The translations under genes were made by a program, and so were the position numbers. Positions 1 through 33,065 of a DNA stretch of 33,065 nt are shown here, in pieces. The notes under the pieces are model-generated. The model made no database searches, was not told where the DNA came from, and was given only the letters and a program-made list of their open reading frames with translations. The DNA lies in the NCBI GenBank assembly GCA_021805825.1, contig JAJZEC010000041.1, forward strand, positions 1 through 33,065, read 5' to 3'. This DNA is from Pseudomonadota bacterium (GTDB lineage Bacteria > Pseudomonadota > Gammaproteobacteria > Burkholderiales > Burkholderiaceae_C). The stretch's first letter is position 1, and every line of letters starts with the position of its first letter.

Positions 1-1533
1 TCTCAGGGTGTTCATCTCGTGGATGTGCATCTGGCTGACGTTGCCCGCGCCGCAGGCCGAGAAGGTCGACGCGTAGGGCGGCGCCAGCACCTTGCCGACA
101 CCCAGCGCGCTGGCAATGCCGCAGGCATGCAGCGGGCCGTTGCCTCCGTAGGCCAGCACCGTGAAGTCCCTGGGCTCGTAGCCGCGCGTGCGCAGTTCGG
201 TGGCGATGCCGTTGGCCATCGAGGCATCGACCTGGCGCTTGATGAGCTTGGCCGCTTCGATCTCGTCGACCCCGAGCGGCTCGCACAGGGTCTCGCGCAC
301 GGCCTGGCGCGCGCGCCGGGGATTGAGCCCGATGCGGCCGTTGGCGTAGTTCTTCGGATCGAGGTAGCCGAGCAGCAGGTCGGCGTCGGTCACCGTGGGA
401 TCCTGCCCGCCTCGGTCGTAGCAGGCCGGGCCGGGGTCGGAACCGGCCGATTTCGGGCCGATCTCGACGGTCTTGAACATGCGCTCGTAGCGGGCGATCG
501 ATCCGCCGCCGGCGCCCAGCGCGACCAGATGCACCATCGGCACGCTGACCAGCCAGCGGTCGATCACCGGGTTGAAGTCGTAGTACTTGAGTCCACCCTG
601 CACGATGATGCCGATGTCGAAGCTGGTTCCTCCCATGTCGGTGGCCACGACATTGCCCAGCTCGGAGGCCGCCGCCAGGAACTCGCTGGCCGCGATGCCG
701 GCCACCGGCCCGGAATGCACGGTCTGCAACGCGTCGGTGGAATTGAGCTGGGCCATGCCTCCCGAGTTGTGGTTCACCAGCATGGGTTTCTGGTACCCCT
801 GGCCGCGCAGGTTCAGCTCGAGGGTTCCGAGGCCGTGGTACATGATCTGGTGCAGGTAGGCATCCACGATGGTCGACGTCGCGCGCGCGTATTCGCCCTT
901 GCGGCCGACGACCTGGTGCGACAGCAGCAGCGGGATCGAACCCAGCATGTGCGCCGGGTATTCCTCGAGGAAGATCTCGCGCACCCGCAGTTCGTGGCTG
1001 GGGTTGACGACGCTGTTGGTGAACATCACGACCAGCGCCTGCGCTCCGGCGTCGACGAGTTCGCGGATGCGCAGCCGCACGTCGTCCTCGTCGAGCGCCC
1101 AGAACACCTTGCCCAGGTAGTCGATGCGCTCGCGCACCTCGCGGATCATCGGGATGGGCACGATCGGCGCGGGTCGCGCGCCGTTGGGAATGTCCATCTG
1201 CTCGGGCTCGGTCAGGCCCTCGCCATAGCCGCGCGCACGCGACAGCGGCACGGTGTGCTTGAACCCCGTCGTCACCAGCAGGCCGACCCGCGGGCCGTCG
1301 CGCTCGATCAGTGCGTTCGTGCCCAGCGTGGTCGCGTAGCGCACCGAGTCGACGTTGGACAGCAACTCGCCGGCCTCGATGCCCAGCTGCCGGCAGGCGT
1401 CGGCCAGCGCCTCGTTGAAGCCCATGGCCAGGTTGTGGTGCGTGGTCAGCGCCTTGCCTTCGACGACCCCGTCGCCCCAGGCGACGAAGCAGTCGGTGAA
1501 GGTGCCGCCGATGTCTACCGATACTCGGTTCAT
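1..1533 (-). CDS. HyuA-like carboxylase subunit, acetophenone carboxylase type (3' end cut by window)
   Basis: Partial gene: 511 codons from an ATG at 1533 to the window edge, with no stop seen. The protein opens with the ASKHA phosphate-binding motif VDIGGTFTD (residues 6-14). It has a second nucleotide loop, DMGGTSFDIG, in the middle, so it belongs to the hydantoinase A/N-methylhydantoinase family. These subunits of ATP-dependent ketone carboxylases and cyclic amide hydrolases phosphorylate the substrate or bicarbonate in the cytoplasm. The ATG is only 2 bases past the stop of the small gamma gene, so the two are co-transcribed. The order HyuA (669 aa), gamma, HyuA matches apc1-apc2-apc3 of acetophenone carboxylase; acetone carboxylase runs HyuA-HyuB-gamma. 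A HyuB-like gene is expected just beyond the left edge. Family assignment is strong; the substrate is inference. Confidence 0.85.
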   Translation of the reverse strand, partial: MNRVSVDIGGTFTDCFVAWGDGVVEGKALTTHHNLAMGFNEALADACRQLGIEAGELLSNVDSVRYATTLGTNALIERDGPRVGLLVTTGFKHTVPLSRARGYGEGLTEPEQMDIPNGARPAPIVPIPMIREVRERIDYLGKVFWALDEDDVRLRIRELVDAGAQALVVMFTNSVVNPSHELRVREIFLEEYPAHMLGSIPLLLSHQVVGRKGEYARATSTIVDAYLHQIMYHGLGTLELNLRGQGYQKPMLVNHNSGGMAQLNSTDALQTVHSGPVAGIAASEFLAAASELGNVVATDMGGTSFDIGIIVQGGLKYYDFNPVIDRWLVSVPMVHLVALGAGGGSIARYERMFKTVEIGPKSAGSDPGPACYDRGGQDPTVTDADLLLGYLDPKNYANGRIGLNPRRARQAVRETLCEPLGVDEIEAAKLIKRQVDASMANGIATELRTRGYEPRDFTVLAYGGNGPLHACGIASALGVGKVLAPPYASTFSACGAGNVSQMHIHEMNTLR

Positions 1534-1535
1534 GT

Positions 1536-2012
1536 TCACCTCGCTGCGTGGGGGTCGGACTCGTCGTGCGTGCCGCCGGTGTGGTGTCCGTGGTGCAGGG
1601 CGGCATGCAGGGCCCGCGCCTGCAGCACGCGCTGCAGCGACAGGTCGGGGGCCTGCGCCGGCTCGGGCATCTCCGGGCGATCCTTCCACTGCGCCTTCAG
1701 CGCGTCGATGTCGAGCTCGATGTCGTGCAGCGGAGGGTGGCCCGGCGGCAGGTATTCGGCTTCGACCAGCGTCCCGCACTCCGGGCAGTAGTACTCGAGG
1801 ATGCGGCACCACGCCGGGTCGGGGGAGTAGGTGCGCTCGTACAGCCGGGTATCGAGCAGCGGCTTGTGCACCTCGCGTGGATCGCGGTCGTGGACGAGCA
1901 GCCCGGCCTTGTAGTTCTGCCGCGCGCCGATATGCGCGTGGCCACAGCGCCGGCACTCCCACATCTCGGTGTCGAGGTCGATGCGCAGCGTTTCGGTGAT
2001 CAGGACTTTCAT
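1536..2012 (-). CDS. Small zinc-ribbon gamma subunit of acetophenone/acetone carboxylase family
   Basis: 158 residues. Two Cys pairs (C20-x2-C23 and C76-x2-C79) form a likely zinc-ribbon site. The N-terminus is a short beta-like stretch (MKVLITETLRID) and the C-terminal 35 residues are His- and Ala-rich. Size and paired CxxC motifs fit the gamma subunit of acetone carboxylase and ApcB of acetophenone carboxylase, which hold zinc and help assemble the core complex; they do not bind nucleotide. The start codon overlaps the stop of the upstream HyuA gene as ATGA (2009-2012), and the stop is 2 bases before the next ATG. Such tight coupling fits fixed subunit stoichiometry. The position between two HyuA-like genes is the main reason for preferring the acetophenone type. 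Confidence 0.8.
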   Translation of the reverse strand: MKVLITETLRIDLDTEMWECRRCGHAHIGARQNYKAGLLVHDRDPREVHKPLLDTRLYERTYSPDPAWCRILEYYCPECGTLVEAEYLPPGHPPLHDIELDIDALKAQWKDRPEMPEPAQAPDLSLQRVLQARALHAALHHGHHTGGTHDESDPHAAR

Positions 2013-4018
2013 GAATGGGCCTCCGCGCCGCGGCTGAGCAGGATGTCTCCGGCGGCATTGATCTCGATGCTCCACCCGTCGTCGATGCGGGCGGTGAAGT
2101 AGGCTTCCTCCAGCACCGCGGGCCCCTGCGCGCGCACGGCCACGCCTGCCGGCTGGTCTTCCACGCGGTACAGCGGCAACGCGCGGCGCCGGCCGCCGAG
2201 CAGCACCTCGCGCGTGCCGCGCGACGTGGCCTCCTGGGCGGCAGCGCCGAAGGCGCCGCGCATGCTGGCATGGGCCACCGGCTTGACGGCCAGCAGCTGC
2301 AGGGTGAGCACGGCGTCCCGCGCGACCTCCGGCGGCATGTGCCCGCCGGCCAGCGCGTGGGTGCGCAACACCCTGCCCTGCGCGCTCTCCTCGATCGACC
2401 ACTCGAGTCGGCATTCGTCGAGGCTGGCGCCCTCGCCGTACATCGCCCGCGCGGCCTGCCCGCGCAGCGCCTGCATCGCCGCGTCGAGCGCGGCGTCGTC
2501 GGCGGCCGCCAGTTGCTGGCTGAAGCCATGGCCGACATCGGAAAATCCGATGCCGTAGGCCGAGAACACGGCGGCCAGCCCGGGAACCATCACCTGGCGG
2601 GCGCCGATGGTCTCGGCAATCCTGCACGCCAGCAGCGGGCCGGCCCCGCCGAAGGCGGCCAGCGTCGTGTCGGCACCAACCTCGGTGTAGCCGCGCAGGC
2701 TGTCGGCAACCTTGGTCACCCAGGCCTGCTCCATCGCGGCGACCGCCGCATCGTCGTCGATGCCCAGCGGCCCGCCGACATGCTCCCGCACGGCCTGGCC
2801 GGCCCGCGCGGGATCGAGCCGCAGGTCGCCGCCGAAGAACGCCGAGGGCTCGAGCAGACCGGCGAGAACCAGGGCATCGGTGATCGTCGCCTGCGTGCCA
2901 CCCAGCCCGAAGCAGGCCGGGCCGGGCGCGCTGCCCACGCTTTGCGGCCCGACGGCAATGCCTCCCGCGCGGGCCTCGATGATCGAGCTGCCACCGACTC
3001 CGGCGCTCACCAGGTCGCACAGCGCGAACGACGTCTCCACGCTCTCGATGCGCCCCCTGCGCTGCAGCCGGATGCCGCCGGCGTCGACAAGACCGATGTC
3101 GGTCGTCGTGCCGCCGATGTCCATCGACAGCAGGCGGGCCAGGCCGTAGTGGCGCGCCAGCTCGCTCGCGCCCTGCATGCCGCCGCGCGGCCCCGAGCCG
3201 TAGGTCTGCACGGCGATCGTCTTCGCCACCCGCCCGGCATGGCCGTCGTTGCGGAAGACCAGCAGCGGACTGAGCGCCCGCGCGTCGCGCAGCTTGTGCT
3301 CGGCGCTGTAGAGGAAACGCTCCATCGCAGGGTGCAGGAAGGCATTGAAGATCGCCGTCCAGGTGCGCCGCGGGTCGTCGGCGTCGTCGACGAGTTCGCT
3401 CGCGTACAGCACCGGCAGCGCACCGAGCAGATGCGGAGGAAAGGTGCGCAGCAGCTGCCGCTTGACCTGTGCTTCCTGCTCGCGCCGCCGCGGCCCCCCG
3501 AAGGACACCACCAGGCGATTGGCCCCGGCGGCGGTGAGGTCGGCCACCGCCTGGACCGCGGCCGACTGCAGCGCCTGTCCCTCGAGTCCGGCGTCGAGGC
3601 GCACGATGCGCGCGCCGACGACGGCATCGAGCAGGTCGCCGGCGGCGCCGGCCGCGGTCACCGCGGCCGCATCGAGCGTTCCGCCGACGATCAACCCGAG
3701 CCGGGGTCCCTTGCGCTCGACCAGCGCGTTGGTTCCCTGGGTGGTCGAATAGCGGATGGCCGCGGTCGACAGCAGCAGCGCCTGCAGATCCTCGCGGCCG
3801 AACACCGCCAGCGAGGCCTTGCGCAGGCCGTCGAACAGGCACTGCGACAGGTCGTGCGGCGTCGTCAGCGTCTTGGCACGGTACACCCGGTCGGCGTCGA
3901 TGACGCAGATGTCGGTCAGCGTGCCCCCGTTGTCGATGTTGACAAGGCGGTTGCGCGCCTTGCGCGGCGGTGGCGTGCCGCGCGAGGCCGAGGCCTCGGA
4001 GTCCTGGTGAAGGGTCAT
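2009..4018 (-). CDS. HyuA-like carboxylase subunit, first gene of the ketone carboxylase operon
   Basis: 669 residues. After about 24 polar residues comes a variant ASKHA loop, IDNGGTLTD. There is a second loop, DIGGTTTDIG, in the middle, then the Gly-rich HyuA segment (SAGVGGSSI) and AAFGGAGPL. This is a hydantoinase A/oxoprolinase fold. It is clearly paralogous to, but distinct from, the HyuA-like protein encoded at 1-1533. Acetophenone carboxylase carries two such unequal subunits (alpha and alpha'), so the pair probably forms one heteromeric enzyme. The frame is open to 4120, but the extra 34 residues are Arg/Pro-rich and unlike the family, so I chose ATG 4018; the ribosome site there is weak. 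The stop overlaps the gamma gene start. A 372-base gap separates it from the upstream regulator. Confidence 0.85.
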   Translation of the reverse strand: MTLHQDSEASASRGTPPPRKARNRLVNIDNGGTLTDICVIDADRVYRAKTLTTPHDLSQCLFDGLRKASLAVFGREDLQALLLSTAAIRYSTTQGTNALVERKGPRLGLIVGGTLDAAAVTAAGAAGDLLDAVVGARIVRLDAGLEGQALQSAAVQAVADLTAAGANRLVVSFGGPRRREQEAQVKRQLLRTFPPHLLGALPVLYASELVDDADDPRRTWTAIFNAFLHPAMERFLYSAEHKLRDARALSPLLVFRNDGHAGRVAKTIAVQTYGSGPRGGMQGASELARHYGLARLLSMDIGGTTTDIGLVDAGGIRLQRRGRIESVETSFALCDLVSAGVGGSSIIEARAGGIAVGPQSVGSAPGPACFGLGGTQATITDALVLAGLLEPSAFFGGDLRLDPARAGQAVREHVGGPLGIDDDAAVAAMEQAWVTKVADSLRGYTEVGADTTLAAFGGAGPLLACRIAETIGARQVMVPGLAAVFSAYGIGFSDVGHGFSQQLAAADDAALDAAMQALRGQAARAMYGEGASLDECRLEWSIEESAQGRVLRTHALAGGHMPPEVARDAVLTLQLLAVKPVAHASMRGAFGAAAQEATSRGTREVLLGGRRRALPLYRVEDQPAGVAVRAQGPAVLEEAYFTARIDDGWSIEINAAGDILLSRGAEAHS

Positions 4019-4390
4019 GATGTGCCTGCAAAGGGTGAACGAAGCCCGCGCGGCCCGTGGAGGGCATCGCCTGGGTACATCGCCTGGGGGAACGGGCCGC
4101 ACGAGGCGGCGGGCTGGCACACCCGCCTCCGTGCCTGCGCTGGAGCGTGGGCGGCGGGGGCTGAGCCTGCTGCCATTCGCCAGGGACGGTCCAGTCGGGC
4201 ATCGATTCCCCGCCCCCGAACTGTCCTCGCCGCCGACGGATGACGCGACGCCTCCCTCTGCCGCCCGCGCTTCTACGTGGCGTGCGACCGTGGCAAGGAA
4301 TGGCGCATGTCTGGTCTCCTGGGTGGCATCGGTGGCGCGTGTCCCGGATGCCGTGGTGGCATGCCGGCGCGCTTCTGCATGAGCCGTACT
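4019..4390. other. Non-coding gap between LuxR-type regulator and carboxylase operon
   Basis: This 372-base gap has no convincing gene; the short reading frames here are Arg/Pro-rich and lack usable ribosome sites. The carboxylase promoter should lie here or in the end of the regulator gene, but I see no clear -35/-10 pair and no sigma-54 GG-N10-GC element on the minus strand. A short inverted repeat, ATGCC-GTGGT-GGCAT (4348-4362), lies 29 bases after the regulator stop. It has no T-tract, so it is at best a weak terminator. Confidence 0.5.
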
Positions 4391-7276
4391 CTAGGAGGGA
4401 TGCGGCCGCAAACGACCACCCGTACGGGTAGTCTGGACTCCAGACAAACCCGGGGGGCTGCCGGCCGGCTGCAGGGCGTTGGCCGCGGCAATGGCCTGGC
4501 CGCGGCTGCCGACGCCGAGTTTGGCGTACAGGTTCTTCAGGTGGAACTTGACGGTGTTCTCCGAAAGCAGCAGCGCCGCGGCGATCTCCCGGTTGGCCGC
4601 GCCGGCGCGCAGCAGGCCGAGAATCTGCTCCTCGCGCTCGGACAGCGGCTCGAGCGGAACGGCGGCCGCGGCGTGGCCTGACGCCTGCGCCGAAAGGCCC
4701 GCGACACGCAGCAGCCGGCTGCCGAAGTCGGTACAGCCCTCGCCGCTCGCCGCCGGGTCGTCGAGGGCGGCGATCGACGGCATCATGTCCCGCAGCAAGG
4801 CCACCACCGCGGGCCCTTCGTCGAGCAAGGCGCGCACGCACCCGCCCTCGGCGGCCAGGCGCGCGGCTTCCAGCAGCGCGCGCTGCGCCTCGCCAACGCG
4901 CTGCCTGGCATGCTGCATCAGCGCCTCGAGGGTGCGCAGCCGGATCGCCAGCAACCTGCGCGCCGGAGACAACGGCTGCGAGGCGGCCAGGAAATGCGCC
5001 GCGCGCGCCCAGTCCCGGCGATGCACGGCCAGCCGCAGGCGCCCGAGCACCCGGCCTTCGAGCATTTCGGAAATCGGCAGGGTCGTGGTGTCGCAGGCGT
5101 CGGTGTCGCCGAGGCGCGCGGCGATCGCCTCGGCCGCGGCAAGGCGACCGGCGACGAGCTCGCGCCGCACGCGTTCCCATCCCACCATCCGCGCCACGCG
5201 CTGCCAGTCGCTGCCCAGCGCGATGCGCTCGAGCGCGTCGAGCGTGCGCTGCGCGGCGGACTCGCGCCCGCCCTGGGCGTGCGCACGCGCCATCGCGACG
5301 TAGGCCAGCGCCAGGAAGTCGGGCACCGTGCCACGCGAGATCTCATCGAGGAAGCGGCCGCCGAGCTGCGCGACGAGGTCGGGCTCGTCGGCTTCGTAGG
5401 CGGCCCAGATCCGGGCCGCGGCCTGCGCCGCCGAGGCCAGCGCCAGACGCGGCGTGACGACGTCGCCACCTCCGACGCGGTGCACGGCGCGGTGCGGCAG
5501 GCCGCCGATGACCAGGGCCAGATCCTCGACCGCCTCGGTGTACCCGCGGCTGAACGAGGCGCCGGCGCGCTGGTTGTGCGTCCAGGCCAGAGCGATCATC
5601 GCCCGCGCGTCCTCGAAACGCCCGCCGGTCAGATGCCAGAACGCCAGCAGGTTGCAGGCGGCCCCCAGCTCGAAAGAAGCGAAGCGGCTCGCGCCTGGCT
5701 CGCCGATCGGCGCAGCGGTGGCGCGTTCGGCACCGCCCTGCAGGTCGTCGCGGAACAGCGCAGCCATCGACAGCACGACCGCCGGCTGCCCGGCCGCGGC
5801 CTCGCCGCGCTGTCCCCCGGGCGCGCCGTCGTCCGTGGCGCCGCCGCTGCGCTGCAGGCTGGGCAGCAACGCAGCGAGCTTGTCGCGGCGCCGCAGGAAG
5901 ATCAGTGCCCACGCCACCTTGATGGCCAGGCTCGGGCGGCTCGCGACCTGCCGCAGCGGCAGACGTTCGTACCACCGCTCGACCGTCACGAGTTCGGCGC
6001 CCGCGATCAGATCCCCGGCCCAGCGATCCAGCGCCTGCGCCGCGAGGTCGAGGTCGTCGCAGCCCAGGGCATGGAAGACGGCCTCCTCCAGCGAGCCATG
6101 CTCCAGATGCCAGCGCGCGGCGGCGCCGTGGGCATCGAGCAGCGCCTCGGGCTCGGTTCGTTCCAGGGTGTCGCGCAGGTGCGCCGCGAACAGGCCGTGG
6201 TAGCGAAACCAGGTGAACGCGGGATCGATCGGTGACAGGAACAGGCCCTCGCGCTCGACGCGCAGCAGCACCTGCCCGGCGGCGCAGCCGCCTCCGAGGA
6301 CGGCGTCGCACAGCGGCGCGCTCAGCCGGCGCAACACCGAGGTGCGCAGCAGGAAGCGGCGCACCTGCGGCTCCTGCTGGGACAATACGTTGTCGGCAAG
6401 GTATTCCGCCAGTTCGCGCGAGCCGTGCCCGACGAGGTCGTGCAGCGATCCGCGCAATGCGGGATTGGCAAGCGCCAGGCGGAACAACTGCAGACCGGCG
6501 GGCCAGCCCTCGGTGCGCTGATGCACCAGGTTCAGTTCCTGCGGCGTCAGCGAGGGCGCCGTGCCGGTGGCGAACAGCGTCGACGTCTCGTCGTTGGAGA
6601 AGTACAGATCCTCCGCCCGCAGCACGCTGGCCTGTCCCGCCACCAGCAGCTTGGACACCCCGATGTCGGGAGTCGAACGCGAACCGATGTACAAGCGCAG
6701 GCGCGCCGGCCAGGCACGGAGCAGGTCGCGGAAGAACTGCTGCACCGAGGCTTCCCGCAGCAGATGGAAGTCATCGAAGAACAGCGCCACCGGCCGTGGC
6801 ACGCCCATCAACTGCTCGGCCGCCCAGTCGTGCAGCGCGACGCCGGGGGGCCTCGCGGCGACCGCGGCGCCTTCGGCCTGCACCGACGCCAGCATCGCCT
6901 GCAGATGGGACTCGAAGCGCCGCGGATCGTTCTCGCCCTCGTCGAGGGTCAACCAGGCCGTGGCCCAGCCGCGCGCAGCCTGGGCAAGCAGAACCTGCGC
7001 CATCGCGGTCGACTTGCCGCTGCCGGCCGGCCCGAGCAGCAGGGTCACGCGCACCGCGCCCAGGCGCACCACCTGCTCGAGGATCGCATCGCGCCGCACC
7101 GTGTGCGGCTGCATCCGCGGCGGGTACAGCTTCTCGGCGCGCACGCGGGCGCGTGGATCGGCGTCCGCCGCCGCGCTTGCCTGCGTGGTTCCAGGTTCGT
7201 GACGGTCCATGCCCCGATCGTGCCCGTGGGAGGCCGCAGCGCCCTGCGGCGTCATCGGTTCGCGCGCCCCGCGCAT
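4391..7276 (-). CDS. MalT/AlkS-type large ATP-binding LuxR regulator (LAL family)
   Basis: 961 residues. The Walker A motif is GPAGSGKST (residues 82-90), followed by a STAND-type ATPase with a hydrophobic Walker B-like stretch (ALFFDDFHLL). Next is a long alpha-helical TPR-like region (about 400-860) and a C-terminal LuxR helix-turn-helix (about 876-934; LSEREEQIL...NREIAAALLLSENTVKFHLKNLYAKLG). This architecture defines MalT, AlkS and AcoK, ATP-dependent activators that bind an inducer through the helical region. It lies directly upstream of the carboxylase genes on the same strand, so it is their likely activator. The exact start is unsure: ATG 7276, 7255 and 7210 are all possible and none has a strong ribosome site. 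The last 20 codons contain two perfect palindromes, listed separately. Confidence 0.9.
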   Translation of the reverse strand: MRGAREPMTPQGAAASHGHDRGMDRHEPGTTQASAAADADPRARVRAEKLYPPRMQPHTVRRDAILEQVVRLGAVRVTLLLGPAGSGKSTAMAQVLLAQAARGWATAWLTLDEGENDPRRFESHLQAMLASVQAEGAAVAARPPGVALHDWAAEQLMGVPRPVALFFDDFHLLREASVQQFFRDLLRAWPARLRLYIGSRSTPDIGVSKLLVAGQASVLRAEDLYFSNDETSTLFATGTAPSLTPQELNLVHQRTEGWPAGLQLFRLALANPALRGSLHDLVGHGSRELAEYLADNVLSQQEPQVRRFLLRTSVLRRLSAPLCDAVLGGGCAAGQVLLRVEREGLFLSPIDPAFTWFRYHGLFAAHLRDTLERTEPEALLDAHGAAARWHLEHGSLEEAVFHALGCDDLDLAAQALDRWAGDLIAGAELVTVERWYERLPLRQVASRPSLAIKVAWALIFLRRRDKLAALLPSLQRSGGATDDGAPGGQRGEAAAGQPAVVLSMAALFRDDLQGGAERATAAPIGEPGASRFASFELGAACNLLAFWHLTGGRFEDARAMIALAWTHNQRAGASFSRGYTEAVEDLALVIGGLPHRAVHRVGGGDVVTPRLALASAAQAAARIWAAYEADEPDLVAQLGGRFLDEISRGTVPDFLALAYVAMARAHAQGGRESAAQRTLDALERIALGSDWQRVARMVGWERVRRELVAGRLAAAEAIAARLGDTDACDTTTLPISEMLEGRVLGRLRLAVHRRDWARAAHFLAASQPLSPARRLLAIRLRTLEALMQHARQRVGEAQRALLEAARLAAEGGCVRALLDEGPAVVALLRDMMPSIAALDDPAASGEGCTDFGSRLLRVAGLSAQASGHAAAAVPLEPLSEREEQILGLLRAGAANREIAAALLLSENTVKFHLKNLYAKLGVGSRGQAIAAANALQPAGSPPGLSGVQTTRTGGRLRPHPS
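4418..4445. promoter_or_regulatory. Twin palindromes in the regulator 3' end, candidate operator
   Basis: ACCCGTACGGGT (4418-4429) is a perfect 12-base palindrome. One base later, GTCTGGA-C-TCCAGAC (4431-4445) is a perfect 7-1-7 inverted repeat. Both sit within the last codons of the LuxR-type regulator, about 400 bases upstream of the first carboxylase gene. Spacing and symmetry suit dimeric protein binding, but no T-tract follows, so a terminator is less likely. Function is inferred from symmetry and position only. Confidence 0.35.
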
Positions 7277-7311
7277 GGCGCCCGGGACGCTGGTGCCGAA
7301 TAGATCCTGCC

Positions 7312-7340
7312 AGTATCGCAGACGACGCCCGCGTGCTCAA
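7312..7340 (-). promoter_or_regulatory. Candidate sigma-70 promoter for the LuxR-type regulator
   Basis: On the minus strand TTGAGC (7340-7335) and GATACT (7317-7312) are separated by 17 bases, each matching four of six consensus positions. Transcription would start near 7305, about 29 bases before ATG 7276. In G+C-rich DNA this is a reasonable but unproven match. Confidence 0.35.
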
Positions 7341-7374
7341 GCCGCCGCCGCGCGGCGGCCCGGCCGCGGCGCGC

Positions 7375-8406
7375 TCAGCCTGCGGCCCGCGCCTGCAGGT
7401 ACCACTGCACCGACTGCTGCATCGCTTGGTCGTAGGACACCGAGCCCAGCGGCGCGCCGGCGGCGCGCAGGCGCTGCAGGTCGTGTGCGCAGGTGCGACC
7501 GAACATGCGCACCAGCAACGGGTGGAGCAGCGGCTCGCGACGCAACCGCAGCAGGCGGTGGCCACCCTGCAGCAGGTGGGCGGCCGAATCGGCGACCGGG
7601 AACGGCAGGTCGAGCACCCGGCCGCGGCCGCCGATGCCCTGGCGCAGGTCGTCGAGAAAACGTGCCCAGCTGATCTGCACTGGATCGCGCACGTTGAAGC
7701 AGGCGGCGTGCGCCTGTGGCGCCTGCTCGGCCCACAACAGGCAGTCGACCAGGTTGTCGACGTAGAGGAAGCCGCAATCGGCACGCCCGCGCCCGACACG
7801 CAGCATCAGGCCGGCGCGCAGTTCGTCGCCGATGCGCTCGATGAACGGGCTGTGCGGGCCCATCACGTTGGTCGGACGCAGCACGCACCAGGACAGCCCC
7901 AAACGGGCGGCTTCGCGGCGCAGCAGGGCTTCGCCCTGCGCCTTGCTGCGGCCGTAGCCGAAGGCGCCGCCGTCGCTGCGCGCGTCCTCCGCGCGCGGCC
8001 GTCGCGGGTAACCGTAGACATCGACGGTGGACAGGTGCACCAGCCGCGACGGCAGACCACCGCCCCCGGCTGCTGCCTGCTCGATGGCCCGCAACAGATG
8101 GCCGACGCCGGCGACGTTGGCCGCATGGTACGACGCCCAGCGATCCCAGGTCGCGACATTGCCCGCGCAGTGGAACACCGCGGCGCAGTCGCGCACCGCC
8201 GCGACCAGGCTGTCGGACTGCAGCAGGTCGCCCTGCACGACCTCGGCGGCCGCGCGCACCGCCGGATCGAGTCGCCGTGCATCGCGGACCAGCACGCGCA
8301 GCGGCCGCCGCTGCCGCAGCAGACGCAGCGCGAGGTGGCGGCCGATGAAGCCGCTGGCTCCGGTGACGAGGATCGGCGCGCCGGCCGCTGCGGTCGAAGG
8401 TGGCAT
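7375..8406 (-). CDS. NAD(P)-dependent epimerase/dehydratase (extended SDR family)
   Basis: 343 residues with a Rossmann nucleotide motif TGASGFIG (15-22), the HLSTVDVYG strand carrying the catalytic Ser/Thr, and the catalytic pair Y151-x3-K155 (YGRSK). This is the extended short-chain dehydrogenase family, which includes UDP-sugar epimerases and 3-beta-hydroxysteroid dehydrogenase-like enzymes. It starts 47 bases after the pilY1 stop on the same strand and may be read through from the pilus genes, although no pilus link is known for this family. A sugar substrate, perhaps for the neighbouring polysaccharide or for glycosylation, is possible but not shown. The frame upstream of ATG 8406 is the shadow of pilY1. 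No T-tract terminator follows the stop, only a GCCGCC/GGCGGC repeat near 7341-7359. Confidence 0.85.
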   Translation of the reverse strand: MPPSTAAAGAPILVTGASGFIGRHLALRLLRQRRPLRVLVRDARRLDPAVRAAAEVVQGDLLQSDSLVAAVRDCAAVFHCAGNVATWDRWASYHAANVAGVGHLLRAIEQAAAGGGGLPSRLVHLSTVDVYGYPRRPRAEDARSDGGAFGYGRSKAQGEALLRREAARLGLSWCVLRPTNVMGPHSPFIERIGDELRAGLMLRVGRGRADCGFLYVDNLVDCLLWAEQAPQAHAACFNVRDPVQISWARFLDDLRQGIGGRGRVLDLPFPVADSAAHLLQGGHRLLRLRREPLLHPLLVRMFGRTCAHDLQRLRAAGAPLGSVSYDQAMQQSVQWYLQARAAG

Positions 8407-8453
8407 GCCCGGAATGCTACCCGGCGCGCGCCGCGCGACGCCGGGCTGGCGAC

Positions 8454-11400
8454 TCAGGGCTGGGTCATCCACAACGGCTGCCAGCCGACGACCCCGGGGC
8501 CGACATGCAGCCCGCTGGTGGCAGCGACCTGGAAGCCGATCTTGCCCTGCTGGTTCTGTGCGGCGGTGCCGTACACCAGCGCGGAGCCGCCGGCATCCTG
8601 CGAGATCTCGGGCGAATAGGCGATGCCGAGGCCGATCACCGGGTTGGCGGTGAGGTAGTTCTTGTTCGGGTCGTAGAAGGTCTTCTGCGGAAAGGTGCCG
8701 CCGGCGAGGTTGAAGAAGTCGTACTGCGCAGTGGGCACCGAGCAGGAAGTGACGGAGCTGACGCTGACCGGGACGATCAGCGTGGCGGCCTCCACCGCCG
8801 AGGCGTCGGTGATCAGGCTGCCGGCATCGAGCCAGTAGGGTGCGCTGGTGGAGCCGACACCGGGATTGCTGCTGGTGTCGACCATGCTGCTCGTCGTGCT
8901 GCCGTTGCTGGAGGTGCTCACGCTGGCCGCGCCCGAGCCGGTGGTCGACGACCACCACCACGGGGTCCAGCCGGTGCCTGCCGTGGAGCTGATCGCCCCG
9001 CCGGTGAACTTGAACACACTGACCTGCCGGTCGTTGGTCGCCCACAGGTAGATGCCGCTGGAAGTCTGCGCCTCACCCACGAAGCGCACCGCCCCGGCGG
9101 TCGAGGCGTTGGGCACGCTGCCGAGATCCTGCGCGGTGGCGGCCACGTCCTTGGCCGTGCTGCCCGCGGTGAGGTCGAAGGACCACACGTTGCCTGCGGT
9201 GTCGCCGACGAACAGGCTGCCCGACGAGGTGTTGACATAGGCTGTCGACGATGGAGTGAAACCCACCGCGTAGCGGCTCGTCGACCCGTCGTACAGGCGC
9301 ATGATGTTGAGATAGGAGGTGGCTGCCGAGCCGCTGCCGGTGGTGGTGAAGTAGTAGGCGTAGGCCACATCCGCGGAATCCCACCACGTCTGCGGCGCCT
9401 GCGGCGCGACCTGCGGCGGCGAGACGGCGCCGGCCTGCTGGTCGAACCACACCTTGTCGACCGTCGGCGTGCACGCGCTGGCGGTGGTTCCGGTCGATGC
9501 GCTGCAGTTGCTGAGTTGCAGGTCGTAGTGCAGCGCGCCGCCTTCGGCCGTGCCGACGACGTAGGTGGACCAGTTGCCGCTGGCGTCTGCACTGTCCACC
9601 GTGCGCAAGCCGCCGTTCATCGCTTGTGACTTGGGGAAATTGACGTAATCCTGCAGGCTGGGCAGCAGCACCGAGGGGATCCATGCCCATTGCAGGGTTC
9701 CCGGCGTGCTGCTGCCGGCCGAGACGGCGTAGAGGAATCCGTCGTTGGCGGTGAAGAGCACCAGCGGCTGGCGCGCGGCGTTGGCCTGTGCGAAGCTGCG
9801 GTAGCTGGCGCTGCCGATGAAATACGCGTTGTTCGGCGCACCCAGGATCACCGGCTTGTCCGCCTGTGCGGTGATGGTGCCGAGGAAGCTGCCGCTGCTG
9901 CGCCCGGCCAGGTAGGCGCCGCCGCCGTAGGACGGGTCGATGGTGTAGTCGATGATGGTCTGCGCGCTCGGACTGGCCGGATTGCCGAAGGCGGCCGCCG
10001 ACTCGCCGCTGAGCAGCGCCACGCCCGTGCCGCTGCCCTGGTCGGTGTACAGCGCGGTCTGGCGCTGCGTGGCGGTCATCTGCAGCTGCCAGGCCGCACT
10101 GCTCGAGAGGTTGCCGTTGGCATCGGTGGCGAAGGCCTCGAACAGGCCGTGCTCGCTTCCGTACTGGTTGTTCGAGCCGAGCACATAGGCCAGGGTGCCG
10201 CCCTGCACGTAGCCGGGAACCGCCGGGGCGGAGGCGATGACGTCGCCGTAGATGGTGGCGGCGATGGTCTTGAGCGCGTTGTCGAAGGTCGCGACATCGT
10301 TGGCCGGATACTCCTGCTGGGTTCCACCCGCGATGGCCATGGCGTTCAGCGCATAGTGGGCGGCCGGATTGGTGCTCGCATCGACGCCGGCGCCCAGGCC
10401 GATGACGTAGGTCTTGATGCCCTTGGCAGCCAGCGCCTGGATGGCGCTGATGGTGTCCGCCAGCGCCTGGTCGTTGGTGTTGGCCGCGTCGAGCGCACCC
10501 GGAACCTGTCCAGCCGGCAGGTTGGCGGAGTCATCGACGATGCCGTAGCTGGAATCCGCGGGTTCGCCGTAGAAGGCCGCGGTCACGCCATAGCCCTGGC
10601 CCGCGGCGCTTCCCAGCGGCGGCCAGGCGTTGCCCTGCAGATCCATGGTCGGCAGCCCGTCGGTGACCAGGATCACGTACTGGCCGCTGCACGAAGGCGT
10701 CAGCTTCGACAGCACGCTGCCGGCGCCCTGCACCAACCCGGCGGTGGCGGCCTGGCTCGCTTCGGCCTTGATCTCACCGGTGGACGCGCTGTCGGTCTCG
10801 GGCAGCAGCGCGGCGTTGAAGCTGGCCATGTCGGCGTTGTACGCGGTGGTGAAGGAACTCGTGTTGGGGGTCAGGCCATCGAGGTCGGTGGTCATGCCCA
10901 CCACGGTCCGGCCGCCGGTGGCGCTCTCGGTGCCGTAGTCGTAGTAGCCGAAGCCGCGCTGGGCATACAGGACCTGCGGGGAATACGGGACATAGCCGGC
11001 GTTGGTCGGGCCGGTGATGCTCGAAACAGGATCGGTGTACTGGTTGTACCCCACCGATACCGAACCCTGCTCGTAATTGCCCAGCGTGAAGTAGGTGTAG
11101 GGTGTCCTGGTGGCGGTGATCGGGCCGAGGTAGCTGCGATAGTTCAGCGCCGCATAGGCGCCGCCGTAGTCGACCGACAGCGGACTGGCACCCTGCGCGT
11201 ACAGCACGTCGTTGATGTCGGGATCGTCGCTGGAAGCGGCGATTTCCATGTAGGTGCTGCCCTTGAGCGCGCCGTTGGGATACAGGCCCGTGGCATCGAT
11301 GGTCGCGCAGTAGTTCTTCACGCCGGACGATGCGCTGTCGTAGTCGTGGCAGGGATTGAGCACCCAGCGCGTGGCGGCCGGGCTGGCCTGCGCGTTGGCC

Positions 11401-11963
11401 GGGTTGCCGACGAAGCTCGCATAGGCCGCGTAGCTGGTGAATCCGTTGGCCGGCAGGGTGTCGGAGAACTGGAAGCCCCCGGCCGGCGACATGTAGTACA
11501 CCAGGGTGCTGAACTCCTGGGGGCTCGAGGTGCCGTAGTCCTCGAGGGCGAAGTCCATGCTGCCCAGGTACTTGGAGAGCACGCCGCCGATCCCGGCCTT
11601 GGCCACGTTCAGGCGGCTGGCGCTGTTGTCGTAGAGCAGGCCGTTTTGCGCATAGGTATAGGGTGCCAGGCCGTTCTGACCCGCGTCCAGCGGCGGAGTG
11701 AAGCCCACCGGGATCGTGTAGTCCACCGGAGAGCTGCTGTCGTACAGGCTCGTCAGGCTGTCGGGCAGCCGACCCGATCCGGTCATGATGGCGCCGCCGA
11801 GGTCGCCGTCCATCGACTGCGAATTGCCGATCGCGATCACCACCTGCGCGCGCTGCGAGGCGGTGGCCGCATGCGCCGGCGGCAGCGCCCAGGGCTGCAG
11901 CAGCAACCCGGCCAGAACCATGCCCAGCACCGGGGCGCGCGCCATGCCTTGGGTCTCGTCCAT
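8454..11963 (-). CDS. pilY1: Type IV pilus tip adhesin/assembly factor PilY1
   Basis: 1169 residues. A Sec signal peptide (h-region about 10-25, cleavage after PAHA near 32) leads to a von Willebrand A-like region. The C-terminal half carries the PilY1 beta-propeller with its typical LFTANDGFLYAV blade motif near residue 735. PilY1 sits at the pilus tip, primes assembly with the minor pilins and takes part in adhesion and surface sensing. In the metal site the usual DxSxS motif reads G46-N-S-Q-S50, so the first Asp is Gly; a later TDG (D435) is kept. The start at 11963 lies 12 bases after the pilX stop; ATG 11945 is an alternative. The long Ser/Thr/Ala-rich stretches fit a secreted protein. 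Confidence 0.93.
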   Translation of the reverse strand: MDETQGMARAPVLGMVLAGLLLQPWALPPAHAATASQRAQVVIAIGNSQSMDGDLGGAIMTGSGRLPDSLTSLYDSSSPVDYTIPVGFTPPLDAGQNGLAPYTYAQNGLLYDNSASRLNVAKAGIGGVLSKYLGSMDFALEDYGTSSPQEFSTLVYYMSPAGGFQFSDTLPANGFTSYAAYASFVGNPANAQASPAATRWVLNPCHDYDSASSGVKNYCATIDATGLYPNGALKGSTYMEIAASSDDPDINDVLYAQGASPLSVDYGGAYAALNYRSYLGPITATRTPYTYFTLGNYEQGSVSVGYNQYTDPVSSITGPTNAGYVPYSPQVLYAQRGFGYYDYGTESATGGRTVVGMTTDLDGLTPNTSSFTTAYNADMASFNAALLPETDSASTGEIKAEASQAATAGLVQGAGSVLSKLTPSCSGQYVILVTDGLPTMDLQGNAWPPLGSAAGQGYGVTAAFYGEPADSSYGIVDDSANLPAGQVPGALDAANTNDQALADTISAIQALAAKGIKTYVIGLGAGVDASTNPAAHYALNAMAIAGGTQQEYPANDVATFDNALKTIAATIYGDVIASAPAVPGYVQGGTLAYVLGSNNQYGSEHGLFEAFATDANGNLSSSAAWQLQMTATQRQTALYTDQGSGTGVALLSGESAAAFGNPASPSAQTIIDYTIDPSYGGGAYLAGRSSGSFLGTITAQADKPVILGAPNNAYFIGSASYRSFAQANAARQPLVLFTANDGFLYAVSAGSSTPGTLQWAWIPSVLLPSLQDYVNFPKSQAMNGGLRTVDSADASGNWSTYVVGTAEGGALHYDLQLSNCSASTGTTASACTPTVDKVWFDQQAGAVSPPQVAPQAPQTWWDSADVAYAYYFTTTGSGSAATSYLNIMRLYDGSTSRYAVGFTPSSTAYVNTSSGSLFVGDTAGNVWSFDLTAGSTAKDVAATAQDLGSVPNASTAGAVRFVGEAQTSSGIYLWATNDRQVSVFKFTGGAISSTAGTGWTPWWWSSTTGSGAASVSTSSNGSTTSSMVDTSSNPGVGSTSAPYWLDAGSLITDASAVEAATLIVPVSVSSVTSCSVPTAQYDFFNLAGGTFPQKTFYDPNKNYLTANPVIGLGIAYSPEISQDAGGSALVYGTAAQNQQGKIGFQVAATSGLHVGPGVVGWQPLWMTQP

Positions 11964-11975
11964 GCTCTGCCCCGT

Positions 11976-12536
11976 TCAGCTGTCTTGCAGGATGCAGGCG
12001 CGGTAGACGGCCTGCGTGGTGGCCGAACCCGCGGCCGGGTTGGCGCTGGCCGTGGCCTGTACCCACACGTTGTAGAACACCGCGACGTAGCCCGGATTGC
12101 ACAGGGTGTCGTCGATGACACCGGTGGGCGTGACCACTTGCAGAATCCGGAAGCTGGTGCGGCCGCTGCCGTTGGCCAGGGTCACGCTGCCCGACTGACA
12201 CAGCTTGCCGCTCGCGCAACCGCTCCAGAAGGCGGCCGAGGCCGGCTGCACATTGCCGGCGTTGGCGACGTACCAGGCCGGCGGCGAGGACTGGTATTCG
12301 AGCAGGCCGTCGGTACCGATGCTCTGGGCGATGCTGCCGCGCAGCGCGGCCATGGCCTGGTTGGCGGCGTCGCGCGCCTGCGCGCGCCACAGGTAGGAGC
12401 TGGAGAAGGTGTCGTTCTGCAGCGTGCGCGCGTAGATCGCCAGCAGCGCCAGCGGCAGGATGACGAGGAACAGCGACAGCATCACCAGCAGCACCGCACC
12501 GCGCTGGCCTTGTCGGGGCTTCAAGACTGGTTCCAT
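11976..12536 (-). CDS. pilX: PilX-like minor pilin
   Basis: 186 residues. The N-terminus is MEPVLKPRQGQRG followed by a hydrophobic helix (AVLLVMLSLFLVI). PilD should cleave after G13. Position +5 is Val rather than the usual Glu, which is normal for PilX_N/GspK-like pilins placed at the fibre tip. The globular part has four Cys residues (CASGKLC, DDTLCNPG, YRACILQ), likely disulphide-bonded in the periplasm. It overlaps the end of pilW by 16 bases and is followed after 12 bases by pilY1, as in the conserved fimT-pilV-pilW-pilX-pilY1 order. The upstream open frame to 12872 is antisense-like shadow, so ATG 12536 is the start. Confidence 0.88.
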   Translation of the reverse strand: MEPVLKPRQGQRGAVLLVMLSLFLVILPLALLAIYARTLQNDTFSSSYLWRAQARDAANQAMAALRGSIAQSIGTDGLLEYQSSPPAWYVANAGNVQPASAAFWSGCASGKLCQSGSVTLANGSGRTSFRILQVVTPTGVIDDTLCNPGYVAVFYNVWVQATASANPAAGSATTQAVYRACILQDS

Positions 12537-13732
12537 GCCACGTTGCGCAGGTACACGACCTGCGAGAAGACCTGGTACTGGTAGGTGTCGCCGGCCGGCG
12601 GGGTGTAGGTTTCGTCGAGCACGCTCAGCGTGGCCGGGTTGCCGCCGCGCCCGGCGCTGTCGGGCTTGCGCACGACGTAGGCGACCTCGACCGCGCCGAC
12701 CGCGTTCTGCTGCTTGCTGCCGACAATGCTGGATGCACCGCCGGACCACGGCTCGAAGGCTTGCAACTGGCCGTTGACCAGCGGGGCGAACAATGCGTGC
12801 AGCAGCACCACGTTGTGCGCCACCGGCGCGTCGCTGACGACCGTGCCGAGGGCGTTGACCACCGTGCGCCACAGATCCGGAGTGGTCGGCACATTCGGGT
12901 CGGGGCGGATGCTGTAGGTCACGGTGAGGGGCCCATCGGCGCCCTGGATCTGTCCGAAGTCCTGCACATAGGCCTGCGCCAGGTCGGCCGTGCCCAGGCT
13001 CGGGCTGAGCGCCGGGCTGGCCAGGCTGGACACTCCGTTGAATCCGTTGGGCGGATTGATTCCGGCCGTGCTGGCGCCCGAGTTGTGCACGATGTTGCCG
13101 GCGCCGCCGCCCCCGGTCTGCGTGACCTGGAAGCGGATGCAGACGTTGCGCGATGGCAGCACCACCATGTCGACATCACCGACCTGGAAGCCCGAGGTGT
13201 CGGACAGGAACAGCGAGGCATTGCTCAGCGTGCCGCTGGTGGCCTTGACCACGCGCACGCCTGCGGAAGCGGCGGCGCCTGCGGTGCCGAAGCCGGCGCT
13301 GTAGGACACGCTGATGGCGTCGGTGGCGGCACCTCCCGGGTCGGCGTAGCCGAAATGGATGCCGGTGGTCTGCGGCAGCAGTCCGCTGGTGGTCTGCACG
13401 ACGCTGGATACCGGCCACTGATCGCTAATCGCGGTGGTCGACAGGTGGCTGTTGTAGGTGAGCAGTCGTGCGCAACGTCCCTGCCCCGAGGGGCCGTAGA
13501 GCATGAAGCCGGCGCGCGACAGATCGTCGCTGAGCAGGGTCATGCCGATGCGCGCGTTGTTCTGCAGCTGCGCCGAATCGCTGGCGCGCACGCCGTTGCC
13601 CTCCAGGCTGGCGAAGGCGATGAAGGCCAGCAGGCCGAGGATGGTCGCCAGCGCCAGCGCGACCAGGATCTCCACCAGGGTGAATCCGCGCGCCATGCGC
13701 GCGCGGCGGCGGCATCGTGGAGGCTGCATCAT
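12521..13732 (-). CDS. pilW: PilW minor pilin
   Basis: 403 residues. A type III prepilin signal (MARG/FTLVEILVALAL, cleavage after G16, Glu at +5) is followed by the long N-terminal helix and a large globular domain. Length and context match PilW, which bridges the tip minor pilins and PilY1. Two ATGs lie in tandem (13732 and 13729). The first overlaps the pilV stop as ATGA, so translation is probably coupled. The region between residues about 160 and 330 is Gly/Ser/Thr-rich, which is common in PilW-type globular domains. Confidence 0.9.
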   Translation of the reverse strand: MMQPPRCRRRARMARGFTLVEILVALALATILGLLAFIAFASLEGNGVRASDSAQLQNNARIGMTLLSDDLSRAGFMLYGPSGQGRCARLLTYNSHLSTTAISDQWPVSSVVQTTSGLLPQTTGIHFGYADPGGAATDAISVSYSAGFGTAGAAASAGVRVVKATSGTLSNASLFLSDTSGFQVGDVDMVVLPSRNVCIRFQVTQTGGGGAGNIVHNSGASTAGINPPNGFNGVSSLASPALSPSLGTADLAQAYVQDFGQIQGADGPLTVTYSIRPDPNVPTTPDLWRTVVNALGTVVSDAPVAHNVVLLHALFAPLVNGQLQAFEPWSGGASSIVGSKQQNAVGAVEVAYVVRKPDSAGRGGNPATLSVLDETYTPPAGDTYQYQVFSQVVYLRNVAWNQS

Positions 13733-14211
13733 CAGAATCCGTCCTGCAGGACGAAGGTGCGCAGCATGCTGCCGCCGAAGGCCGAGCGCACCTTGACCTC
13801 CGTGCTGAGCCGACAGGGCGCGCCCGGGCTGCAGGCCGCGTGGGTGGTGCTGCCGGAGGGATAGGTGGCAACATCCAGCGACAGCAGGTCGGGATACACG
13901 GCGACCTGGGTCTTCCACCAGTCGACGATGGCCGCCGGGCTGCCGCTGCTGCCGGAGGGGTTGGCGGCGCTCAGGCTGAGACCGTCGAGCGATGCCATCG
14001 CCGACGGGTTGCCCTCGACCATCGCGAGCAGGCTCTGCGCGGTGCTGGTCGCGGCGAAGCTGCGCAGCGCCTGCGCGTTGGCGATGTAGGACTGGTTGAT
14101 CAGCAGTACCAGCGCGCTGGCCGCGGCCAGGAACACGAGCATCGCGACCAGCACTTCCAGCAGGGTCAGGCCATGCTGGAAGCGGCGCGATCGGCAGGCA
14201 ACGGTGGTCAT
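13732..14211 (-). CDS. pilV: PilV minor pilin
   Basis: 159 residues. The prepilin motif is FQHG/LTLLEVLVAML (cleavage after G14, Glu at +5). The globular region has a Cys pair (ACSPGAPC) near its end. This is the PilV/PulJ-like class of minor pilins that helps nucleate type IV pilus assembly in the inner membrane. The start overlaps the fimT stop as ATGA and the stop overlaps the pilW start, so the three genes are translationally coupled. The reading frame extends upstream to 14340 only as a shadow of fimT. Confidence 0.88.
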   Translation of the reverse strand: MTTVACRSRRFQHGLTLLEVLVAMLVFLAAASALVLLINQSYIANAQALRSFAATSTAQSLLAMVEGNPSAMASLDGLSLSAANPSGSSGSPAAIVDWWKTQVAVYPDLLSLDVATYPSGSTTHAACSPGAPCRLSTEVKVRSAFGGSMLRTFVLQDGF

Positions 14212-14684
14212 GAGGTGCTGGTCGAGATCATGCCGCCGGGCGTCAGCGACACCTGCCAGGTGCTGCCGCCGCCGCTGACCTGGGCCGACGCCGTGGCCTT
14301 GGCCGGGCTGCAGCTCAGGCCCTGCGCGCCCTGGGTGCACAGCGCGACCGAACCGTCACCGAGAAAGGACAGCGCCTGGCCGATGGGCTGGCAGCTCACC
14401 CCGTTGCCGCCGGCCGATCCGGCGTCGAGCAACTGCGTGCCGCCGACGGTGGCCACGGTGTAGCCGCAGCCACTGGGGGTGAAGGTCACCAGGTTGGAGG
14501 TGTTGAGGGCGTACTGGCGCGCGTACTGCAGCGCATCGGCGATGTCGCTGGCCGTGGATCGTGCCTCCGCGGCGGCAAGCTGCGGGCGCAGGCTCGGCAG
14601 CGCCACCAGCAGCACGATGGCGGCGATGGCCAGCGTCACCAGCAGTTCGATCGCGGTGAAACCCCGCCCGCGCCCACGGCACAT
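14208..14684 (-). CDS. fimT: GspH/FimT-type minor pseudopilin
   Basis: 158 residues. The short leader MCRGRGRG is cleaved before FTAIELLVTLAIA (Glu at +5). It then shows the GspH/FimT pattern: a helix with QYARQYALN and a beta-rich domain with Cys residues (SGCGYTV, GVSCQP, VALCTQ, LSCSPA). ATG 14684 is preceded at good distance by GGAGGAA on the coding strand, which sets the start although the frame is open to 14756. It is the first gene of the minor pilin operon, 117 bases after the pelG stop. I found no clear promoter in that gap, so read-through from the pel operon is possible. Confidence 0.88.
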   Translation of the reverse strand: MCRGRGRGFTAIELLVTLAIAAIVLLVALPSLRPQLAAAEARSTASDIADALQYARQYALNTSNLVTFTPSGCGYTVATVGGTQLLDAGSAGGNGVSCQPIGQALSFLGDGSVALCTQGAQGLSCSPAKATASAQVSGGGSTWQVSLTPGGMISTSTS

Positions 14685-14801
14685 TGCGCTTCCTCCGGCA
14701 CTCCCCTGCACATGCAGTACAGGTTCATGGTGCCGCGCCGCAAGCCGCCGCGCCAAGGCTTTCCCGACCAGCGGTCGCGGAACGCCGACGAGCGGCGCGA
14801 T

Positions 14802-16172
14802 TCACTGCAGCATGAAGGTGCGGAACTCCAGCTTGCGGAAGATGCTCTGCAGCAGCAGCAGGCCGAGGAACAGGGCGCACAGCACGGCGACAGCGAAGCC
14901 GTAGCCGTAGAAATCGGGGCCGAGGCGGATGCTCAGCAGGCTGAGCGCGGCGTTGAGCGCGCACAGCGTGGCGGTCACCAGCACGACGTCGCGCCGGCGG
15001 TCGAGGTAGTAGAACACGTTGAGCACGGCCAGCAGCATGACCTGGAAGCTGGCGGCGACCGCCTGCACCATGAACAGCGGCATGTACAGGCGGCTGATGC
15101 CGATGGCATGGAACAGCGCCGGGATGAAGGTGTACAGCGACAGCAGGGTGAGCGCCTGCACCTTGAGGATCTGGTAGATGCCTTCGCGCACCACGTTCTG
15201 CATGCGCTCGCGGTAGCGCACGATGTCGTGCAGCGCCCCGCCTTCGCGCACGGTGCGGTAGAAGGCGTCGTACCACTCGACGAAGTCGGTCTCGAACTTG
15301 ACCAGGAACACCGCCATGCCGGGAATCACCGACAGGTAGGCGAGGAACACCGGCAGGTCGTAGATCATCGACGCGCGCAGCATGCCGATGACCGGCCGCG
15401 AGGTCGACGGATCGAACCAGAACACCAGCTTGTCGGACCAGATGCCGAGGTTGTACAGCACGCCCCCGGCGAGCAGCGCCGGGTACATGCGCCCGGGGCG
15501 GAAGCACTGCAGATCGAGCGGGCCGCGCACCGGAAAGTTGCGCAGCACCAGCCACAGCATGGCCACCCACATCGCGAACTGGCCGCCGAGGAAGCCGGCG
15601 AGCAGGCCGTCGATTCCCCAGGGCCTTGCGAGCATCGAAAGAAACACAGAGATCCCGTAGCCGAGCGCGTACAGCAGGACGATCAGGCGATAGTTCTTCA
15701 GGCCGGACAGGAACGCGGTGCTGATCCACAGGTTGCACAGCAGGGTGCAGCCGAACACGACGAGGGCTCTGTACAGCACGTCGGCGCCCGGGAAGGCCAG
15801 CGTCGCGACCAGCAGGCCGAAGCCTCCGGAGACGGCCGTGGTGACCAGCATGACCCCGAGGTAGGCGGCGCCGATGTCGTCGCGGCGGCCTTCGAACAGG
15901 CGGTCGGCCACCCAGCGCGTGAAGCCCAGCTGCAGGCCGCCGGTGAGCACCAGCGAGGCCATGATCAGGTAGGTGACCGTCACCTGGAACTGGGTGATGA
16001 GCACGCTGGGCACGACCACGCCGAGCGCCAGCACCCCGGTGGCCATGAGGCCGATGATGGAGAACACCCAGGGCCCCGAGCTGATGATGGAGGCGTACAC
16101 ATAGGCGCGCAGCAGCCCGAAGTAGGACTGCGAACGCAGCAGCTTGCGCAGCTCGAAACCGATCCCGGCCAT
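14802..16172 (-). CDS. pelG: PelG, polytopic membrane protein for Pel polysaccharide export
   Basis: 456 residues, the usual PelG length. It begins MAGIGFELRKLL and is made of about twelve hydrophobic segments spread over the whole length, a flippase-like Wzx/MATE topology. PelG works with PelD, PelE and PelF at the inner membrane to polymerise and move the Pel polymer (partly deacetylated GalNAc-rich) into the periplasm. The start is 6 bases after the pelF stop. It is the last pel gene, 117 bases before fimT on the same strand. Confidence 0.95.
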   Translation of the reverse strand: MAGIGFELRKLLRSQSYFGLLRAYVYASIISSGPWVFSIIGLMATGVLALGVVVPSVLITQFQVTVTYLIMASLVLTGGLQLGFTRWVADRLFEGRRDDIGAAYLGVMLVTTAVSGGFGLLVATLAFPGADVLYRALVVFGCTLLCNLWISTAFLSGLKNYRLIVLLYALGYGISVFLSMLARPWGIDGLLAGFLGGQFAMWVAMLWLVLRNFPVRGPLDLQCFRPGRMYPALLAGGVLYNLGIWSDKLVFWFDPSTSRPVIGMLRASMIYDLPVFLAYLSVIPGMAVFLVKFETDFVEWYDAFYRTVREGGALHDIVRYRERMQNVVREGIYQILKVQALTLLSLYTFIPALFHAIGISRLYMPLFMVQAVAASFQVMLLAVLNVFYYLDRRRDVVLVTATLCALNAALSLLSIRLGPDFYGYGFAVAVLCALFLGLLLLQSIFRKLEFRTFMLQ

Positions 16173-16178
16173 GTTCGC

Positions 16179-17873
16179 TCAGGCCCCGGAAGCGCCGCCG
16201 CCCGATGGGGCGTCGATCGGCAGGTCGACCCACTCCTCGTCCAGCGGCAGTTCGTCGAGCGGCAGTTCCTCGCCGCGCAGCACCGAGGCCAGCGCGCCGG
16301 GCTGGTCGTCCCAGCCGGCGGCGCGCTCGGTGCTGCGCTGCAGCGCGTCGTCGTAGACCTGGCGGTAGCGCTCGAACATCAGCTGCTGGGTGTAGTAGCG
16401 CTCCACCCGGGTCATGCCCGCCTGGGCCGCGGCGTGCCAGCGCGGAGGGTCGCTGAGAAGGGCCGCGCATTCCTCGCCCAGCGTCTGCGCATCGGCGATG
16501 CCGACCACCGAACCGGCGGCTCCCAGCGCGGTGTCGTCGTCGCCCAGTCCGTAGAGCAGCTGCCTGCAGGAGCCGACATCGGTGGTCACCGCCGGCACGC
16601 CGGCGGCGAAGCCTTCGAGCAGCACCAGCGGCAGGGCTTCGCTGATCGACGACAGCACGACCAGTCCGATCGCGGGCATGAGCTCGGGCGTGCGCTGGAA
16701 GCCGAGAAAACGCAGGTTGTCGCCGAGCTGCAGGCTTTCCGCCAGCTCGCGGCATTCGCGCACGTAGTCCGGGTGCTCCTCCTGCGGCCCGGCGATCCAG
16801 CCCTGCAGCCCGGGCAGGCGGTTGCGCGCCACGCGCACCGCGCGGATGAAGGTCTTCACGTCCTTGATGGGAACGACGCGCCCGATCAGGCACATCACCA
16901 GCGGAGGCACCGGCGGGCGCGCGGCGCGCGTGGCGGCGAACAGCGGCAGGTCGATGCCGTTGGGGATGCAGCAGGTGGTCAGCGGGTCGGCGCCGTCGGC
17001 CACCTGGCGCAGACGGTTGGACTCGTACAGCGCGATCACCGGGTCGGCCGTGTCGTAGCACATGCGGCCGAGGGATTCGAACAGCCGGATCCACAGCTTG
17101 CGGAAATAGCCGACCTCGCCCGCGCTGCGCTCGAGCAGCGGCGTGTTGTCGCTGATCCAGGTCGAGGCGAACAGGTCGATGCGCCGTTCCTTGGTGTAGA
17201 TGCCATGCTCCGAAAGGATCAGCGGCTTGTCGTGCATGCGCGCCAGGATCGCCCCCAGGTAGCCGGCATAGCCGGTGGACACGGTGTGGTAGACCCTGGC
17301 CCGGGGCAGGCTGCGCGCCAGCTCGGCCAGCGTCCAGATCGGCGTGTGCATGGTGCGCACGGTCCAGAAGTAATCGACGAACGACGGGTCGGTGCAGCGC
17401 AGCCGGTACTGGTCGGCGATATAGGCCCAGGAGTCGCGCGCGTGCAGGAAGTAGGCAAGGTCGAGCTTGTCGGACATCGCCTCCAGGCTGGTGCGCAACA
17501 GCTGGGCGCGGCTGGCGCGATCCTGGCCTTCGCGCAACAGGTCGTGCAGGTCGTCGACCAGCCGCGCCGTCGGGCCCTCGCCGCGCAGTTCCTCGGGAGG
17601 CGGCAGCAGGGCCTGGCTGAACAGGTACTGGTGCGTCAGGCCGACGACGTTGTCCGGAAGCTGGTAGCGCGCCTTGCCGTAGTCCTCCTCGCGCGAGCCG
17701 ATGAACACCAGGTGGAAGCGCAACCGCGGAAAGCCGCGCAGGATCTGGTGCACCCAGCTCGACACCCCGCCGGAGACGTAGGGGTAGGTGCCCTCCAGCA
17801 GCAGCATGACGTCGATGTCGTGCGCGGCCTCGGAGGCCTGCGGCTGGGTATCGGCGAAGTCCGGACGGTCCAT
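16179..17873 (-). CDS. pelF: PelF, GT4 glycosyltransferase of Pel polysaccharide synthesis
   Basis: 564 residues. The N-terminal domain carries EGTYPYVSGGVSSWVHQ, the signature of PelF-like family 4 glycosyltransferases, with SEHGIYTKER further on. The C-terminal nucleotide-sugar domain has the E412-x7-E420 motif (SEALPLVLLEG) plus conserved GRVVPIKD. It is cytoplasmic and retaining, uses UDP-sugar (UDP-GalNAc in the known system) and acts with PelD, PelE and PelG. The last 50 residues are acidic and Leu/Asp-rich, longer than the catalytic core needs. It starts 5 bases after pelE. Confidence 0.95.
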   Translation of the reverse strand: MDRPDFADTQPQASEAAHDIDVMLLLEGTYPYVSGGVSSWVHQILRGFPRLRFHLVFIGSREEDYGKARYQLPDNVVGLTHQYLFSQALLPPPEELRGEGPTARLVDDLHDLLREGQDRASRAQLLRTSLEAMSDKLDLAYFLHARDSWAYIADQYRLRCTDPSFVDYFWTVRTMHTPIWTLAELARSLPRARVYHTVSTGYAGYLGAILARMHDKPLILSEHGIYTKERRIDLFASTWISDNTPLLERSAGEVGYFRKLWIRLFESLGRMCYDTADPVIALYESNRLRQVADGADPLTTCCIPNGIDLPLFAATRAARPPVPPLVMCLIGRVVPIKDVKTFIRAVRVARNRLPGLQGWIAGPQEEHPDYVRECRELAESLQLGDNLRFLGFQRTPELMPAIGLVVLSSISEALPLVLLEGFAAGVPAVTTDVGSCRQLLYGLGDDDTALGAAGSVVGIADAQTLGEECAALLSDPPRWHAAAQAGMTRVERYYTQQLMFERYRQVYDDALQRSTERAAGWDDQPGALASVLRGEELPLDELPLDEEWVDLPIDAPSGGGASGA

Positions 17874-17878
17874 GCGAT

Positions 17879-18961
17879 TCAGGCGGTTGCGGTGCCCGCG
17901 CCGGCCACCGCCGGATCGGGCCTGGTGTTCCAGGTGCGCAGCAGCGGACGCAGGCGCGGCGCCACCTGGCCCGGATCCAGCGGGGCGAGTAGCGGAGCGA
18001 TGCGATCGTAATGACGCTCACCCCACTCGACCTCGGCCGCGTAGGGGCGCCACAAGGCATCGCCGGCGCCCTGCGCTGCCAGTTCGCGCAGCGCCTCGCG
18101 CGCATCGTCGATGCGGCGCGCGGCCAGCGACAGGCGCAGGAACATCATGCGCAGCCCGGTATCGCGCGGCATGGCCTCCAGCGCGATGCCGCAGTGGTGC
18201 AGCGCCTGATCCAGCGCGAAGGCCCGCAGGTCGCCCTGCGCCAGCCCCTGGTAGATGGATTCCATGTGCATCTCGGCCACGCGCCGCGCGCTGCGCGCCA
18301 CGGCGTCGGCGCCACCCGCGCCGGCCTGCGCCTGCCGCAGTTCGCGCATGGCGTCCTGCAGGGCGTCGCTCAGGCGCTGCTCCCAGGCGCTGCTGATGCC
18401 GTAGGCAAGCAGGCGGATTTCCTCGTCGGGATCGCTGAGCAGGCGGCGCATGACCGGCAGGGCCAGGCGCGGGGGCATGTCGCGCAGCGCGAGCACGGCA
18501 CGGATGCGCTGATCCTGCGGCTGGCTCTGATCCCGCGCGATGCGCGCGGTCTGCCCGGCGGGCGCGGCCGTGCGCAGGGAGTCGTCGGCCGGAGACACCG
18601 CGAACACCTCGAGTTGCGGCGTCTGGCGCAACATGCCGAGATCCTGCCGCCGCACCGGCAGCGCATGCGCCAGGCGCGCGGCGAGCACCACGCCCAGCGC
18701 GCCGCCGAAGGGTAGGAACACGGCGAGCGCCACGAGCAGCGCCAGCGCGGTGGCGCGCGGCTGGCGGTAGGCCGGCGGCAGCAGCGCGCGCAGCACAGGC
18801 GCGGCGAGCAGCGACGCGCCCAGGTGAAACATCCAGAACGGCAGCCAGCTTCCGGAATGCGCCGCACCGGGCAGGATGCGCGCCGCCGCGACCTCGAGGG
18901 CGCCGGCCAGCGCGGCCAGCGCGATCAGCGCCATCCGCTCGATCCACGCGCGGGCCCTCAC
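17879..18961 (-). CDS. pelE: PelE, inner membrane TPR-like protein of Pel synthesis
   Basis: 360 residues from a GTG at 18961 that overlaps the pelD stop as GTGA, with GGAG about 10 bases upstream; ATG 18934 would give 351 residues. The N-terminal third has three hydrophobic segments (near ALIALAALAGALEVAAA, FWMFHLGASLLAAPVL and ALALLVALAVFLPFGGA). The rest is alpha-helical and Arg/Ala/Leu-rich, with TPR-like repeats. Size, topology and place between pelD and pelF identify PelE, which binds PelD and completes the synthase complex. The sequence is poorly conserved in the family, so the call rests partly on synteny. Confidence 0.88.
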   Translation of the reverse strand: MRARAWIERMALIALAALAGALEVAAARILPGAAHSGSWLPFWMFHLGASLLAAPVLRALLPPAYRQPRATALALLVALAVFLPFGGALGVVLAARLAHALPVRRQDLGMLRQTPQLEVFAVSPADDSLRTAAPAGQTARIARDQSQPQDQRIRAVLALRDMPPRLALPVMRRLLSDPDEEIRLLAYGISSAWEQRLSDALQDAMRELRQAQAGAGGADAVARSARRVAEMHMESIYQGLAQGDLRAFALDQALHHCGIALEAMPRDTGLRMMFLRLSLAARRIDDAREALRELAAQGAGDALWRPYAAEVEWGERHYDRIAPLLAPLDPGQVAPRLRPLLRTWNTRPDPAVAGAGTATA

Positions 18962-20385
18962 CGCCACGACTCCACGTCGCTCGGCGGCGGGCCGGCGCTG
19001 TCGATCAGGGCGCGCAACTCGAGCATGCCCGGCGGGCCCTGCACGAGGAGCAGGTGGGCCGGCGCCGGAGCCGGCTCCGGATGGCCCGAACGCTCGCGGA
19101 TCTGCTCCAGCACTTCCTGCATTTCGCCGCGGTAATGTGCCACCGCGGAGGCGCTGATCAGCGGCAGCAGCACGACCAGCGCCGCGCCCGACGCGGTCTC
19201 GAAGGTCCACATCGAGCTTTCCACCGGCTGCCGCGAGGAGAACTCGGAGAATTCCTCGGCATCGAGCGGGCCCTCGTGCATCCATACCGCGCAGTAGCTG
19301 CGCAGGCGCGTGCGCAGGCCGAGCCCGCTGAGCTGCGCCCACTCCTGCTGCAGCCCGACCGGCGCCTGCGGCCAGGCCTCGCGGATCGGCGCTACACCGG
19401 CCTCCAGATGGGCGAAGTCGAGGTAGGACGCGCACAGAACCTGCAGGCGCTGCAGGTTCTGCTGCTCGAAGGACATGAAGGGCATCGAGTGCACGGCCAG
19501 CAGCGCGTCCGGACGGCCCTGCTCGTCCAGCCGCAGCGGGGCGGCGAACACCCACTGGCTGCGCTCGGCCTCCGCCGCCCGCTCCTGGGCCACGTGCACG
19601 GCCTCGCCGCTTTGCAGGCAGCGCTCGATCAGCGGGTGCCCGGCGTCGAGCAGCGGCAGATCCTGGCCCAGCGAGAAGGCCTGTTCCCAGCGCCACGCCC
19701 GGCCCTGGCGCCGGCGCACGAACACCCCGGCCTCGAGCAGGCGGCAGGCCTGGCTGAGCAGCAGCATGAACGCGTTGGGATCGGGCAGCGGCGGGCCGCC
19801 CGCATGGGCCGCGCCGACGCCCGGCGTGGCGAAGGCGAAGCTGCGCCGCATCTCGAGCATGGCGTCGCGCAGGGTCAGCGGGCGGTCGGTGAGCTCCTGC
19901 TCCAGGGTGTCCAGCGCCTCCTTGACCAGGAACAGCCGGCGCTTGGTGCGCTCCAGGCGCGCGCGCAGGTCGCGCGCGACCTCGCGGTGCAGATCCTGGC
20001 GGTTGACGATCGCGGTGCCGAATTCGCCCAGCACCAGGGTCATGAGCACGCCGCCGAGGAAGTACTCGGAAGGAAAGATAGCCGCCGCCGGAGCCAGCCC
20101 CAGGCGCATGCTCAGTTCCCAGAAGGCGGCGTACAGCGCCGCGCCGAACAGACCGCGTCCGGCTCCATAGCGCACGGCGACCAGCCAGGGCCCGAGCCAG
20201 GCCCAGGGGAAACCGGCATGGATGCCGAGGGCATCCTGCGGCCGCAGCTTCCAGCCCAGCCCGAGGATGAGCAGCGGCAGCACGACGCTTTCGAGGTCGG
20301 CGAACCACGAACCCATGCGCGCCGCATCGCGCCAGGGCCAGCGTCGCTGGCGCCAGCGCGCCGCGGAGGCCAGGGAACGTTTCAT
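18958..20385 (-). CDS. pelD: PelD, c-di-GMP receptor of the Pel synthase (variant I-site)
   Basis: 475 residues (455 in Pseudomonas aeruginosa). Four hydrophobic segments lie between about residues 32 and 135, then a helical linker (REVARDLRARLERTKRR), a GAF domain (about 190-330) and a degenerate GGDEF domain (about 340-460). PelD normally binds c-di-GMP through an RxxD motif in the GGDEF domain and switches on polymer synthesis. Here the matching site reads R385-Q-P-V-E389: the Arg is kept but the Asp is replaced, and no RxxD occurs in the last 150 residues. R419 probably matches the third binding Arg. Activation may therefore be weaker or use another signal. ATG 20385 is 24 bases after the pelC stop. 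Confidence 0.93.
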   Translation of the reverse strand: MKRSLASAARWRQRRWPWRDAARMGSWFADLESVVLPLLILGLGWKLRPQDALGIHAGFPWAWLGPWLVAVRYGAGRGLFGAALYAAFWELSMRLGLAPAAAIFPSEYFLGGVLMTLVLGEFGTAIVNRQDLHREVARDLRARLERTKRRLFLVKEALDTLEQELTDRPLTLRDAMLEMRRSFAFATPGVGAAHAGGPPLPDPNAFMLLLSQACRLLEAGVFVRRRQGRAWRWEQAFSLGQDLPLLDAGHPLIERCLQSGEAVHVAQERAAEAERSQWVFAAPLRLDEQGRPDALLAVHSMPFMSFEQQNLQRLQVLCASYLDFAHLEAGVAPIREAWPQAPVGLQQEWAQLSGLGLRTRLRSYCAVWMHEGPLDAEEFSEFSSRQPVESSMWTFETASGAALVVLLPLISASAVAHYRGEMQEVLEQIRERSGHPEPAPAPAHLLLVQGPPGMLELRALIDSAGPPPSDVESWR

Positions 20386-20409
20386 CGCCGGGCGGTCCGC
20401 GTCAGCCGT

Positions 20410-20976
20410 TCAACGTTGCGCCGGCTTCGGGCCGGCGACCACCTGCAGTCCGGAGAGCAGCGCGGCGATCTGCTGCTGCCCGACCGCCGCCAGGCCCTGG
20501 TAGCCCCAGCCCGAGCGCCCGCCGCTGGCGCTCCAGGCCACGCTGCCGTCGGCCACCCGGCGCAGTTGCAGGGTCACGCCCACCGCGGGCTCGTTGTCCA
20601 CTCCGGTCTTGTAGCGCCATTCGGTGACGTTGCCGCCCAGCGCGTAGGTGGCGCCCTGCCGCCGCGCCCAGCGCAGCTGCTGCGCGGCACTGGGCTCGAC
20701 GGGGGCCTGCAGCAGATCGCCGGCGCCGGGCTGGGGATAGACCACGACCTTGCGCAGGCCGCGCTGGCGCAGCAGCGACACCGCGATGGCCTGCGCGCGC
20801 AGTTGCGCCTGCGGGACGTCGGTGAGGTTGCTGAAGGGCAGCACGGCGAGGGTGTCCTGCGCGCGCAGGCGCAGCGGCTGGGTGGATACCGCGGACACCG
20901 CGCAGCCACCGAGGAGCAGCGCGGCGACCGTTGCCATGCCGACGAGGCTGCGGCGGGACGGATGCGTGGGTGTCAT
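20410..20976 (-). CDS. pelC: PelC, outer membrane lipoprotein of Pel export
   Basis: 188 residues. A lipoprotein signal ends in LLGGC, with C25 the lipidated residue. The mature part has the short alpha/beta TolB-like domain of PelC (TLAVLPFSNLTDVPQAQ; a later Gly/Trp-rich region with GGRSGWGYQG). PelC forms a ring on the periplasmic side of the outer membrane under the PelB pore and funnels the charged polymer. CCGGAG sits 8 bases before ATG 20976. It lies 40 bases after pelB and 24 before pelD. Confidence 0.93.
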   Translation of the reverse strand: MTPTHPSRRSLVGMATVAALLLGGCAVSAVSTQPLRLRAQDTLAVLPFSNLTDVPQAQLRAQAIAVSLLRQRGLRKVVVYPQPGAGDLLQAPVEPSAAQQLRWARRQGATYALGGNVTEWRYKTGVDNEPAVGVTLQLRRVADGSVAWSASGGRSGWGYQGLAAVGQQQIAALLSGLQVVAGPKPAQR

Positions 20977-21016
20977 GCGATTCTCCGGAGGTCTCAGGAT
21001 CGGTTCGGCTGCAAGC

Positions 21017-24000
21017 TTAGCGGCCGAACCAGTGGCGATACTGCAGGATCCATTGTCGGCTCAGGCCCGACACGTCCTGCTGGCGGCTGTAGCCGAACAT
21101 CCACGCATCGGCGCCGAGCAGCGGGCCGCTGATGCCGATGACGGCGTTGCTGACCAGCCCGAGGCTGCGCGAGCGCAGGAGGTCGAGTTCGCCGTAGGGC
21201 ATCCAGCGCGCCACGGGTCGATCCGCCTGGCTGCTGTCGAATCCGATGCCCACGCCCAGCGCGGAATCGCTGGCGGGAACGAAGAAGCCCGCGCCCGGCG
21301 CGCCGCCGCCGGGGACGAGCCCGGCGTAGCGCTGCAGGTTCACCCCGGCGCTCGCCTGGAAGCGATGGTCGTAGCCGAGCAGCTTGAGGCTCAGGTCGGG
21401 TTGGCCGACATGCAGCCACCAGCCGAGCTCGGCGTCCACGCTGCGCCCCGTTCCCAGCGACTGGCCGTCGCGCGCCTGGTAGCTGGCGCCCGCGAGCTGC
21501 AGGCTGGCCCAGGCGCGACCGAAGTCGCGGCGCAGGCGCAGCCGCAGGCGGTCGCGGCTGCCGGCGACGAGCAAGGCCGCCGATTCGTCGGCCACGGCAT
21601 GGTGCTCGACCTGCAGCCCCGCGTGCAGCCCCCAGGGCAGCTCGGTGCGGGCGCCGATCTGCCAGCCGGCCAGGCTGCCCAGCGCGCGGTTGCCGGTGAG
21701 GGCGGCGCGCAGGCTGCTGCGCGCGCCCTGCCAGCGCAGTCCGAGCACGGCGTTCTTCCAGAGGCCCGGCACGCCGCGGATCTGCCCCGGGTCGTTGCTG
21801 CCCAGCGCCTGGCGCGCAACGGCCGCCTGCAGGCTCCACGACGGCGCGACATGCCAGTCCAGCTGCGCCGCCGGGCCGTGGCGGACGACGGCACCGAGCT
21901 GCACATCCTGCAGTTGCAGGCTGGCGCTGTCGGCCCGCGCGAGCTCGCGCTCGGCGGTCTGCCGTTGCAGCGCGCGCAGCGCGGCCGAATCCTGGCCGCG
22001 CGCGGCGGCGCGGTCGAGCAGCGCTTCGGCATCGGCCAGCGAGCGCATGGGCTGCCCGGCCACCCGCCAGGCCTGCGCCCGGTCACTCGGCATCAGGTCG
22101 CGCCCGGCGCCGTGTCGCAGGTCGGTGGCCACCGCCTGGCTGTCGCCCTGCCGCAGGTCGATCTGCAACTGCAGCGACTGCCGCGCCGCCGGGCTCAGCA
22201 CGGCGCGCGCCAGCCAGCGACGCGCCGCCGAGCTGGTGTCCAGCCCGAGCAGCCAGTCGCCGATGGCGGCGTCGGCCTCGGCGCGCTGGCGGGGATCGAG
22301 CTGCCCGCGGAGCAGCCGGTCGCGCAAGGCCTGCAGCACGCGCCGCTGCGCAGTGGCACCCACCCGGCTGCGCGCCAGGCGCAGCCGGGCGACCAGCTCG
22401 TCGACACCGCGCCGGGAGCCGCCGCGGGTCGCCGGCGGCGCGGCCTGCAGCAGGCTCCAGGCGCGGTCGTAGGCGGCGCGCGCGCGGCGCTCCTCGCCGG
22501 CCTGCGCCAGCAGATCGCCGTAGTGGATCAACCACAGCGCATCGGAGCGGTGGCGGCCGAGATCCAGCGCGGCCCAGGCCAGCGCGCGTCGGTAGTCGCC
22601 CAGGGCCTGCGCCGCCGCCGACAGCACCTGCGGGCCGCCAGGCACCGTGCGCAGGCCCGGCGCGTAGGCCGGCAGGCGCGCGCGCAGGCAGGCGCGGTCG
22701 TTGGCGTCCAGGCACATCCACAGCAGGTCGATCTGCGCGCTGCTGTCGCCGGGCCGCAGGCGAAGGGCGTGCATTTCGTCGGCCAGCGCGCGCCGCGGCC
22801 GGCCCAGCGCCTGCCAGACCGACGCGCGCAGCGCGTAGGTGCCGGGACGCCGCCACAGCATCGCGCCCACGGCGCTGGCGTCGACCGCGCGCTGCCAGTC
22901 CTGCAGCCCGGCCGCGCTGGGCTGGTGGCGCAGCAGCCGCAGCCACAGCAGCGCCAGGTCGGGGTCGGGGTGGCGCCTCCAGGCCGCGCGCGCCAGCCGC
23001 AGCGCGGCCTGCGCGCCGGCGCTGTGTTGCCGCAGCAGCACCAGGCGCTGGATCTGGTACGGCTCGATGCCGTCGCGCAGCGCGGGGCTGCGCCACAGCG
23101 AGGTGTAGGCCTGCGCGGCCGCGGCCTGCTGCCCCAGATCCCAGGCCAGGTCGCCGAGCAGCTTCTGGTGCGCCGCGCGCAGGCTGGCGCGGCCCCGCAG
23201 CCCGCGGGTGGCCCACAGTTCCTCGAAGGCCTGCTGGAAACGCCCCTGCTGATCGAGCGCGGTCGCGTAGTCGATGCTGGCGCGCAGATCGAGCGCGCCG
23301 CGCTGCCGGGCCTGCGCATAGACCGCCAGCGAGCGTCGCGTCTGCCCCATGTTGCCCAGCAGCCAGCCCAGTGCCGGCAACACACCCGGGTGGGCGCGCG
23401 CGGCCCGCCGCAGCACGGCCGCGGCCTGCCGCGGGTGGCCGTCGTCTTCCAGGCTCTGCGCGTACTGCAGCCAGTCGGCGGTGGCCATGCGGGTGTGCGC
23501 GGCGCGCTCGCGCCAGTACAGATCCAGCGCCGGACGCGCATGCAGGGCCAGCGCCAGACGATGCAGCTGCGCCAGCGCCTGCGGGTCGTAGCCCGCGCCC
23601 AGCAGGCGCGCCCATTGCCGCAGCGCGGCGTCGGGGTGTCCATTCCATTCGAGAACGCGGGCGCGGCGCCGCGCCCAGACCCGGCTGTCCGGCCGGGCGA
23701 CCAGCGCGGCGGCCGCGACACGCTGCGCAGCGGCCAGGCGACCCGCGCCGAGCAGCACCTGCCACGCCAGTTCGCGCCGCTCCGCGTCGAGCCGGCCGGA
23801 CAGCGCTGCCGGGGGCAGATCCAGGTCGACCGCGCGCTGCAGCCAGCGCGCGGCGGCGTCGGTGCGCCCGGCGCCGAGCGCCAGGCGCGCCACCAGCCAG
23901 TCCAGCGTGGGGTTGTCCGGCTGAGCGGCGACCGCGGCGGCCGTCGCGCGGTAGGCCCGCACCGGTTGTCCTGATGCCAGCAGTGCCTGCGCGCCGCCCT

Positions 24001-24685
24001 GCACCAGGCGCGCGCGCAGCATGGGGTCGGCCTGCCGCCGGGCGCAGGCGAACAGCAGCCGCGCAGCGAGTTCGTAATGGCCGGTGCCCACCAGCAGGCG
24101 CGCGGCCTGCCGCGCCTGCTCCGGCGCCAGCGGCGGCAATGCGCCGATGGCAACGACCAGCCGCGGCGCCGAGGCCACCGCATCGAGCCGCTGCAGCCAT
24201 TGCATCGAACGCCGCCACTGCGCGTAGTCCCGCGGCCGCTGGTGGTCGAGCAGCGCCAGGATGTTGCCGCGCACATGCGCGCGCTCGGCCTGCCGCTGCG
24301 GGCCCGCGCCAGCGGCCATCTGCCACTGCTGTTCCCAGGCACGCAGGCGCAAGGCATCGACGCGCTCGCCCTGCAGCCCGCGCAGCAGCCGCAGCGCCTG
24401 CCGCGGCGCGCCCACATGCAGGTAGCGCTCGGCCAGCAGCAGGCGCAGACCGGGGTCGCCGGTGCGCAAGGCCGGATCGTGCCGCAGGTAGTCGATCACC
24501 AGGCGGTCGTCGCGGCTGCCGGCCAGCAGCGGCGGCAGCGTGCGGCCGGGGTAGACGAGCAGCAGCGTGGTCAGGCACAGCAGCGCCAGGCCGAGCAGCG
24601 CACGACGTGCGAACAGGCGGCTGCGCGCGGGGTCGTCGACCGCGACGTGCAGGGCTGCGCTGTCGGCCGATCGGTGCTTGCGCAT
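21017..24685 (-). CDS. pelB: PelB, TPR scaffold and outer membrane porin for Pel export
   Basis: 1222 residues (1193 in Pseudomonas aeruginosa). There is one N-terminal transmembrane helix (about 28-46, RRALLGLALLCLTTLLLVY), a very long helical region of TPR repeats rich in Ala/Leu/Arg, and a C-terminal beta-barrel of about 300 residues. The barrel ends in the alternating strand QWILQYRHWFGR. PelB binds PelA through the TPRs and exports the polymer through the barrel. It ends with TAA and starts 15 bases after the pelA stop. Confidence 0.95.
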   Translation of the reverse strand: MRKHRSADSAALHVAVDDPARSRLFARRALLGLALLCLTTLLLVYPGRTLPPLLAGSRDDRLVIDYLRHDPALRTGDPGLRLLLAERYLHVGAPRQALRLLRGLQGERVDALRLRAWEQQWQMAAGAGPQRQAERAHVRGNILALLDHQRPRDYAQWRRSMQWLQRLDAVASAPRLVVAIGALPPLAPEQARQAARLLVGTGHYELAARLLFACARRQADPMLRARLVQGGAQALLASGQPVRAYRATAAAVAAQPDNPTLDWLVARLALGAGRTDAAARWLQRAVDLDLPPAALSGRLDAERRELAWQVLLGAGRLAAAQRVAAAALVARPDSRVWARRRARVLEWNGHPDAALRQWARLLGAGYDPQALAQLHRLALALHARPALDLYWRERAAHTRMATADWLQYAQSLEDDGHPRQAAAVLRRAARAHPGVLPALGWLLGNMGQTRRSLAVYAQARQRGALDLRASIDYATALDQQGRFQQAFEELWATRGLRGRASLRAAHQKLLGDLAWDLGQQAAAAQAYTSLWRSPALRDGIEPYQIQRLVLLRQHSAGAQAALRLARAAWRRHPDPDLALLWLRLLRHQPSAAGLQDWQRAVDASAVGAMLWRRPGTYALRASVWQALGRPRRALADEMHALRLRPGDSSAQIDLLWMCLDANDRACLRARLPAYAPGLRTVPGGPQVLSAAAQALGDYRRALAWAALDLGRHRSDALWLIHYGDLLAQAGEERRARAAYDRAWSLLQAAPPATRGGSRRGVDELVARLRLARSRVGATAQRRVLQALRDRLLRGQLDPRQRAEADAAIGDWLLGLDTSSAARRWLARAVLSPAARQSLQLQIDLRQGDSQAVATDLRHGAGRDLMPSDRAQAWRVAGQPMRSLADAEALLDRAAARGQDSAALRALQRQTAERELARADSASLQLQDVQLGAVVRHGPAAQLDWHVAPSWSLQAAVARQALGSNDPGQIRGVPGLWKNAVLGLRWQGARSSLRAALTGNRALGSLAGWQIGARTELPWGLHAGLQVEHHAVADESAALLVAGSRDRLRLRLRRDFGRAWASLQLAGASYQARDGQSLGTGRSVDAELGWWLHVGQPDLSLKLLGYDHRFQASAGVNLQRYAGLVPGGGAPGAGFFVPASDSALGVGIGFDSSQADRPVARWMPYGELDLLRSRSLGLVSNAVIGISGPLLGADAWMFGYSRQQDVSGLSRQWILQYRHWFGR

Positions 24686-24700
24686 GCAGCAGTCGGGAAC

Positions 24701-27580
24701 TCAGGCGCGCTGGAGCACGATGTCGACGCTGCTGGCCGTGCTGCGCAGCCGCAGTTCGGATCGGCGGCGCAGCACGCGCAGTCCCGGCACGGGCTGCAGC
24801 GTCCAGCCGGCCGGCAGGCGCAGCCTGGCGTCGATGGCCACGAAGCCCTGCAGCCGCAGCCGGACGGAGCCGTCGTCGGCCACGCTCCAGTGCAGGACAT
24901 CGGCGTTGGCGTCGACCAGCATGGGCCGCGCAGGCTCCGGCCCGCCCAGGCGCAGCAGGGCCTGCCCGGGCAGCCCATGCAGGTAGCGGCGATCGGCGTG
25001 CTCGTTCCAGCCGACGATCGCCCGGCAGGCATCCAGCCGCGGAGGCTGCGCGCTGGCCGGCTGCACCCACTGCAGCAGGTGCTCGCCGCCGCGCAGCCTC
25101 CAGCCGCCGTCGAGCCGGCGCGCCACCGTCGCGCTGCGCCAGGCGTTGACACTGTGCGCGTACTGCCTGCCGAAAATCGGGTGCACCGGCTGCGCCAGCA
25201 CCCAGCGATAGACCTTGTGCAGGCTGGCGAGCCCCGCCGGCTGGGTGACGATGTAGGGGTGGTAATAGATGTCGATCGGCTTGAGACGGCGCGGCAGGTC
25301 GGTCATGCGGTAGGTTTCGATGGCCCGCTCGAATCCGAAATAGGGCCCGCGCCAGTTGTGCGTGTAGGTCTCCTCGTTCGAGCACGCAGCATAGACCTGG
25401 AAGAAGGCTCCCTTCGGGATTCCCAGGGGCCACACATTGGAAAGCGTCGGCGCCGTGCGGCTGATCGTCGCCCCGCCTCCGTTGAGGTTGGCCATGCCGG
25501 CCTGGTAGGCCATGGCCACCGCCTTGTTCGTCGGATTGCAGTCGCCCGGCCACAGGATGATGTCGCAGGTCTTGCCCGGCGGGCAGAGGTTCTTCTCGAT
25601 GTATTCCTTGGCGCCGGTCACGTTGCTCGCCGTGCTGAAGCGGTAATCGGGCAGCGGCAGGTAGTTGCCATAGGCCTGCTCCCCATCGCCGGTGGGGAAA
25701 CGCGCGTGGTAGCGCGAGGCCAGCACCCAGTCGAAGGGATGCGCCCAGGTGTGGCTGCCGGCCTCGACCCACGGCAGCGCGTACATGCGGCGCGCCCAAT
25801 GCCGCGAGACCGGCGCCAGACTGGGGTATTCGCCATGGTCGCTGACCTCGCCGACGATGATCGAGCCCACCGTCGGGATGCGGTAGCGCTCGAGGATCTC
25901 GCTCACCAGCACCTGGCCGGCGATCGGCGAGCCCGGGCGCAGGCAGGCGTTGGGCCAGCCGTCGCCATCGAAATGGGCGATCAGCACGCGGCGGCCGTAG
26001 CGGGTGGTGACGTCGGGCATCGGGTCGTCGCCGACGCGCAGCGCGGCATGCAGGAAGGCGATGGGGTCGATCGACCAGCGGGTGTCGCTGCCTCCGGGCA
26101 GGTTGAACACGCCGAAGGCGCCCAGCGCATAGCCTCCCCAGGGAGTGAGCGCCGCGCCCTGCATGACCCGACCGTCGCTGCCGACCGCGCTGAGCCACGC
26201 GGTCGAACCGGCCGGCGCCTGCAGATCCACGGTGTTCAGGGGATCGAGCAGCGGCAGCACCTCGCCGGGCGGCGTGCCGGGGCCGCGTCGCATGGCCAGC
26301 GGGCCCGCCAGCTGCCCGCTGCCTACGGTGGCGCCCAGCGCGCCCAGGATCTGGGGATCGGCGGAACCGAACACGGCCACCGGCACGCCCTGCCGCTGGG
26401 CGCGCAGCAGCATCTCGCGCACCGCCTGCGGCACCTCGGAGCGGTCGGGGTAGACGACGATGGCCGCGTAGCGCCCGGCCAGCGGCCGGTCGCCGAAGGC
26501 GGCGCCGATGTACCGGTACTCGGGAACCAGCCCCAGCTGCTCCAGGGGCATGGCGCCGTAGATGTGGGCACTCTGGCTCTGCAGCGCGGGGGCGTTGCCG
26601 GCGGCGCAGGAATGCAGCAGCAGGGCGCGCCGCGGCACGAGTTCCACCGCGCCGACGCCCAGGCCCTGCAGGCCGGCGTCGGCCACCCAGGGGATCAGGC
26701 CCTGCGCGGCGATGGCGCGCGCCACGCGCCGCGCCCGCGCGCGCTGCTCGGGCGCGCAGTAGTCGATGGCGATGCCCGGCAGCCCGAAGCGCGCGCGCAG
26801 TTGCTGGAAGCGTTGCAGCAGCCAGGAGCGGTCGGCGGCCGCCACCGGCACGTAGGCCTGCGTGTCCTGCCTCCAGCCGCGGTACAGCGATTCGGCGGCG
26901 ACGGCGTCGATGGAGGCTGCCAGCGCGGAATCGACGAGATCGAAACCCCGATTGAGAATCAGGCGCAGGCCGGGGAAGGCCGCCACCAGTTCGTGCAGGG
27001 TCGCCGCCAGCGCGGCGGACTGGCGCGCGCGCTGCGCGGCGTCGTGCGCGATCAGCTGGTAGGAGTCCAGGGTGTCAAGGAACAGTCCGCGGAAACCGGC
27101 CTGCCACAGCGGCGCGACGATCTGCTCGCGCAGGAAGCGGCTCCACCCGGCAGCGGTCTGGTCGAGCACCCGCGTGCCCCAGGCGGTGTTGCTGCCGGCA
27201 AACCACTGCGGGGGAATGCGGCGGGCGAGCGGATCGTCGGATGCGACTTCCCCGACCGAGACATAGGCGAAGGCTCTTGCGTAGGGGCCGAGGGCGCGAC
27301 CGATGTCCGCGGTCTCGGCCAGCGCCGGGCCCGGCTGCAGCACCACCGCGTCGAAGGCCGCCAGATCGTCGAAGGGAATGTCGTCGCCGTAGTAGAAGGC
27401 CACCGCCGCGGCCTCGTGGCCTGCAAGCGACGATGCGCCGGAACCGGCGGCCGGGGCGGCCGGGGCGGCCCGACCCGGCCCGTCGGCCGCGGGGGCGGCT
27501 GCGGCCAGCGCCTCGCGGGCGACCGGCAGCGAGCCCAACCCGGCCTGGGCAAGGGTTCCGAGGAACGTTCTTCTTTTCAT
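24701..27580 (-). CDS. pelA: PelA, bifunctional Pel deacetylase and glycoside hydrolase
   Basis: 959 residues (948 in Pseudomonas aeruginosa). The N-terminal glycoside hydrolase domain (about 45-300) has a likely catalytic E230 in AESLYRGW. A Rossmann-like segment follows, then the carbohydrate deacetylase domain with D538/D540 (HFDGDGW) and the metal pair H610-x3-H614 (SHTWAH). It ends in a C-terminal beta-rich domain. In the periplasm PelA deacetylates and trims the polymer on its way to PelB. The signal peptide reads MKRRTFLGTLAQAGLGSLPVA, a twin-arginine type rather than plain Sec. No strong ribosome site precedes ATG 27580. It is the first gene of pelABCDEFG and diverges from acoA across 275 bases. 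Confidence 0.96.
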   Translation of the reverse strand: MKRRTFLGTLAQAGLGSLPVAREALAAAAPAADGPGRAAPAAPAAGSGASSLAGHEAAAVAFYYGDDIPFDDLAAFDAVVLQPGPALAETADIGRALGPYARAFAYVSVGEVASDDPLARRIPPQWFAGSNTAWGTRVLDQTAAGWSRFLREQIVAPLWQAGFRGLFLDTLDSYQLIAHDAAQRARQSAALAATLHELVAAFPGLRLILNRGFDLVDSALAASIDAVAAESLYRGWRQDTQAYVPVAAADRSWLLQRFQQLRARFGLPGIAIDYCAPEQRARARRVARAIAAQGLIPWVADAGLQGLGVGAVELVPRRALLLHSCAAGNAPALQSQSAHIYGAMPLEQLGLVPEYRYIGAAFGDRPLAGRYAAIVVYPDRSEVPQAVREMLLRAQRQGVPVAVFGSADPQILGALGATVGSGQLAGPLAMRRGPGTPPGEVLPLLDPLNTVDLQAPAGSTAWLSAVGSDGRVMQGAALTPWGGYALGAFGVFNLPGGSDTRWSIDPIAFLHAALRVGDDPMPDVTTRYGRRVLIAHFDGDGWPNACLRPGSPIAGQVLVSEILERYRIPTVGSIIVGEVSDHGEYPSLAPVSRHWARRMYALPWVEAGSHTWAHPFDWVLASRYHARFPTGDGEQAYGNYLPLPDYRFSTASNVTGAKEYIEKNLCPPGKTCDIILWPGDCNPTNKAVAMAYQAGMANLNGGGATISRTAPTLSNVWPLGIPKGAFFQVYAACSNEETYTHNWRGPYFGFERAIETYRMTDLPRRLKPIDIYYHPYIVTQPAGLASLHKVYRWVLAQPVHPIFGRQYAHSVNAWRSATVARRLDGGWRLRGGEHLLQWVQPASAQPPRLDACRAIVGWNEHADRRYLHGLPGQALLRLGGPEPARPMLVDANADVLHWSVADDGSVRLRLQGFVAIDARLRLPAGWTLQPVPGLRVLRRRSELRLRSTASSVDIVLQRA

Positions 27581-27647
27581 GGTTTTCGGTCGTGCGCAAC
27601 CCAGCGCAGCGGCGCGCCCGGCCAACCGCTGAACTCTACACCGGGTG

Positions 27648-27680
27648 GCAAGCCTGCGGCGCCCCGCAACCGGGGCTTGC
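27648..27680. repeat. Nested inverted repeat in the pelA-acoA divergent region
   Basis: GCAAGCC (27648-27654) pairs with GGCTTGC within GGGCTTGC (27673-27680). Just inside, TGCGG (27655-27659) pairs with CCGCA (27664-27668) around a CGCC loop. Together they can form a 12-pair hairpin with one small bulge. It lies 68 to 100 bases before the pelA start and about 92 bases upstream of the acoA sigma-54 promoter. It could be a pelA leader hairpin or a protein site. Confidence 0.4.
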
Positions 27681-27690
27681 GTCACCTGCG

Positions 27691-27704
27691 TCGTCGTGCG
27701 ACGA
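27691..27704. promoter_or_regulatory. Candidate AcoR upstream activating site
   Basis: TCGTCG-TG-CGACGA is a perfect 14-base palindrome about 70 bases upstream of the acoA sigma-54 promoter. It is flanked by CACCTG (27683-27688) and CAGGTG (27725-27730), which are inverted to each other. Half of it, GTGCGACGA, recurs at 32077-32085 upstream of the acoX sigma-54 promoter. Assignment to AcoR is inference. Confidence 0.35.
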
Positions 27705-27771
27705 GACAACTGTATCGCCTGCAACAGGTGGCGAGACACCCCGGAGGCGCCGAGGCCGCCGCGACAGCGCC

Positions 27772-27787
27772 TGGCATGCCCCTTGCA
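27772..27787 (+). promoter_or_regulatory. Sigma-54 promoter of the acoAB operon
   Basis: TGGCATG-CCCC-TTGCA matches the -24/-12 consensus TGGCACG-N4-TTGCA at all but one position. GG (27773-27774) and GC (27785-27786) are exactly 10 bases apart. Transcription should start near 27797, about 58 bases before the acoA ATG. A near-identical copy precedes acoX, and an acoR-like activator gene lies nearby. Confidence 0.85.
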
Positions 27788-27855
27788 AAGCCCTCGGCGC
27801 AAGCGAATGCGCGCTGCCGGCCGCGCGCGGCCGAGAACCACAAGGAGACGACGAC

Positions 27856-28863
27856 ATGGGCCCAAGCAACCAGCAGATGCTCTGGATGTACGAGAAGATG
27901 CTTGAAATCCGGGAGTACGAAGAGACCATGGCCAAGGTCTACCTGGAGGGCAAGCTGCCGCCCAACATCCAGAAGGGACTGGCCTTCGACATCGGTTCCG
28001 GCCCGGTGCCGGGGGAGATGCACCTGGCCGCCGGCCAGGAGCCGGTCGCGGTGGGGGTGTGCGCCCACCTGCGCGACGACGACACCGTGGTCGGCACCCA
28101 CCGCCCGCACCATTTCGCGATCGCCAAGGGCGTGCCGCTGCAGGCAATGACCTCCGAGATGTTCGGCAAGGCCGACGGCCTGTGCCGCGGCAAGGGCGGG
28201 CACATGCACCTGTTCGACGTCGCCCACCGCTTCAGCTGCAGCGGCATCATCGGCGCCAGCCTGCCGCCGGCCTGCGGCGCGGCGCTGGCGGCCAGGAAGC
28301 GCGGCACCGACGCCATCGCGGTGGCATTCTTCGGCGAAGGCGCCGCCAACCAGGGCTCGTTCCACGAGTCGCTGAACCTGGCCGCGGTATGGCGCCTTCC
28401 GGTGGTGTTCGTCTGCGAGGACAACAAGTACGCCATTTCGGTGGAGAAGTCCGACTCCACCGCGGTGGCCTGGAACACCGACCGTGCCGCCGCCTACGAC
28501 ATGGCCAGCGCGCTGGTCGACCACAACGACGCGCTGGCCGTGTTCGAGGCCGCCGCCGCCGCGGTGCAGCGCGCGCGCAGCGGCCAGGGGCCGACGCTCA
28601 TCGAGGTCAAGACCGATCGCTACCTGGGGCATTTCCAGGGCGACCCGGAAAGCTACCGCCCGAAGGGCGAGGTCGCCGAGCTGCGTGCACACGACCCGAT
28701 CCCCAGGCTCGCCGCGCAGCTGCGCGCGCTGGGCGCGCTCGACGACCAAGCCGACGCGGCGCTGCGGGCGCGGGTCTCGGCGCGCGTCGAGCAGGCCTAC
28801 GCGCATGCCCGGGCCAGCGCCTACCCGCGGACCGAGGACGCCCTGCTGCATGTCTTCCACTGA
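27856..28863 (+). CDS. acoA: Acetoin dehydrogenase-like E1 alpha subunit (thiamine diphosphate)
   Basis: 335 residues. The thiamine-diphosphate motif starts at G160-E-G162 (FFGEGAANQG) and ends near N190 (CEDNKYA). RGKGGHMHLFD and AAGQEPVAVGV are typical of E1 alpha chains of acetoin and 2-oxo acid dehydrogenases. The family oxidatively cleaves acetoin or decarboxylates 2-oxo acids and passes the two-carbon unit to lipoyl groups. About 17 extra residues (roughly 35-51, rich in Gly/Pro) stand before PGEMHLAAGQE, where most acetoin E1 alpha chains go directly from GKIPG to HLYIGQE. AAGGAG lies 8 bases before ATG 27856. It is the first gene under the sigma-54 promoter. The substrate is inferred from acoX and acoR nearby. 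Confidence 0.88.
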   Translation: MGPSNQQMLWMYEKMLEIREYEETMAKVYLEGKLPPNIQKGLAFDIGSGPVPGEMHLAAGQEPVAVGVCAHLRDDDTVVGTHRPHHFAIAKGVPLQAMTSEMFGKADGLCRGKGGHMHLFDVAHRFSCSGIIGASLPPACGAALAARKRGTDAIAVAFFGEGAANQGSFHESLNLAAVWRLPVVFVCEDNKYAISVEKSDSTAVAWNTDRAAAYDMASALVDHNDALAVFEAAAAAVQRARSGQGPTLIEVKTDRYLGHFQGDPESYRPKGEVAELRAHDPIPRLAAQLRALGALDDQADAALRARVSARVEQAYAHARASAYPRTEDALLHVFH

Positions 28864-28887
28864 GCCGGCGACGGCGGAGATCGAACA

Positions 28888-29925
28888 ATGAACGCAAGCA
28901 ACGAGCGCAGGCTGACCATGGCGCAGGCGATCGCCGAGGCCATCGGACAGCAGATGGAAGGCGACCCCGAGGTCTTCGTGATGGGTGAGGACATCGGGCG
29001 CTACGGAGGCATCTTCGGAGCCACCGGCGGGCTGCTGGACAAGTTCGGCACGGATCGCATCATGGACACGCCGATTTCCGAGACCGCATTCATCGGCACC
29101 GCGATCGGTGCCGCGGCGGCCGGCATGCGTCCGATCGCCGAACTGATGTTCGTCGACTTCTTCGGCGTGTGCATGGACATGATCTACAACCACATGGCGA
29201 AGAACATCTACATGTCGGGCGGCAACGTGAAGCTGCCGATGGTGCTGATGACCGCCATCGGCGGCGGCTACAACGACGCCGCGCAGCACTCGCAGTGCCT
29301 GTACGCGACCTTCGCCCACATGCCGGGGATCAAGGTCGTCGTGCCGAGCAACGCCTACGACGCCAAGGGCCTGATGGCCCAGGCGATCCGCGAGGACAAC
29401 CCGGTGCTCTTCATGTACCACAAGGGCATCATGGGCCTGCCGTGGATGGCCTACTACGAAGGCAGCACGACCGCGGTTCCGGCCGACCCCTACGTGCTGC
29501 CCTTCGGCAAGGCGCGGATCGTTCGCGAGGGTCGCGACCTGAGCATCGTCACCCTCAGCCAGATGGTGCACAAGGCGACCGCGGCGGCCGCGCAGCTGGC
29601 GGCTCAGGGCATCGACGCCGAGATCATCGACCTGCGCACCCTGGTTCCTCTGGATCGCCAGGCCGTGCTCGACTCGGTGCGCAAGACCGGGCGCCTGCTG
29701 GTCGCCGACGAGGACTACCTCAGCTTCGGGCTGAGCGGGGAGATCGCCGCCCTGGTCGCCGAGAACCTGGACACCGTGCGCCTGAAATCTCCGGTGCGCA
29801 GGCTGGCCGTCCCCGACGTGCCGATTCCCTACAGCCGTCCGCTGGAGCAGTTCGTGATCCCCCAGGTGGAGGCCATCGTGGCCCAGGCGCAGCGGCTGAT
29901 GCAGGCGACGGGGGTGCTGGCGTGA
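28888..29925 (+). CDS. acoB: Acetoin dehydrogenase-like E1 beta subunit
   Basis: 345 residues, the normal E1 beta length. MGEDIGRYGG and TPISE65TAFIG (the Glu that activates the thiamine ring) are near the N-terminus. MTAIGGGYNDAAQHSQ follows, and the C-terminal transketolase-like domain has DLRTLVPLDRQAV and ADEDYLSFG. It pairs with AcoA as an alpha2beta2 E1. The gene starts 24 bases after acoA with a GGAGA ribosome site and shares its last base triplet region with the GTG of the lipoyl gene (GTGA). Confidence 0.92.
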   Translation: MNASNERRLTMAQAIAEAIGQQMEGDPEVFVMGEDIGRYGGIFGATGGLLDKFGTDRIMDTPISETAFIGTAIGAAAAGMRPIAELMFVDFFGVCMDMIYNHMAKNIYMSGGNVKLPMVLMTAIGGGYNDAAQHSQCLYATFAHMPGIKVVVPSNAYDAKGLMAQAIREDNPVLFMYHKGIMGLPWMAYYEGSTTAVPADPYVLPFGKARIVREGRDLSIVTLSQMVHKATAAAAQLAAQGIDAEIIDLRTLVPLDRQAVLDSVRKTGRLLVADEDYLSFGLSGEIAALVAENLDTVRLKSPVRRLAVPDVPIPYSRPLEQFVIPQVEAIVAQAQRLMQATGVLA

Positions 29926-30179
29926 GCGTCGTGGCCGTCCGTCTCGACCCCCAGGCGTGGATCGATGTCGAAGCCGGCACCGAGGCCCTGCTCGACCACT
30001 GGAGCGTGGCCCCCGGCGACCGCGTCGAGGCCGGTCAGGTGATCGGCGGCGCGGTGCTGGTGAAGAGCAACCTGGAGCTCAACGCACCCGCCGCCGGACG
30101 GCTGGTGCGCATCGAGGTTGCCGCCGAGCATACCTTCGGCAAGGAGGCGGCGCTGGCGTGGATCGACACCTCGGGCTGA
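29922..30179 (+). CDS. Free-standing lipoyl-domain protein
   Basis: 85 residues forming one biotinyl/lipoyl domain and nothing else. It has the WSVAPGDRVEAGQVIG turn, the VLVK48SNLEL hairpin and the NAPAAGRLVRI strand. K48 aligns with the lipoylated Lys of the ETDKA motif of E2 proteins, although the preceding residues differ (VLVK for ETDK). The normal acoC product has such a domain fused to an acyltransferase; here the transferase is missing. The protein is probably the acyl or electron carrier for AcoAB, loaded by the ligase-like enzyme encoded next. The GTG start overlaps the acoB stop as GTGA, and its last 22 bases overlap the next gene. Biotinylation is possible but lacks the MKM motif. 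Confidence 0.85.
   Translation: MSVVAVRLDPQAWIDVEAGTEALLDHWSVAPGDRVEAGQVIGGAVLVKSNLELNAPAAGRLVRIEVAAEHTFGKEAALAWIDTSG
30141..30147 (+). promoter_or_regulatory. Strong ribosome binding site fixing the lplA-like GTG start
   Basis: AAGGAGG lies inside the lipoyl-domain gene, 10 bases before GTG 30158. It is a near-perfect anti-Shine-Dalgarno match and decides the start of the ligase-like gene, which otherwise has no ATG near its N-terminus. Confidence 0.75.
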
Positions 30180-30880
30180 GCCCCGCGCGGGCCGCCGCGG
30201 CGCGCGCGGAGCAGGCGTGGAATGCACGTCGGCTCCGCGCGTCGCCGCGCCCGGCCTGGCGGCTGTGGCGCTACCCGCAGCCCGCGCTGGTGCTGGGCGC
30301 GGCGCAGCATGCTTTGCACGAGCAGGCCGACCGCGCCGTGCTCGACGTGCTGCGGCGTCGCGCCGGCGGCGGCGCGGTGCTTGTCGGGCCGTGGATGATC
30401 GGGCTGTCGGTGGCGCTTCCGGCATCCCACCCGCTGGCCGGCAACGGCCTGCTGTGCGCCTACCGCTGGCTCGGCGAGGCGCTCGCGCGGGCGCTGAGCT
30501 TCCATGGCGTCCAGTGCGAGGCGCTAGCTCCGCGGCAGCTGCAGGGGCGCCCGCGAGAGCCCGCCGACTGGGCCTGCTTCGGATCCTTGTCGCCCTGGGA
30601 AGTCCTGTGTCAGGGCCGCAAGATCGCCGGCCTGGCGCAGGCGCGCACCGGCGATGCCGTGTTGCTGGTCGCCGGCGTGCTGCTGCGCCCCCCGCATTGG
30701 GAACTGCTGTGCCGCGCGCTGCGTCAGCCGGAGACGCAAGCGCGGCGGCTGCGGCAGGCGAGCATCGACTGGGAGCAGGCGGCCGCCGGCGCCGCGCAAG
30801 CCCCCGCGGAGGTCGAACAGCGCATCCGCGCCCGCCTGCGCGCCGAACTGGCTGCCAGTCTGCGCGCCGCGCGCGCCTGA
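30158..30880 (+). CDS. Compact lipoate-protein ligase A-like protein
   Basis: 240 residues from a GTG. RRRAGGGAV (66-74) and GRK155IAGLAQAR match the lipoate-binding loop and catalytic Lys of LplA/LipM-type cofactor transferases, with CFGSLSPWEV just before. The HD that usually follows GGGAV is replaced by VG. The protein ends after the large domain, so the small C-terminal accessory domain of E. coli LplA is missing. It may need a partner, or may be an octanoyl or lipoyl transferase. It overlaps the lipoyl-domain gene by 22 bases, so the natural substrate is probably K48 of that protein. It is the last gene of the operon and converges on acoX. Confidence 0.8.
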   Translation: MDRHLGLSPARAAAARAEQAWNARRLRASPRPAWRLWRYPQPALVLGAAQHALHEQADRAVLDVLRRRAGGGAVLVGPWMIGLSVALPASHPLAGNGLLCAYRWLGEALARALSFHGVQCEALAPRQLQGRPREPADWACFGSLSPWEVLCQGRKIAGLAQARTGDAVLLVAGVLLRPPHWELLCRALRQPETQARRLRQASIDWEQAAAGAAQAPAEVEQRIRARLRAELAASLRAARA

Positions 30881-30885
30881 GCGCC

Positions 30886-30914
30886 GGCGCGGCGCAGCAA
30901 GGCGCTGCCGCGCC
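30886..30914. terminator. Bidirectional hairpin between convergent genes
   Basis: GGCGCGGC (30886-30893) pairs with GCCGCGCC (30907-30914). An inner AGC/GCT pair and an AAGGC loop complete a stem with a 2-base bulge. The hairpin nearly fills the 34-base gap between the ligase-like gene and acoX, which are read towards each other. There is no T-tract on either side, so it may act mainly as an RNA 3'-end stabiliser or pause site. Confidence 0.5.
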
Positions 30915-31922
30915 TCAGCTCAGCAGCAGGCCATGCGCGCCGGCGTAGTCGAGGATGTCTTCCACCGCCAGGGTGCGCGGGCCGTCGAGCTCCAGCCAGA
31001 TGGCCGGTGGCTGCGACGGGTCGAGCAGCCACTCGCGCTCGCCGTCGAAGGCCAGCGTGCCGGCCAGCGCCGGCAGCACCTGCTCCTGCCCGGGCAGCAG
31101 GCGCCGCACCGCGCCCACCCCCACCGCTTGCAGCACGCCCGGGAGCAGCGGCGCACGCAGCGTGCGCGCCCCGCCGAGTTCGACCTGCAGGCCCCAGGGC
31201 TGCGTACGCTGCACCGGCTGCACCCAGGCGGCGATCGACGACAGGCCGATGGACTGCGGCTGCGCGAAGGACACGTAGACGCTGTGCACGTCGTCGGCGC
31301 TGTAGACGGCGCGCGCGGCCACCGCGCGCTGGCGCGTGACGACCACGTCGACGAGCGCGATGGCCTCGCCCTGCACCCCATGCACCCGCAGCACCTTGTT
31401 GGGCCGCAGCGCGATCGCATCGGGAATGCGCCCGCTCAGATACAGGCCGAGGGCGATGCCCGACAGCGTGGGCTCGCGCAGGTCGGGAAAGGCATTGTTG
31501 GTTCCGGTGGACAGCGCGAGCAGCGGCAGGTCGCCGCAGCCCTGCGCCACCGCGCGGTGGGTGCCGTCACCGCCGAGCACGGCCATCGCCGCCACGCCCA
31601 TCGCGCGCAATGCGCGCGCTGCCTGCAGCGAATCGTCGACGCGGTCGCGGCAGTCGATCGGCAGCATGCGCACCTCGGGCAGCACCGCGCCGCCCGCGGC
31701 CTGTGCGGTGCGGGCCTTCTCGGCGATGCGCGCGCCGAGCCCGGCGGGGTCAGGCATCAGCCAGGCCTGGCGCAGACCCAGCGCGGCGGCCGCGCCGAGC
31801 AGGCGCAGCACGGTGTTGACCTTTTCCTGATGCGACACCGCATTCGCCCACGACACCAGGCGGCGCACGTCGCGCCCGGCCGAGGGATTGACGATGACAC
31901 CGATGGCAGGGAGCTGGAGCAT
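30915..31922 (-). CDS. acoX: AcoX, NAD-kinase-fold protein of acetoin catabolism
   Basis: 335 residues. GGDGT (117-121) and STGTNNAFP (138-146) are the nucleotide-binding motifs of the ATP-NAD kinase/diacylglycerol kinase fold. An N-terminal GVIVNPSAGRD strand precedes them. AcoX is found with acetoin dehydrogenase genes in several bacteria; its biochemical role is unknown. Here it has its own sigma-54 promoter and is read against the acoAB operon, whereas it is often the first gene of that operon. The upstream open frame to 32186 is unlike the family, so ATG 31922 is chosen. Confidence 0.88.
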   Translation of the reverse strand: MLQLPAIGVIVNPSAGRDVRRLVSWANAVSHQEKVNTVLRLLGAAAALGLRQAWLMPDPAGLGARIAEKARTAQAAGGAVLPEVRMLPIDCRDRVDDSLQAARALRAMGVAAMAVLGGDGTHRAVAQGCGDLPLLALSTGTNNAFPDLREPTLSGIALGLYLSGRIPDAIALRPNKVLRVHGVQGEAIALVDVVVTRQRAVAARAVYSADDVHSVYVSFAQPQSIGLSSIAAWVQPVQRTQPWGLQVELGGARTLRAPLLPGVLQAVGVGAVRRLLPGQEQVLPALAGTLAFDGEREWLLDPSQPPAIWLELDGPRTLAVEDILDYAGAHGLLLS

Positions 31923-32018
31923 GGTGCGGGCCGATGGCGGATGAAGGGTGGCGGGTGGGCGTTCGCACCGGGCCGGGAGCGCGCGATGCCGCGGCGGATC
32001 AAGCAATCCCTTCGATAC

Positions 32019-32034
32019 AGCAAGGAGCATGCCA
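32019..32034 (-). promoter_or_regulatory. Sigma-54 promoter of acoX
   Basis: On the minus strand the sequence reads TGGCATG-CTCC-TTGCT. GG and GC are 10 bases apart, and it differs from the acoA promoter at only two positions. The start would fall near 32008, giving an 86-base leader before ATG 31922. GTGCGACGA at 32077-32085, shared with the acoA region, may bind the activator. Confidence 0.8.
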
Positions 32035-32136
32035 CGAGACGCAGCCGAAGGGGGCATAATCCGCTGGATCACTACAGTGCGACGACCACGCCGCGGACTG
32101 CCGGCGCGCGGGCGATCGCAGCGGGAGACAACGCCG

Positions 32137-33065
32137 ATGGAAAGCTTGCAAGCCTTGCCCGCGGCGGGCGCCGGCGGCGCCGGCACCCAGGCGCTGATCG
32201 CGCGCTCCTGGCAGCGTTCGATCGACCGCCACGGACTCGATCCGGCACGCCTGGATGCGCCGCGCGTGCTCAGCGCGGGCGCCTTGCGCGAGCACCTGGA
32301 GCCGATGCAACCGCTGCTGGAACTCGCGCGCCTGCCCCTGCAGTGGCTGCACGAGCAGGTGCGTGATGCCGGCTACGTCGTGCTGCTGACCGACGCCGAA
32401 GGCATCACGCTGCGCATGCTGCGCGATGCGCGGCTCGATCGCGCGCTGCGCCACGCCGGGCTGCACGAAGGCAGCGCCTGGCAGGAGCCCCGTGAGGGAA
32501 CCTGCGCGGTGGCGCTGAGCGCCCTCGAGCGGGTCGCGCTGACGGTGCACCATGGCGAGCACTTTCGCGCCGCCAACCGCTCGCTGACCTGCAGCGCCGC
32601 TCCGGTGCTGGCGCCCGACGGCCGGGTGCTGGCGGTGGTCGACGCCTCGGCGCTGGACTCCCCCGACGACAAGCGCAGCCAGCACCTGGTGCTGCAGATG
32701 GTGCGCCAGGCCGCACGCACGATCGAGGACGCCTGGTTCCTGCAGTCCTTCGCCGACCAGTGGGTGCTCCACATCGGCTCGCAGACGCCTTGGTCGGAGG
32801 TCGCCACCGACGGCCTGCTCGCCGTCGACGGGGCAGGCCGCGTGCTGGCGGCCAATGCGCGCCTGCGCGACGCCGGATTCCCGGGGCGCGAGGCCCTCGT
32901 CGGTCGGCCGCTGCGCGAACTGCTGGGCATCGACCTGCAGGCCTTGTGCGCGGCCGCCGCCCACGACCCGCAGGCGCTGCTGCGGCTTGCGGCACTGCCC
33001 GCCGGCCATGCCGCCCGCCTGCGCTGGCCGCGTCGCCGCACGCCGGCGCCCGCGCCACGCGCGCC
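32137..33065 (+). CDS. acoR: AcoR-like sigma-54-dependent activator (N-terminal part, cut by window)
   Basis: Partial gene: 309 codons from ATG 32137 to the window end. The visible part starts with LIARSWQRSIDRHGLDP, the usual opening of AcoR-type activators. A GAF-like sensor domain follows (about 65-190; YVVLLTDAEG, EGTCAV, HHGEHFRAANRSLTCSAAPV, DASALDSP). A second PAS-like segment starts near 230 (GLLAVDGAGRVLAANARL). The AAA+ and HTH domains would lie beyond the edge, so the sigma-54 link is inferred from homology and from the two nearby -24/-12 promoters. GGGAG lies about 10 bases before the ATG. It diverges from acoX across 214 bases and is probably sigma-70 transcribed. EGTCAVAL replaces the common EGTNAIGTAL. 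Confidence 0.85.
   Translation, partial: MESLQALPAAGAGGAGTQALIARSWQRSIDRHGLDPARLDAPRVLSAGALREHLEPMQPLLELARLPLQWLHEQVRDAGYVVLLTDAEGITLRMLRDARLDRALRHAGLHEGSAWQEPREGTCAVALSALERVALTVHHGEHFRAANRSLTCSAAPVLAPDGRVLAVVDASALDSPDDKRSQHLVLQMVRQAARTIEDAWFLQSFADQWVLHIGSQTPWSEVATDGLLAVDGAGRVLAANARLRDAGFPGREALVGRPLRELLGIDLQALCAAAAHDPQALLRLAALPAGHAARLRWPRRRTPAPAPRA

Follow-up and report, generated by a model that had tools for sequence, protein, structure and literature searches.

Genes and control elements at the locus

The window, by which we mean the whole 33,065-nucleotide stretch of DNA analysed here, carries on its plus strand one tight operon of four genes. The first, acoA (27856-28863; 335 aa), encodes an E1 alpha subunit (Pfam E1_dh, 2.5e-73) and the second, acoB (28888-29925; 345 aa), an E1 beta subunit (Transket_pyr, 3.7e-42; Transketolase_C, 2.3e-35), so that the pair has the alpha2beta2-type E1 of an acetoin dehydrogenase complex. 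They are followed by LIP (29922-30179; Biotin_lipoyl, 1.4e-5), a lone lipoyl-domain protein of 85 aa with K48 as its predicted acceptor, and by LIG (30158-30880; 240 aa), an LplA-family gene (LplA-B_cat, 1.8e-12). The overlap of acoB and LIP is GTGA, and that of LIP and LIG is 22 bases. All four frames are open, and the genes and both overlaps lie where a preliminary description of this DNA had put them.

AcoA is 93% identical to its counterpart in the nearest relative, L051, and 42% identical to the AcoA of a second aco operon in the same genome; AcoB is 72-80% identical to that of five loci of the same order, and 46% identical to the second-operon protein. Relative to L051, dN/dS is 0.11 for acoA, 0.18 for acoB, 0.38 for LIP and 0.46 for LIG. 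Because the genes are intact, dN/dS is 0.11-0.46 and the set recurs elsewhere, we rule out that the module is a decayed ordinary aco operon.

Converging on the operon from the minus strand is a gene matching NAD_kinase/DAGK_cat, which we take to be acoX (30915-31922; the longest frame is 30915-32186, and the start at 31922 was picked by eye). Its product is 72% identical to the acoX product of L051 and 42% identical to that of the genome's second aco operon. Within an open frame on the plus strand (31948-33063) lies a putative activator gene, presumably acoR (32137-33065; start picked by eye), which is truncated at the contig end and groups with acoR-like ORFs from related loci. A sigma-54 type -24/-12 element, TGGCATGCCCCTTGCA (27772-27787, plus strand), lies 84 nt upstream of the acoA start, and another, TGGCATGCTCCTTGCT (32019-32034, minus strand), lies upstream of acoX. 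Both are exact matches to TGGCAYGNNNNTTGCW, which we assume to be the sigma-54 consensus and used for the scan, and they are the only matches in the window with at most one mismatch; shuffled windows hold 0.80 such matches on average, and 20 of 100 hold two or more. L051 has an element of this type at -71. Judging by sequence, then, the module is linked to acetoin-type control by its AcoX gene, its acoR-like gene and its sigma-54 type elements, the features expected of an acetoin dehydrogenase system if the assumed names are right.

The cluster had also been described as closed by a hairpin. That claim fails: the site folds no better than its shuffles (z 0.24; 115 of 200 equally good), and no terminator-like site was found within 27600-32300. 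We therefore reject the hairpin as a terminator.

E2 and E3 genes in the same genome

The 2-oxoacid and acetoin dehydrogenases are tethered complexes, in which the lipoyl domain swings on E2. An acetoin dehydrogenase operon has an E2 gene (acoC or CAT-type) and frequently, but not universally, an E3 gene as well. The present operon has neither, as the preliminary description stated: in searches of the whole genome, the module's contig (C102) contains no PF00198 match, no AcoC-type E2 (NF011457, E<=1e-20) and no lipoamide dehydrogenase (TIGR01350, E<=1e-30).

Elsewhere in the genome there are two PF00198 matches, named by their neighbours as a PDH-type and an OGDH-type E2. Both lie in long frames adjoining their own E1s, and we thus reject the idea of a lone-domain E2 hidden at a distance. 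Two lipoamide dehydrogenases score above the cut-off. In addition, contig C50 carries a canonical operon, acoX-acoA-acoB-acoC-ligase-like, with an intact AcoC (435.7 bits); C50 and C102 hold the only two alpha2beta2-type E1 alphas of the genome.

It had been suggested that the module either shares a remote E2 and E3 or serves some other partner. This view is supported in part: E2s, E3s and an AcoC do exist elsewhere in this genome as candidate substitutes. An intact AcoC under the same sigma-54 control had been named as evidence against an unusual use of the E1. The gene is there; its operon's sigma-54 element, however, departs from the consensus at one position and does not reach significance alone, since 53 of 200 shuffles of C50 hold an equally good match, and shared control with the module is thus possible and nothing stronger.

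Related loci in other bacteria

The genome scan was driven by two patterns, and the resulting census comprises 87 loci: the best 80 of 527 relatives, six loci from the window's order, and the window. Because only the best 80 were kept, it describes the nearest relatives and not the frequency of the arrangement. In 42 of these 87 rows no E2 catalytic gene adjoins the set; they represent 41 distinct loci, as L041 and L095 are a single locus counted as two rows. The E2 catalytic domain is a gene of its own in 31 rows and fused in 11, and three rows (L091, L098, L109) are unclear. The order acoA-acoB-LIP-LIG recurs in many other loci, beyond chance.

In this same sample, the separate E2 gene lies after LIP and before LIG in 30 of 31 cases, the last locus ending before LIG, and the H-x3-D/N-G motif is present in 29 of the 30 called E2 frames, the remaining one being cut. 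The 31 loci show that a free lipoyl protein alongside a separate E2 is normal in the AcoAB-LIP family. On a tree of the E1s the 42 E2-less rows fall into several groups, with six label changes, at least four of them forced by well-supported branches; the tree was made by a quick method, and many of its branches are weak (28 of the 83 inner ones starred). The E2 gene has thus been lost or gained on more than one occasion while E1 and LIP were retained, as expected if the E2 is replaceable.

The two kinds of LIP may also differ. In the census (best 80 of 527 relatives plus seven loci), a histidine stands three positions after the lysine in 23 of 31 LIPs beside a separate E2, versus 0 of 39 script-parsed E2-less LIPs; three further E2-less LIPs, checked by eye, likewise have none. 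The pattern hints that E2-less LIPs are no longer suited to the separate kind of E2, but it is not significant, because it reduces to 3 independent pairs.

The lipoyl protein and the LplA-family protein

Profile, alignment and structure model all give LIP the barrel-sandwich fold and hairpin-turn lysine of a lipoyl domain. The model (pLDDT 93.1, pTM 0.75) places K48 between strands 40-46 and 49-54. K48 is invariant in the 39 aligned rows, and none of the 42 E2-less rows of the census (the best 80 of 527 relatives plus seven) has lost the carrier lysine. Biotin_lipoyl is matched by all 39 LIPs and GCV_H by only six, weakly (E<=0.01), and we therefore reject LIP as a GcvH. The lysine motif is LVK-S/T/A, while biotin carriers have M-K-M. 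Against solved sequences the LIP profile scores best with the lipoyl portion of a PDH E2 (1.1e-22), with biotin carriers also among the nearest. At L044, a LIP-like protein without the lysine adjoins another aco-like operon.

For the LIP and LIG genes of relatives a script chose the starts, and some LIG rows (e.g. L073, L102) are misframed. R67, G70, G71 and K155 of LIG are invariant in 20 rows, with C140 in at least 90%; in a set of 60 rows Cys140 is present in 55, the other five being gapped. The model (pLDDT 90.8) has 2art as its best Foldseek match (E 9.9e-14), and the top matches are LplA ligases. LIG shares with the LplA/LipM/LipL family its LplA-family fold, the catalytic lysine of a ligase and the R-x-GGG region, but it is compact at 240 aa. 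LipM and LipL acyltransferases use a nucleophilic cysteine, and the conserved Cys140 recalls them, although it and the cysteine of 2p5i (BH3822) stand in different alignment columns. On alignment and model, LIG may be either a lipoate ligase or a cysteine-dependent octanoyl/lipoyl transferase.

E2 genes in the genomes of relatives

We searched 37 genomes with E2-less loci, mostly drafts whose completeness is not stated; the genomes of L112, L114, L115, L119, L123 and L125 were left out, and that of L095 is G329. Counts given over 35 arise because two of the 37 belong to unclear loci. AcoC is above the cut-off (NF011457) in seven of the 37, with one further fragment (G399), and we reject it as a universal partner; the 31 loci with a separate E2 gene likewise oppose it as a general answer. 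E2-less genomes do not have it significantly more often (7/37 versus 0/15, p 0.09). In 17 of 35 E2-less genomes, mostly drafts, we found no AcoC above the cut-off and no more than two PF00198 E2s; one of the 17 (G399) has the AcoC-like fragment. In such genomes the role would fall to a PDH or OGDH E2. The third E2 of several Comamonadaceae-type E2-less genomes was rejected as a partner on the basis of three of them: in G413, G329 and G410 it adjoins its own E1 alpha and beta.

Interpretation

Since many other bacteria retain this short gene set, the missing step would be either borrowed from another enzyme or performed in a new way. We favour a split acetoin-dehydrogenase-type system, in which free LIP uses an E2 and an E3 in trans, and we put its probability at roughly 0.55. 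This reading builds on what is present in the sequences: the gene content, its conservation, the E2 and E3 genes of the genome, and the separate E2 genes of relatives. From these we infer the substrate, the lipoylation and the reliance on an E2 and an E3 supplied in trans. AcoA2B2, a thiamine-diphosphate E1, would cleave acetoin, or a hydroxyketone or diketone related to it, and would reductively acylate free LIP, whose K48 would have been modified by LIG with LipA (and LipB). LIP would be a diffusible substrate, not an E2 domain, and would bring its acyl group to an E2 acyltransferase whose gene lies elsewhere; the likeliest candidates for that E2 in this genome are the second aco operon's AcoC and the PDH-type enzyme. 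The dithiol would be taken to a shared E3, a housekeeping lipoamide dehydrogenase.

An unlikely alternative is that no E2 takes part: acyl-LIP would react with phosphate, water or a biosynthetic acceptor, or LIP would pass electrons only, as GcvH does. The set is intact without an E2 in the 41 distinct loci of the census (best 80 of 527 plus seven), amid varied neighbourhoods; the histidine near the lysine is missing from E2-less LIPs; and in the isolate Hydrogenophaga intermedia S1 the only E2s found were one of the PDH type and one of the OGDH type, both adjoining their own E1s, with no AcoC above the cut-off. However, these varied neighbourhoods contain no conserved alternative acceptor gene, nor any other shared gene, that we could see; housekeeping E2s are carried by 36 of the 37 searched genomes with E2-less loci (the exception, G427, comes from an unclear locus); and the nearest separate-E2 relatives have an ordinary-looking E2 domain.

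A second alternative, which we consider distinctly improbable, is that the module is a further E1 that in this genome mainly feeds AcoC's own lipoyl domain, with LIP auxiliary or redundant. The AcoC operon and the module do coexist in four of the nine genomes of the window's group (G000, G400, G401, G403), but the other five have no AcoC above the cut-off (G399 having the fragment), and purifying selection acts on LIP, which retains its lysine. That LIP carries biotin or nothing, and that the module does something besides acyl transfer, is very improbable: a Pfam family common to biotin and lipoyl domains, biotin carriers among the nearest solved sequences and the lysine-less protein of L044 speak for it, but the LVK motif, the LplA-family partner and the best solved match speak against it.

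The AcoAB-LIP family consists of E1s paired with an untethered lipoyl protein, the E2 domain being free or absent. If the favoured borrowing holds, a single housekeeping E2 core works for foreign E1s via a diffusible carrier; if it does not, there is a new route for acyl-lipoyl. The broadest form of the latter, that in dozens of proteobacterial genomes an E1 and a free lipoyl carrier without any E2 of their own kind pass acyl groups or electrons, GcvH-like, to an acceptor outside the 2-oxoacid dehydrogenases, we regard as doubtful.

Comparison with known systems

The module resembles the acetoin dehydrogenase complex (acoXABC, AcoR/sigma-54) in its E1 alpha and beta, AcoX-like and acoR-like genes and sigma-54 type elements, but it lacks acoC and acoL, its lipoyl domain forms a protein of its own, of 85 aa, and its operon ends with an LplA-family gene. 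One report treats the Pelobacter acetoin cluster, acoABCSL (PMC3543383). Another describes LbpA of the sHdr system, a single-domain, GcvH-like lipoyl protein that adjoins a dedicated LplA-family enzyme and functions in sulfur oxidation, linked to Hdr-like proteins (PMC6067878). LIP, too, consists of one lipoyl domain and has an LplA-family gene next to it, but its partner is a thiamine-diphosphate E1, and we noticed no Hdr gene in the surroundings of the module. With GcvH it shares the character of a free lipoyl carrier for separate enzymes, any similarity in working being analogy only; LIP is shorter, and matches GCV_H weakly and in few members.

In the open literature, judged by titles and the beginnings of abstracts and with subscription papers and preprints outside the scope, we found no description of an E2-less E1-lipoyl operon, nor one of the separate-E2 cluster. 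The split-E2 relatives (e.g. L039, Thauera L103, Cupriavidus L072, Pseudomonas L126) share with the module the E1, LIP and gene order, and outside the Pseudomonas-like group a closely related LIG, but they retain an E2 catalytic gene of 230-250 aa between LIP and LIG. Split-E2 loci often then carry ORFs that, on inspection by eye, look like a GMC oxidoreductase and a small subunit with a Tat signal.

The module and its lone lipoyl protein

The window is the whole of contig C102 of genome G000, an assembly of 3.35 Mb and 110 contigs with completeness 100 and contamination 0.45. Four genes, each named by Pfam, make up the module: acoA (27856-28863), acoB (28888-29925), the gene for the lone lipoyl protein LIP (29922-30179), and the LplA-family gene LIG (30158-30880). 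The overlaps reported in the preliminary description were reproduced (GTGA for acoB and LIP, 22 bases for LIP and LIG); the hairpin it placed 3' of LIG was not borne out, as folding there is not superior to that of shuffles.

When 39 relatives are aligned, K48, W13, L23, W27, A55 and P56 of LIP do not vary, and the structure model (pLDDT 93.1, pTM 0.75) predicts K48 between two strands, a placement that is lipoyl-domain-like. The LIG model (pLDDT 90.8, pTM 0.89) has LplA-type ligases as its top Foldseek matches, the first being 2art (E 9.9e-14); by sequence profile LIG matches 2p5i (BH3822) best, at 2.2e-12. Across 20 aligned LIG rows R67, G70, G71 and K155 are invariant, and C140 occurs in at least 90%; such a conserved cysteine is reminiscent of the LipM/LipL transferases. 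Because the cysteines of LIG and 2p5i fall in different columns when the two are aligned, we keep both readings of LIG, as a putative ligase or a putative transferase. Between the window and its nearest relative, L051, dN/dS is 0.11 for acoA, 0.18 for acoB, 0.38 for LIP and 0.46 for LIG.

Related loci with and without a dedicated E2

Among 399 genomes of the window's order, LIP matches at E≤0.001 occur in 25, and matches at 2.8e-12 or better in only 7, the window's included. Besides the window's genome, five of those 7 carry acoA-acoB-LIP-LIG, one of them (G388) with a separate 237-aa E2 catalytic gene between LIP and LIG. The seventh (G049, of the same family as the window's genome) encodes a LIP-like protein without the lysine: at L044 9403-9648 the lipoyl position reads H-Q (LVHQTVD), a carrier lacking its attachment residue, and the gene lies near a single operon of acoAB with a fused E2, in opposite orientation.

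Our census of 87 loci, which includes the best 80 of 527 from an AcoB genome scan, comprises 42 E2-less rows (41 distinct loci), scored as such for lacking an E2 catalytic gene in the vicinity of acoB, 31 with a separate E2, 11 with a fused E2, and three unclear. The LIP lysine is kept in 42/42 E2-less rows (39 by script; L115, L119 and L123 by eye); LIG is present in 28 of the 42 and absent from 14. The order LIP, E2, LIG holds in 30/31 separate-E2 loci, the remaining locus stopping before LIG, and the H-x3-D/N-G motif is kept in 29 of the 30 called E2 frames; the 30th is cut, and the frameshifted L071 stands outside these 30. The separate-E2 relatives show a LIP built for untethered work. 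Loss of the dedicated E2 would then be less of a leap than where the carrier is tethered within a complex.

A quick E1-beta tree shows 6 changes of the E2-less label, of which starred branches force at least 4; shuffles give 28.5, with 0/500 as low. The window's group (17 rows, SH-aLRT 95) contains 9 E2-less and 8 separate-E2 rows; a second group, with weak support (84), holds 27 E2-less rows. Histidine at lysine +3 occurs in 23/31 separate-E2 LIPs versus 0/39 parsed E2-less LIPs, a comparison that amounts to only three independent pairs.

Several neighbours were noted by eye. L086-L089, L092 and L096 (Comamonadaceae-type contigs) carry acoA-acoB-LIP without LIG, mostly followed by MacA/MacB-type ABC efflux-like genes. 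The Pseudomonas loci L126 (5851-9002) and L129 have a zinc alcohol-dehydrogenase-like gene between acoA and acoB, which may be a butanediol dehydrogenase. Separate-E2 clusters (L039 9317-13114, L072, L083, L085, L094, L103, L106, L126-L129) often have, before or after them, an ORF read as a GMC oxidoreductase along with a small Tat-signal subunit, and sometimes glyoxalase-like and PQQ-dehydrogenase-like ORFs; this set may form an oxidation route leading to the substrate of E1. In draft genomes, acoA of L042 (12859-13855), and both acoA and the E2 gene of L071 (5151-8180), seem split over two frames.

Candidate partners for the lipoyl protein

Seeing neither E2 nor E3 beside the module, the preliminary description allowed for remote ones. 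Both exist in G000: PF00198 finds two E2s, one on C60 adjoining an AceE-type E1, the other on C13, where a SucA-type E1 and also a lipoamide dehydrogenase adjoin it (neighbours tentatively named from sequence pattern), an intact AcoC lies on C50, and both TIGR01350 matches over cut-off are on C13. PF00676 matches acoA on C50, acoA on C102, the SucA-type E1, and gives two weak matches. For lipoylation, C78 carries a LipB-type gene (102.7 bits to PF21948), adjoined by a putative LipA-type gene.

The C50 genes form a second, canonical operon on the minus strand, acoX-acoA-acoB-acoC-ligase-like, whose AcoC (435.7 bits to NF011457, cut-off 307) contains a lipoyl domain as well as the motif GHSMG. 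An intact acoC elsewhere under the same sigma-54 control had been named as evidence against an unusual E1 system; the gene is there, and shared control is only possible, the operon's upstream end having a one-mismatch sigma-54 element with an equally good match in 53/200 shuffles.

We counted E2s and AcoC in 37 genomes with E2-less loci (two of them unclear) and 15 with separate E2s. AcoC passes the cut-off in 7/37 versus 0/15 (p 0.09), and in 4/9 within the window's group, where three inspected loci have an acoAB-AcoC operon like that on C50. In 17 of the 35 unambiguous E2-less genomes no AcoC passes the cut-off and PF00198 has two matches or fewer; one of the 17 is G399, which has an AcoC fragment at a contig end. 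The isolate Hydrogenophaga intermedia S1, whose genome has no AcoC over cut-off, carries PDH-type and OGDH-type operons, each with its own E2 and lipoamide dehydrogenase. In three inspected genomes a third E2, considered as partner, is part of a different E1-E2 operon.

In assays, E2 and E3 can use lipoamide or lipoyl domains in free form. The missing E2 would be replaced by AcoC where the genome has one and otherwise by the PDH-type E2, and we consider these the likely stand-ins. Alternatively, LIP may serve an acceptor other than an E2. Comparing neighbourhoods around the E2-less sets, as had been proposed, revealed no common extra gene; this absence gives no support to an acceptor in the operon and no argument against one elsewhere.

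A paper on sirtuins of microbial pathogens reportedly treats a GcvH-like protein together with an LplA. In literature judged by titles and abstract openings, we found no E2-less E1-lipoyl operon described. The sHdr-LbpA proteins, which have dedicated LplA ligases, come closest as a precedent for a lone lipoyl protein paired with an enzyme of its own (PMC6067878); the Pelobacter aco cluster includes acoX (PMC3543383).

Control elements and neighbouring genes

Exact matches to a sigma-54 type element lie at 27772-27787 (plus strand), 84 nt upstream of acoA, and at 32019-32034 (minus strand), upstream of acoX. Position and exactness bear the sigma-54 argument, because 20/100 shuffles of the window hold at least two matches at one mismatch or fewer. 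A frame starting at about 32137 and truncated at the contig end is acoR-like by homology. In the 450 nt preceding acoA, elements with one mismatch or fewer occur in 7/39 E2-less, 15/31 separate-E2, 1/11 fused and 0/3 unclear rows, versus 0.08, 0.08, 0 and 0 rows expected from letter shuffles; all 7 of the E2-less rows belong to the window's own group.

Elsewhere on the window, by eye, the minus strand of 14800-27500 holds long ORFs resembling exopolysaccharide (Pel-type) and large TPR/outer-membrane genes, a block that the module adjoins divergently. A hydantoinase/acetone-carboxylase-like ORF (2009-4120) and a large LuxR/MalT-type regulator ORF (4391-7276), both on the minus strand, possibly represent a ketone pathway on the module's contig.
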